From positions 1 through 51,006 of the forward strand of contig CAMBXM010000007.1 in NCBI GenBank assembly GCA_945871815.1: a stretch of DNA of 51,006 nt, given 5' to 3'. Under the pieces are notes generated by a model, which saw only the letters and a list, made by a program, of their open reading frames with translations, ran no database searches and was not told the DNA's origin. Positions 1-51,006 of this stretch are shown piece after piece. Source of the DNA: Singulisphaera sp. GP187 (lineage in GTDB: Bacteria > Planctomycetota > UBA1135 > UBA2386). Numbering within the stretch: position 1 is the first letter of the stretch; each line of letters begins with the position of its first letter. A program made the translations under genes and the position numbers.

Positions 1-185
1 TCGTTGAGGATTGCGTTCGCCTTGTTCATGCCGAACGTGCGATCGCGTTCCGTGGCCGTGCTGCGCAGATGCAGCGCGAGGTGGTGGACCAAGGCCGTGG
101 AGATGATGGCCATCACCAGCATGGCGATCGCGAGTTCGATGAATGTGAAACCTTCTTCCTGTCGTCGTGTGCAGCGTTGGATCAT
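1..185 (-). CDS. Type IV pilin-like / pseudopilin protein, N-terminal part (partial)
   Basis: Reading the minus strand from an ATG at 185 gives a short basic leader followed by the prepilin processing motif GFTFIEL and a hydrophobic stretch (AIAMLVMAIISTALV). This is the class III signal of type IV pilins and type II secretion pseudopilins: cleavage after Gly, N-methylation of Phe, and Glu at position +5 all fit. About 61 codons are visible and the frame stays open to base 1, so the C-terminal part lies outside the window. The gene diverges from sucC. Whether it is a pilin, a pseudopilin or an H-X9-DG family protein cannot be told from the N-terminus alone. Confidence 0.8.
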   Translation of the reverse strand, partial: MIQRCTRRQEEGFTFIELAIAMLVMAIISTALVHHLALHLRSTATERDRTFGMNKANAILN

Positions 186-489
186 GGGCCGGTGGGTGGA
201 CGCACTTTGGCTTCGTCCTCCGCGTCGCCTGTGATCGACACTCGGCCCACCCAGGCTGTGGAAGACCGCTCCGGAACCAGCGAGTAGTCGCGGAGCGAGA
301 TCCCGCCGCGGCCTTCACCAGGAGCCGCAGGGTCGGCAAAGCGCGGTCAAGGGTCTCATGCCACCGTCCGGTGCACGGGCGTGCCGGTGATGGCCTCGGC
401 GCCACGAAGTGGGGCCAGCTGGCGGCCGCATTCTGCATCTCCGCGTTGGACCGGGAGTCCCTGCTCGCTACCCTCCCCGCCCTCAACTC
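186..489. other. Divergent intergenic region, pilin-like gene / sucC
   Basis: These 304 bases separate two divergent genes and contain no convincing ORF; the open frames here are GC-rich shadows. It should hold both promoters. A weak sigma-70-like candidate for sucC lies near its right end and is listed separately. No repeat or RNA gene was seen. Confidence 0.5.
446..474 (+). promoter_or_regulatory. Possible sigma-70-type promoter of sucCD
   Basis: TTGGAC (446-451) and TACCCT (469-474) are separated by exactly 17 bases. Each box matches the consensus only at about half its positions. If used, transcription would start about 10 bases before the sucC ATG, giving a very short leader, which fits the lack of any Shine-Dalgarno sequence there. 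Weak evidence. Confidence 0.22.
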
Positions 490-1655
<1,166 letters not shown>

Positions 1656-1659
<4 letters not shown>

Positions 1660-2543
1660 CCGTTCTTGTCCACGGCAACACCAAGATCCTAGTCCAAGGC
1701 ATCACCGGCGAAGCCGGCGCCTTCCACACCAAGAACTCGCTCGCCTACGGCACCATGATGGTGGGCGGCGTGACTCCGGGCAAAGGCGGCCAAGTGACCG
1801 AGTCCGGGGTGCCGGTGTTCGACACGGTTGCGGCCGCAAAGAAGGCGACCGGAGCCACGGCCTCGGTGGTCTACGTGCCGGCGGCGTTCGCGGCCGATGC
1901 GATCTGCGAAGCGATCGAGGCGGAGCTCGAACTCGTGGTCGCGATCACTGAGGGCATTCCGGTTGCGGATATGGCCCTGGTGCGCAACTACATGCATGGC
2001 AGCAAGACGCGCCTCATCGGTCCGAATTGCCCCGGCATCATCACGCCGGTGACTGACAAGAGCGGCTGCAAGATCGGCATCATGCCGGCCTACATCCACC
2101 GTCCGGGCAAGATCGGCATCGTGTCGCGCAGTGGCACACTGACCTACGAAGCCGTCTGGCAAGTGACCAGCGCGGGTATGGGGCAATCGACCTGCATCGG
2201 CATCGGCGGTGACCCGATCAAGGGCCTCGACTTCATCGATTGCCTCGAGTTGTTCCAGAACGACTCTGGAACCGAAGGCATCATCATGATCGGTGAGATC
2301 GGCGGCTCCGCTGAGGAAGAGGCCTGCGAGTTCATCCAGAGCCACGTCAAGAAGCCGATCGTCGGCTTCATCGCTGGCGCGACCGCTCCGCCCGGAAAGC
2401 GCATGGGCCACGCTGGTGCCATCATCAGTGGCGGCAAGGGCACGGCGGCAGACAAGAAGACGGCGATGAAGCGCGCTGGCGTTCATGTCTGCGACACTCC
2501 GTCCGTGCTGGGCGCCACGATGAAGAAGGTGCTGGGTCGCTGA
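1656..2543 (+). CDS. sucD: Succinate--CoA ligase subunit alpha
   Basis: This is the alpha subunit of succinyl-CoA synthetase; it binds CoA and carries the phosphohistidine intermediate. The 295-residue length is close to the family norm of about 290. Signatures in order are an N-terminal CoA-binding Rossmann domain with [12 protein letters not shown], the ligase motif [15 protein letters not shown], and the active-site loop [10 protein letters not shown] with the His that is phosphorylated. It overlaps sucC by four bases, and the next gene follows only four bases after its stop, so all three probably share a transcript. Confidence 0.97.
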
Positions 2544-2547
2544 CGCC

Positions 2548-3018
2548 ATGCTGTCCGGCCAGCAGCCACAGCGCTACGAGGCGCTGTTCCGACAGGTCAC
2601 GCCGTTGTTCTTGCTTGGCGTTTCCTTCGTCGCCTTGCTCGGCAGCTACTTGCCGGGCGCCGACTGGGTGGCGAAGACCTTCGGCCAGAACTTCGTACTC
2701 GGCTTCTGCGTGTTCATGCTCGGGCTCTACACGTTGTTGCTGTGGGGCGAGTCGCTGCGCCTTCACGCCATGATGAGCGCCGTGCTGAAGGAACTGATCG
2801 AGTTCAAGAACCGCCGTACCGCGGAGATGCAAGGGCGGCCAACCGACCAGAAGCTCGAGGCGGCGCGGCTTCTGCTGCCGGCGCTCGGCTCCACAGACGC
2901 GAAGATCGCGCAGAGCGCGCGACGAAACTTGCAGATGCTGACGGGCAAGGATTTCGGGGTCGACGTCGCGGCGTGGCAGGGTTGGGTCGACGAGCAAGCC
3001 GCAGCCGCGGGCAGTTGA
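2548..3018 (+). CDS. Small membrane protein with two TM helices and a HEAT-like tail
   Basis: The function is unknown. The 156-residue product has two predicted membrane helices (about residues 18-36 and 50-68), then a charged segment and a C-terminal alpha-helical part ending in the pattern LTGKDFG-x-D-xxx-W-xx-W. A similar Thr-Gly/Phe/Asp/Trp pattern occurs at the end of HEAT-repeat proteins and in the zinc-ribbon protein at 15630-16967. It follows sucD by four bases and so is likely co-transcribed, although nothing links it to the citric acid cycle. It converges on the PNPT gene, 14 bases away. Confidence 0.75.
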   Translation: MLSGQQPQRYEALFRQVTPLFLLGVSFVALLGSYLPGADWVAKTFGQNFVLGFCVFMLGLYTLLLWGESLRLHAMMSAVLKELIEFKNRRTAEMQGRPTDQKLEAARLLLPALGSTDAKIAQSARRNLQMLTGKDFGVDVAAWQGWVDEQAAAAGS

Positions 3019-3032
3019 TCCGCTCGATCACG

Positions 3033-3857
3033 TCACCAACCTGCGCACCACCAGGTCACTGCGCCCAGCACTGGTGCAACGAGCCACCGCGGTAGGCCTC
3101 CATTCTGCAGGATGTGCGAGATGTGGCGCCGATCACCGCGCCATGGTCGCAGCCCCAGGCACAGTCGCACCGTGACCACTTGCACGAAATCGAAGAGCGG
3201 CAGTGCGAACGGCAACAACGCCGAGGACGCGGGCAGGGACTCGATGCATACCGTGCCAGCGCAGAGACCGAGCGCGTAGGCACCGCAATCGCCGAGGAAG
3301 CACAGTGGTCGCGGCCAGTTCCACGCCACGAAGCCGCAAGCCGCAAAGCCCGCGGCGGCGAGAGGGCCCTCTGCGTGTGTGGCGCCGACAAGACTGGCCC
3401 CGGCTACGGACGCCGCGACCCCGTCCGTGTTGTCGAGAAAGTTGATCGCGTTGGTCAGGACGAACACCAGAGCCCACGCAAACAGGAACCGCATCGGATC
3501 CTCGAGCGGTGAACTCTGCGTGCACGGGATGGCGAACGCCGCAGTGCCGAGCCCGGCAGCTTTGATGCGCCAGTCGAAGTCCCGACCCTTCTCCTTGTGC
3601 CAGTCATCGACGAAGCCAAGGATTGCCACGGCCGCCACCGCGATGGCCACCACGTATCGGTGATCCGCGAGCAACCAAAAGAGGATCGGCGGCACTATGA
3701 CGACGCCCGCGAGTGGCATGCGCCGACCGTGCTGCTTGCGGCCTTGGCTGGGCACGTCATCGGGAAGGAACCCGCGCACGCGACGGTTCCACAGCAGGGC
3801 GATTCCGGTGAGGGCCAGGACTGCCGGTGTTGCGTAGTAGGGGCCGAGCGCAGCCAT
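3033..3857 (-). CDS. MraY/WecA-type polyprenyl-phosphate sugar-1-phosphate transferase
   Basis: Members of this family move a HexNAc-1-phosphate from a UDP-sugar onto undecaprenyl phosphate at the cytoplasmic membrane face. Several hydrophobic segments span the 274 residues. The family fingerprints are the DDWHKEKGR loop (Asp84-Asp85), the NAINFLDNTDG box (136-146), FLGDCG (187-192), and RPWRGDRRHISHI near residue 240. The ATG at 3857 is chosen because it lies four bases after the nadD stop; the open frame upstream only runs into nadD. It could be WecA/TagO-like and prime exopolysaccharide or wall polymer; MraY itself is less likely, being shorter and outside a mur cluster. It ends the hisS-nadD operon. 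Confidence 0.88.
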   Translation of the reverse strand: MAALGPYYATPAVLALTGIALLWNRRVRGFLPDDVPSQGRKQHGRRMPLAGVVIVPPILFWLLADHRYVVAIAVAAVAILGFVDDWHKEKGRDFDWRIKAAGLGTAAFAIPCTQSSPLEDPMRFLFAWALVFVLTNAINFLDNTDGVAASVAGASLVGATHAEGPLAAAGFAACGFVAWNWPRPLCFLGDCGAYALGLCAGTVCIESLPASSALLPFALPLFDFVQVVTVRLCLGLRPWRGDRRHISHILQNGGLPRWLVAPVLGAVTWWCAGW

Positions 3858-3861
3858 CTCG

Positions 3862-4491
3862 TCAGGTCCCGTAGAGGTGGTGGGTGCGAACGTAGGACTC
3901 GACTGCGACATCCAGTTCGGGGAGGTTGCACTCACCGCTCCGAAGGCGAGCTCGCACATCCTGCGCTGCAACCGCATCGGGTTCGAGAACGAGCACGCGC
4001 TCCAGCAAGCGTTCGCGTTCGTCGGCAGACAGGTCGAGGCGTTCCAGTTCGCGGCGCTCGATACGACAATGCAGCCGGGGAAAGGTCGCGATCCGCGCCA
4101 GTTGCAAGATGCGGTGGTGTTCGCGCCAGCTCGGCAGCAGCGGCAGGTTGTCGGCGCCGATGACGAACCACAGCTCCCTCGACGGGTCCTCGGCGTAGAG
4201 CTCCTCGAGCGTCGTTACCGTGAACGACATGCCGCTGCGGCGGAGCTCACGGTCGTCGATGCGCACCCGCGGCATGGCGCCGAACGCAAGCTGGCACATC
4301 GCCAGTCGGTGTTCCGCCGTGGCCACCTCGCGAGCTTTCTTGTGTGGGTGGTTGCCAGTCGGGAGCACCGCAAGTTCTGCCACTGGCAACTGCAGTAGCG
4401 CGGCTTCGACGATGCGCCGGTGGGTGAGGTGCGGGGGATTGAACGCGCCGCCGTAGAGCGCGAGCCCATCGGCCTTGGCCTTGGCGTTCAC
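3862..4491 (-). CDS. nadD: Nicotinate-nucleotide adenylyltransferase
   Basis: NadD adenylates nicotinate mononucleotide to deamido-NAD in NAD synthesis. The 209-residue length is typical. The N-terminal nucleotidyltransferase motif GGAFNPPHLTH is present, followed by PTGNHPHK, the VIGADNLPLLPSW segment, and a C-terminal region resembling the usual ISSTEIR block but reading AAQDVRARLRSG, then VESYVRTHHLY. The start is GTG at 4491, overlapping the hisS stop (GTGA), because no other start precedes the GG-FNPPH motif. It lies between hisS and the PNPT gene in one minus-strand run. Confidence 0.94.
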   Translation of the reverse strand: MNAKAKADGLALYGGAFNPPHLTHRRIVEAALLQLPVAELAVLPTGNHPHKKAREVATAEHRLAMCQLAFGAMPRVRIDDRELRRSGMSFTVTTLEELYAEDPSRELWFVIGADNLPLLPSWREHHRILQLARIATFPRLHCRIERRELERLDLSADERERLLERVLVLEPDAVAAQDVRARLRSGECNLPELDVAVESYVRTHHLYGT

Positions 4492-5777
4492 GGTGCGGTC
4501 TTTGTGGTCGCGAGCAGTTGGCGGACGTGGGCTGCAAGTTCGGAGTCGAGCGCCAACTGGTGGTCCTGGCCTAGATGCAATGCGCGCACCTGCACGCGAC
4601 CGTTCTGCACCTCGTCGGGCCCAAGCACCAACATCACTTTGACTCCGCGCTTGTCGGCGGACTTGAACTGGGCCTTCAAGCTCTTCTGCTCGTAATCCGT
4701 GTCGCAGGGGATGCCCTGGTCACGCAACTGTTGGCACAGTCGGAGTGCCGCGGTGCGTTCGCTGTCGCCAATTGGCGCCACGAACACCGCGGCGAAGTTC
4801 TCGCGCGGTGCGATCGCCGGGTGCTTCTGGATCTCGAGCGCCAGCAGCGTCGGGGTGACGCCGATCGCGAAGCCTACTGCGCCCAAGGACGGGCCACCCA
4901 TTTGCTCGATGAGGCCGTCGTATCGGCCGCCGCCACAGATCGCGTCGCGCGCGCCAAGGTCGGGGCAGCGCACCTCGAAGACAAGATGCGTGTAGTAGTC
5001 GAAGCCACGCACGATCCCGGGATCCACGATGATGGGCACGTCGAACGCCTGGAGCACGGCTAGCGATTCGTCGAAGCGCGCGCGGCTCGCCGGCCGAAGG
5101 TGGTCGAGAAATTGCGGCGCTGCCTTGTTGGTTGCCTGGCACTGCGGAACCTTGCAGTCGAGCATGCGGAACACGTTGCGCTCGAAGCGGCGCTGGCAGT
5201 CGTCGCAGCGCTGCTGCAGGAGCGGCTGGAAGTAGGCTCGCAGGACGAGGCGGAATGTCGTGCGATCTTCCGCGTCGCCGATCGAGTTGCAGTGGACGCG
5301 GTAGTTGCGAAGCCCCATCGCTGCAAAGGCGCGATGGGCCAGCAGTACGACTTCGGAGTCGAGCAGCGGGCTGTGACTGCCGAGAGCCTCGACGCCTAGC
5401 TGGTAGAACTGACGGCTACGACCTGCCTGGGGGCGTTCGAAGCGAAACATCGGTCCGCCGTACCAGAACTTCTGAAAGGCGCGGGTCTTGTCGAGGTTGT
5501 GCTGCAGGTAGGCGCGCACTACCGGTGCCGTACCTTCAGGGCGGAAGGTCACGTTGGTATCGCCGCGTTGGACGCTGAACATCTCCTTGCTGACGACATC
5601 GCTTTCGTCACCGAGGCTCCGCACGAACAACGCGGTTTCCTCGAACATCGGCGTGCGGATCTCCCGGTAGCCAAACGTGTCCATGGTCCTGTGGAAGGCC
5701 GCGAACACGTGGTCGAGGGCCGGCAGGGCTTCGGGTAGAAGGTCGTCCGTGCCACGCGGGCACATCATGCGAGACAT
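4488..5777 (-). CDS. hisS: Histidine--tRNA ligase
   Basis: This class II aminoacyl-tRNA synthetase charges tRNA-His. From the ATG at 5777 the product is 429 residues, near the usual 424. Visible motifs are the N-terminal PRGTDDLLPE, motif 2 (FRFERPQAGRSRQFYQ), the histidine-specific RGFDYYTHLVFE, and motif 3 with GGRYDGLIEQMGG and GAVGFAIG. A C-terminal anticodon-binding domain starts with VAPIGDSER. The frame is open to 5861, but the added residues are Pro-rich and unlike the family; ATGs at 5768 and 5765 are also possible. nadD is coupled downstream by a four-base overlap. Confidence 0.96.
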   Translation of the reverse strand: MSRMMCPRGTDDLLPEALPALDHVFAAFHRTMDTFGYREIRTPMFEETALFVRSLGDESDVVSKEMFSVQRGDTNVTFRPEGTAPVVRAYLQHNLDKTRAFQKFWYGGPMFRFERPQAGRSRQFYQLGVEALGSHSPLLDSEVVLLAHRAFAAMGLRNYRVHCNSIGDAEDRTTFRLVLRAYFQPLLQQRCDDCQRRFERNVFRMLDCKVPQCQATNKAAPQFLDHLRPASRARFDESLAVLQAFDVPIIVDPGIVRGFDYYTHLVFEVRCPDLGARDAICGGGRYDGLIEQMGGPSLGAVGFAIGVTPTLLALEIQKHPAIAPRENFAAVFVAPIGDSERTAALRLCQQLRDQGIPCDTDYEQKSLKAQFKSADKRGVKVMLVLGPDEVQNGRVQVRALHLGQDHQLALDSELAAHVRQLLATTKTAP

Positions 5778-5911
5778 GCGCGGATCGTGGCGAATCGAGG
5801 GCCCGGGCCGCAAGGGGGCTTTGGGATCCGTTGTCGGCCACGGTCCACCTTCAGGTCGCATCGCCGTGAGGCCTGCGTGTTTTCGGCCCGAGGAAGTTCG
5901 TGGAGAAGTGA

Positions 5912-5940
5912 TTGCGAACAGGTTTTCCGGCTAGTAACTT
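5912..5940 (+). promoter_or_regulatory. Possible sigma-70-type promoter of the 6017 lipoprotein gene
   Basis: TTGCGA (5912-5917) and TAACTT (5935-5940) are spaced by 17 bases and sit in a locally AT-richer patch of the hisS/lipoprotein divergent region. Use of this site would give a C-rich leader of about 70 bases before the ATG at 6017. The match is only moderate. Confidence 0.3.
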
Positions 5941-6016
5941 CCCGCCCCTGCGCCGCGTGCCCCGCGGTCGCACTCGCCCCTAAAGACCCCTCTTCCCCAG
6001 CGTTTTCGCACGACCC

Positions 6017-6391
6017 ATGCGCAAGTTCGCCCTCGCTGTCGCTCTTCTTTCGCTCGGTGCATGCCAGAGCTTCACGTGGCAAGGCCACTCCTCGGGCTTG
6101 ACCCAGGAACAGCGCGACATGGGTCTGCGCGACGTGGAAGGCCTCGCGGACAAGTACGAGACGGAGTCGTTCTTCCGCGGCGTGCGCCGTCGCAATGACG
6201 GCCGCAACAACGCGTTTGGCCGCGATCTGATGAAGATCTGCGACACCATCGATCGCCACTTCTGGAACTACGACAAGAACGATCCGATGGTCAACTACCC
6301 GTCGAGCACGAGCAAGCTTGAGCACCTCGGTCGGTTCGGCCTCGTGACCGTGACGAGCATGCCGCTGATCGACGAGATCACGACGCGCTGA
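6017..6391 (+). CDS. Small lipoprotein of unknown function
   Basis: The 124-residue product starts with a lipoprotein signal peptide: MRKFALAVALLSLGAC, with the lipobox LGAC putting the lipidated Cys at residue 16. The mature part is hydrophilic, charged and rich in Arg and Asp, with no domain I recognise (for example DVEGLADKYETESFFRG and LMKICDTIDRHFWNYDKND). Probably anchored in a membrane facing the periplasm. It stands alone between divergent hisS and convergent rsmG. No Shine-Dalgarno precedes the ATG. Confidence 0.75.
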   Translation: MRKFALAVALLSLGACQSFTWQGHSSGLTQEQRDMGLRDVEGLADKYETESFFRGVRRRNDGRNNAFGRDLMKICDTIDRHFWNYDKNDPMVNYPSSTSKLEHLGRFGLVTVTSMPLIDEITTR

Positions 6392-6445
6392 TTGCCAAGC
6401 GAACCCGCGTAAATGTGGGTCTGGTAGCTGCGCGGCGGCTTGGTT

Positions 6446-6489
6446 GTTCCGGGAACGCGCCTGTTCCGGGAAGGACCTGTGCCGGGAAC
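6446..6489. repeat. Three spaced copies of a GTTCCGGGAA(C) element
   Basis: Near-identical copies lie at 6446-6456 (GTTCCGGGAAC), 6463-6472 (GTTCCGGGAA) and 6479-6489 (GTGCCGGGAAC), with a period of 16-17 bases. Each unit is almost its own inverse complement. They lie in the 140-base space between the convergent lipoprotein and rsmG genes, so a role in transcription termination or protein binding is possible. Confidence 0.6.
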
Positions 6490-6531
6490 GGCCCGTCGAG
6501 GGCCGCTGTTTGCACGCGATGGGCTGCGAGC

Positions 6532-7182
6532 CTACGCGCGGCGGTAGATGACCAAGCGACGGTGCCGTGCCGCCGGCTCCGGGAGGTCGTAGCCGATGTC
6601 TCGCTCGCGCTTCATGCCGTCGAGTTGGGCGGGGGCTTCGGCCGCCGCGTCGAGCCAGAGCACCAGTTGACCCTTTTGGGACAGCAGTGGCTTTGCCATC
6701 TGCGCCATCTCGGCGGGGGCCCCGACTGCGCGTGCTACTACGAGATCGAAGGCCCCGCGCATCTCTTTGTGCAGGCCAGGAGCCTGCGCCGCATCCACGG
6801 TTGCCGTCTCAACGCCCTGGATGCGAGCTGTCAGCAGGCAGGCGCCGATAGCCCGGATCTTCTTCGCCGTGCGGTCGAGGAGCACGACCGACGTTCGCGG
6901 ATGCAGCATCGCCACCGCCACCCCGGGGAAGCCGTTGCCGGTGCCGAGGTCGAGGGCATGTGACGGTCGCGATTCCGTGAGTCCGAAGGCAAGGCTGTCC
7001 AACGCGTGCAGCACGACAGCTTGCTCGCGATCCCGGACTCCGGTCAGGTTGATGTGCTCGTTGACGGTGAGCATCGCGTCGAGGTAGGCGAGCAGCAACG
7101 CTGCTGCCGACTCGTCGATCGCAACACCCATTGCCTTGGCTTTGCTGACGAGTGCAGCGGGATCAGTCGGTTGGGCGGTCAC
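6532..7182 (-). CDS. rsmG: 16S rRNA (guanine(527)-N(7))-methyltransferase RsmG
   Basis: RsmG (GidB) methylates G527 of 16S rRNA with S-adenosylmethionine. Recognisable features are NLTGVRDREQAV before the fold, the SAM-binding loop DLGTGNGFPGVAVA, and FDLVVARAV. The GTG at 7182 gives 216 residues, near the usual 207-220. An upstream TTG at 7245 would add 21 poorly conserved residues and overlap the miaA stop by eight bases, and cannot be excluded. Neither start has a Shine-Dalgarno sequence. It follows miaA on the minus strand. Confidence 0.92.
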   Translation of the reverse strand: MTAQPTDPAALVSKAKAMGVAIDESAAALLLAYLDAMLTVNEHINLTGVRDREQAVVLHALDSLAFGLTESRPSHALDLGTGNGFPGVAVAMLHPRTSVVLLDRTAKKIRAIGACLLTARIQGVETATVDAAQAPGLHKEMRGAFDLVVARAVGAPAEMAQMAKPLLSQKGQLVLWLDAAAEAPAQLDGMKRERDIGYDLPEPAARHRRLVIYRRA

Positions 7183-7237
7183 GGGCGGCTGAGAGTAGCG
7201 CGCAGCATGGCCACCGCACGTCGAGAATGCGCCCCGC

Positions 7238-8173
7238 TCAGTCAACTAGCTTCTGCATCATGGCCGCGACGTCGGTGTCGCCGGGCAGCCAGCGCACATC
7301 ACGGAGTCGTCGGAGCCAGGTGCTCTGCCTTCGGATCAAGTGATGCGTGTTGCGGCGGATTCGGTTGCGCAACTCCGTGCGGTCTTTGTAGCGGCCGCGC
7401 AAGAAGTCGCGGCACTCGGCGTAGCCGATCGCCGCGCCTGCGGTCCGCGAGAAGCCGCCGCTACGTTCGATCACCTCGACCTCGGCAAGCAGGCCGCTGT
7501 CGAGCATGGCCTCGGTGCGCGCCTTCACGCGTTCGTGCAGGGTCTCACGCGGCCAGTTGAGGGCTATGAGACGGCATGGTCGCGACCATGTGTCGCGGTC
7601 GAAATGTTCTTGCTGCTCGGAGATCGGCCTGCCAGTGGTGAGCACCACTTCGAGTGCGCGCACGACGCGACGCTGATCGTGCCGATGGATGCGCGCCGCA
7701 GCCGTTGGATCGAGCTGCTCGAGTTGGCGGTGAAGGCACCCTGGCTCCGCTGTCTCCCGATCCGCCAGCTGCTGCCGAAGTTCGGCATTGGCGGCTGGGC
7801 CATGCATCAGGCCCTTGAAGAAGGCCATGAGGTAGAGCGGGGTTCCGCCGACGAAGATCGGCCTTCGGCCGCGACCGCGAACATCGTCGACGGCCGCTGC
7901 CGCGGCGATGCACCAGCGCGCCGTGTCAAACTCCTGGTCGGGCTCGACGAGGTCGATGAGGTGATGCGGGACCCGAGTTCGTTCGGCTGAGGTCGGCTTG
8001 GCCGTGCCTAGGTCCATGCGCCGGTAAACCGTCATCGAGTCCATTGACAGGATCTCGCCCGAGCAGCGCTCCGCAAGCTCCAGGGCGAGCGCCGACTTGC
8101 CCGAGGCGGTAGGGCCAGTGACGACCCACAGGGGTTCCTGGGATGGACCACGCGGTGGGGGTGACGGAGACAT
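7238..8173 (-). CDS. miaA: tRNA dimethylallyltransferase
   Basis: MiaA transfers a dimethylallyl group to A37 of tRNAs that read UNN codons. The 311-residue product has the P-loop GPTASGKS near residue 20, DSMTVYRRMDLGTAKPT (the usual Gln of DSMQVY is Thr here), the substrate loop VPHHLIDLVEP, and FVGGTPLYLMAF. The ATG at 8173 starts close before the P-loop, as in the family; the open frame up to 8284 overlaps the divergent gene region. rsmG lies immediately downstream. Confidence 0.95.
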   Translation of the reverse strand: MSPSPPPRGPSQEPLWVVTGPTASGKSALALELAERCSGEILSMDSMTVYRRMDLGTAKPTSAERTRVPHHLIDLVEPDQEFDTARWCIAAAAAVDDVRGRGRRPIFVGGTPLYLMAFFKGLMHGPAANAELRQQLADRETAEPGCLHRQLEQLDPTAAARIHRHDQRRVVRALEVVLTTGRPISEQQEHFDRDTWSRPCRLIALNWPRETLHERVKARTEAMLDSGLLAEVEVIERSGGFSRTAGAAIGYAECRDFLRGRYKDRTELRNRIRRNTHHLIRRQSTWLRRLRDVRWLPGDTDVAAMMQKLVD

Positions 8174-8274
8174 CGGCTCGTCCGCAAGATAGCCGATCGT
8201 TCCTGGCAGTGGGACGCTGGCGTCGGTACCGTCTCCGCCCCCGCGGGCGATCCATGGTCCCGCGAGAACCGGAC

Positions 8275-9030
8275 ATGATCGCATTCGTCTCTGACATCCA
8301 CAGCAACACCGAGGCGCTGACCGCGTGCTTTCAACGCATTGACGAGCTCGGCTGCAAACGTGTCCTCTGCCTTGGCGACGTGATCGGCTATGGACCGGAG
8401 CCGCGTGAGACCCTGCTGATGGTGATGGGGCGAGCCGAACTGTCGTTGCTAGGCAACCATGAGCACGGTGCCATGTTCTATGCCTCGGACTTCAACGACA
8501 AGGCGAGGGCGGCGATCGACTGGACTCGCGACCAGCTCAATCGCAAAGACCGGCCGCGCGAAGAGAACATGCGGCTGTGGAAGTACCTCGACGGCATGAA
8601 GGAGACCTATCGCGAGGGCGACATGCTGCTGGTGCACGGTTCCCCGCGCGACCCAGTTCGTGAGTACCTCGTCCCGCGCGACGGCCAGGACCGCGGCAAG
8701 ATGGGCGAGTGCTTCGAGCGCATGGGTAGCGCGAAGCTCTGCTTCGTCGGCCATAGCCACGTGCCCGGCCTTTTCCACGAGAGTGGCGGCTTCTATCCGC
8801 CAAGCGAACTCGGCGATCGTTACGAGTTGGGTGAAGGCAAGGTCATCATCAACATCGGGTCTGTTGGTCAGCCACGCGACGGCGACACGCGAGCTTCATT
8901 CGTCACCCTGGATGGCAAGGTCGCACAGTTCCACCGCGTCGCCTACGACCACGAAGCGACTATGCGCAAGATCCGCGCGATCCCCGAACTGCCCGGCTAC
9001 CTAGCCGATCGCTTGGCTCAAGGGCGTTGA
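8275..9030 (+). CDS. Metallophosphoesterase family protein (calcineurin-like)
   Basis: A 251-residue two-metal phosphoesterase of the YfcE/MJ0936-like group. The metal-ligand motifs come in order: SDIHSN at residues 6-11, GDVIGYGPEP near 38, GNHEHG near 61, VHGSPRDP near 121, and GHSHVPG near 161. A late NIGSVGQPRDGD is typical of the group. The substrate is not evident; relatives act on phosphodiesters or diadenosine polyphosphates. The ATG at 8275 puts the first metal motif at the N-terminus, as in relatives; the upstream open frame overlaps miaA on the other strand. Confidence 0.9.
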   Translation: MIAFVSDIHSNTEALTACFQRIDELGCKRVLCLGDVIGYGPEPRETLLMVMGRAELSLLGNHEHGAMFYASDFNDKARAAIDWTRDQLNRKDRPREENMRLWKYLDGMKETYREGDMLLVHGSPRDPVREYLVPRDGQDRGKMGECFERMGSAKLCFVGHSHVPGLFHESGGFYPPSELGDRYELGEGKVIINIGSVGQPRDGDTRASFVTLDGKVAQFHRVAYDHEATMRKIRAIPELPGYLADRLAQGR

Positions 9031-9091
9031 GCAGAAGAGCCAGAGTGTCGCCGCCGACGCCATGACCGCCGACCTGTAGGCCGGACCAACG

Positions 9092-10792
9092 ATGCCGCAT
9101 TCCCGCATGTACCGCTACCTGATCGCTTTCTTGTTCGCCTTCGTTAGCGCCTCGCTGCGAGCGCAGAGCGAGCCCGCGTTCACGCACGAGTTCGGCGCAC
9201 CTGGCCAGCAGGGGAGTTTTCGCGTCAAGTTCGACGACCGCGGCGCCGGCATCTACTTCCTGCAGTTGATGGATCACTTCGCCACGCCCTCGGCGCAAGC
9301 GAAGAAGCCAGAGGAGTTGACCGCCGCTGACTACATGCTGCTGGTGGGCAATGGCAGCGACTACTCGCTGTTGGTGCGTGAAGTCGAAACGTCGTTGTTC
9401 GACAAGAATCCGTGGGACCAAGCTTGGTCCCGCTCCGTCGCACCTGGGGCAGTGTCCTTCGCCATCGAGTCATCTCGCGGACTGCGGCTCACCAAGACCT
9501 TCCGTCATCGACAAGACCAGCGCGGCTTCGCAATCGAGTTGAAGCTCGAGAATCTGCGCCTCGCGGATGCCGCCGTCCCCAGCGTCATGCTGCAGATGAG
9601 TGGTCCCGCAATCGTCAACCGCACGGAGTTGGCGATGTTCGGCACCTCGGCGTGGGCAGTTGCATCGACCGAGACGGGTGAGGTTGCGCACGTAGGGGCC
9701 AGTGCCGAGGGAGCGCGACAGGACCTGATGATGTTCGACGCGCAGCGCTTCGAGATGACCGGGTCCTCCAACCGCTTTTTCGGCAGCTTCCTGTTCCCGA
9801 TGGATGAGGCGACGCGCTCGGCGGTGACCCGTGTCGACGTCGAGTCGCTGCCGCGGATCGCCAACGCCGATCTCATGGTGGCCGCGCGCTCGATGCCTCG
9901 CACGCTCGTGCAGTTGCGTCTGCCGATCCCGGTGATTGGCTCGGCGAGCACGGTGTCGTTCGGGCTCTACCTGGGGCCGAAGTCGTTCTCGGTGTTCGAC
10001 GAGAGCCCCGAGCATGCGCGCTTCTCGCCGATTCTCGATGTCGATCTGGAGCCACCGTGCTGCGGCAGCATCGTGATCCCTGGCGGTCGCTTCATGGCGA
10101 CCATGCTGGTCAAGCTTCTCGGCTTGTTCCACGGCATGTGTGGCGTCTGGGGTGTGTCGATCATGCTGCTGACGATCCTCGTCCGCGGCTGTCTCGCGCC
10201 GCTGAACTTCCGCATGCAGAAGTCGATGCGGGCGTACGGCAAGCGCATGGCCGTGGTGAAACCCAAGCTCGACAAGATCAAGGAGCAATACGCCGACGAT
10301 CCGAAGGCCTACCAGCAGGCGATGATCGCATTCCAGCGCGAGAACAAGCTGATGCCGCCGCTCGGCGGTTGCCTGCCCATCTTTCTGACGATGCCGATCT
10401 ACATCGGCCTCTTCACGGCGCTGCGCACGGCCTACGACCTGCGCCATCAGGGCTTCCTGTTCATGGGCGATCTCAGTGCGCCAGACATGCTGTTCGGGCT
10501 GCCCTTCTGGCCGGGCCACTTCAACATCCTGCCACTGGTCTGGATCTCGCTGATGCTGATCCTGCAGTCCAAGATGCCGTTGCCGACCGATCCGCAGCAG
10601 CGGCAGATGCAGCAGATCATGCGCTACATGCCGCTCATGTTCGGTGTGCTGCTCTACAACTATGCCGCCGGGTTGATGGTCTACATGGTCACGTCCATGG
10701 TCTGGACGTTTGGCGAGTCGGCAGTGACGAAGAAGATCCTCGGCCCGATCGATCCGAACGCAGCGGCGATGGCGCCGACGCCCATGATGTGA
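9092..10792 (+). CDS. yidC: Membrane protein insertase YidC
   Basis: YidC inserts and folds inner-membrane proteins, alone or with SecYEG. The 566-residue length fits Gram-negative YidC. An N-terminal hydrophobic signal anchor (LIAFLFAFVSASL) is followed by a long periplasmic beta-rich domain to about residue 320. The conserved 60-kDa insertase core follows, with the first core helix (GVSIMLLTILVRGCLAPLNF) containing the Arg expected in the hydrophilic groove, then KPKLDKIKEQYADDP, LPIFLTMPIYIGLF, and PLMFGVLLYNYAAGLMVY. An alternative ATG at 9107 would still keep the anchor. No rnpA or mnmE is adjacent. Confidence 0.94.
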   Translation: MPHSRMYRYLIAFLFAFVSASLRAQSEPAFTHEFGAPGQQGSFRVKFDDRGAGIYFLQLMDHFATPSAQAKKPEELTAADYMLLVGNGSDYSLLVREVETSLFDKNPWDQAWSRSVAPGAVSFAIESSRGLRLTKTFRHRQDQRGFAIELKLENLRLADAAVPSVMLQMSGPAIVNRTELAMFGTSAWAVASTETGEVAHVGASAEGARQDLMMFDAQRFEMTGSSNRFFGSFLFPMDEATRSAVTRVDVESLPRIANADLMVAARSMPRTLVQLRLPIPVIGSASTVSFGLYLGPKSFSVFDESPEHARFSPILDVDLEPPCCGSIVIPGGRFMATMLVKLLGLFHGMCGVWGVSIMLLTILVRGCLAPLNFRMQKSMRAYGKRMAVVKPKLDKIKEQYADDPKAYQQAMIAFQRENKLMPPLGGCLPIFLTMPIYIGLFTALRTAYDLRHQGFLFMGDLSAPDMLFGLPFWPGHFNILPLVWISLMLILQSKMPLPTDPQQRQMQQIMRYMPLMFGVLLYNYAAGLMVYMVTSMVWTFGESAVTKKILGPIDPNAAAMAPTPMM

Positions 10793-10888
10793 GTCGAGAG
10801 AGGCTGCGCGAGCCTCGGGTAAAGGCCGAGATCTCGTGGGCAGGCACCCGGCGGTTGCGCGCCGGTCCGTGTGCGCTCCAATGCGACG

Positions 10889-11869
10889 ATGAGCCACGAC
10901 TCCTCTCGCTCGCTCGCACATCGTCGTCAGTTCCTCCGCGCCGCTGCTACTGGCGCGGCTGGCCTCGGCGGCTTCTCGTTGCTGGGGCTGCCCGCGGAAG
11001 CGGCGACTCCGGCCTTGGGCCAGGATCGCGGCGAGCCTCTGTTCACCATCAGCCTCGCCCAGTGGTCCCTGCATCGCACGCTCGGTCGCGACGGCAAAGA
11101 CAATCTGACCTTCCCCAAGCGCGCCAAGGCGTACGGGATCGACGCGGTCGAGTACGTGAACAGCTTCTGGAAGGAACAGGCGCAGGACGCTCGGTACCTG
11201 AAGGACCTAAAGACGGTCTGTGAGAGCGAAGGCGTTCAAAGCGTGCTGATCATGGTTGATGGCGAAGGCGCACTCGGCGATCCGGATGCGAAGAAGCGCA
11301 GCGAGGCAGTCGCCAACCATCACAAGTGGATCGATGCAGCGAGGAGCCTTGGTTGCCACTCGATCCGCGTCAACGCGCAAAGCAGCGGTTCGTGGGCGGA
11401 GCAGACGAAGCTCGCGGTCGACGGTCTGCGACGTCTATGCGAGTACGGCGAAACCGCTGGCGTGAACGTCATCGTCGAGAACCACGGGGGCTTGTCGAGC
11501 AACGGCAAGTGGCTCAGCACCGTGTTGGCGATGGTGGGGCACCCACGCATGGGGGCGCTGCCGGACTTTGGCAACTTCCGCGTCAGCAAAGACGAGCTGT
11601 ACGATCGCTACATCGGCACGGCCGAACTCATGCCGTTCGCCAAAGGCGTCTCGGCCAAGTCCCACGACTTTGACGAGAAGGGTGATGAGACCGGCACCGA
11701 CTACCGGCAGATGCTGCGCATCTGCTGCCTTGACCACGGTTGGCGTGGCCGTATCGGAATCGAGTACGAGGGCGGTCGCCTCTCGGAGGACGAAGGGATT
11801 CGCGCGACCAAGGCGCTGCTCGAGCGCGTGCGCGACGAACTCAGCACGGGTCTACCGGCCAACAAGTGA
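10889..11869 (+). CDS. Tat-exported sugar phosphate isomerase/epimerase-like TIM-barrel protein
   Basis: A 326-residue member of the xylose-isomerase-like TIM-barrel family (AP endonuclease 2 superfamily). The N-terminus carries a twin-arginine signal, HRRQFLRAAATG, followed by a hydrophobic stretch, so it is probably exported folded. Features of the barrel are FTISLAQWSLHR, GIDAVEYVNSFW, HKWIDAARSLGCHSIRVN, VIVENHGG, and GIEYEGGRLSEDEGI; the Glu and His residues would bind a metal. Such proteins are numerous in planctomycetes, and the substrate is unknown. The ATG at 10889 is favoured over an in-frame GTG at 10871 because it opens directly onto the Tat signal. Confidence 0.88.
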   Translation: MSHDSSRSLAHRRQFLRAAATGAAGLGGFSLLGLPAEAATPALGQDRGEPLFTISLAQWSLHRTLGRDGKDNLTFPKRAKAYGIDAVEYVNSFWKEQAQDARYLKDLKTVCESEGVQSVLIMVDGEGALGDPDAKKRSEAVANHHKWIDAARSLGCHSIRVNAQSSGSWAEQTKLAVDGLRRLCEYGETAGVNVIVENHGGLSSNGKWLSTVLAMVGHPRMGALPDFGNFRVSKDELYDRYIGTAELMPFAKGVSAKSHDFDEKGDETGTDYRQMLRICCLDHGWRGRIGIEYEGGRLSEDEGIRATKALLERVRDELSTGLPANK

Positions 11870-11892
11870 CGCGATCCGTCAGGGCGCCGATT

Positions 11893-11981
11893 GCCGGCGG
11901 TAATGGGCCGCCGGCGGTGATGGGCTGCCGGCGGTGATGGGCCGCCAGTAATGGGCCGCCAGTAATGGGCGCCAGTGTTGG
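11893..11981. repeat. Degenerate tandem repeat (17-bp then 14-bp units)
   Basis: Three 17-base units (GCCGGCGGTRATGGGCY) run from 11893 to 11943, followed by shortened units GCCAGTAATGGGC(C) at 11944-11957 and 11958-11970 and a decayed copy at 11971-11981. The repeats lie between the TIM-barrel gene and the tRNA-Cys gene. The step from 17 to 14 bases suggests expansion by slippage plus a deletion within the unit. Confidence 0.85.
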
Positions 11982-12023
11982 AGAGACGCTGCGCGGCCGG
12001 TCTTGAGGGCCGAGAGAGGAGTG

Positions 12024-12094
12024 AGGTCCCGGGCGGAATCGAACCGCCGTAGACGGATTTGCAATCCGTTGCCTAACCACTTGGCTACGGGACC
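12024..12094 (-). tRNA. tRNA-Cys (GCA)
   Basis: On the minus strand the sequence folds into a complete cloverleaf of 71 bases. The acceptor stem is GGTCCCG with CGGGACC, the anticodon stem is ACGGA with TCCGT around the loop TTGCAAA (anticodon GCA, bases 12060-12062), and the T-arm is GGCGG-TTCGATT-CCGCC. The discriminator base is U, as is usual for tRNA-Cys. The 3' CCA is not encoded. Confidence 0.96.
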
Positions 12095-12208
12095 AAGAAC
12101 GAGGCGGAGAGGGTATCGAGCGGCGGTTCTGGATCAAGTGCGAGCGCCTGGACCCCGCCATTCGTATCATCCTCGCCCGGCATCGCAGCCGGTTCGGACC
12201 CCGACCCA

Positions 12209-12451
12209 GTGAAGACCAAGAAGAACATCCACTTCGAGTTCAGCCAGGACCTCGTGCGCGAGCCCTTGCTCTACAAGATCAATCGCTCGTTCGACGTCGT
12301 TGTCAACATTCGTGGCGCCTCGGTCACGGACCTGGGCGGGTTCATCGCCCTCGAACTCGAAGGCGAGCAGGCCGAAATCGACCGCGTGATCCAGTACCTG
12401 CACTCGCAGGGCGTCACGTTCGGCGAAAGGCTGGGCGGTCCGGAGCGATGA
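12209..12451 (+). CDS. Stand-alone NIL-domain protein
   Basis: An 80-residue protein that consists of little more than a NIL domain, the ferredoxin-like fold known from the C-terminus of MetN-type ABC transporters and from some ferredoxins. Typical features are the opening INFEF-like KNIHFEFSQDLVREPLLYKI, VNIRGASVTD, GGFIALELEGEQAEIDRVI, and a closing YLHSQGVTFGE. Stand-alone NIL proteins are thought to sense a small ligand such as methionine, but the ligand here is unknown. The start is GTG at 12209. Its stop overlaps the ggt start (ATGA), so the two are translationally coupled. Confidence 0.82.
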   Translation: MKTKKNIHFEFSQDLVREPLLYKINRSFDVVVNIRGASVTDLGGFIALELEGEQAEIDRVIQYLHSQGVTFGERLGGPER

Positions 12452-14199
12452 GACTTCGCGGGCGCGATAGCGGTCAAGCCTCGCGGCGCATCAGGGTGGC
12501 GCTCGGCTTTGTGGTGGCGGGGTGGTTGTTGCCTGCCAGTGCCGTTCACGGCGATGGTCGAAACCCGGCGCTGCTGCCGAACGACATGATCGCACGCGGC
12601 CGCAACGCCGCCGTTGCGACCTGTGAGCCGCATGCGACGGCGGTCGGACTCGAAGTGCTGCGCGACGGCGGCAATGCCGTCGATGCGGCGGTCGCGATCG
12701 CATTGACGCTCGCGGTGACACACCCTCAGGCCGGCAACCTCGGCGGCGGTGGCTTCCTCATCGTGCGCATGCACGATGGGCAAACCGCGGCGTTCGACTT
12801 TCGCGAGAAGGCCCCGGCCGCCGCGACGGCGACGATGTATCTCCGGCCCGATGGCACACTCGACACCGAAAAGGTGCAGTACGGTGCGACCTCAGCCGCG
12901 GTTCCAGGAAGCCCAGCCGGTCTCTGCCTCGCCTTGGCGCAGTTCGGCAAGAAGTCGCTTCGGGAGTTGGCTCAGCCAGCGATTGCGCTGGCAAGGCACG
13001 GTGTCCCGGTCGACCAGTTCCTAGCCGCCGCTTTGCGCGACGAACGTGAGCTCCTGGGCCGCAGCGCGACCGCTCGAGCAATCTTCTTCAAGGATGGCGA
13101 ACCACTGAAGCAGGGCGAGCTGCTGATGCAGCCAGATCTTGCGGCCACATTGGAGCGTTTCGCCGAAGCCGGCCCTTCTGGGTTCTATCGCGGCCGCACC
13201 GCCGAACTGATCGCTGCGCACATGGCGAGCAATGGCGGCTACGTGACGGCCGCCGATCTCACGACGTATGCACCGGTGCAACGCGAAGTGTTGCGTGGGA
13301 CCTATCGTGGTTGCGAAGTGCTGTCGATGCCACCGCCCTCTTCGGGCGGAGTGGCACTGCTCCAGATGCTCAACCTGTTGGAGCCCTACGATCTGCGCTC
13401 GATGGGGTTTGGCAGCAGCGAGACCTTGCACTTGCTGACGGAGGTCATGCGTCGTGCCTATGCCGACCGCGCCAAGTGGCTCGGCGATCCTGACCATGTC
13501 TCGGTGCCAACGTCAGGACTCGTGTCCAAGGACTATGCGACTACGCTGCGGCAGGGTCTGCGCACGGATCGCCGCAGCGAGGTTGCGCCTGGCGTGCCGC
13601 CTGGGGCCCCCGAGGGCGACGACACGACCCACTTCTCGGTGGTGGACCAGGCAGGCAACGCAGTGGCCTGCACGACGACGCTCAATGCGACGTTCGGGAG
13701 CGGTGATGTGGTTGCGGGCGCGGGCTTCTTGCTCAACGACGAGATGGATGACTTTGCCGCTCGTCCGGGCACTCCCAACCAGTTCGGCTTGGTCGGTGGC
13801 CGAGCCAACGCCATTGCACCTGGCAAGCGAATGCTGTCCTCGATGACGCCGACGATCGTGGTGCGCGACGGCAAGGTCGTGGTCGTTCTGGGCGCGCCGG
13901 GCGGCGGTCGAATCATCAACGCCGTGATGCAGGTCCTGCTCAACGTCGTAGACCATGGCATGACCCTCGAGTCCGCTGTGCGAGCGCCTCGCATCCATCA
14001 CCAATGGATGCCGGACTCGCTGATGTGGGAGGAGAACTCACTGCCTCGCGACGTGCGTCAGAAACTGGCGGCGATGGGGCACACGTTTGAGCCCCGGCCC
14101 CGCGCGATTGCGCGGGTGCAGTGCATCGCGATTCGCGACGATGGCGAGCGCATCGCCGTGTGCGACCATCGCAGTGGCGGCAGTGCTGGGGCCTTCTGA
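12448..14199 (+). CDS. ggt: Gamma-glutamyltransferase
   Basis: An exported N-terminal-nucleophile hydrolase that cleaves or transfers the gamma-glutamyl group of glutathione and related peptides. The 583-residue length is usual. A signal-like hydrophobic stretch lies near residues 14-32. The family block CEPHATAVGLEVLRDGGNAVDAA (split here: DGGNAVDAAVAI near residue 74) and AGNLGGGGFL near residue 95 are present. The self-cleavage site is DDTTHFSVVD, with Thr393 the expected nucleophile of the small subunit, and SSMTPTIV follows. It is coupled to the NIL gene and converges on the zinc-ribbon gene. Confidence 0.95.
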   Translation: MRLRGRDSGQASRRIRVALGFVVAGWLLPASAVHGDGRNPALLPNDMIARGRNAAVATCEPHATAVGLEVLRDGGNAVDAAVAIALTLAVTHPQAGNLGGGGFLIVRMHDGQTAAFDFREKAPAAATATMYLRPDGTLDTEKVQYGATSAAVPGSPAGLCLALAQFGKKSLRELAQPAIALARHGVPVDQFLAAALRDERELLGRSATARAIFFKDGEPLKQGELLMQPDLAATLERFAEAGPSGFYRGRTAELIAAHMASNGGYVTAADLTTYAPVQREVLRGTYRGCEVLSMPPPSSGGVALLQMLNLLEPYDLRSMGFGSSETLHLLTEVMRRAYADRAKWLGDPDHVSVPTSGLVSKDYATTLRQGLRTDRRSEVAPGVPPGAPEGDDTTHFSVVDQAGNAVACTTTLNATFGSGDVVAGAGFLLNDEMDDFAARPGTPNQFGLVGGRANAIAPGKRMLSSMTPTIVVRDGKVVVVLGAPGGGRIINAVMQVLLNVVDHGMTLESAVRAPRIHHQWMPDSLMWEENSLPRDVRQKLAAMGHTFEPRPRAIARVQCIAIRDDGERIAVCDHRSGGSAGAF

Positions 14200-14344
14200 C
14201 AACCGCGAGCGAGTCGGTTCGCCGTGAGTCTTGAAGACCCTGGGCGCGGCCAAGATCTAGCCCGCCCCGACAACCTCGGCTACGCCGGCTGACGCGGCCC
14301 GCAGCACATGACCCACCGCAGGCCAACGCCGCCGGAGCCCGGTC

Positions 14345-14374
14345 ACTGGGATCTGGGTCGCTGGGATCTGGGTC
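14345..14374. repeat. 15-bp direct duplication at the end of the 14373 gene
   Basis: The 15-base unit ending CTGGGATCTGGGTC occurs twice in a row (14345-14359 and 14360-14374), differing only at the first base. The second copy overlaps the stop codon of the minus-strand zinc-ribbon gene. Probably a recent tandem duplication. Confidence 0.7.
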
Positions 14375-15572
14375 ACTTGGCGCGGTTGAGGCGTTCCTTG
14401 CGCCACGCGTCAAACTCGGCCTTGGTCGGATACTTGCCCAAGAACCTGCTCCACGCCTCGGCCGTGCGCGCGTTGTGGTCAGCCTTGCGAGGGTCGAGAT
14501 CGACGCCGTCCTCGACCGCGACGAAGCCTGCATTCAAGCCGGCGAAGATCGTCTCGAGCACCTTGTTGAACTCCCAAGCGGTCATCTGCTCACTGCTGGA
14601 CTTGTAGTCGAGTTGGCGCAAGCGCTCGACAATGCCAAAGGCAGCGAAGTAGCCCATCTTCTCGAGTTCGGTCTTGGCCGCTCGCGCGGGCTTGCCGCCA
14701 TCGACAACCGTCGCAACCAGGGCCCGAACTTCTTCCCGCTTCGCATCGTCGGCCTCTGCCGTCCATGGCAGTTCGCCGAGCGACTTCACATCAAAGACCT
14801 CGTCGATGCTCTTGGTCGTGTTGCGCTCCCATTTCTCCTTGGGAGTGCCGTCATCGGCAGGCTGCGCCGGTGCTTCGGCCTCCTTTGCTGCCGGCTTCTC
14901 GGTGGTGGCCACGGCTGGTTCGGCTTTTCCGTCGAGCAGCTTGGCGCTCGCGTCGGCCAGAACTGGCGCCGGCTCCGTCTTCGGCTCCGTTTTCGGCTCG
15001 ACCTTGGGCTGCGGTGGCGCGACATCCTGCTTGCTTGCCTCTGGCGCGGGCTTGGCGGCTTCTTGGTTCCCGACGACTGCTTGGTCGGTCCCCTTGGCTG
15101 GTTCCTTTCTGCCCGAGCCGAGGACAACAATCACCGCGACGATGGCGAGGGCCGCGATGCCGCCGCCAGCCAACAGCATGGTGTTGTTCTTCTTTGGTTC
15201 GCGCTCGCCGGCTTCCTTTCGGTCGCCGCGCGTACGGCCGCTCTTGCCGTCCTTCGCTTCAGCGGGCTCCGCACTCGTGCCGCGGCTTGAACGCGCCAGC
15301 CGCGTCGGCGCAGCCTCAACCTTTGCCGCTGACGTGCTCGCGGCGCGAGTACCGACGGCTGACTCCTTCTTCCTCGTTGGAGGACTGAGCGGTACCGATG
15401 CGGTCTTCGGGGCTGGTGCTGGTGCCGTTGCCGGTGCTCCGGCCGTTTTGCGCTGGGCAGCGACATCGATCACGCTGCCGCACTTCTGGCACTTGGCTTT
15501 GTCTCCGGAGAACGACTCAGGCAGGCGGTACTTCGCGCCGCAGTTGTCACAGGCAATGGCGAGGACGGACAT
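14373..15572 (-). CDS. MJ0042-type zinc-ribbon membrane protein
   Basis: The 399-residue product starts with a zinc ribbon: CDNCGAKY near residue 8 and CQKCGSVIDV near residue 29. A basic, low-complexity segment follows, then one membrane helix (TMLLAGGGIAALAIVAVIVV, about residues 130-150). A Pro/Ala/Glu/Lys-rich stretch to about residue 250 leads into an alpha-helical C-terminal domain (LGELPWTAEADDAKREEV onward). Topology suggests the ribbon is cytoplasmic and the helical domain extracytoplasmic. The function is unknown. It lies 57 bases downstream of a protein of the same architecture, so the two are likely an operon of diverged duplicates. Confidence 0.82.
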   Translation of the reverse strand: MSVLAIACDNCGAKYRLPESFSGDKAKCQKCGSVIDVAAQRKTAGAPATAPAPAPKTASVPLSPPTRKKESAVGTRAASTSAAKVEAAPTRLARSSRGTSAEPAEAKDGKSGRTRGDRKEAGEREPKKNNTMLLAGGGIAALAIVAVIVVLGSGRKEPAKGTDQAVVGNQEAAKPAPEASKQDVAPPQPKVEPKTEPKTEPAPVLADASAKLLDGKAEPAVATTEKPAAKEAEAPAQPADDGTPKEKWERNTTKSIDEVFDVKSLGELPWTAEADDAKREEVRALVATVVDGGKPARAAKTELEKMGYFAAFGIVERLRQLDYKSSSEQMTAWEFNKVLETIFAGLNAGFVAVEDGVDLDPRKADHNARTAEAWSRFLGKYPTKAEFDAWRKERLNRAK

Positions 15573-15629
15573 GGGATTTCAGGCTGGCTAGGGAACGGGC
15601 TGGGGAGAGGTTGGGAATGGGCGGGACGC

Positions 15630-16967
15630 CTACTTGTCCTTGGGCTTGCTGCTGCTCGCGTCGAGCAGATCCTCGGACTGGTCGATCGCGTCCTGATAGG
15701 TGTCGTTGGCAAAGCGCCACCACCACGCGAACCACTGCCGGATGACGGATTCGCGAGCAGGCTTGTCCTTTGCCGCGTCGCCGCTGCCGCGCACGTCATA
15801 CGCGAAGGCCATCCCGGTCATGTCGAGCAGGCAGCGCGTGACCTGCGAGATCTTCTGGTTGTTGCCCTGGACGTCCGGGTAGAGCTCGTAGAGGGCATTC
15901 ACCAAGCGCGGCATGGCCGGCTTGCCGATCGCCTTGAGTGCCGAGGAGCTGCGGCCAAACAGGTAGCCTGGAGAGTCCGGATCCGCGCTCGCGATCAGGT
16001 CCTTGACCAAGGCATCGATTTTCTCGCGAACCGGCTCAGGCGTGTCCGCGAGGTGCGCGATCGGAGCCGGATCGGACTCCTTGACCTTTACCAGGGCGCC
16101 ACCTCGGTTGGTCTCGACGAGCTTGGGTTTGGCGACCTCTTCGCTGGGCTTGAAAGTGTTCGACGAATCGCCTGGACGCTTGCCCCGGACGACGGGTTTC
16201 GCCGTCACCTCGAAGGAGGCCACGCGCATCTGCGAGGCCTGGAGGCTCCACTGCACGGTGACCTGGGCTCCGGCTTTGGGGTCGTAGACCGTGTCGCCGG
16301 GCTTGTTGCTGAAGTAGAAGGTCATCGCACCTGCGCCTGCCTTCACGGCCGACTCACTTACATCCGCCGAGGAACATTCCATCTCGGAGAACAGGCGCGT
16401 GGCGTCGTGCTTGGGCAGCGCGGCAACGATTGCCTGGTCGCGTGCATCGCCGACCAGAGTGGCGTCGATACCGAGAACCGTGGCCATCGCCGCCAAGTCG
16501 GAGTAGGTGCGCAATGTCAGCAGGTCGCCGGTGGCGACCGCACGAGCCCAACGCATGCCCTGATCGGCTCGGGCCTTCCGATCGATCTGCAACTGTGCGT
16601 CTGCGGTGTTCGTTGGCGCCGCGGCTTTCGGCTTTGGCTGGTCGCCACCGCGGCTCATCAGCACCAAGGTGCCGACTATCAGGACCGCGCCGACACCGAA
16701 ACCGATGTAGGCCTTGCTGTAGTCCTTGGCCTTCGGTCGCTTGGTGGCGCCTGCCTTTGGGAAGAAGACGCGCTGGCACTGCGTGCACGCCACCTTGATG
16801 TCGATCGCGTCTTCGGCGATGCGATACTGCGCGGCGCACTGGGGACAGAAGATGTCGACCTTGCCATCGCTCCGCGGCCGACCGGCTGCGCGCGTGGTGG
16901 ACGAAGAGGACGGGCGCTTGGCGGCCGATGACGAACGGGAGGACGACGAACGGTCGCGCCTAGCCAC
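15630..16967 (-). CDS. MJ0042-type zinc-ribbon membrane protein (paralogue)
   Basis: The 445-residue product has a Ser/Arg-rich N-terminus, then a zinc ribbon (CPQCAAQY near residue 41, CTQCQRVFF near residue 62) and a membrane helix (YIGFGVGAVLIVGTLVLM, about residues 87-104). A globular part follows (80-270), then a Lys/Glu-rich linker and a HEAT-like C-terminal part (ALKAIGKPAMPRLVNALYEL near residue 355, with CLLDMTGMAFAYD and QWFAWWWRF after it). The start is GTG at 16967. No function can be assigned. The architecture matches that of the next gene downstream. Confidence 0.82.
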   Translation of the reverse strand: MARRDRSSSSRSSSAAKRPSSSSTTRAAGRPRSDGKVDIFCPQCAAQYRIAEDAIDIKVACTQCQRVFFPKAGATKRPKAKDYSKAYIGFGVGAVLIVGTLVLMSRGGDQPKPKAAAPTNTADAQLQIDRKARADQGMRWARAVATGDLLTLRTYSDLAAMATVLGIDATLVGDARDQAIVAALPKHDATRLFSEMECSSADVSESAVKAGAGAMTFYFSNKPGDTVYDPKAGAQVTVQWSLQASQMRVASFEVTAKPVVRGKRPGDSSNTFKPSEEVAKPKLVETNRGGALVKVKESDPAPIAHLADTPEPVREKIDALVKDLIASADPDSPGYLFGRSSSALKAIGKPAMPRLVNALYELYPDVQGNNQKISQVTRCLLDMTGMAFAYDVRGSGDAAKDKPARESVIRQWFAWWWRFANDTYQDAIDQSEDLLDASSSKPKDK

Positions 16968-17328
16968 GATGATGGAATCCTCGACGAGGGGGAGAGGGGG
17001 CCGGGGGACGGTAAGGCCGACGCGCGCAACCTGTCAACCTGTGCGGGCCTGTGACCACCTTGGAGAGTAGCTCCGGGCGGCGACCTTCGTCCCGAGATGG
17101 CGGGCGCAGAACCGCCCGAGGCCAAGGTGCAGTGGTCGATCTCATGGGGGGTTCTGGGCCCGTCTCAACCAAGGGCTTCTCCGTCTCTTGCGGGAAACCG
17201 CACACTCGGGTGGACACCCTACAAGGGCAGCGATACAGCACACTTGATCTCATTCCCCTTCCGCCACGCTTCGTGACCCGAGCGCTGAACACAGACGATG
17301 ACGTGCACAGGTTGCGGCCTGCTCGGGG

Positions 17329-17443
17329 GCGCCTTCTGCCGCAAGGAGAGGGCGGTGCGCCCCGGGCAGGGGGCGGCGACTCAGGGCCCGCACCAGTCGC
17401 TGCTGCGAGCGCGAATTCGTATCCGCAAGCAGACAGAAGGCGC
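17329..17443. repeat. 10-bp inverted repeat with a 95-base spacer
   Basis: GCGCCTTCTG (17329-17338) and its exact inverse complement CAGAAGGCGC (17434-17443) lie in the gap upstream of the exopolysaccharide genes. It could close a long stem in a leader RNA or be chance in GC-rich DNA. Confidence 0.4.
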
Positions 17444-17562
17444 GCCATGCCGATGACCCGTGCGGGGACCAGCGCGACAAAGGGCCTCGGCTACGTCGCC
17501 GTGGGCGATCGGGTCGATGGCCGGATGCGCTTTGCCTGGTTGTCCGCCACGGTCCCTGCCGC

Positions 17563-17567
17563 AGGAG
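17563..17567 (+). promoter_or_regulatory. Shine-Dalgarno site that fixes a TTG start
   Basis: AGGAG at 17563-17567 stands seven bases before the TTG at 17575. It is one of the few clear ribosome binding sites in the window and supports the TTG as the epimerase start. Confidence 0.7.
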
Positions 17568-17574
17568 TCATCGT

Positions 17575-18513
17575 TTGAGTACTCGGGTTCTCGTCACCGG
17601 CGGTGCCGGCTTCATCGGTTCGCACCTTGTGCGGCGCCTCCTGGCTGCGGGACGCAGCGTCACAGTGATCGACGACTTCTCGACGGGTCGGCGCACGAAT
17701 CTCGACGGGGTCGAGGGCGATCTGGAGATCGTCGAGGGTTCCGTTACCGATGCTGTTGCAGTGCAGCGCGCGTTTGCCAACAGCAAGCACGTCGTACACC
17801 TGGCGGCGTTGCCGTCGGTTGCACGCAGCCTCGAAACGCCGCTCGATACGCACCACGCCTGCGCTACCGGCACGGCTCAGGTGCTGTTCGCCGCCAAGCA
17901 GCATGGCGCGCGCGTCGTCTACGCCGGCAGTTCGTCGGCCTATGGCAACCAGCAGGAGCAGTGGAAGCATGAGAGCATGCGTGAGGACCCGCTGTCTCCC
18001 TACGCGGCGGCCAAACTAGCGGGCGAGCTCTACTGCAGAAGCTACGCCCGCGTGTACGGCCTGCCCGTCGTCATCACTAGGTTCTTCAACGTCTTCGGCC
18101 CACGCCAGGTACCGGACAGCCAGTACTCGGGGGTCGTGGCTGCGTTCTGCTTCTCGTTGCTGCGCGGCCAGCAACCGCGCATCGATGGCGATGGCACGCA
18201 GTCGCGCGACTTCACCTACGTCGAGGACGTGGTGGAGGGCGTTGAGAAGGCGCTGTTTGCGACTACGACCGGCTGCGAGATCGTGAACTTGGCCTACGGC
18301 CAGTCGATCACCGTGCGCGACCTGCTCGCCGAACTCAGTCGAGTCGCCGGCAAGAGTGTCCAACCTCTGTACGCCGCGGCTCGCAAAGGCGATGTCCGGC
18401 ACTCGCTGGCGGATGTCGGTCGCGCGAAATCCATAATCGGCTTCTGCCCGAGCGTTGGCTTCGCCGAAGGAATCCAACGAACCTACGACTGGTACCGGAG
18501 TCAGTACTCATGA
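17575..18513 (+). CDS. NAD-dependent sugar epimerase (extended SDR, GalE/WbpP-like)
   Basis: An extended short-chain dehydrogenase of 312 residues that probably epimerises a UDP-sugar for exopolysaccharide synthesis. The N-terminal NAD motif is TGGAGFIG, followed by DDFSTGRRTN, then the catalytic Ser segment AGSSSAYG and YAAAK with the catalytic Tyr and Lys. RFFNVFGPRQ and SRDFTYVEDVV are typical of UDP-glucose/UDP-GlcNAc 4-epimerases. The TTG start at 17575 is supported by AGGAG seven bases upstream and by the Rossmann motif beginning at once. It overlaps the next gene by four bases (ATGA), opening the precursor part of the locus. Confidence 0.9.
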   Translation: MSTRVLVTGGAGFIGSHLVRRLLAAGRSVTVIDDFSTGRRTNLDGVEGDLEIVEGSVTDAVAVQRAFANSKHVVHLAALPSVARSLETPLDTHHACATGTAQVLFAAKQHGARVVYAGSSSAYGNQQEQWKHESMREDPLSPYAAAKLAGELYCRSYARVYGLPVVITRFFNVFGPRQVPDSQYSGVVAAFCFSLLRGQQPRIDGDGTQSRDFTYVEDVVEGVEKALFATTTGCEIVNLAYGQSITVRDLLAELSRVAGKSVQPLYAAARKGDVRHSLADVGRAKSIIGFCPSVGFAEGIQRTYDWYRSQYS

Positions 18514-19244
18514 AGGGCGTTGTTCTCGCAGGTGGTCTCGGCACGCGGCTCTACCCGCTCACGAAGATCACCAATAAGCATCTGCTGCCGGTCTTCGACA
18601 AGCCGATGATCTATTACCCGATCCAGTGTTTGGTGAACGCTGGTATCAGGGACATCCTGATCGTCACGGGCGGAAACTCCGCCGGTGACTTCCTGCAGCT
18701 GCTCGGCAATGGCGCCGACTTCGGTCTGCAGCGTCTCAACTACGCCTACCAGCAGGGCGAGGGTGGCATTGCCGACGCGCTGAAACTGGCGGAGCACTTC
18801 GCCGACGGTGAAGCCATCTGCGTGGTGTTGGGCGACAACATCATCGAGAGCAACATCAAGAAGGCCGTCGATGACTTCAAGGCGCAGGGAACGGGTGCCA
18901 AGATCCTGCTGAAGGAAGTGCACGACCCCGAGCGCTTTGGCGTTGCCACGGTCAAGAACGGCAAGGTCGAGAAGATCGTCGAGAAGCCAAAGCAACCGGA
19001 GACCAACCAAGCGGTCATCGGCATCTACCTCTACGACAAGCACGTGTTCGAGATCTGCCGCACGCTGAAGCCGTCAGCCCGCGGCGAGCTCGAGATCACC
19101 GACGTCAACAACGAGTACATCCGCCGTGGCTCGATGACGGCCGAAGTGTTGAAGGGTTGGTGGACCGATGCTGGCACGTTCGAATCGCTGTATCGCGCCG
19201 CAACGCTGATTCGCGACAACGGCTGCAACCGGATGGACATCTGA
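18510..19244 (+). CDS. rfbA: Glucose-1-phosphate thymidylyltransferase (short form)
   Basis: RmlA-type nucleotidyltransferase that makes dTDP-glucose (or UDP-glucose) from glucose 1-phosphate. The signature GGLGTRLYPLT, KPMIYYPI, GDNIIE, and EKPKQPETNQAVIGIYLYD are all present. At 244 residues it lacks the C-terminal region of the usual 290-residue enzyme, matching the short RmlA-like group; those lacking that part may be regulated differently by dTDP-rhamnose. It sits between the epimerase (four-base overlap) and rmlD. Confidence 0.9.
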   Translation: MKGVVLAGGLGTRLYPLTKITNKHLLPVFDKPMIYYPIQCLVNAGIRDILIVTGGNSAGDFLQLLGNGADFGLQRLNYAYQQGEGGIADALKLAEHFADGEAICVVLGDNIIESNIKKAVDDFKAQGTGAKILLKEVHDPERFGVATVKNGKVEKIVEKPKQPETNQAVIGIYLYDKHVFEICRTLKPSARGELEITDVNNEYIRRGSMTAEVLKGWWTDAGTFESLYRAATLIRDNGCNRMDI

Positions 19245-19278
19245 GGCCCGCACTGCGGGTCACAGCAGGGAATGCAGC

Positions 19279-20139
19279 ATGAGCGTCGACTACCTTGTCA
19301 CAGGTGGGAGAGGACAACTCGGCCGCGCTGTAGCCCGCGAGGCCGGGCGACGCGGGCGCAGCGTCTGCATGACCGACACGACGAATCTGCGCGTCGAAGA
19401 CCAAGGTGCCGTGCGCCGTTGGCTCGTCGAGCAGAAGCCTCGTTTCGTCCTGCATGGCGGCGCGTGGACCGACGTCGATGGCTGTGAAAAGGAGCCGCAG
19501 AAGGCTGTGGCGCAGAACGGCACTGGCACCGCGCACGTTGCCGATGTCTGCGCCGAACTCGGCATCGGCCTCGTTTACGTCAGTACGGACTTTGTGTTCG
19601 ACGGTCGCGCGACGACTCCCTATCGCGAGGACGCGACCACCGCCCCGCTGTCCGCCTACGGCCGCAGCAAGCTGCTGGGCGAACAGGCGCTCGCGGCGCA
19701 TCAGCGCCAAGACTTCTACGTTCTGCGAACCAGCTGGGTGTTCGGTCCGAAGGGCAAGAACTTCCCCGCCGCCATGTTGGCGCGTGCCCGTTCTGGTCAG
19801 CCGTTGAAGGTGGTCACGGACCAGATTGGCCGTCCTACCTACACGGACGACCTCGCGGCTGCGATGTTCGACCTGTGTGAGTTGAAGGCTCCTGGCGGCA
19901 TCTACCATGCGAGCAATGAAGGCCAATGCAGTTGGCACCGCTTCGCGACCGATATCCTGGCTGCAGCCGGGTTCGGGGCGGTCACGGTAGGCACCATGAC
20001 CAGCCAAGAACTCGGCCGCCCCGCGGCTCGCCCAGCCTGGTCCGTGCTCGACACGGACAAGCTCGCGGCGGTTCGCGGGAAGCGGCTGCCCGATTACCAC
20101 GACGCCCTGCGTCGCTATCTGAAGGAAGAGTCCCAGTGA
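19279..20139 (+). CDS. rfbD: dTDP-4-dehydrorhamnose reductase
   Basis: RmlD reduces dTDP-4-dehydrorhamnose to dTDP-L-rhamnose with NAD(P)H. The 286-residue product has the cofactor motif GGRGQLGRAV, the conserved GGAWTDVDGCE block, YVSTDFVFDG, and the catalytic YGRSK. RTSWVFGP and QIGRPTYTDDLA are further family blocks. It follows rfbA by 34 bases and overlaps rfbB by four (GTGA). The pathway's 3,5-epimerase gene (rmlC) is not in the window. Confidence 0.93.
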   Translation: MSVDYLVTGGRGQLGRAVAREAGRRGRSVCMTDTTNLRVEDQGAVRRWLVEQKPRFVLHGGAWTDVDGCEKEPQKAVAQNGTGTAHVADVCAELGIGLVYVSTDFVFDGRATTPYREDATTAPLSAYGRSKLLGEQALAAHQRQDFYVLRTSWVFGPKGKNFPAAMLARARSGQPLKVVTDQIGRPTYTDDLAAAMFDLCELKAPGGIYHASNEGQCSWHRFATDILAAAGFGAVTVGTMTSQELGRPAARPAWSVLDTDKLAAVRGKRLPDYHDALRRYLKEESQ

Positions 20140-21146
20140 GCAAGATCCTCGTCACCGGTGGTGCTGGTTTCATCGGTTCGAACTTCGTGCGCATGCTGCT
20201 GAACGGCAGCGACCACGAGGTCGTGAACCTCGATGCCCTGACCTACGCTGGCAACCTCGAGAACCTGACCGACGTGGCGAGCAACCCGCGCTACACGTTC
20301 GTGAAGGGCGATATCGCCGACAGCGCGCAGATGGACGAGGCCTTCGCTGCGCATCGACCGGACCTCGTCGTGCACTTCGCCGCCGAGAGCCACGTCGACC
20401 GTTCGGTGCTCGACGCGACGGCCTTTGTCCGAACCAACGTGCAGGGCACGCAGGTGTTGCTCGACAAGAGCCGCATCTACAAGACCAAGCGCTTCGTGCA
20501 CGTCAGCACCGACGAGGTTTACGGCAGCCTGGGCCCGTGGGGCTTCTTCACCGAGGACACACCGATGCAGGCCAACTCGCCCTACTCGGCGAGCAAGGCA
20601 GCGAGTGACCTTCTCGTGCGCGCCGCGGTGCATACGCACGGCATGGACTGCGTCATCACCCGCTGCTCGAACAACTATGGGCCGTACCAATTCCCGGAGA
20701 AGCTGATCCCGCTGATGATCGCAAACGCCCTCGAGGGCAAGCATCTGCCAGTCTATGGCGATGGCAAGAACGTCCGCGACTGGATCTACGTGACGGATCA
20801 CTGCGAGGGAATCCGCGCCGCGATGGAACGGGGACAGGCCGGCGAGGTCTACAACTTCGGTGGCAACGCGGAGCGCGAGAACATCTACGTGATCAAGGAG
20901 ATCCTCCGCCTGCTGGGCAAGGGGGACAACCTGATCCACTACGTGAAAGACCGCCCGGGCCACGACCGTCGCTACGCGATGGACTCGAGCAAGGCACGCG
21001 CAACACTTGGCTGGGAGCCGCGGCACACGTTCGAGCAGGGCCTCCGGCAGACGCTCGACTGGTACGTGCAGAATCGGTCGTGGTGGGAGCGAGTCCGCAG
21101 CGGCGCCTACCAGGACTACTACAAGCAGCAGTACGCGAGCCGCTGA
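20136..21146 (+). CDS. rfbB: dTDP-glucose 4,6-dehydratase
   Basis: RmlB converts dTDP-glucose to dTDP-4-dehydro-6-deoxyglucose. The 336-residue length fits. Motifs are TGGAGFIGSNF at the N-terminus, DALTYAGNLENL, the HFAAESHVDRS block, the active-site STDEVYGSLG, and YSASK with the catalytic Tyr and Lys. NNYGPYQFPEKLIP and PGHDRRYAMD are typical. The GTG at 20136 is chosen because it overlaps the rfbD stop (GTGA) and begins SKILVTGG; the longer open frame upstream only shadows rfbD. A 210-base space follows before the export genes. Confidence 0.95.
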   Translation: MSKILVTGGAGFIGSNFVRMLLNGSDHEVVNLDALTYAGNLENLTDVASNPRYTFVKGDIADSAQMDEAFAAHRPDLVVHFAAESHVDRSVLDATAFVRTNVQGTQVLLDKSRIYKTKRFVHVSTDEVYGSLGPWGFFTEDTPMQANSPYSASKAASDLLVRAAVHTHGMDCVITRCSNNYGPYQFPEKLIPLMIANALEGKHLPVYGDGKNVRDWIYVTDHCEGIRAAMERGQAGEVYNFGGNAERENIYVIKEILRLLGKGDNLIHYVKDRPGHDRRYAMDSSKARATLGWEPRHTFEQGLRQTLDWYVQNRSWWERVRSGAYQDYYKQQYASR

Positions 21147-21356
21147 GCCGCGTGCCCTCGCCTGCGGCCGCTGCTTGCCGTCGCCGCACACGCGGGCGGG
21201 CGGCACCGAGTGGTCCAACTCGCGGGCTCAGGTCGCAGGCTGCGATCGTCCGATACTAGGGGAGCTTCCGTGCAATCGCGGAGATTGCGCTGCACAGTCA
21301 GCCTCCTACCATGAGCCCGCCGCACGACCGGTGCGGCAACCCTCGAAGAGACGCGC

Positions 21357-22169
21357 GTGACTCCGAACCGCACTGCCCTGTCGTTCTTGCTGCTGGCCAT
21401 CCTTGGCTGCTTGTTGACCTCGTGCAGCAACTACGAGGAAAAGCGGTTGCGCGAGCTGTTTCACGAAAAGGGGTTTGGCTCGCGCGCCGAAGGCGACGCC
21501 GTAGTCGAGAACTACGTCGCGGGCGGTGACTCGATCGTCTTCCTGATTCCGGCCTCGACGTTTCTCGATCCCTCCGCCGCGGAACTCGCCCGACTCACGG
21601 CGCCGCAGAGCATCGCGATCGACGGGAAGATCCTGATCCCCTACGTCGGGCCGGTGCAGGTGCTCGGTCTCACCGAGGCACAGCTTGCGACTCTGGTAAA
21701 GGGGCTCCTCCAGGGCGTGTTCCAGTTCGAGGTCGATGTCCAGGCCCGCATCGTTGGCGAGAGCAAGAACATCTATGCCTTTGGCGAGGTGGGCGCGAAG
21801 GGCATCGTGCCCATGGCCTTGTTGGGAGCAGACTGCACGATCCTCAAAGCGGTCGCGAGAATCCGGTGGACGCCATTGGCAAACTTGAGCCGGGTGCAGT
21901 TGATCCGCCCGGACGCCGAGCACCCATTGCATGTGGAGGTTGACGTCTACCACATGATCATGTCTGGCAACACGCAGCGTAACATCCGCATCCGCGAGAA
22001 CGACATCATCTACATCCCGCCGACCTTCCTCGGCATGGTGTCGCGGTTGCTCGAGCGCATCCTGACGCCGGTGAGCGTCGCGGTGCAGACGATTCTCGGC
22101 TTCGCCCAGATTCGCTTCGGCTGGGACGTCGCCAGCGGGCAAACGAACTCGTCTTTTTTCCGGTTCTGA
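21357..22169 (+). CDS. Polysaccharide export lipoprotein (Wza/Poly_export family)
   Basis: An outer-membrane-type polysaccharide export protein. The N-terminus is a lipoprotein signal with lipobox LTSC (Cys23). The Poly_export part reads VAGGDSIVFLI..., SIAIDGKILIPYVGPVQVLGLTEAQL, and an SLBB-like part follows with VGESKNIYAFGEVGAKGIVPM. IRENDIIYIPPTFLG is the usual end of the second repeat. A C-terminal amphipathic segment (MVSRLLERILTPVSVAVQTILGF) could reach the outer membrane. It is 270 residues, shorter than E. coli Wza. The start is GTG at 21357. The Wzz-like gene follows, so the pair should form the trans-envelope export route. Confidence 0.9.
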   Translation: MTPNRTALSFLLLAILGCLLTSCSNYEEKRLRELFHEKGFGSRAEGDAVVENYVAGGDSIVFLIPASTFLDPSAAELARLTAPQSIAIDGKILIPYVGPVQVLGLTEAQLATLVKGLLQGVFQFEVDVQARIVGESKNIYAFGEVGAKGIVPMALLGADCTILKAVARIRWTPLANLSRVQLIRPDAEHPLHVEVDVYHMIMSGNTQRNIRIRENDIIYIPPTFLGMVSRLLERILTPVSVAVQTILGFAQIRFGWDVASGQTNSSFFRF

Positions 22170-22173
22170 CGCA

Positions 22174-22227
22174 ATGAGCGCCAAGGTACTGGTGCGCAAG
22201 AATGGCAGTCGGGAGCAGGTTCTGTGA
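22174..22227 (+). other. Possible 17-codon leader ORF before the Wzz-like gene
   Basis: An ATG at 22174, five bases after the export-gene stop, opens a 17-residue frame (MSAKVLVRKNGSREQVL) whose TGA overlaps the GTG start at 22224 as GTGA. Such a layout could couple translation of the next gene. No Shine-Dalgarno precedes the ATG, and so short a frame may be chance. Confidence 0.3.
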
Positions 22228-23867
22228 GGCATCCTGCCGATATCCGGCGAGTGGAACAGGGCATGAGCGAGCCAACGGTTGAACTGCCGCAGCTGTCGCT
22301 AGCGCGCTACTTCGATCTGCTGAAGCGGCGTCGCTGGCAGGTCATTCCTGTCTCACTACTCGGTCTGCTGATCGGCGGCATCGTTGCCTTCTTCGTGCCG
22401 CGCTACTACGTGGCCGAGGTCTACGTCGACTACTACCGGTTGCCGGCCGAAGTTCAGACTCGACCAACGGAGGACCCGTTCAAGTTCGTCGTCGACAATG
22501 CGACGATCCTCATCCCGCAATCGGCCGGTCCAACGATCAAGAAGCTTGGTTGGCCCGAGAGCGCTGTCCCTGACGCCTTCGAGCGGCGCCAGGGTGAACG
22601 AGAGATCGAGGAGCGCATCAGGGTCGTCGACATCAACCCAGGTCAGGGTCGCGGCTATGCACGACTCGTAGTGACCTATCGCGATCGCGATGGTGTGCGC
22701 GCAGCGGCCTTCTTGAACACCCTGGTCGCTACCTGGATGGCGCAGCAAGTCGCAGACATGCGCCGCGGCACGGAGCTGCAGTCCGAACAGGCAAACCAGC
22801 GCGCCAGAGCGGCGCTCGGGGAGTACACCAGCATCAACCGCGAACTGACGCACCTCAGTGCGCAGTACGGGTTCGAGCGGATGTGGGATGAAGCGCTGCA
22901 GCGCGAGGACATGCGGATCCGTGAAGCGTCGATGAAGCGGCAGGAGGAGCGACTCGACGCCGCGCATCGCGAGGTCGCAGTTCTCGAACAGCAGATCGCG
23001 AACACGCAGCGCAAGATCGATCGTACGCCCCGCGACTTCGACTCGTCAGCGATGGCGATCGAGACGCGCTTCCCAGCCGGCTCTCAAGAGGCTCAGTGGT
23101 TCCTGGAGCTGAAGGCGCGCAAGCGAAGTCTCGAGAACTCGATGGGGCCTGCGCACCCTGACCTCAGGACGTTTCGCACCCGTGTGGCTTGGCTCGAGAA
23201 GGAGTTGAGTGCGGCATTCTCCAGCGAAGAGTTGACCGAGAACCCGAAGCTCAAGGAGGCGCGTACCGAACTCGAGGGGATGCAAGTCGCCTTGGCGGCC
23301 GCGGTCGCTTCTCGCGATCGACTGCTCGACGAAGTAGCGGCCGCGCGCGAAGAACAGAAGCGGCGGGCCGACGCAGCCGAAATCTACTTTGCCAAGCAGC
23401 GCGGCCTTCAAGAGGCTCAAGACAAGCGCGACGACGCCCGCAAGCAACTCGAGGCTGCGCTCGATCTACAGCAGCAGCTCGACTCCAAGGCCCCGGTCAA
23501 GCAGGTCGCAGAGGCCTTTGTTCCGAAAAAGCCGACGGAACCGAACATCGCTCTGGTTGCAGGGCTTGGTTGCCTGCTCGGACTCGGCGCTGCCATTGTG
23601 TTGATCCTGCTGCTCGATGTGCTCCGCGGAACACTGAAGACCGTCGATGACGTCGAGCGCGCCCTGTCCGTGCCGATGCTTGGAGCTGTCAGCCACCTCG
23701 AGACCCTAGAGGAGCGAGCCAAGACCGTGAGCCGCCGTCGCCGCAGCTCGCTGGTGGCTGGCGCCATCCTGATGAGCGCTGTTGTGCTGGTGACCACCTA
23801 CTACGTGGCGCCGCACCGCCTGCCGCCGTTCGCCCTCAACCTGCTCTCGATCGTACTCGGCGGCTGA
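22224..23867 (+). CDS. Wzz-like chain-length determinant protein (GNVR type)
   Basis: A 547-residue polysaccharide co-polymerase. A first membrane helix near residues 40-60 (VIPVSLLGLLIGGIVAFFV) is followed by a long, largely coiled-coil periplasmic region (about 150-430), then a second helix (VAGLGCLLGLGAAIVLILLL, near 455). Two further hydrophobic segments end the protein, with no tyrosine-kinase domain. It would set chain length and link polymerase to the export protein. The GTG at 22224 is preceded by GGGAG eight bases upstream and begins at the stop of a 17-codon frame; an ATG at 22263 is an alternative. Confidence 0.87.
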   Translation: MRHPADIRRVEQGMSEPTVELPQLSLARYFDLLKRRRWQVIPVSLLGLLIGGIVAFFVPRYYVAEVYVDYYRLPAEVQTRPTEDPFKFVVDNATILIPQSAGPTIKKLGWPESAVPDAFERRQGEREIEERIRVVDINPGQGRGYARLVVTYRDRDGVRAAAFLNTLVATWMAQQVADMRRGTELQSEQANQRARAALGEYTSINRELTHLSAQYGFERMWDEALQREDMRIREASMKRQEERLDAAHREVAVLEQQIANTQRKIDRTPRDFDSSAMAIETRFPAGSQEAQWFLELKARKRSLENSMGPAHPDLRTFRTRVAWLEKELSAAFSSEELTENPKLKEARTELEGMQVALAAAVASRDRLLDEVAAAREEQKRRADAAEIYFAKQRGLQEAQDKRDDARKQLEAALDLQQQLDSKAPVKQVAEAFVPKKPTEPNIALVAGLGCLLGLGAAIVLILLLDVLRGTLKTVDDVERALSVPMLGAVSHLETLEERAKTVSRRRRSSLVAGAILMSAVVLVTTYYVAPHRLPPFALNLLSIVLGG

Positions 23868-23868
23868 A

Positions 23869-25248
23869 GTGGGCGCGTTTCGCGACCTGATGGTCTTCGG
23901 GATCGTGATGCTGGCGTTGCCGCTCAGCTTCCGCAGGCCATTCCTCGGGCTCCTGGTCTTCAGTTGGCTCGCCTACATGCGTCCGCAAGACCTCTGCTGG
24001 GGCTTTGCGCGCGACATGCGCCTGTCGTTCTACGTCGGCATGGCAATGATCGCCGGCTGGTGGGCAAACGAGCGCGGGCGGCGTCCGTTTGCCAAGTGGG
24101 ACCTGCGCTCGTGGCTGATGCTGGTTCTCGGCACCCTCGTCATCCTCAGTTATGTCCAAGCACGGACTCAGGATGATTACGTCACCCGCTACCTGTTCGA
24201 GTTCCTCAAGATCATCGTCATCGCGTTGTTCACCAGCGGTCAGGTGAACACGAAGGAGCGCCTGCGAGTGATGATGCTGACGATCGCCGTGTGCTTGGCC
24301 TTCTACGGCGTCAAGGGCGGCGTGTTCGGCATCCTCACCGGCGGCGCCACCATCCTTCGCGGTCCGGGTGGGATGCTCGAAGACAACAACGACTTCGCGC
24401 TCGCCATGGTCATGAACGTACCACTGCTGTGGTACCTGGGTTCGAGCGAGGGTCACCGCAGGTGGCTGCGACGGGCGAGCCGCATCGCCATCATCCTGAC
24501 GACGATGACGGTGCTGTTGACGCAGAGTCGCGGCGCCTTTCTCGCGTTGGTTGCGGTTGCCGTGTGGATCGCATGGCGTTCGGGCCATCTCGTGCGCGCC
24601 AGCATGGGCTTGTTGGTGTGTGTGATGGCGTTCTTCGTCTTCGCACCGCGCTCAGTCATCGAACGCATGTCGACGATCGGCGACACCTCCGAGTCGTCCG
24701 CGAGCGCACGACTGACCTCGTGGAAGGTCGCGTTTCGGATGATCGAAGGCAATCCTGTCTTCGGCGTCGGGGTGCGCAACTTCCAGTCCCGTTATCGAGA
24801 CTATGCCCAGGTCGCGAAGGTCGACTCGAGCACGACCTATGTTGCACACAACTCGTACCTGCAGATCTGGGCCGAGAGCGGAACGATTGCTTTCGCCATC
24901 TACTTGGTGCTGTTGTTCTCCGTCTTCTTCTCGTGCAGCCGGATCTTCCGCATGGGCAAGGCCCGAGCCGACATGCGGTGGGCCATGGACTATGCCCGCA
25001 TGATGGAGGCAACCACAGTGGGCTTCATGGTCGGGGCCGTGTTCTTGAACCGCGGCCACTTTGACTTGCTCTATCACTGGCTGGCGTTGGTGACGAGCTT
25101 CAGCGCGATCGGCCTTGCTCTCTGGCTGAAGCCGCCGGTCGCCGAAGCGAGCGGTCGGGGCAACAATGTCGTGACCGTGCGCCATCGTGCGCCGTTCGGT
25201 GCCGTTCCGGTCATGGTCGGACGAACGCAGCCCAAGTGGGGACGCTGA
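23869..25248 (+). CDS. O-glycosylation ligase / Wzy-like polymerase, exosortase A-associated type
   Basis: A 459-residue multi-pass membrane protein of the O-antigen ligase/polymerase superfamily. The opening reads ALPLSFRRPFLGLLVFSW then YMRPQDLCWGFA, which is characteristic of the N-terminal DUF5935 region of putative O-glycosylation ligases of exosortase A loci. The Wzy_C part shows TQSRGAFLALVAVAV, GVGVRNFQSRY, and AHNSYLQIWAESG, with the His expected in the periplasmic loop. It would polymerise repeat units or transfer glycan to protein. The start is GTG at 23869, just after the Wzz-like stop, and asnB-like follows by three bases. Confidence 0.88.
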   Translation: MGAFRDLMVFGIVMLALPLSFRRPFLGLLVFSWLAYMRPQDLCWGFARDMRLSFYVGMAMIAGWWANERGRRPFAKWDLRSWLMLVLGTLVILSYVQARTQDDYVTRYLFEFLKIIVIALFTSGQVNTKERLRVMMLTIAVCLAFYGVKGGVFGILTGGATILRGPGGMLEDNNDFALAMVMNVPLLWYLGSSEGHRRWLRRASRIAIILTTMTVLLTQSRGAFLALVAVAVWIAWRSGHLVRASMGLLVCVMAFFVFAPRSVIERMSTIGDTSESSASARLTSWKVAFRMIEGNPVFGVGVRNFQSRYRDYAQVAKVDSSTTYVAHNSYLQIWAESGTIAFAIYLVLLFSVFFSCSRIFRMGKARADMRWAMDYARMMEATTVGFMVGAVFLNRGHFDLLYHWLALVTSFSAIGLALWLKPPVAEASGRGNNVVTVRHRAPFGAVPVMVGRTQPKWGR

Positions 25249-25251
25249 GCC

Positions 25252-27108
25252 ATGTGCGGAATCACCGGAGTCTACTTTTCCGAACGCGCGCGAGTCGTCG
25301 ATACCGAGCAGCTTCGAGCGATGGCGAACGCATTGGCCCACCGAGGCCCCGATGGTGATGGCGTCGTCGTCGGCCCAGGCTGGGGCTTTGCCCATCGGCG
25401 CTTGGCAATCGTGGACCTCGCTAGCGGGCAGCAGCCGATGACGACCGCGGACGGGACGTTGACGGTTACCTTCAACGGTGAGATCTACAACTACCTGGAA
25501 GTCCGAGCAGTCTTGGAGCAGGAAGGAGCGGTGTTCTGCACCAACAGCGACACCGAGGTGTTGCTCCACGGCTATCGCGCATGGGGCACGGGTCTGGCGC
25601 GCCATCTTCGCGGCATGTTTGCGTTTGCCGTGATCGACCGGAATGAGCACACGCTCTATTGCGCCCGTGACCGGATGGGCAAGAAGCCGTTTCATTGGAC
25701 GATGCAGGATGGTCGCTTTGCCTTCGCATCGGAGATCAAAGCGCTGCACGTGCTCGGCATCGATCGAACGCTACGTCCTGATGCAGTGGGGCAGTTCTTT
25801 GCCCTTCGCTACGTTCCCGACCCCATCTCCATCTTCAACTCGGTGAACAAGTTGCCGCCGGCACACTGGTGCCTCGTTCGTGGCGATGCCGTCCGGACGG
25901 AGCGCTACTGGGACATCCCTTTCGATGAGGTCGACGATCGGTCAGAGCCAGAGCAGCAGGCGGCCGCCCTGTCGCTGCTCGATGAGTGCACCAAGATCCG
26001 ATTGATGGGCGAGGTGCCACTGGCGCCGTTCCTGTCCGGCGGCATCGACAGCTACGCCGTGGTCGATTCCATGATCCGCAGCCAAGGTGGAGGGGTTCGC
26101 GCCTGCACGATTGGGTTCGACGATCCCGCCTTCGACGAACGCGCCGGTGCGAGACAGTCGGCCAGAGCATGCGGAGCCGAACTCATCGAAGAAGAGCTTT
26201 CGATTGCGGCGATGACCGAGATCGACTGGCTAGCACAGACGTTTGATGAGCCCTTCTCCGACAGCAGTGCGGTGCCGACGTACCACGTCAGCCGGCTGGC
26301 GCGGAAGCACGTGACCGTGGCCTTGTCCGGAGATGGCGGCGACGAGAACTTCTGCGGCTATCGACGCTACGTGTTCGACTGGCGAGAGAACCAGGCGCGC
26401 GGGTGGCTCCCCTCGTCCATGTGGGCTGGGCTTGCCGCCCTGGCGCCGAAGGGCGATTGGCTGCCTAGACCTCTACGCCTTCGCCGCACGCTGCAGAATC
26501 TGGCCCGCGATCCGGCCTTGGCCTACGCGCGCTCCGTCAGCGCCAATCTGCCGGAAGAAGTCCTCTCGGTAATTCGCCCGGAGTTGCGCGCGGCGATCGG
26601 CGATCCGTTGCAGCCCGTGCTCGACGCGTATCGACGTGGTCAGAATCGGGATCCGCTGCAGCGAGCTACCGCTGCCGACTTCGCCACGTGGCTGCCGGGC
26701 GACATCCTGGTCAAAGTCGACCGCACCTCGATGGCGACCGCGCTTGAAGTCCGAGCGCCGTTTCTCGACCAGAAGATGGTCGAGTTCGCCGCGCGGATTC
26801 CGACTGCCCGCAAGTTGCATGGGGCACAGACCAAGGTGTTCCTTCGACGCGCGTTGGCGCGCCGGCTCGATCCGGCGGCGCTGACCCGCAAGAAGCAGGG
26901 ATTCTCGGTGCCGCTGCGCAGTTGGCTGCAGGGTCGTGTTGGTGACTTGTTGAGCTTGGAACTCGAGGGCCGACAGTTGCGCGAGTGGGTCGACCCAGAA
27001 GTCGTGCGCTCGATGCTCGTGCAGCACCGGCGCGGGGTGCGCGACCACGCCGAAATGCTGTGGGCGGTGCTGATGTTTGCGCGCTTCCTCCGCCGGTGGT
27101 GCGCATGA
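25252..27108 (+). CDS. Asparagine synthase-like amidotransferase, exosortase A-associated type
   Basis: A glutamine-dependent amidotransferase of 618 residues. Cys2 is the glutaminase nucleophile (MCGITGVY), followed by AHRGPDGDG and the FNGEIYNY block. The synthase part has the ATP-pyrophosphatase loop FLSGGIDSY near residue 263 and SGDGGDENFCGYRRY near residue 360. Residues such as LRYVPDPISIF and KLPPAHW fit the exosortase A-associated amidotransferase group better than housekeeping AsnB. In this setting it probably amidates a sugar acid of the polymer rather than free aspartate; that is inference. It overlaps the next gene by four bases (ATGA). Confidence 0.88.
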   Translation: MCGITGVYFSERARVVDTEQLRAMANALAHRGPDGDGVVVGPGWGFAHRRLAIVDLASGQQPMTTADGTLTVTFNGEIYNYLEVRAVLEQEGAVFCTNSDTEVLLHGYRAWGTGLARHLRGMFAFAVIDRNEHTLYCARDRMGKKPFHWTMQDGRFAFASEIKALHVLGIDRTLRPDAVGQFFALRYVPDPISIFNSVNKLPPAHWCLVRGDAVRTERYWDIPFDEVDDRSEPEQQAAALSLLDECTKIRLMGEVPLAPFLSGGIDSYAVVDSMIRSQGGGVRACTIGFDDPAFDERAGARQSARACGAELIEEELSIAAMTEIDWLAQTFDEPFSDSSAVPTYHVSRLARKHVTVALSGDGGDENFCGYRRYVFDWRENQARGWLPSSMWAGLAALAPKGDWLPRPLRLRRTLQNLARDPALAYARSVSANLPEEVLSVIRPELRAAIGDPLQPVLDAYRRGQNRDPLQRATAADFATWLPGDILVKVDRTSMATALEVRAPFLDQKMVEFAARIPTARKLHGAQTKVFLRRALARRLDPAALTRKKQGFSVPLRSWLQGRVGDLLSLELEGRQLREWVDPEVVRSMLVQHRRGVRDHAEMLWAVLMFARFLRRWCA

Positions 27109-28313
27109 AGCCGTTGGTGTTGACATTCACCAACCTGTTTCCGTCGTCGGTCATGCCGACGCACGGAATCTTCGTGCAAGAGCGTATGACCCGCGTTGCT
27201 GCGGCGATGCCCGAGGTGGATTGGCAAGTGGTCGCACCGGTGCCGCAGGTCGCTTGGCTTGTCCGGAACGGACTCTACAAACGCTGGCACACGGTTCCCG
27301 ATCGCGAGGTGGTGGACTCCGTGGTCGTACACCATCCGCGCTTCCGCCACTGGCCAGGGTTGTCGGCGCGACGACAGGCCGATGCCGTCGCAGCCGGGGC
27401 AATCGACTTGGTTCGCACGCTCGCCAAGGGTCGCAAGGTCGTGCTCGACGCGCACTATGTCTGGCCCGATGGCATTGCCGCGGCGGTGATCGCGCGGCAA
27501 TTGTCCCTGCCGTTCGTGATGACGGCTCGCGGCACGGATATCAACGTACTCGCAAAAGACTCGGTCATTCGCGCTCGCATTGCCGAAGCCGTCCCCCGGG
27601 CTGTGCGTTGCTACGCGGTGAGCCGAGCACTCGCGGATCGGTTCGCCCACGCGGCTGGACTACCGATGGACCACGTCGAAGTGGCCCGCAACGGAGTCGA
27701 TCTCGAGCGCTTCCGCCCCGGCAACGCCGCCTCGGCGCGACGAGAACTCGGCCTGCCTGCGAACGGGCGGCTGTTGCTCGGCATCGGCCGCCAGGTCGCG
27801 GCCAAGGGCTTTCATCTTGCTGCCGCGGCGCTGTCGCAGTTGCCAAACGACGTCCGTCTCGTCTTGGTCGGCGATGGTCCCGACCGCTCGGTCATCCAGG
27901 ATGCCGGTGGGGACCGCGTCATTTTCCTCGGCACCCAGCCACCGGAACGTGTGGCGCTGGCGTGTCGGGCTTGCGACCTGCTCGTGTTACCGAGCGAACG
28001 CGAAGGCTGGCCCAATGTGGTCACCGAGGCGCTGGCTTCAGGGCTTCGTGTTGTGGCGACCCGGACCGGCGGTATCCCCGAGATTCTCGGCGACCCGCCA
28101 CCAGCGGATGGTTCGCTTGGGGCCCTGATCGCGGAACCGGATGCGGACCTTCTGGCCGCAGCGATTGCGGCAGTGCTCGCCGTGCCGGCCGAACCCGCGC
28201 GCGTGCGCCAGCACGCCGAGCAGTTCGGATGGGAGTCGCCTGTGCTGCAACTGTGCACCATTTTTCGCCAAGCGCTCGGGCTTGATGCCGCGGCGCTGGG
28301 GGTGCGGCGATGA
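27105..28313 (+). CDS. Glycosyltransferase family 4
   Basis: A 402-residue GT-B fold enzyme. The N-terminal half opens LVLTFTNLFPSSVMPTHGIFVQER, typical of bacterial GT4 polysaccharide enzymes, and contains MTARGTDINV. The C-terminal GT1-like half shows GIGRQVAAKGFHLA, LVGDGPDRS, and the donor-binding block PSEREGWPNVVTEALASG, with the EX7E pair. It is probably a retaining transferase that adds one sugar to the lipid-linked repeat unit; donor and acceptor are unknown. The ATG at 27105 overlaps the amidotransferase stop and begins the family N-terminus. The next gene also overlaps by four bases. Confidence 0.9.
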   Translation: MKPLVLTFTNLFPSSVMPTHGIFVQERMTRVAAAMPEVDWQVVAPVPQVAWLVRNGLYKRWHTVPDREVVDSVVVHHPRFRHWPGLSARRQADAVAAGAIDLVRTLAKGRKVVLDAHYVWPDGIAAAVIARQLSLPFVMTARGTDINVLAKDSVIRARIAEAVPRAVRCYAVSRALADRFAHAAGLPMDHVEVARNGVDLERFRPGNAASARRELGLPANGRLLLGIGRQVAAKGFHLAAAALSQLPNDVRLVLVGDGPDRSVIQDAGGDRVIFLGTQPPERVALACRACDLLVLPSEREGWPNVVTEALASGLRVVATRTGGIPEILGDPPPADGSLGALIAEPDADLLAAAIAAVLAVPAEPARVRQHAEQFGWESPVLQLCTIFRQALGLDAAALGVRR

Positions 28314-29488
28314 GTTTGCGCATCCTCTATCACCATCGCATCCGTGCTGATGACGGCCAAGCCGTTCATGTTCGCGAGCTGATCGAAGCGCTGCGCCACC
28401 GCGGCCACGAAGTCCAAGAGTGCGCCTTGGTGCAGAAGACCAATGCCACCGCGGCGTCGGCCAAGGGCAAGGCCTCGTTCTGGCAACGCCTGTCGTTGCC
28501 TCGCGCCGCGGTCGAGGTGTTGGAGGTAGCCTACAATCGCCGCGCCCGCTCGATGCTGCGCGACGCTGCGGCCAAGTTGCGCCCGCACCTCGTCTACGAA
28601 CGTCATGCGCTGCATTGCCGCGCCGGTCTCGACGTGGCTCGTGAACTCTCTGTGCCGCTCTTGTTGGAGGTCAACTCGCCGATGGCGGACGAGATGGAGA
28701 AACTGGGTCTGCTGCGCTTGCCGCGCCGTGCGCGAGCAACCGAGCGCTTGGTGCTCACCTCCGCGGATCGCGTGCTCGCGGTCACCGAGGTGCTCGGCAG
28801 TCGATTGGTCCAACTCGGCGCGCGCAAAGAGGCGATCCGCGTGATCGGCAACGGGGCAGAGCCTGGGCGCTACGACCTAGCTGCCCGCTCCGCGGGTGAC
28901 GCCATCCGTCGCCGCTGGAACCTGCCCGAAGACGCGGTTGTGGTCGGTTTTGTTGGCTACATGCGGCCGTGGCACCGGCTCGAGCTTGTGCTGTCGCTCA
29001 TGCAGCGACCACAGTTCCGTCATCTGCATCTCGTGCTGCTCGGAGACGGGCCGGCGCTGTCTGGTCTCGTGCAACAGGCGGCATCCGCCTCGCTGCAGTC
29101 GCGCATGCATGTGCTCGGGACCGTTCCGAGTTCGCTCGTGCCGGCTCACGTTTGCGCCTTCGATGTGGCTTTGATTCCGGCGATCAACGACTACGCCTCA
29201 CCGCTCAAGCTGTTCGATTCCCTGGCTGCTGGTGTGGCGACGATCGCGCCCAATCAGGCCAACTTGCGCGAGGTCGTCACCCATGGGGTGCATGCGCTGC
29301 TGTTCGAGCCGGGCGAGATCGAGAGTCTCGCGCAGAATCTGCTGCAGCTCGTCGAGGACTCGGCGCTGCGGCAACGGCTTGGCGCGGCTGGTGAGTCCTT
29401 GCTGCGGCAACGCAACTACACCTGGGACGGCAACGCCGCACGCGTCGAGGCCATTGCCGCAGAACTCTTGCTGGGAGTCGGCACGTGA
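28310..29488 (+). CDS. Glycosyltransferase family 4 (second)
   Basis: A 392-residue GT-B enzyme. The start ILYHHRIRADDGQAVHVRELIEALRHRGHEV is the acceptor-domain opening of GT4 enzymes (shown in pieces: DDGQAVHVREL near residue 14). Later blocks are VIGNGAEPGRYD, VVGFVGYMRPWHRLE, LLGDGPALSGL, and SPLKLFDSLAAGVATIAPNQ, where a classical EX7E first Glu is replaced by the SPLKLFD segment seen in many GT4 members. It lies between another GT4 gene and the exosortase gene, overlapping both by four bases. Donor and acceptor are unknown. Confidence 0.88.
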   Translation: MSLRILYHHRIRADDGQAVHVRELIEALRHRGHEVQECALVQKTNATAASAKGKASFWQRLSLPRAAVEVLEVAYNRRARSMLRDAAAKLRPHLVYERHALHCRAGLDVARELSVPLLLEVNSPMADEMEKLGLLRLPRRARATERLVLTSADRVLAVTEVLGSRLVQLGARKEAIRVIGNGAEPGRYDLAARSAGDAIRRRWNLPEDAVVVGFVGYMRPWHRLELVLSLMQRPQFRHLHLVLLGDGPALSGLVQQAASASLQSRMHVLGTVPSSLVPAHVCAFDVALIPAINDYASPLKLFDSLAAGVATIAPNQANLREVVTHGVHALLFEPGEIESLAQNLLQLVEDSALRQRLGAAGESLLRQRNYTWDGNAARVEAIAAELLLGVGT

Positions 29489-31008
29489 ATCCGATCCTCG
29501 CCGTCATCGCACCCCTGATCCTCGCCTACGCCCTGCCGCTGTGGTGGTGCTGGGAGCTGTGGTCCCTGCCCGAGGGCTACTTCGCGCATGGGCCCCTGGT
29601 CCCGATCGTCATGGCGGCGGTCATCTGGGGGCGTCGATCGGACTGGCGCTCGCGCGAAGCGCGCCTGGACCTTCGCGGGTTATGGTTGCTCGGTCCGGCG
29701 CTGTTCGTGCATATCGTCGGTGCCGCCTTGACCATCGACTCGCTGTCGGCCGCCAGTCTCGTCCTGGCGGTTCCGGGCGCGGCCTGGGTGGCCTTCGGCC
29801 GCGACCGACTTGCTGGTCTCTGGCCAGTGCTTTGGATGTTTGCATTCGCCGTGCCGATGCCCATCTATGTCACCGACCGAGTGGCCTTCGAGTTGAAGGA
29901 GATCGCGGTGCGCGGGGGAGTGTGGCTCGCGGAGAACACCGGGCTTGCGATCACCAACGAAGGTGCGTCGTTGTTCGTTCCTGGCCAGACCGAGTCCTTG
30001 AACGTCGCCGACCCGTGCGGTGGCCTCCGGTCGTTGCTGGCGATGATCACGCTGGTCTATTGCATCGCGTTCTTCGTCGGTCCTAAGACGATGTGGCGGC
30101 GAGTGCTGTTGCTCTTGGCGGCAGCTCCGATCGCCGTGTTCGTCAACCTCCTTCGCATCACTGCGATTTGCTGGCTGGCCTACTTCGAAGGTGTCCAGTT
30201 CGCGAGCGCCACGGGCCACGATGTCTTGAACGGCTTGGCATGGGTCGTCGACCTGACCCTGGTCCTCGGCATGGATGCCCTGCTGTCGCGCAGTCGGGCA
30301 GCGCAACGGAGCTCGGCTGGGCCGCCAACTTCCGAGAGGCTGCCGCTGGCCGCAGTGTTGGCGCCGCCGCCGGCGACTGGTCACTCGGCAACGCGCCTCG
30401 GTGCGGTCTTGTGGCCCTTTGCACTTGGTCTCCTCCTCTTGTCGCTGACCAAGCCGGAAGCAGATCGTTCGGGCCGCGCCGTGGCGCTGCCTGCGGTGAT
30501 CGGGCCTTTTGAGCAGAAGGAACTGTTCGCGATGACGCCGCGCATGTTCCAACTGCTCGGCACCGACGACGCCACCTGGCGGCGCTACGAAGACGAAGCC
30601 CAGCAGACGATGTTTGTCGTCGCTGTGTTTCATGGCAGCAATTGGAAGAGCATCCACCCGCCGCACATCTGCCTGCTTGGTAGCGACATGGACATCGTGG
30701 GGGAAGGGAAGGTGGAGTTGTCGTCGGGCGAGACGGACCAGGCCGGCCGGATCCTGCTGCGGACGCGCCGCGGCGGTCGCCCGTACCTGAGTCTCTATGC
30801 CTACGGCTCGCACGGTCTGTGCACCGGCAGCTATCTCGAGTTCTTCCTGCACCACGCACCGCGAGCGCTGTTTCGCTCGACCAACGACGGCTTCTTGCTG
30901 CGCGTCGAGACCTATGCCGATGGCCCGGGCGGCGAAGCGGCGGCCGATGCGCGCTGCGAAGCGTTACTCGCTTCCCTGATGAAGCAGGCCAGAGGGTTGT
31001 TGCCGTGA
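29485..31008 (+). CDS. Exosortase fused to an EpsI domain
   Basis: The 507-residue product has two parts. Residues 1-270 are a polytopic exosortase, a cysteine transpeptidase-like sorting enzyme, with the expected triad Cys178 (DPCGGLRSLL), Arg224 (VNLLRITAI) and His245 (TGHDVLNGLAW). After a Pro/Ala linker and one more membrane helix (ALGLLLLSL), residues 330-500 form an EpsI (DUF3485) domain with HPPHICLLGSDMDIV. The usual motif is CSGLR; here it is CGGLR. EpsI is encoded separately or fused in exosortase A loci. The start GTG at 29485 overlaps the GT4 stop (GTGA). No PEP-CTERM substrate is in the window. Confidence 0.9.
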   Translation: MNPILAVIAPLILAYALPLWWCWELWSLPEGYFAHGPLVPIVMAAVIWGRRSDWRSREARLDLRGLWLLGPALFVHIVGAALTIDSLSAASLVLAVPGAAWVAFGRDRLAGLWPVLWMFAFAVPMPIYVTDRVAFELKEIAVRGGVWLAENTGLAITNEGASLFVPGQTESLNVADPCGGLRSLLAMITLVYCIAFFVGPKTMWRRVLLLLAAAPIAVFVNLLRITAICWLAYFEGVQFASATGHDVLNGLAWVVDLTLVLGMDALLSRSRAAQRSSAGPPTSERLPLAAVLAPPPATGHSATRLGAVLWPFALGLLLLSLTKPEADRSGRAVALPAVIGPFEQKELFAMTPRMFQLLGTDDATWRRYEDEAQQTMFVVAVFHGSNWKSIHPPHICLLGSDMDIVGEGKVELSSGETDQAGRILLRTRRGGRPYLSLYAYGSHGLCTGSYLEFFLHHAPRALFRSTNDGFLLRVETYADGPGGEAAADARCEALLASLMKQARGLLP

Positions 31009-31010
31009 CG

Positions 31011-31892
31011 ATGGCGCACGCGCTATCGGTCGATGTCGAGGACTGGTTTCAGGTCCTCAACATGAGCCAGCAGATCGACCGAGCGGATTGGGACCGCTTC
31101 GAACTCCGCTGCGTCGATGCAACGCGCCGTTTGCTCGACTTGTTCGATCGGCGACAGGCCCGCGCCACGTTCTTCTTTCTCGGTTGGATCGCCGAGCGCG
31201 CACCGCGCCTCGTCACCGAAGTGCACGCGGCCGGTCATGAGATCGGCAGTCACGGCTACGACCACCAGCTGCTGCCAGATGTCGGGCGCGCGGGCTTCGC
31301 CAACGAACTCCGCCTCACGAGCGACCTGCTCGAGTCGATCTGTGGCGAACGGCCGCGCGCATTCCGGGCTTGCACGTGGTCGATCACCAAGCGCTCGGCG
31401 TGGGCGATCGATGAGTTGCTGGCAGCTGGCTTCACCATCGACAGTTCGATCTATCCAATCTTGCACCCCGACTACGGGGTGCGCGGCGCGCCGAGTTCGC
31501 CGTATCGACTGGCGACCGCTGACGGGGAAGTGCTCGAGGTGCCGCCCTTGTGTTGGGACGTCTTCGGTAGGCGTCTGCCGGTCGGTGGGGGCGGCTATCT
31601 GCGCCTGTTCCCGCTCTGGATGCTGCGCCGAGGACTTTGGCAACAGGAGCGACGTGGAGCGCCGGGCTGCGTCTATCTACACCCGTGGGAAGTGGATCCG
31701 GATCAGCCCCGCCAACCGCTCGGCGGGCTGCGCGGCTTTCGCCACTACGTGAACCTGCGCAAGACCCTGCCCAAACTCGATCGCTTGCTTGGCGAGTTCC
31801 GTTTCACCACGGTGTCCGCGTCGCTCGCTCAGTTCGGCGACAACTGGCGGACGAAGCTGCCGACGTTTCGTGCCAGCGAACTGCTCGGGTAG
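31011..31892 (+). CDS. Polysaccharide deacetylase, exosortase A locus type
   Basis: A 293-residue NodB-homology carbohydrate esterase that would remove acetyl groups from the exopolysaccharide. The N-terminus ALSVDVEDWFQV, the metal-binding SHGYDH, HPWEVDPDQPRQPL and RHYVNLRKTL match the deacetylase subfamily found in exosortase A loci. Asp of DVED and the two His residues are present. The usual RAPSFSI block reads RACTWSIT here. ATG 31011 is used; an in-frame GTG at 31005 would overlap the exosortase stop as GTGA and is equally possible. Its last 64 bases overlap the end of the convergent TPR gene. Confidence 0.9.
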   Translation: MAHALSVDVEDWFQVLNMSQQIDRADWDRFELRCVDATRRLLDLFDRRQARATFFFLGWIAERAPRLVTEVHAAGHEIGSHGYDHQLLPDVGRAGFANELRLTSDLLESICGERPRAFRACTWSITKRSAWAIDELLAAGFTIDSSIYPILHPDYGVRGAPSSPYRLATADGEVLEVPPLCWDVFGRRLPVGGGGYLRLFPLWMLRRGLWQQERRGAPGCVYLHPWEVDPDQPRQPLGGLRGFRHYVNLRKTLPKLDRLLGEFRFTTVSASLAQFGDNWRTKLPTFRASELLG

Positions 31893-34800
31893 CGTTCGAG
31901 CAAGGTCGTGAGATGTTGCTTGGCGCGGATCTTGGCGGGTTGACCTGGCAGCATCAGGTTCGCGAGTGCGCGGGCGAAGAGGCTGAGTTCTCCCTGATCG
32001 CCGGCGGCGGCCAGGAGTTGCTCGGCAGTTGCTGCCGCACCGCGCCGCAACGCGATCAGACCTGCCGCAAATTGGCCGCGCGGGGTCGCGCGCACTTCCG
32101 GCGGTAGGCGCTCGAACATCGAAACGTCTTCGAGCGAGAGGCGCCGATGCGTGGCGGCGAGCGCCACGAACTCGATCGCGAATGCGGGGTCAACAATGTA
32201 GCCAAGGAAGCTCCGGGCGCCGGCGATTCCGACCTGGGCCTCCCGCGCCGCCGTCATGAGGCGGGCGCGTTCGAGCCAAAGCTGCGGCATCGTCGGGTGT
32301 TCGGAGAGCAACGTGTCACACAGCGCGAGCGCCTTCGTTGCGCCTGCTGCCTTCTCCACCAGACCGAGGGCACGAAGCGCGATGCTCCAGTCACCCTTGG
32401 CGCGACAGCAGGCTCGCACCGCCGCCGAGACCATTGCTTCGAGTTCGGTCATCGGCAGGTGCTCGAGCCGTGACTCCTCGGCTAGGAGGTAGGCGAATGC
32501 CTCAGCCTCATGTCGTTGCTGCGTCAAGTCGGCGAGGGCGGCCGCGCGCATCGCATCGCGTGTCGGTTGCGGCAGGTCGCTGCTGCGGCTGGTCGCGAGG
32601 CGGAACAGCGCCCGCGCCGCTTCCTCTTGGTCGCCCTCGGCCCCGATTGCACGCAACTTGGCAAGTAGCTCGAAGGCCGGAAGCACGAGGCCCTGCTCTA
32701 CCAGTCGTTCCGCATCCCGTGGCGTCGCGTTGCTCTGCACCGGCATGGTGCGCCACGTTTCGGCGAGGATTCGCAAGGCCACGTCGGGTTGCCCCTGGCG
32801 TTCGATATCGGCTGCAACATCGAGAGCGACCATCGCCAGGATTTCCGGGGTCAGCGTGGCCGCCTGCTTGGCGGCGGCCTCGCGCAACTCGACCAGGATG
32901 GGCCGCGGCACAACGTAGCCAGGGAGGGCGCGGGCGCGGACGACTTCGCCGTAGAGGGGTAGAGAACGCGATCCGTTCTCGAAGAGGGTGGCGTGAATCG
33001 CTGCAGCGGCGGTGACATCGCCGGCTGCGGCCAACGCGCGTGCATGCAGCATGGCAAGCGTTGGTGAGCTGATCAGTCTCTGGCGCAAGGTCGCTGCGCT
33101 TTGGACGGCTTGGCCTGCGAGTCTTGGTTCGGCAAGCTGGCAGCACAACGTAAGGACCTCGCGTTGGAGATCGGCCGGCGCTCGCCCGAGTTCTTCACCG
33201 AATGGCCTGGGCTTGCCGGTCACAGTCAGGGCGTAGGCCGTGGCCACGAGCAAATCGCTCGGATCGCGAGCCAGCTGCTTCTGGACCAGGACGTTCGCGC
33301 CCGAATGGCCAAGCAGTATGGCGAGGGCCGGATCCTCGACGATCGGTGCCATCGCCAAGGCAGCGATGGCGCGGGCCGTGTCGCCATGCAGGAACTCGAG
33401 TCGCGCCAAACTCTCGGCGGCGTGGACCCCGTCGTCGAAGCTCAGGGCTGCGGTGAAGTGGGTGCGCGCTGCTTCGGTGCGGCCAAGGGCCAACGACAGC
33501 TCGCCGGCCAAGGCGTGCGTGGCGCCGTCGCGAATCTCGATGGCATCGCCGAGGGCGAGGGCCTCGCCAAGCAGCATGCTGGCGGTGCGCGGGCGCTTGG
33601 TCCGCCAGAGGGCCGCTGCCGCGGTCGCAAAGGCGCGCGCTGCCTCGGGACCGTTCCAGTGCAGGTCCGCAACAGCCATGCGCGCGAGTTCGAGCAACAT
33701 GGCGTCCTCGGTGACCGCGGCCGAGGCCGTGAGACACGCGAGGCCAGCGCTCAGGAGATCGGCGCCCGTGCGCGCATCGAGCGTCGGTGGCATCGCGGCA
33801 CGCGCGCGGGCAAGAACGGTCAGAGCGTTGATCGCCTCGCCTTTGCTGGCCACCGCGGTGGCAGCAAGCGCCAACAACTTGGCCGATGCATCGGGCATCG
33901 CAATGGCGCGGCGGGCCAACGCCAGGAGGCCAGGACTGTCGTCTTCGATGGCGCAGCGCAACAGTGCGGCGAGCACGTCCTTCGAATCGGGCATCACGCG
34001 CACTGCCATGGGTAGCAAGGCGCGGACCGGCATTTCATTGGCAGTGCGAACCTCGAACGCCAGGCGAACGGCTTCGTCGCACTCCGGATGCGAGACGATC
34101 AGGCGGTCGAGCACTTCGATCGCGCCTTCGGCATTGTTGGCGAGGATCTCGGCCCGAGCCTCCAGCAAGAACGGCCACCTTGACCAGGGGAATCGATCGG
34201 CGGCCAGTCGCGCACACGACCGTGCTAGTACCGGACGCTGCTGCTTCAGGGCGGCTTCGCCACAGAGGAGATAGCAGATCGGGGCCGGCGGCGCGTCTGG
34301 GCGATCGGTGCCACGTTGGAGACACTGCAGCAGGAGCGAGTTGCCGTCCTGCTGCGAGGCTCGGTAGGCGAGGTCTGCAGCTTCTGCCAAGAGGCGCAGT
34401 GCTTCTTCGTCCTCAGGGCGCTGCTGGAGAATGGCGTTGGCCGTTGCCATGGCAGCAGCTTCCTGACCGAAGCGGATCTGGAGGCGAGCCCGCATGACCT
34501 GCGGCAGCGGATTGCTCGGTCGATAGACACTCCACGAGTCGAGTGTGGCGAGCAGTTCGGTAACCGGCTTGCCGTCACTGATCGCATACTCGATGCGCAA
34601 CGGCATCAGCAGGTCGACCGGGTCGTCGTCATTCTGCGGCGCCGGCTCCCGCAGGCTCATGTCAATGAACCAGCCGAGATTGTTCGCTGTGTGCTCGCGT
34701 TGCTTGCCAAGGACGTTGGCCAAGCCCCACAGGAGTCCGGGTAGGGCGTTGAGGTAACCGCGGCCCTCCATGTACTTCGTGCAGGTCTGCGCCAGGTTGC

Positions 34801-35869
34801 CAAGCTCCTCACGACGACCGAGTCGGTAGAGGGCGAGGGCCTTGATCACGATGAGGCTTCGGATCTGCCAGAGAACTGCGTTCTTGGCGAGTCGCTCGCC
34901 GAGTTGCGCGTCAGGCAGGAAGCGTTCGGCGGCCTCGACTGCGGCTTCGTAGAGACCGTCACGGTAGTTGGCCGCGGTCTCGGCAATCGCAGCGTCCGTG
35001 CGGTAGCCATGACCGTAGGTCGAAAGGTAGATCTCGGACTGGGCCACGAGATCGTCGGTCCGTTCGGCTTGTTGCAGTGCAAAGGCAACGCCGTTGTAGG
35101 CAGCGGCAAACAGGTTGTTGCCTCGCTGCGTTGGTTCGGATCCGGCGACTTCGAGGGCGCGCTGGAAGAGCGTGAGTGCTTCCTGCACGCGCTCGCGCAA
35201 GCCTCGCAGTTGGTCGTGCAGAACTGGCCACTTCTGCGCCAGCCGCGCTTCGCGGCTGTAGAGGATCTGTAGCTTCTGCCGAGCCGCCTCGATGCCGGGA
35301 TCGCCTTCCGGCCGGTACACGAATTCGAGGAACGCCGCCATGCCGTCGCGCTGGTCGTCGTAGCCGAGTTCAGCACGGAGGTTCTTCGAGGTCTCGCGGA
35401 GCGGGTCGGTGTAGGCAACCTTGCAGGCTTCGGCCGCCAGCTCGAGACCGCGTGCCACGTTCGGATTGGCGGCGGTGAACTCGAGCGCCAGCTTGCGGGC
35501 TTCGTCACCCTGGCCCAGGCGACCAAGGTAGTACACACGGTCCATGCGCAACGAGAGATCTTCATCGCCCTCGCGGATGAGGTTCTCGATGTCGTCGAGG
35601 GCGCGACGGGGTACGTCGAGCGTGCGATGGGCTTGCAGCCGCATCTTCCAAACCTCGCGCCGAAGGCCTGGCGTGTTCAGCAGTGCGGGTGAGACCTCGC
35701 TCTGATCGAGCAGCTTGACGCCTGCCACGGCTTCGCCCTGCTGTAGCTTCATGCGGGCATCGGCCAGCAGATCTTCGGGACCGCGCAGCGGCAACAGCGC
35801 GTAGCCCACCGTGAACGCGAGGCTCAACAGCAGAAGGGCGAGAATGAGGATCAGGCTGCGCCGGAACAT
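31829..35869 (-). CDS. Large TPR-repeat protein with N-terminal membrane anchor (PrsT-like)
   Basis: The 1346-residue product opens with one hydrophobic segment (LILILALLLLSLAFTVGYALL), so it is likely anchored with the rest in the periplasm. The remainder is alpha-helical and Ala/Leu-rich with many degenerate TPR-like pairs (for example LFQRALEVAGSEPTQRGNN and ALSLALGRTEAARTHFTAAL). Position beside a sigma-54 activator and a kinase-like gene in an exosortase locus suggests the role of PrsT, the TPR protein of XrtA systems, although that protein is usually shorter (about 900 residues) and a lipoprotein; no lipobox is seen. A sigma-54-like site lies 57 bases upstream. Its 3' end overlaps the deacetylase gene by 64 bases. 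Confidence 0.8.
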   Translation of the reverse strand: MFRRSLILILALLLLSLAFTVGYALLPLRGPEDLLADARMKLQQGEAVAGVKLLDQSEVSPALLNTPGLRREVWKMRLQAHRTLDVPRRALDDIENLIREGDEDLSLRMDRVYYLGRLGQGDEARKLALEFTAANPNVARGLELAAEACKVAYTDPLRETSKNLRAELGYDDQRDGMAAFLEFVYRPEGDPGIEAARQKLQILYSREARLAQKWPVLHDQLRGLRERVQEALTLFQRALEVAGSEPTQRGNNLFAAAYNGVAFALQQAERTDDLVAQSEIYLSTYGHGYRTDAAIAETAANYRDGLYEAAVEAAERFLPDAQLGERLAKNAVLWQIRSLIVIKALALYRLGRREELGNLAQTCTKYMEGRGYLNALPGLLWGLANVLGKQREHTANNLGWFIDMSLREPAPQNDDDPVDLLMPLRIEYAISDGKPVTELLATLDSWSVYRPSNPLPQVMRARLQIRFGQEAAAMATANAILQQRPEDEEALRLLAEAADLAYRASQQDGNSLLLQCLQRGTDRPDAPPAPICYLLCGEAALKQQRPVLARSCARLAADRFPWSRWPFLLEARAEILANNAEGAIEVLDRLIVSHPECDEAVRLAFEVRTANEMPVRALLPMAVRVMPDSKDVLAALLRCAIEDDSPGLLALARRAIAMPDASAKLLALAATAVASKGEAINALTVLARARAAMPPTLDARTGADLLSAGLACLTASAAVTEDAMLLELARMAVADLHWNGPEAARAFATAAAALWRTKRPRTASMLLGEALALGDAIEIRDGATHALAGELSLALGRTEAARTHFTAALSFDDGVHAAESLARLEFLHGDTARAIAALAMAPIVEDPALAILLGHSGANVLVQKQLARDPSDLLVATAYALTVTGKPRPFGEELGRAPADLQREVLTLCCQLAEPRLAGQAVQSAATLRQRLISSPTLAMLHARALAAAGDVTAAAAIHATLFENGSRSLPLYGEVVRARALPGYVVPRPILVELREAAAKQAATLTPEILAMVALDVAADIERQGQPDVALRILAETWRTMPVQSNATPRDAERLVEQGLVLPAFELLAKLRAIGAEGDQEEAARALFRLATSRSSDLPQPTRDAMRAAALADLTQQRHEAEAFAYLLAEESRLEHLPMTELEAMVSAAVRACCRAKGDWSIALRALGLVEKAAGATKALALCDTLLSEHPTMPQLWLERARLMTAAREAQVGIAGARSFLGYIVDPAFAIEFVALAATHRRLSLEDVSMFERLPPEVRATPRGQFAAGLIALRRGAAATAEQLLAAAGDQGELSLFARALANLMLPGQPAKIRAKQHLTTLLERYPSSSLARNVGSFVRQLSPN

Positions 35870-35925
35870 GCAGTGGTCCTTGTTATAGCGAGGGTCGTCC
35901 GTAGCGACAGGACGCAGCCCGAAGG

Positions 35926-35941
35926 TGCCGTCCGTGTGCCA
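35926..35941 (-). promoter_or_regulatory. Sigma-54-like -24/-12 promoter upstream of the TPR gene
   Basis: On the minus strand, TGGCAC (35941-35936), five bases, then CGGCA (35930-35926) fits the sigma-54 pattern TGGCAC-N5-TTGCA. The GG and GC dinucleotides are ten bases apart, as required, although TT of the -12 box is CG. It lies about 57 bases before the TPR start, just downstream of a sigma-54 activator gene. Confidence 0.45.
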
Positions 35942-35989
35942 GGCATCGAAGGCAAGAAGGTGCGCACTGGCGTCGGTGAAGACACGAGA

Positions 35990-37369
35990 TCACCGGACGC
36001 CGTAGCGGCGGAGTTTGGCGAACAAGGTGCTGCGGTTGATACCGAGCACTTTGGCGGCACGTTCGCGATTGCCGTCGCAGTGCACGAGCGCCTGTTCGAG
36101 GATGCGTCGCTCGGCAGCGTCGAGTGCGGTGCGCAGTGGCTGCACCGGTTCGAGCGCGACCGGCGGTGTGGCGGCGTTCGCAGCTGCAGGTAGAGCATCC
36201 TGTTCAACGAGATTCGGCGGCAGGTCGGCCACGTCGATGACCGGCGACTGGCTGAACACGACGGCGCGTTCCAGGACGTTCTCGAGTTGGCGGACGTTGC
36301 CGGGCCAGCGGGCTCGACGCAGAACTGCAGTGGCGGCTGGAGTCAGTCGCTCGACGCGCTTGCCGTGGTCCTTGGCGAAGCGCCGCAGGAAGTGCATCGC
36401 CAATGCCGGGATGTCCTCCTGTCGTTGGCGCAGCGGCGGCATCTCGATCGAGACGACATTGATGCGGTAATAGAGGTCTTCGCGGAACCGTCCGTCGCGA
36501 ACGGCCTGCTCGAGATCGAGGTTGGTGGCCAGCACGATGCGGACATCCAGTGCGATCGTGCGGTTGTCGCCGACGCGTTCGAGCACGCGATCTTGGAGGA
36601 CGCGGAGGAGCCGCACTTGGAACGCCGGGGTGCTGGTGCCGATCTCGTCGAGGAAGATCGTGCCGCCATGAGCCGCTTCGAACTTGCCCGGCTTGTCCTT
36701 GATCGCGCCCGTGAACGACCCTCGGACATGGCCGAAGAGCTCCGATTCGAGCAGGGTCTCGGGCAGCGCGCCGCAGTTGACCTCGACGAAGGGACCGTTG
36801 CGCCGCGGGCTGAGCGCGTGCAAGCCGCGTGCGACAACCGTCTTGCCGGTGCCCGATTCGCCGGTGACCAGGACGGTCGTGCGCGTGTCGGCGACCGCGC
36901 GCACGGTCTTGAAGATCGCCTGCATGCGCGGGTCTTCGCCGATCAGGTTGCCAATCTGCACCCGGTCGTCGAGCGCCTGACGGAGATTCTGGTTCTCGCG
37001 AACCAGGAGCGAACGCTCGAGCGCGCGATCGATGGCTAGGCGCGCTTGGTCGGCGCTGAACGGCTTGCGCAACAGATCGGCCGCGCCCTCGCGCATGGCG
37101 TGGACGGCATCATCGACCGAGCCGAACGCCGTGGTGAGGATCACAGCCGTCGTCGGATGGCTCCGGCGTACTGCGGCCAGCAGTTCGATGCCGGGAAGGT
37201 CGGGCAGATCGGCGTCGCAGATGAGGAGATCGATGTCGCCGTCATCGACTGCACGAATGGCAGCCTCGCCTGTGGTCGTCGCTTCGACGATATGCCCAGA
37301 TCGAACCAAGACGTCATGGAGTGACTCCTGGCTCTGGGGATCGGAATCGGCGACGAGGACCTTGGCCAT
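35990..37369 (-). CDS. Sigma-54-dependent response regulator, NtrC family (PrsR-like)
   Basis: The 459-residue product has three domains. The receiver (1-120) carries Asp52 as probable phosphate acceptor (LICDADLP), Thr79/80 and Lys102. The AAA+ domain (about 145-375) has Walker A GESGTGKT (170-177), the sigma-54 contact loop GSFTGA (217-222; the consensus GAFTGA has Ala where Ser stands), and Walker B GGTIFLDEIG. A Fis-type helix-turn-helix ends the protein (RERAAKVLGINRSTLF). It would activate RpoN-dependent promoters. The ATG at 37369 begins the receiver; an ATG at 37399 lies just ahead of a hairpin. In exosortase A loci this is the place of PrsR. Confidence 0.93.
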   Translation of the reverse strand: MAKVLVADSDPQSQESLHDVLVRSGHIVEATTTGEAAIRAVDDGDIDLLICDADLPDLPGIELLAAVRRSHPTTAVILTTAFGSVDDAVHAMREGAADLLRKPFSADQARLAIDRALERSLLVRENQNLRQALDDRVQIGNLIGEDPRMQAIFKTVRAVADTRTTVLVTGESGTGKTVVARGLHALSPRRNGPFVEVNCGALPETLLESELFGHVRGSFTGAIKDKPGKFEAAHGGTIFLDEIGTSTPAFQVRLLRVLQDRVLERVGDNRTIALDVRIVLATNLDLEQAVRDGRFREDLYYRINVVSIEMPPLRQRQEDIPALAMHFLRRFAKDHGKRVERLTPAATAVLRRARWPGNVRQLENVLERAVVFSQSPVIDVADLPPNLVEQDALPAAANAATPPVALEPVQPLRTALDAAERRILEQALVHCDGNRERAAKVLGINRSTLFAKLRRYGVR

Positions 37370-37375
37370 GGGCAA

Positions 37376-37395
37376 CCGTCTGCGAAAGCAGACGG
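37376..37395 (-). promoter_or_regulatory. Perfect hairpin just upstream of the response-regulator start
   Basis: CCGTCTGC and its exact inverse complement GCAGACGG enclose a four-base loop (TTTC in the transcript). The 20-base element ends six bases before the ATG at 37369, where a ribosome would bind. It could repress translation or act as a partial terminator after the kinase-like gene; there is no U-tract. Confidence 0.6.
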
Positions 37396-37466
37396 GCATC
37401 CATCGACCAGGACGGTGCCCTGACTGCAGCCCTCCTGCGGATAGGACGACACCCCTTGGCGCGGAC

Positions 37467-38516
37467 TCAGTGGCGTGGCAGTTCGATATCGATGGCAATG
37501 GCGGCGTCTGGCAATCGTCGAGCCGTCACCTGCCCACGGTGCGCATGCACGGCGGTCTGCAACAGGAAGAACGACAGGCCGTGGGCGCTGCCTCGCAGCA
37601 CTCGGCAGAGGTAGTAGGGTTCCCAAGTCCGCGGCAACTGCCAATCGCCAAACGCGTCGCCACGCAGAGACAGGCGCAGCCGTACAGCCGCATCGATTCG
37701 GGTCACGACAAAGTGCACCGTGGCGCCGGCTTCCTCGAACTCGAGTGCGGCGGCGGCAAGGCCGTCGAATGCCGGGCGTAGGATCTCGGGGTCGCCAGGC
37801 ACCAAGAACGAACCCCGCGCCGGCTCACGCACCACGGTTGGTGTCGCGCGCCCAGAAGTTCGGCGCTTCAGGCTGGCTTCGAGTGCCGTGCGAACGTCGA
37901 AGGGATCGGCTCGACGCGGACCGGCAGCGGCGTGTTCGATGCCGGCAAGGCGCTCGACCGTCGCCTTGATCCGGTGGGCGCCATCGATGGCCGCTGCGAT
38001 CTGGTCCATTGCGTCGCGGTGGTCCGGCCCTTCGAGCTGCAACTGGAGGAGTTGCAGGTAGCCGAGCAAGAACTGCAGTGGGTTGTTGATCTCGTCGGCG
38101 ACGCCGTGGAGGAGATCCAGGAACACCTCGCTACGCGGCCGGTCGCCGCTGAAGAGCGCCGCGTCGACGACACGCGCGACCTCGGCCCGAGAATGCGGCA
38201 AGCGCAGTAGGTCCGCCCCGATCCGCTGCCTCAAGGCTGCGAGTTCTACTTCCCGGGCGCTCGGGGCGACGAGCACGAAGGCGACGAGGGGGCACAGTCG
38301 CTTGGTCAACACCAAGGCGCCCGTCAACTCGTCGAGGTTGGCGCCTTCCTCCAGGCCGACGAACAACAGGTCAGGGTCGAGCGCCAGCAAGCCGTCGATT
38401 GCCTGGAACACCGAACTGAAGCTGCGGACCTGCAGCTGTCGCGGCAAGGCCTCCAGTTCGGCCTGGAGCCGGCTGTCTTCGATGCCAGCGAGCCCGATGC
38501 GCACAGGCCTGTCCAT
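37467..38516 (-). CDS. Degenerate histidine-kinase-like protein with pseudo-receiver (PrsK position)
   Basis: The 349-residue product looks like a soluble sensor kinase that has lost key residues. Residues 1-120 resemble a receiver domain but lack its acidic pocket. The H-box reads GVADEINNPLQFL: Asp141 (codon at 38094-38096) replaces the His that is normally phosphorylated. Beyond it a dimerisation helix continues. In the ATPase-like part the N-box reads FDGLAAAALEF without the Asn, and no DxGxG loop is found; only GLSFFLLQTAVHAHRGQVTA recalls the end of the fold. It is therefore unlikely to autophosphorylate. It precedes the sigma-54 regulator, 97 bases away. Confidence 0.85.
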   Translation of the reverse strand: MDRPVRIGLAGIEDSRLQAELEALPRQLQVRSFSSVFQAIDGLLALDPDLLFVGLEEGANLDELTGALVLTKRLCPLVAFVLVAPSAREVELAALRQRIGADLLRLPHSRAEVARVVDAALFSGDRPRSEVFLDLLHGVADEINNPLQFLLGYLQLLQLQLEGPDHRDAMDQIAAAIDGAHRIKATVERLAGIEHAAAGPRRADPFDVRTALEASLKRRTSGRATPTVVREPARGSFLVPGDPEILRPAFDGLAAAALEFEEAGATVHFVVTRIDAAVRLRLSLRGDAFGDWQLPRTWEPYYLCRVLRGSAHGLSFFLLQTAVHAHRGQVTARRLPDAAIAIDIELPRH

Positions 38517-38633
38517 CGCGCAAACTCCTGGCGGTCTTAGGGTTCAGGAAGGGGAGGGGAAGCGGACTCCGATGGTAGCGGAGCCACTGCCGGCGCGCAC
38601 GGGGCATGGAGACAAGGCCCTTGCCCTGCCGAT

Positions 38634-38638
38634 AGGAG
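38634..38638 (+). promoter_or_regulatory. Shine-Dalgarno site fixing the 38644 start
   Basis: AGGAG at 38634-38638 is five bases before the ATG at 38644 and selects it over earlier in-frame starts. Shine-Dalgarno sites are rare in this window, so the match is informative. Confidence 0.6.
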
Positions 38639-38643
38639 AGCGA

Positions 38644-39033
38644 ATGCACGACGACGGCAACCAGCCACCGGAGGATGGGCTCGGTGGAGCGGGCACGCAT
38701 ACGCCGCTGCCATGGGGGCATCCGTCGGCCGCTACTACTGCCGAAGCCAAGCTGAAAGTGCGGTTGCGCCGCGAGTTCAAGGGTCTGACCGTGCGCGATC
38801 TGATCGCCGACCTCGGCCTCGATGAGCAGTTGCCGGGTCGCGTTCAAGGCGCGCTCGACCATATCGCGCGCGGCGATCTGGCCGCCGCCGAGCGCACGTT
38901 GCCAGGTCACTTCGCCACCGTCTTGCAAGGTCCGGGGCATCGTTCCTCGCACTACCGCCGACTCCGAGTTCGTTGGATCGTGCTCGTCGCGCTTGCGGCG
39001 GCAGCGGTGTCCGCGACGATGACCCTCTTGTAG
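38644..39033 (+). CDS. Small protein with C-terminal membrane anchor
   Basis: The function is unknown. The 129-residue product starts with a Gly/Pro-rich hydrophilic stretch, then a charged helical domain (KLKVRLRREFKGLTVRD and ALDHIARGDLAAAERTLPG), and ends in a basic patch (HYRRLRVRW) with one membrane helix (IVLVALAAAAVSATMTLL). This is a tail-anchored layout with the soluble part likely in the cytoplasm. It carries no PEP motif. It lies just before the GT2 genes, 11 bases from the first, and divergent to the kinase-like gene. Confidence 0.7.
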   Translation: MHDDGNQPPEDGLGGAGTHTPLPWGHPSAATTAEAKLKVRLRREFKGLTVRDLIADLGLDEQLPGRVQGALDHIARGDLAAAERTLPGHFATVLQGPGHRSSHYRRLRVRWIVLVALAAAAVSATMTLL

Positions 39034-39044
39034 GTCTGCGCACG

Positions 39045-40067
39045 ATGCCACAGGCCTACGAAGCACCCCCCTCGACGATGGCGATCCTGGAGCCGCGCGG
39101 CCCAACCCAACCCGCACCTGACGTCAGCGTCGTCGTGCCCATTTACAACGAACGCGACAACTTGGCGCCGCTCTACTCGGCGCTGACCTTTGCGCTGCGT
39201 GACCTCGGTCGCAGCTATGAGATCGTCTTGGTTGACGACGGCAGTCGCGATGGTGGGCGCAACACCATGCGTGCGCTGGCCGCGGGCGATCCACACTTGC
39301 GTCTGGTGTTCTTTCGCCGCAACTACGGCCAGACGGCGGCAATGGCAGCCGGCTTCCAGCAGTCGCGCGGCCGCATCGTCGTGACGATGGATGGCGACCT
39401 GCAGAATGACCCGGCAGACATCGGCCGCTTGCTCGAACGCATCGACCAGGGCTACGACGTGGTTTGTGGTTGGCGTCGAAACCGGCAGGACCGCGTGGCC
39501 ACGCGCCTGTTGCCGAGCCGTTTTGCGAACCTGCTGATCGCTCGCGTCACCGGCGCCCGGATCCACGACACCGGCTGTTCGCTCAAGGCCTACCGCGGCT
39601 GGGTTGTGCGCACGCTCCACCTGTATTCGGACATGCACCGATTCATGGCGGCGCTCGGCGTGGGCATCGGCGCGCGCATCACCGAACTCCCTGTGAGGCA
39701 CCATGCGCGACATGCGGGCAAGTCGAAGTACGGTCTGGGCCGCATCTTTCGTGTTCTCGCCGATTTGGTCGGCATCAAGATGCTGATCAACTTCGCCGCC
39801 CACCCGATTCGCTGGTTCTTGCTGTTGTCGTTGCCGCTGTTCTTCGTCGCGCCGGCGCTGTTCGTGCTCGGCTTCGTCAAGGTCAGCGTCGATGGCTCGT
39901 GGCACTGGTTCCAGGACTACGATCTCGCGGCGGTGGCGGCTGGCTCCGTCGCGTTCCTGGTTGCCGCCAACGTCTTTCTTCTCGGGTTCCTAGCCGAACT
40001 GCAGATCAAGGTGTCGCGGTTCTTCCGTCAGCGGATCTCCGTCACCGCTCGGGAGGCCAGTCGATGA
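39045..40067 (+). CDS. Glycosyltransferase family 2 (DPM1/GtrB-like)
   Basis: A 340-residue GT-A enzyme that would transfer a sugar onto polyprenyl phosphate or a lipid-linked glycan. The catalytic part opens VSVVVPIYNERDNL, has VDDGSRDGG (from residue 63), FRRNYGQTAAMAAGF, and the DXD motif MDGDLQNDP (Asp116, Asp118). Two C-terminal membrane helices (LLLSLPLFFVAPALFVLGF and AVAAGSVAFLVAANVFLLGFL) follow, as in polyprenyl-phosphate GT2 enzymes. ATG 39045 is used; ATG 39078 is possible. The next gene overlaps by four bases (ATGA) and its GT2 domain looks like a decayed copy of this one. Confidence 0.92.
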   Translation: MPQAYEAPPSTMAILEPRGPTQPAPDVSVVVPIYNERDNLAPLYSALTFALRDLGRSYEIVLVDDGSRDGGRNTMRALAAGDPHLRLVFFRRNYGQTAAMAAGFQQSRGRIVVTMDGDLQNDPADIGRLLERIDQGYDVVCGWRRNRQDRVATRLLPSRFANLLIARVTGARIHDTGCSLKAYRGWVVRTLHLYSDMHRFMAALGVGIGARITELPVRHHARHAGKSKYGLGRIFRVLADLVGIKMLINFAAHPIRWFLLLSLPLFFVAPALFVLGFVKVSVDGSWHWFQDYDLAAVAAGSVAFLVAANVFLLGFLAELQIKVSRFFRQRISVTAREASR

Positions 40068-42328
40068 GCGTCCATACACTCGTCTCAGTCGTCGTCCCGA
40101 TCGGCAACCCCGAAGCGCAGCCCCAGAAAGTGGTCACCGCGCTCTACGAAGCGCTGACGCAGGGCGGCTATGCGGTTGAGTTCGTGCTCGTGCTCGACGG
40201 GCCTGTGGGACCAGTAGAACGCCAGATCGAGTCGATGCAGTGCAGTTGTCCGATCAAGATCGTGCGACTCCAGGGCGGCGGACTGGGAGAGTCCATCGCA
40301 CTGTCGGCCGGCGTAGCGAGGGCCGAGGGCATCTACATCGTCAACGTCCCGCCGTACTTGCAGACCGAACCGGAGGACGTCCTCAAGGTGGTGGCGGCGC
40401 TCGAAGCCGGCGCCGACTGTGTCGCAACGTGGCGCACGCCGCGAGTCGATCCGTGGCTCAATCAACTGCAGTCGCGGTTGTTCAACTTCATGCTGCGCGT
40501 CGTGATGGGAATGCCCTACCACGATCTGAACTCGGGCACGCGCGGGTTCCGCAAGCAGGTGTTGGAGGAAGTCAGCGTCTACGGCGAGCTCTACCGCTTT
40601 CTGCCGGTACTGGCGCTGCGGCAGGGCTTCCGCGTCGTCGAGGTCAAGGTCCGTCACCGCGAGGAACGCGGGCGCGCCGGGTTTTATGGCGTCGGGGTCT
40701 ACCTGCGTCGCCTGCTCGACATCCTCGCGATCTCGTTCCTCACGCGTTTCACGCAGCAGCCCTTGCGGTTCTTTGGCTATGTGGGCTTCCTGGGCATGGT
40801 GCTCGGTGTGGCTCTCGCCGCGCAGCCGATCTACGCCAAGCTGTTCTTGGGCGTCGGCCTCGCTGACCGTCCGCTATTCGTCATCGGCGCCATTCTGGCG
40901 GCGTTTGGCGTGCAGCTCATTGGCTTTGGCCTGATCGGCGAGATCATCATCTTTACGCAGGCTCCGAACCTGCGCGACTACAAGGTCGAAGAGGTGATTG
41001 AAGGCGGCGCGGAAGTGGTGTCGACCCATGGCGAAGGCAGCCGCGGCCCGAGCGATCCGATCGCGGCGGTGGTGGATCTGCTGCCGGTGACAGCCACGAA
41101 AGGGGCGCCGGAGCCATTGCCGTTGCCACTGCCGGAGCACGAGGGCGCGCTCCCTCCGCCGCCGCGTCCGGCCGCGATTGCGATCAATCCGGCTGCCAGC
41201 GCGACAGCAACAAGCGAAGGTCCGCCGAGAGAGATGGAGAATGGCGCGGCGGCTTCGCCCGTCGATCTCACGACGATGCGGGTCCGAGAGCTGCTGCCCG
41301 GAGAGGACTCCCGCTGGGATGCCTTCGTCACGCGGCACCCACACGGCTCCTTCTTCCATCTGAGCGGTTGGCGGCGGTGCACGACCGAGGTGTTCCACCA
41401 CGAGCCGCACTACCTAATCGTCGAGCAGGGTCGCCGCTGGATCGGTGTGCTGCCGCTGTTCCTGGTGAAGAGCCCCTTCTTGGGCCGCAATCTGATCAGC
41501 GTGCCCTACGGCGTCTATGGCGGGGCGCTCGCCGAGTCCCTACATGCGCAGCAAGCACTGCTGGACTATGCCGCCGAGCTCGGCCGCCGACTCGCTGCCG
41601 GCTATGTCGAGCTGCGCCACCTGGAGGAACGTCCTGGCGTGCGCACCAACTCGCAGCTCTACGTGACGTTCCGCTGCAACCTGCCTGATGATCCTGCCAA
41701 GGTCTTGCCAGCCATCCCGAAGAAGGCGCGTGCCGAAGTGCGCCGGGCCCGGCGACCGCAGGGCGGTGAAGAGGTCGGGCATGGTCTCAGTGTGCAATCC
41801 GATTGCGATCTCGACATGTTCTTCGATCTGTTTGCGGAGAACAAACAGCGGCTCGGTTCGCCGGCGCTGCCCAAGCGCTGGTTCGCGGCGCTGTGCGAGG
41901 AGTTCGGCCGCAAAGTCGTCTTCCATCGCGTTGTGGATCCACAGGGCAAGACCCTGGCCGCGGTGATGAGCTTCTTGTTCCGCGACACAGTCAATGCCTA
42001 CTACTCAGGCTCACTGACCGGCATCAACGACACGGGTGCCAACAACCTCATCTACTGCGGCATCATGGAGTGGGCCGTGGAAGAAGGATTCACGCGGTTC
42101 GACTTTGGCCGAAGCCGACTGGAGTCGGGCCCGGCGCACTTCAAGAAGAACATGGGCTTCGTCTCGGAGCCGCTTCGCTACGAGTACATCCTCGTCGGTG
42201 ATGGCGCCAAGCCGCCTGACTTCCACCCAGGCAACCCCAAGCTGGACCTGCCACGCCGAATGTGGTCCAAGATGCCAACCATGTTCGCCAACCGACTGGG
42301 GGCGCGACTGTCGCGCTATCTGCCTTGA
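40064..42328 (+). CDS. Fusion of a degenerate GT2 domain with a FemAB-like (exosortase-associated) domain
   Basis: The 754-residue product has two parts. Residues 1-310 resemble the preceding GT2 enzyme, with two membrane helices at about 235-256 and 268-298. The active-site Asp pairs are lost, however: VDDGS reads VLDGP (43-47) and the DXD segment reads VPPYLQ (95-100). A Pro/Ala linker runs to about 403. Residues 404-754 are a FemAB-type acyltransferase-like domain with WDAFVTRHPHGSFFHLSGW, VPYGVYGGAL, IPKKARAEVRRA, RFDFGRSR and FKKNMGF, matching the FemAB family of XrtA loci. It may join an amino acid or acyl group to the polymer; the substrate is unknown. Overlaps the upstream GT2 (ATGA) and the next gene (TTGA). 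Confidence 0.88.
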   Translation: MSVHTLVSVVVPIGNPEAQPQKVVTALYEALTQGGYAVEFVLVLDGPVGPVERQIESMQCSCPIKIVRLQGGGLGESIALSAGVARAEGIYIVNVPPYLQTEPEDVLKVVAALEAGADCVATWRTPRVDPWLNQLQSRLFNFMLRVVMGMPYHDLNSGTRGFRKQVLEEVSVYGELYRFLPVLALRQGFRVVEVKVRHREERGRAGFYGVGVYLRRLLDILAISFLTRFTQQPLRFFGYVGFLGMVLGVALAAQPIYAKLFLGVGLADRPLFVIGAILAAFGVQLIGFGLIGEIIIFTQAPNLRDYKVEEVIEGGAEVVSTHGEGSRGPSDPIAAVVDLLPVTATKGAPEPLPLPLPEHEGALPPPPRPAAIAINPAASATATSEGPPREMENGAAASPVDLTTMRVRELLPGEDSRWDAFVTRHPHGSFFHLSGWRRCTTEVFHHEPHYLIVEQGRRWIGVLPLFLVKSPFLGRNLISVPYGVYGGALAESLHAQQALLDYAAELGRRLAAGYVELRHLEERPGVRTNSQLYVTFRCNLPDDPAKVLPAIPKKARAEVRRARRPQGGEEVGHGLSVQSDCDLDMFFDLFAENKQRLGSPALPKRWFAALCEEFGRKVVFHRVVDPQGKTLAAVMSFLFRDTVNAYYSGSLTGINDTGANNLIYCGIMEWAVEEGFTRFDFGRSRLESGPAHFKKNMGFVSEPLRYEYILVGDGAKPPDFHPGNPKLDLPRRMWSKMPTMFANRLGARLSRYLP

Positions 42329-42579
42329 CGTCGAGTTTGGACCCGTCATCGTTGCCGGCCGCGCCAGTAACGCCATTCCAGCAGCAGCAGGACCGCAAGC
42401 AGACCAAGGCGTCGCTCATCGGGTTTTACCTGAGCTGCGCCGGCGTCGCGCTGGGTACGACCGTCGGCGCTGCCGGCTTTCTGTGGTACGAGAGCAAGCC
42501 CTGGCTGGTGTTTGGCGTGATCGCGACCGTGACCTGCACGGGGACTTGCTACCGATCGCTCAGCCGCATGCGCCGCTGA
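42325..42579 (+). CDS. Small two-helix membrane protein
   Basis: An 84-residue protein of unknown function. After a Pro/Gln-rich start it has two membrane helices (LIGFYLSCAGVALGTTVGAAGF and PWLVFGVIATVTCTGTCY) and a basic end. The TTG at 42325 overlaps the stop of the GT2-FemAB gene (TTGA), the same coupling pattern seen through the locus, and no ATG lies between it and the first helix; the open frame upstream only shadows the fusion gene. A transport or scaffold role is conceivable but not shown. Confidence 0.6.
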   Translation: MTSSLDPSSLPAAPVTPFQQQQDRKQTKASLIGFYLSCAGVALGTTVGAAGFLWYESKPWLVFGVIATVTCTGTCYRSLSRMRR

Positions 42580-42671
42580 GCGGTTGACCTTGGCTTGTAG
42601 GCCAAGGGCGCAGTGGGATGGCTCGCCGGGCGACGTTTTGGTCCGTCTCACGTATGGTGCCGCCTCCCTGT

Positions 42672-43265
42672 ATGGCTGACGACGAAGCGAAACTGACCGA
42701 GCAACTGCGCGCGGGTGACGATGCCGCCTTCGCTCCCCTGTTCGAGGCCCAGCGCGATCGCTTGCGCCGCATGGTGCAGTTCCGGCTCGATCCTCGCCTG
42801 TTCGGTCGCATCGATCCGGAGGACGTCGTGCAGGAGGTCTATCTGGCGGCGCAGCAACGGCTCTATGCCTTCCGTGGCGACCAACACCCACTGCCACTGT
42901 GGCTGCGATTGGTGGGGCAGCAGACCCTGATCGACCTGCATCGCCGCCACCTGGGGGCCAGCAAGCGCAGCGCTGCCAAGGAACGAGCCTTTGCCAATAG
43001 CCACGGGCTCTCTGGCTTCATCGCGGGTTCGCTGACGTCGCCGAGCCAAGCGGCGATGCGCGACGAACAAAAGCAGCAACTAACGGTCGCGCTGGACTCG
43101 ATGGACGAGATCGATCGCGAAGTACTGACGCTGCGCCACTTCGAAGATCTGACCAACAAGGAGGTCGCTGAGTTGCTCGGCATCGGCGAGAACGCCGCGA
43201 GCAATCGCTACGTCCGCGCCCTGACCCGTTTGAAGGGACTGCTCGGCGGGTTCCAGGCGCCGTAG
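42672..43265 (+). CDS. ECF-type RNA polymerase sigma factor
   Basis: A 197-residue extracytoplasmic-function sigma factor. Region 2 contains LFEAQRDRLRRMVQFRLDP and RIDPEDVVQEVYLAA, and region 4 has LTNKEVAELLGIGENAASNRYVRALTRLKG as its DNA-recognition helix-turn-helix (in pieces: KEVAELLGIGENAAS). The ATG at 42672 opens the conserved part. It lies three bases before a Ser/Thr kinase gene, the ECF-kinase pairing common in planctomycetes, so the kinase may control it by phosphorylation. No anti-sigma factor gene is present. Confidence 0.92.
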   Translation: MADDEAKLTEQLRAGDDAAFAPLFEAQRDRLRRMVQFRLDPRLFGRIDPEDVVQEVYLAAQQRLYAFRGDQHPLPLWLRLVGQQTLIDLHRRHLGASKRSAAKERAFANSHGLSGFIAGSLTSPSQAAMRDEQKQQLTVALDSMDEIDREVLTLRHFEDLTNKEVAELLGIGENAASNRYVRALTRLKGLLGGFQAP

Positions 43266-43268
43266 GCG

Positions 43269-46034
43269 ATGAGCGACCGCGACGGAATTCAGGGCGAGAG
43301 TCGGGAGCCCTTGGATCTACTGGCTGAGGAGTTCCTGCAACGGGTCCGCAAGGGCGAGTCGATCTCCGCCAGACAGTTTGCAGCGCTCCATCCGGCGCAT
43401 GGTCAAGAACTGAGCGACCTGCTGGATACGCTGCTTCTGCTCGAGAACGCGAAGCGCGACCGCGAGACCTCGGTATCCGGTGGTCGTCGCCTGCAACTGC
43501 CGAAGCTCGAACGACTCGGCGAATATCGAATCGTGCGCGAAGTCGGGCGCGGCGGCATGGGCGTCGTCTTCGAGGCCGTGCAGGAATCGCTCGATCGACG
43601 CGTGGCCCTCAAGGTCTTGCCGCAAGCCAGCCTACTGAGTGGCAACCAGCTCGAGCGCTTCCGTCGAGAGGCGCAGACGGCGGCGCGGTTGCACCACACG
43701 CACATCGTGCCGGTGTTCGACAGCGGTGAGGCCGACGGGTTGCACTTCTACGCCATGCAGTTCATCGATGGCCGCAGCCTCGACATGGTCGTGAAATCGC
43801 TACGTGCGGAACCGTCTTCGGGGGCGTCGACCGTGCTGCGCGATCGTTGTCGTCTGGCCGCGCGGCTTGGCGCCGAGGTCGCCGATGCGCTCCATCACGC
43901 CCACCAGCAAGGGACGCTCCACCGGGATGTCAAGCCGGCGAACTTGTTGCTTGATGGCGACGAACACGTCTGGGTGACGGACTTCGGCCTCGCAAAAGCC
44001 CTGCAGCACGATGGCCTCACGCACACGGGCGATGTCCTCGGCACGCTGCAGTACATGGCGCCCGAGCAGTTCTCCGGGCACTACGACGCGCGCAGCGAGG
44101 TGTACGCGCTCGGCGCGACGCTGTTCGAACTGATCGCCTTGCGACCGGCCTTTGCCGCCGAATCGCGAGCGGAATTGATCGACCGCATCCGCGCCGGTCG
44201 CTGCGAACGACTCCGCCGCTTGCTGCCAACGATCCCACATGACCTCGAGACCATCGTGGCGCGCGCGATGGCGATCGAGCCCGCCCGGCGTTACGCGACC
44301 GCCGCGGAGTTCGGGAGCGACCTTCGAGCGTATCTCGAAGATCGTCCGATCGCGGCGCGGCGTCAGTCGGGTCTGGAATTGCTCAGCGGCTGGTGCCGCC
44401 GCAATCGGGCACTCGCCTCGGCTGGCGTCATCGCCGTGGTCGCAACGGTCACGGCAGCCGTTGTTGGCTGGAGCGCGTACTGGACCACAAGGGAGGCGCT
44501 GAACCTTCGGACCGCCAGCGAACGCGCCGCAATCCAGAGCCAGCAAGCTGCGCTACAAGCCAGCGAACGCGATCGAGCCAACCTCGAGGACACGTTGGAG
44601 GTCTTCGAGGACGTGTTCGATACGATTGTCGGCCCCGACCCGCTCTATGCCCTCCTCGAAGACGCGGAGGAGAATGGTGCAACCGTCACTGCCTTGCGAG
44701 CACCGGTCGACACCAACGCGCTCGCGCTGCTCGAGCGCATGCTCGACTTCTACGACAAGTTCGCCGAGCGCAATCGCGACAACGCAACTCTTCGCCATCA
44801 GACGGCGCGCAGCTATGCCCGCGTCGGCACCATCCAGGAGCGCCTCGGCGCGCACGACGAGGCGGTGGCGGCCTACGAGCGAGCAGCGACGCTGCTGCGT
44901 GAGATCGGGGACCCTGAACAAAAGGACGAACTCGCAGCCCTGTTGCAGGAGCTGGGGCAGGTGCAAGTCCGTCGCGGGCAGCCCCGAGTCGCGGCTTCGT
45001 GCTACTCACAGTCGCTAGAGATCCTGGAGAAGGGGGCGGTCGATCCCTTGCCCAAGGTGCGCTGGCTCGGCGCGCGTGCGCACTATCTGCTGGCAACTGT
45101 GCCGGGATTTCGTGAAGGCCGCGGTGAACTGATGCGGGGCTTTGCCGGTGGTCCTGCGGGAGGCGCAGATGCATTACCGCGTGCGCGACGCAATGCGGCT
45201 CGCGAACGGCGCCGAGACTCCGAGCCTTCGCTTGCTCCACCGCGAGATCCGCTCGCCGAGCCGTCCTTTGCCCAGTTGCAGCAACAGGCGCGCGGGCACA
45301 TCGAGGCGGCCCTTCTGACCCTGCGGGCTCTCTTGGCCGAGGATCAAGAGAGCTCCGAGTATCGGTTTCTGCTCGCCCGCTGTTTGATCGAGCAAGCGCG
45401 AATGGCGGGGCGCGCGGAGCCCAACCTTTTGAGTGCCTCGATGCAGGAAGCGCTCGCCATCCTGAAGCAGCTCGTGGCCGAGCAACCAAAGAACGACGCC
45501 TATCGATTTGAGTTGTGCGAGGCGCAGTTGCCACCTTCTCGGGCACGCAGTCCGGGCGGCCCGACGCCTGCGGTCCTCGAACAATTGGTGTCCGAGGCGC
45601 GGACGCTGGTGGAGCACCAACCGCTGCATCCTGAGTTTCAGGCCTTGCTCGCGCGCGCCCTCAGTTTGTGGGGGAGTCGCGTCCACGAAGCCGAGTCGCA
45701 ACGAGATCCGCGCGCTGGTCTGGCACCGTTGGAAGAAGCGCTGGCGTTGCAGCGCACGCTTGGTACCGACCGGAAGCCGAGGGAGCCGCGATTCGCGGCG
45801 GAAGAGATGCAGACGATGCGGCGAATCGTTCGCGTCAAGTTGGATGCCGGAGACGTGGAGGCCGCCAAGACAACTGCACGGCAACTGGTGACCAGCTTGA
45901 TCGCCGCGCAGCGCGAGGGTGGCGGCTTCGGACGACTCGAAGACCGGCTCGGCGATCTTCCTCAGCTCCTGCAGCGCTTGGGCCTAAGCGAACTGATGCG
46001 GGAACTCGAGGAAGCGGAGCGGCGACGGCGCTGA
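43269..46034 (+). CDS. Membrane Ser/Thr protein kinase with C-terminal TPR-like region
   Basis: The 921-residue product carries a short planctomycete-type N-terminal region, then a Hanks-type kinase domain (about 86-360) with GRGGMG (94-99), Lys115 in ALKVL, HRDVKPANLLL (218-228), DFG (238-240) and APE (264-266). A membrane helix (AGVIAVVATVTAAVVGW) lies near residues 385-401. The rest is helical and TPR-like, for example YARVGTIQERLGAHDEAVAAYERAA, seen near residue 530. Such kinases sit with the catalytic part in the cytoplasm. It probably acts on the adjacent sigma factor. All catalytic residues are intact. Confidence 0.92.
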   Translation: MSDRDGIQGESREPLDLLAEEFLQRVRKGESISARQFAALHPAHGQELSDLLDTLLLLENAKRDRETSVSGGRRLQLPKLERLGEYRIVREVGRGGMGVVFEAVQESLDRRVALKVLPQASLLSGNQLERFRREAQTAARLHHTHIVPVFDSGEADGLHFYAMQFIDGRSLDMVVKSLRAEPSSGASTVLRDRCRLAARLGAEVADALHHAHQQGTLHRDVKPANLLLDGDEHVWVTDFGLAKALQHDGLTHTGDVLGTLQYMAPEQFSGHYDARSEVYALGATLFELIALRPAFAAESRAELIDRIRAGRCERLRRLLPTIPHDLETIVARAMAIEPARRYATAAEFGSDLRAYLEDRPIAARRQSGLELLSGWCRRNRALASAGVIAVVATVTAAVVGWSAYWTTREALNLRTASERAAIQSQQAALQASERDRANLEDTLEVFEDVFDTIVGPDPLYALLEDAEENGATVTALRAPVDTNALALLERMLDFYDKFAERNRDNATLRHQTARSYARVGTIQERLGAHDEAVAAYERAATLLREIGDPEQKDELAALLQELGQVQVRRGQPRVAASCYSQSLEILEKGAVDPLPKVRWLGARAHYLLATVPGFREGRGELMRGFAGGPAGGADALPRARRNAARERRRDSEPSLAPPRDPLAEPSFAQLQQQARGHIEAALLTLRALLAEDQESSEYRFLLARCLIEQARMAGRAEPNLLSASMQEALAILKQLVAEQPKNDAYRFELCEAQLPPSRARSPGGPTPAVLEQLVSEARTLVEHQPLHPEFQALLARALSLWGSRVHEAESQRDPRAGLAPLEEALALQRTLGTDRKPREPRFAAEEMQTMRRIVRVKLDAGDVEAAKTTARQLVTSLIAAQREGGGFGRLEDRLGDLPQLLQRLGLSELMRELEEAERRRR

Positions 46035-46049
46035 CCAGTCCGTTGCGTT

Positions 46050-46061
46050 GGCACCGGTGCC
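46050..46061. terminator. Palindrome between convergent genes, possible bidirectional terminator
   Basis: GGCACCGGTGCC is a perfect 12-base palindrome, flanked by TTG and GGCCAA which can extend the pairing. It is centred in the 42 bases between the converging kinase and DUF1501 genes. No T-tract follows on either strand, so termination is a guess from position. Confidence 0.35.
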
Positions 46062-46076
46062 GGCCAAGCATCGGCA

Positions 46077-47516
46077 TCAGGCAAGAATCGCCTGGGCGAC
46101 CTTGCCGTGAACATCCGTCAAGCGGAAGTCGCGACCCGAATGCCGGAAGACCAGTCGCTCGTGGTCCAGCCCGAGCAGGTGCAGCAGGGTCGCGTGCAGG
46201 TCGTGCACATGCATGGCATCCTCCTGCGCGTAGTAGCCGTAGTCATCCGTGCCGCCGTAGGAGAAGCCAGCCTTGACGCCGCCGCCAGCTAGGAAGTGCG
46301 TGAACCCGTGGGGATTGTGGTCGCGTCCGCTGCCACCCTCGCTGGTTGGAGTGCGCCCAAACTCGCCACCCCACCAGACCAGTGTGTCCTCGAGCATGCC
46401 GCGACGCTCCAGATCGGTCAGCAGGGCGGCGATCGGTTGGTCGACCTCGCCGGCATTCTTGCGGTGGTCGGGCTCGAGGTTGCTGTGTTGGTCCCACTTG
46501 TAGCTGTGGGTGCACTGAACGAAGCGCACGCCGGATTCGAGCATGCGCCGGGCCATCAGGCACTGGCGCCCGAAGTTCTGGGTGCGGGCCTCATCAAGTC
46601 CGTAGAGCGTCTTCGTGGCTTGGCTCTCGGCATCCACGTCGAGCACCGAGCTGGCTTCGAGCTGCATGCGAAACGCCAACTCGAACGAGGCGATGCGCGA
46701 GCGCAGTACCGGATCTTCCTCTCTGGTGCTCGCGTGTTCCTCGTTGAAGTGCGCCAGAAGATCCAGTTGCTGGCGCTGGACCGAGCGTGACAAGTCGCCG
46801 CGACGGAGGAACTTCACGCTCGCTTCCTTGGCGTCCACGCTGGCGTTGCCGAGCGGTGTGCCTTGGTAGAGCGCCGGCAAGAACGCCGACGACCAGTTGT
46901 TCACGCCGCCGTGGCCGAGGGTGGGGCAGATCGTGACGAAACCGGGCAGGTTCTGATTCTCGGTGCCAAGCCCGTGCACTACCCAACTGCCCATCGACGG
47001 CCTCACCAGCGTATCGCTGCCGGTGTGGATCTTGAGGAGGGCGCCGCCGTGAGCATCATTGCTGCCGTGCAGGCCCTTCAAGAAGCAGATGCGATCGGCG
47101 CAGCGTGCTAGGTGCGGAAAAAGTTCGCTGATCCACGCACCGGACTGACCGTGCTGCGCGAAGCGGAACGGCGAGCCGAGTAGGTTGCCGGTCTCGGCAA
47201 AGGTGACCCGCGGCTTGGCAAACGGCAGGGGCTTGCCGTGATCGCGCTGCAACAACGGCTTGTAGTCGAAGGTGTCGACCTGCGAAGGGCCGCCATGCAT
47301 GAACAAGAACACCACCCGCTTCGCACGGGCGGCAAGGTGAGGCCGGCGCGGTTGCAGCGTCGGCGTCTCGTGAGCGAGCGGGGATTGCGTGGCCCGCAGC
47401 ATGTGCGCGAGTGCCAGCATCGGCAGCCCCATCGCGGCGGAGCGCAGCCACTCGCGTCGACTGTGAGTGGCACCGTGCGCTGCGTTGTGAGTGATGCAAT
47501 CGGCGTCGTGGTGCAT
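46077..47516 (-). CDS. DUF1501 domain-containing protein (Tat-exported)
   Basis: A 479-residue member of the DUF1501 family, which is strongly expanded in planctomycetes. The N-terminus has a Tat signal (SRREWLRSAAMGLPML). The core belongs to the alkaline-phosphatase/sulfatase-like fold: VVFLFMHGGPSQVDTFDYKP opens it, and WWGGEFGRTPTSEGGSGRDHNPHGF closes the metal-site region (in pieces, GGEFGRTP and GRDHNPHGF). The last block has HATLLHLLGLDHERL. The activity is unproven. It follows the DUF1549/DUF1553 gene by ten bases; the two families usually occur together. Confidence 0.92.
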   Translation of the reverse strand: MHHDADCITHNAAHGATHSRREWLRSAAMGLPMLALAHMLRATQSPLAHETPTLQPRRPHLAARAKRVVFLFMHGGPSQVDTFDYKPLLQRDHGKPLPFAKPRVTFAETGNLLGSPFRFAQHGQSGAWISELFPHLARCADRICFLKGLHGSNDAHGGALLKIHTGSDTLVRPSMGSWVVHGLGTENQNLPGFVTICPTLGHGGVNNWSSAFLPALYQGTPLGNASVDAKEASVKFLRRGDLSRSVQRQQLDLLAHFNEEHASTREEDPVLRSRIASFELAFRMQLEASSVLDVDAESQATKTLYGLDEARTQNFGRQCLMARRMLESGVRFVQCTHSYKWDQHSNLEPDHRKNAGEVDQPIAALLTDLERRGMLEDTLVWWGGEFGRTPTSEGGSGRDHNPHGFTHFLAGGGVKAGFSYGGTDDYGYYAQEDAMHVHDLHATLLHLLGLDHERLVFRHSGRDFRLTDVHGKVAQAILA

Positions 47517-47526
47517 GGCGGCAGGC

Positions 47527-50235
47527 TCAGTCGACGAAGACGAACTCGTTGGTCGCGAACAAGGCCTGGCACAGGCATGCGAGCCCCTTGTCCTCGAGGT
47601 CCTGCGCCAGCCAGTCGGCAGCGGCGGCAGTCTCGCGCGCGGTTGGCGGACGCTGCAGTGCGCGTTGCCAGAGCCAGACGAGCTGCTCCGCCGGCTCCGT
47701 GGCGGCCGCGGACGCCGCGGTGGCCAGAGCGCTGGCCTGTTCGATGGCGAACGGACTGTTCATCAGCAGGAGCGCCTGCAGGGCAACGGTGCTCTGTGGC
47801 CGCTGCTCCAGGTGAACGCTTGGGTCTGCGTAATCGAACACTGTAAACAGGTCGTACATCGCGTTGCGGATCACCGGCAGGTAGAGCGAGCGACGCGGTG
47901 CGTCGTAGCGCGCGCTGTCGCCGGACTGGTCGTTGGTGACGTAGCCGCGGTTGCCGACGCCGAGCAAGCTGCCGCCTTGTTTGCGATCCAAGGTGCCGGC
48001 GACAGCTAGGATCGAATCGCGAACTGCCTCAGCCGGTAGACGCTGGCGCGACCACCGCCAATACAGCCGGTTGTCGGCATCGACGATTTCGGCGTTGGCA
48101 TCGCCGCGAGCTGCTTGCTGCCAGGTCTCCGACAGGACGATCGTGCGCAGCAGACGACGAATCGACCAGCCATCCGCGACCAACGAGGCAGCGAGAGCCT
48201 CGAGGAGTGCAGGGTGCGTCGGCTCCTCGCCGCGGATGCCGAAATTGGATTCACTTCGTGCGAGCCCCTCGCCGAACGCGAACTGCCAGGTTCGATTGGC
48301 GGCGACGCGTGGGGTCAGCGGGTTCTTCGGATCGAAGATCCACTGAGCGAGCGCGAGACGGCCGCTGCCACTGCCGATAGGCGGCGACGCGATTTGCGTA
48401 GCCATGGCCGAGAGGAACCCGCGGGGCGTGGTTTCGGAAGCCAGCGTCAGGTGACTGCCACGAAGGTGCACGGGCAAGTCGACGACTTCGCCCTCGGTGA
48501 CGCAGAGCCCGTGGGGAGGCTCCTCGGGGACGGCGGCTTGCACGGCCGTCAGCGCGTCGGCGAGACGCTCGCGGACTAGGCGTCGCGCTGCGGGCAGCAG
48601 TTGGTAGCGCAGCGCGTCATCGAGTTCGAACAGCCCGCCGAAGCCGTGTAGCAAGCGCTGATCCGCGGTTTCGACTTCACCAACCGGTGCGAAGTCTGCC
48701 TGGGCAAACTTCGCCAAGCGCTGCTGCCATTCTGTGGCAACCTGTACGACCTCCATCGAATCCGCAGCGGCTGCGAAGGCGCGACCGATGGGACCGTCGG
48801 CGGCGGAAACCAGGAATGCTGCGTTGCGCACGGCAGCCGCCGCAAGGTCCATGGCCGGAGCCGCGGCGAGGAGCGGACGCAGGACCAAGCGGTCGAGGTG
48901 CGGCACGTTGTCACCAAGTGCCACAAGCCGCAGGGTGTGGCTTCCAGTGGTGACCGGAAACCTGCCGGCTTCGATCCAACGCTGGTGCTCAGGTCGCCAG
49001 CCGCCTGTCATCGCTGTTGCGCAGCGTGCGATCACAGCGACACCGTCGACCTCGACGCGCAGCGGTCGCGACTCGGCTGCGGCATAGCGCAGTTCCAACA
49101 GGTAGTCGCCGGGGCCGTGCGTGAGGGCGCTGGTGTCGAAGGTGTAGTCGGCGAACTGGCTACCTCCCGAGGCTGTGTGCAGGACTGCACAGCCCGGGGC
49201 GCCCCAGTGCGAATCGTCGCGCACTAGGTTGGTCGCGTCGGCACTCTCCGCCTCGCGAACCAGACTGCGGGCGGATTCGGCATAGCCGGCGATCAGGTAG
49301 TCGCCGATCCGCGGCGCGAGCCCGGAAGGCAGGCTACTCGCCACACCCTTGTCGAACTCCAGAAGCGCATTGGCGGCAGCTGTCCGTGCGCTGATCGCCG
49401 CTTCGCGCACCGCGAGGTCCGCGTTGGAGGCCAGTGGTTGCTCCAGCCACTGACTGACATGGCCCAGTTCGGCGAACGACTTGCTGCTCTTGAAGATGCC
49501 GGCAAGCGCGTAGTAATCGCGAGTCGGAACTGGATCGAACTTGTGGTCGTGGCAGCGGGCACAGCCGAGCGTGAGCCCGAGAAACGTCCGCCCGACCAGA
49601 TCGACCTGTTCATCGACGGTGTCGAGTACGAGCTTCTCCTTGTCTTGCTCGGCCAACATGCGCGGGCCGAGGGCCAAGAACCCGAGTGGCACGATGCGGT
49701 CTGCGCGCGGCGATGGATCGGTCTCGGGCAGCAAGTCGCCGGCGAGTTGCAGGGTGCCAAAGCGGTCGTAGGGCACGTCTTCCTGCATTGCGCGAACGAC
49801 CCAGTCGCGGTAGCGATAGGCGTTGGCGAAGGCGAGGTTCTCGTCGAGACCGTTGCTGTCGCTGTAGCGCGCGAGGTCGAGCCAGCGCCGCGCTAGATGT
49901 TCGGCGCATTCGGGCGAGGCGAGCAAGCGGTCGATGCAGTTGGCGAAGGCATCGGCGTCCGGGTCGGCGATGAAGTCGGCGACTTGCTGCGGCGACGGCG
50001 GCAGACCAGTCAGCATCAGGGCCGCTCGGCGCAGCAAGGTGCGACGATCCGCCTTCGGTGCGCGCGAGAGCCCCAGTGGCTGCAGTCGTTCGTCGACGAG
50101 TTGGTCGATGCGCGGTGACTCGATCGGAGCCGAACAGGACGGCAGCGGTTGCATCGACCACAGCGTGGGCTCCGGACCGACTTGCGCGCGGAGCGACGAG
50201 GCGACGACCGCAATTGCGAGTAGAGCACGCAGCAT
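47527..50235 (-). CDS. DUF1549/DUF1553 (PSD1-type) protein with an inserted carbohydrate-binding-like domain
   Basis: A 902-residue exported protein with a signal peptide (MLRALLAIAVVASSLRA). DUF1549 spans about 40-250 and ends with the CXXCH site CARCHDHKFDP (Cys225, Cys228, His229). Residues 327-455 form a beta-rich insert (DYLLELRYAAAESRPLRVEVDG) resembling carbohydrate-binding modules. DUF1553 covers the end (RLALAQWIFDPKNPLTPRV, RRLLRTIVLSETWQ). The N-terminal cytochrome c domain of many PSD1 proteins is absent. The ATG at 50235 is used because it opens the signal peptide. A planctomycete-typical partner of the DUF1501 gene that follows; possibly involved in polysaccharide use. Confidence 0.9.
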   Translation of the reverse strand: MLRALLAIAVVASSLRAQVGPEPTLWSMQPLPSCSAPIESPRIDQLVDERLQPLGLSRAPKADRRTLLRRAALMLTGLPPSPQQVADFIADPDADAFANCIDRLLASPECAEHLARRWLDLARYSDSNGLDENLAFANAYRYRDWVVRAMQEDVPYDRFGTLQLAGDLLPETDPSPRADRIVPLGFLALGPRMLAEQDKEKLVLDTVDEQVDLVGRTFLGLTLGCARCHDHKFDPVPTRDYYALAGIFKSSKSFAELGHVSQWLEQPLASNADLAVREAAISARTAAANALLEFDKGVASSLPSGLAPRIGDYLIAGYAESARSLVREAESADATNLVRDDSHWGAPGCAVLHTASGGSQFADYTFDTSALTHGPGDYLLELRYAAAESRPLRVEVDGVAVIARCATAMTGGWRPEHQRWIEAGRFPVTTGSHTLRLVALGDNVPHLDRLVLRPLLAAAPAMDLAAAAVRNAAFLVSAADGPIGRAFAAAADSMEVVQVATEWQQRLAKFAQADFAPVGEVETADQRLLHGFGGLFELDDALRYQLLPAARRLVRERLADALTAVQAAVPEEPPHGLCVTEGEVVDLPVHLRGSHLTLASETTPRGFLSAMATQIASPPIGSGSGRLALAQWIFDPKNPLTPRVAANRTWQFAFGEGLARSESNFGIRGEEPTHPALLEALAASLVADGWSIRRLLRTIVLSETWQQAARGDANAEIVDADNRLYWRWSRQRLPAEAVRDSILAVAGTLDRKQGGSLLGVGNRGYVTNDQSGDSARYDAPRRSLYLPVIRNAMYDLFTVFDYADPSVHLEQRPQSTVALQALLLMNSPFAIEQASALATAASAAATEPAEQLVWLWQRALQRPPTARETAAAADWLAQDLEDKGLACLCQALFATNEFVFVD

Positions 50236-50314
50236 GCGGCCCACGAGCCTAGCGTGTTGTCTGCAGGATGGGCAGCAGGGAATGAGCCTGCCTCCGTTTC
50301 GCGAGACCGCGCTT

Positions 50315-50331
50315 GTTGCCGGGCAGGCAAC
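50315..50331 (+). promoter_or_regulatory. Small hairpin upstream of the last gene
   Basis: GTTGCC (50315-50320) and GGCAAC (50326-50331) pair perfectly around GGGCA. The element ends nine bases before the ATG at 50341 and could hide the ribosome site. Six base pairs may also arise by chance. Confidence 0.3.
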
Positions 50332-50340
50332 GTGTACCCC

Positions 50341-51006
50341 ATGCGCATGCGTCTGTCCGCCATCGTGCTCTTCGCCGTTGCAGTCGTTGCGTGCACCGTC
50401 GGTTCCGACCCCACGATACGGGTGCCGCAGTGGAGCGTGGTGCAGGTGCGACCTGGCTGCAGTCTCCGCGGTCTGTCCGCCGTCGCGTCGCAGGTTCTCT
50501 GGGCCAGCGGTACAGGAGGCACGGTGCTTCGCAGCATGGATGCGGGCAAGAGTTGGTCGTCGGTCGGGCCCGCCGGGGCGCAGGACCTCGATTTCCGCTC
50601 GATCGCGGCGACGGATGCTCGTCACGCGCTGGTGGCGACCGCGGGAACGCCGGCGCGGGTCTATCGCACGGACGACGGTGGCACGTCGTGGACAATCGTC
50701 TTCGAGGACCCAAGGCCGGGCGCGTTCTTCGACGCGATTGCATTTGCGGCGCCAGCGGAAGGCAGCCACTACGGCGGCACGCGCGCGTACCTGGTCGGGG
50801 ATCCCATCGACGGCGTCTTCCAGCTGTTCGTCAGTGATGATGGTGGCCAGAACTGGCAACCGCGCGTGACCTTGCCAACAGCCGTGGCTGGGGAAGCGAT
50901 GTTCGCCGCCAGTTGCGCGTGCTTGCGGGCGATCGGTGACGAGGTAGCCCTCGTCACCGGCGGTGTGATGAGCCGCGCCCTTCGGTCGCATGACGGTGGC
51001 AGTACC
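50341..51006 (+). CDS. BNR/YCF48-like repeat lipoprotein, N-terminal part (partial)
   Basis: The ATG at 50341 opens 222 codons with no stop before the window ends. The N-terminus is a lipoprotein signal (MRMRLSAIVLFAVAVVAC, lipobox ending at Cys18). The mature part carries repeated BNR/Asp-box blades: LRSMDAGKSW, YRTDDGGTSW, FVSDDGGQNW and LRSHDGGS. These are beta-propeller proteins, often labelled oxidoreductase or YCF48-like stability factors. It is divergent to the DUF1549 gene. Its substrate is unknown; the C-terminus is missing. Confidence 0.82.
   Translation, partial: MRMRLSAIVLFAVAVVACTVGSDPTIRVPQWSVVQVRPGCSLRGLSAVASQVLWASGTGGTVLRSMDAGKSWSSVGPAGAQDLDFRSIAATDARHALVATAGTPARVYRTDDGGTSWTIVFEDPRPGAFFDAIAFAAPAEGSHYGGTRAYLVGDPIDGVFQLFVSDDGGQNWQPRVTLPTAVAGEAMFAASCACLRAIGDEVALVTGGVMSRALRSHDGGST

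Follow-up and report, generated by a model that had tools for sequence, protein, structure and literature searches.

A pseudo-histidine kinase with a fixed aspartate at the phospho-histidine site, and a neighbouring sigma-54 regulator with a degenerate receiver, in uncultured Planctomycetota

DivL carries Tyr at the phospho-His site and binds a response regulator without kinase activity (PMC4211667), and 0.9% of bacterial HisKA domains lack the His (PMC12632262). On the receiver side, loss of any one of five residues (the acidic pair DD, the phospho-Asp D, T and K) defines a pseudo-receiver; DD2 of the acidic pair, which binds the metal directly, is the residue most often lost, and the field regards the way in which pseudo-receivers are switched as a mystery (PMC12632262). 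Examples of pseudo-histidine kinases and of pseudo-receivers are known; at the locus described here, both halves of one gene pair decay in a single lineage. A HisKA protein with the His replaced by a fixed Asp was not found in a literature search that was thin on subscription papers.

The DNA analysed (51,006 nucleotides, hereafter the window) belongs to the genome G000 of an uncultured member of the Planctomycetota (4.19 Mb, 286 contigs, 88% complete). It encodes on the reverse strand a pseudo-histidine kinase of 349 aa (PSK, 37467..38516), whose ORF was borne out as real, with ATG at 38516 and the stop at 37467. In an AlphaFold model built on 24 natural sequences (mean pLDDT, 85.4), the protein consists of a CheY-fold pseudo-receiver (residues 1-123; 38148..38516), a DHp helical hairpin of the HisKA type (residues 129-197; 37926..38132) and a degenerate ATPase domain of the HATPase_c fold (residues 204-347; 37476..37907), all on the reverse strand. 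The best structural match in the PDB was LvrB (8vc9, E 4.5e-11), and DivL (4q20) was also among the matches. The Pfam profile HisKA (PF00512) aligned with residues 134-189 of the window protein at 26.4 bits, 0.5 bit under its gathering score of 26.9, and HATPase_c gave 12.3 bits, far under its cut-off of 26.4; over the alignment of the PSK family at E<=0.01, HisKA was matched in 24/24 members and HATPase_c in 21. The DHp hairpin is recognised by profile and by fold, which places PSK in the HisKA fold family.

The H-box of PSK is DLLHGVADEINNPLQFLLGYLQLL (GVADEINNPL), with Asp141 (codon GAC, 38094..38096, reverse strand) at the phospho-His position. At the N-box Asn column the window protein has Ala, and other members of the Asp clade have F, L, V, I, A, C or P; the G1 block reads RGDAF, and DxGxG is present in no Asp-clade member. 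F-box-like (FEPYY..R.LRG) and G2-like (HGLxLFLxQ) segments are retained, and the N-terminal pseudo-receiver has no DD pair, phospho-Asp or Lys. The preliminary description, made from the window alone, had reported Asp at the His site, the missing N-box Asn and DxGxG and the empty receiver-like pocket, all of which were confirmed by the alignment and the codon. Its view of PSK as a pseudokinase also held: the phosphoacceptor His is present in 0/34 orthologs, the N-box Asn and the G1 DxGxG are absent wherever Asp-clade members cover them, and since the His is gone in every ortholog together with two key ATP-site motifs, autophosphorylation is very unlikely. A substitute His or a shifted H-box was considered for His137 (position -4) and rejected, the residue there being R, H or K among family members and Ala throughout the sister family.

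Asp occupies site 141 in 29/29 sequences of the family that cover the H-box and in 5/5 of the sister family, which belongs to the same order; the family itself comprises uncultured Planctomycetota. Sequencing error and single-strain mutation, the latter raised in the preliminary description as the meaning of a His in close relatives, are ruled out by this count (34/34), His being found outside the clade only. Only 8 of the 349 columns of PSK are invariant across both families (27 + 5 full-length sequences), and Asp141 is one of them; Pro146, Leu147, Gly152 and Gln155 are also invariant. The H-box helix is the best-conserved part of the protein (mean majority fraction 0.79 versus 0.57 overall), as would be expected if a receiver-docking surface had been kept while catalysis was dropped. 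A search of 84,980 species genomes with the pattern [AS]D[EA][IV]NNPL[LMQ] returned 25 relatives, corresponding to PSK family loci, and among the best 30 loci from 392 genomes drawn across the phylum the Asp type was confined to the two families. PSK orthologs were present in nearly all of the 34 family genomes, in about 17 genera, and dN was below dS in 8/8 pairs compared (ratios about 0.10-0.50, with dS partly saturated), so that PSK is a conserved protein without the His, kept under selection, as a pseudo-histidine kinase should be. This breadth, the dN below dS and the invariant Asp make it very improbable that PSK is a passive relic heading for loss beside an orphan regulator phosphorylated by an unrelated kinase through cross-talk, although one sister genus is already without PSK.

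In the PSK tree, built without column 141, the Asp group lay on one side of a single branch (support 100/99), and a single His/Asp change is therefore enough. Relatives outside the order (f18, f68, f103, f41, f54 and f71) have His, apart from one with Gln. In f41, f54 and f71 the homologous gene lies at the same place, divergent from the homologous GT2 gene. The N-box Asn and a DxGxG-like motif are retained in f41, f54 and f18; f71, f68 and f103 have the His and have lost the N-box Asn, with DxGxG lost as well in f71 and f68; and the Asp clade has lost all three. Because f71, f68 and f103 hold the His without the N-box Asn, loss of the ATP site appears to have preceded that of the His, read on an unrooted tree in which the f71, f68 and f103 losses may be separate. 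An independent loss of the His is seen in a further relative, at L077 (G398:C12), which has Gln in its place (IAQEINNPL) and retains DSGRG. Several His-type relatives adjoin a REC-GAF-HD-GYP regulator, and the partner has therefore changed over time. Such Rec-DHp-CA relatives lie beside REC-GAF-HD-GYP regulators at L149, L150, L151, L157 and L158, and in several of them another kinase gene lies immediately upstream; these neighbours suggest an ancestral relay to an HD-GYP output.

The gene 97 bp downstream of PSK encodes an NtrC-type sigma-54 regulator of 459 aa (receiver, AAA+ and Fis HTH; 35990..37369, reverse strand), which likely starts at the ATG at 37369 rather than at a TTG at 37498. 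It has the marks of a sigma-54 activator (PF00158, 231 bits; G[AS]FTGA in all family and sister-family orthologs checked), and the genome encodes sigma-54 (two Sigma54_DBD matches). Orthologs were found in most family genomes, scoring at least 507 bits when complete, and paralogs scored at most 371 bits; G013 and G033 had paralogs only. The preliminary description had taken this receiver for apparently intact, which proved wrong. Its acidic pair is D-S in the window, the metal-binding DD2 position being Ser9 (37343..37345, reverse strand), and D-P, D-S or D-A in 30/30 family orthologs. The phosphoacceptor position is Asp52 in the window (37214..37216, reverse strand) and Glu in five of the 30 (G005, G009, G010, G015 and G022) as well as in the sister-family genome G055; on the regulator tree, sister family included, Asp-to-Glu takes 4 steps, 3 of them forced by well-supported branches. 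The Thr/Ser switch is Ala in 5/30 (G007, G009, G014, G016 and G023), and Lys is retained in all 30. As a control, 20 paralogous NtrC receivers, taken from 12 of these genomes, were all canonical (DD/ED, D, T/S, K). Under the published definition (PMC12632262) the regulator is a pseudo-receiver protein because DD2 is lost, and the earlier statement that its phosphate must come from elsewhere found no support either. Some phosphorylation may still take place, since DD1, Lys and, in 25/30 orthologs, the phospho-Asp are kept. Two sister-family regulators with an acidic DD2 adjoin an Asp-type PSK.

The kept phospho-Asp is one reason to consider that PSK might be a kinase-dead phosphatase or sink, which through a DHp phosphatase motif removes phosphate placed on the regulator by another kinase or by acetyl-phosphate. 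Phospho-His mutants of HisKA kinases lose phosphotransfer and not phosphatase activity (PMC7005713), and PSK has the H+4 Asn in 31/32 full-length members and the H+1 Glu in 24/27 family members. The H+1 Glu is, however, missing in the other 3 family members and in 5/5 of the sister family, DD2 of the presumed substrate is lost throughout, and all five family genomes with a Glu-type regulator still have PSK with its Asp, which speaks against such a role. Taken together, a phosphatase role is considered unlikely.

The third gene of the unit encodes a TPR-like protein of 1346 aa (31829..35869, reverse strand), which matched no NCBIfam model at E<=0.001 and travels with the regulator; the three genes directly follow one another, as PSK, regulator and TPR, in the window and also at 9 further loci of the family and 4 of the sister family. 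Divergent from PSK lie, on the forward strand, a family-conserved gene for a 129-aa protein with a C-terminal hydrophobic segment (38644..39033), a GT2 glycosyltransferase gene (39045..40067) and a GT2 + FemAB fusion (40064..42328), the C-terminal part of which belongs to the XrtA/PEP-CTERM FemAB family (TIGR03019, 306 bits versus a cut-off of 260). The 129-aa protein has a core of R.EFKGLTV.DL....LPGQ...AL..IE.GDLAAAE.ALPG and no Pfam match, and genes of similar size occupy its place in the sister genus g34 despite the PSK loss there; in f71 relatives two separate genes stand in place of the GT2-FemAB fusion. An exosortase and an XrtA-type polysaccharide deacetylase (TIGR03006 over cut-off) are encoded at 29485..31892 (forward strand), in an exosortase/EPS cluster (22251-31892, forward strand) that also holds a chain-length determinant, an amidotransferase and two GT4s; its exosortase has an EpsI-like C-terminus, and an O-antigen-ligase-like protein scored over the exosortase A-associated ligase cut-off. 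At 42672-46034 (forward strand) an RNA polymerase sigma-factor-like gene is followed by a large Ser/Thr protein-kinase-like protein, as read by eye from the translation. A simple home-made consensus scan for conserved -24/-12 sigma-54 promoters in the cluster gave no consistent site.

The regulator and TPR genes, together with exosortase and deacetylase genes, have moved elsewhere in many derived genera, in which PSK has stayed next to the genes for the small protein with the hydrophobic C-terminus, GT2 and GT2-FemAB; the PSK-regulator link is therefore weaker than the PSK-GT2 link. At L116-L135, from derived genera, the EPS cluster lies in two places, one with the regulator, TPR, deacetylase, exosortase and GT4 genes and the other with the PSK and GT2 genes. 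Apart from PSK, no gene tagged as kinase-like adjoined the regulator in the linked or the relocated arrangement, and a hidden kinase at the relocated regulator was rejected as a candidate, its conserved neighbours being the TPR gene, genes for exosortase and deacetylase, and a block of six genes in which the family profile matched no kinase.

This arrangement allows for a different partner: PSK might heterodimerise with or dock on another kinase or response regulator, or act on polysaccharide enzymes, and its link to the sigma-54 regulator would be incidental. In keeping with this, PSK keeps its divergent position to GT2/GT2-FemAB at those family loci that have flanks, and likewise at sister-family loci, GT2 also stays beside the gene in several His-type relatives, and His-type homologs occur at the same place with another NtrC partner or none, the regulator adjoining the f71 homologs not being an ortholog of the window regulator. 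Left unexplained are the parallel decay of the sigma-54 regulator's receiver, the joint absence of PSK and regulator in G052 and in the incomplete assemblies G013 and G033, and the receiver change in the sister genus g34 (G049 and G061). There, the slot between GT2 and the regulator no longer holds PSK, and the receiver of the regulator has lost 3 residues where alpha1 begins, with additional changes in its pocket (K-to-R in one). Alpha1 is the usual DHp-docking helix of receivers, and the change in this one lineage fits the loss of a docking partner. A different partner is regarded as fairly unlikely.

The reading we favour, to which we give about even weight, is that PSK may be a DivL-like pseudokinase controlling the sigma-54 regulator by binding, largely without phosphate. 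In this model PSK would descend from a kinase of the Rec-DHp-CA type in which the ATP site was lost and, on one occasion, Asp took the place of the phospho-His. The present protein would neither autophosphorylate nor donate phosphate; as a dimeric DHp scaffold it would most likely dock on the neighbouring sigma-54 activator, at the receiver, and set that activator's state, largely or wholly without phosphate, with either activation or restraint as the presumed sign. Input may reach PSK through its own N-terminal pseudo-receiver, and the output of the pair is likely the exosortase/exopolysaccharide cluster, as the presumed regulon. The basis of the model is what can be read from the genes, namely the fixed Asp, the lost ATP motifs, the degenerating partner receiver and the gene linkage, and together these suggest a classic signalling pair rebuilt for binding instead of phosphate transfer. 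The model is supported by decay of the partner receiver beside canonical paralogs in the same genomes, by retention of PSK in all five Glu-bearing family genomes, by the altered alpha1 of the genus that lost PSK, and by the linkage of the PSK, regulator and TPR genes with no other kinase tagged nearby and no PrsK. It is weakened by the separation of regulator and PSK in many derived genera, by the acidic DD2 of the two sister-family regulators and by the family genome G031, an incomplete assembly in which the regulator is present and PSK was not found. For PSK, binding is the most plausible mode of action left, direct contact being what we infer. A more specific version, which takes up the phospho-mimic idea of the preliminary description, is quite improbable: Asp141 on the DHp helix would enter the phosphorylation pocket of the partner, replace the phosphoryl group and contact the kept Lys and Thr/Ser (phosphomimicry in trans), and the lost metal-binding Asp would leave space for the additional carboxylate.

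The lineage offers outgroups of the His type at this locus, intermediates that have the His and lack the ATP-site Asn, regulators with Asp-to-Glu changes and a genus without PSK, and is a natural series for asking whether a two-component pair can signal without phosphate. It also offers a starting point for understanding how exosortase/EPS clusters are regulated in Planctomycetota without PrsK. In the PrsK/PrsR/PrsT genes of the PEP-CTERM/exosortase system (Haft et al. 2006, PMC1569441), a kinase-slot protein, an NtrC-type regulator and a TPR protein likewise stand in tandem near exosortase/EPS genes. PrsK, unlike PSK, is a transmembrane kinase and is absent from the PSK family: TIGR02916 was over its cut-off of 300 bits in 0/34 family genomes and was not among the matches of the window PSK at E<=1. 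The regulator scored 405.3 bits on the PrsR model TIGR02915, under the cut-off of 502.6, so that membership of the pair in PrsK/PrsR was rejected, and of the earlier label "PrsR-like" the gene context alone stands. LvrB of Leptospira, the prototype Rec-controlled histidine kinase and best structural match, shares the Rec-DHp-CA architecture with PSK and is an active kinase with a phosphorylatable Rec Asp and a catalytic His (PMC13269768), both of which PSK lacks; several His-type Planctomycetota relatives lie beside another kinase gene, which is reminiscent of a relay. The sigma-54 regulator resembles the known pseudo-receivers and atypical response regulators (PMC12632262) in its loss of DD2, and differs from them in that degeneration also affects the protein in the kinase slot and can be traced across genera. 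DivL of Caulobacter and other alphaproteobacteria is, like PSK, a HisKA/HATPase protein in which the phospho-His is fixed as another residue throughout the lineage (PMC4211667). It has PAS domains, retains motifs N, G1, F and G2 and senses phosphorylated DivK (PMC4211667), whereas PSK has Asp, has lost N and G1, and carries a pseudo-receiver as input domain opposite a degenerate partner receiver. If PSK does act by binding, DivL would be the closest known system in how it works.
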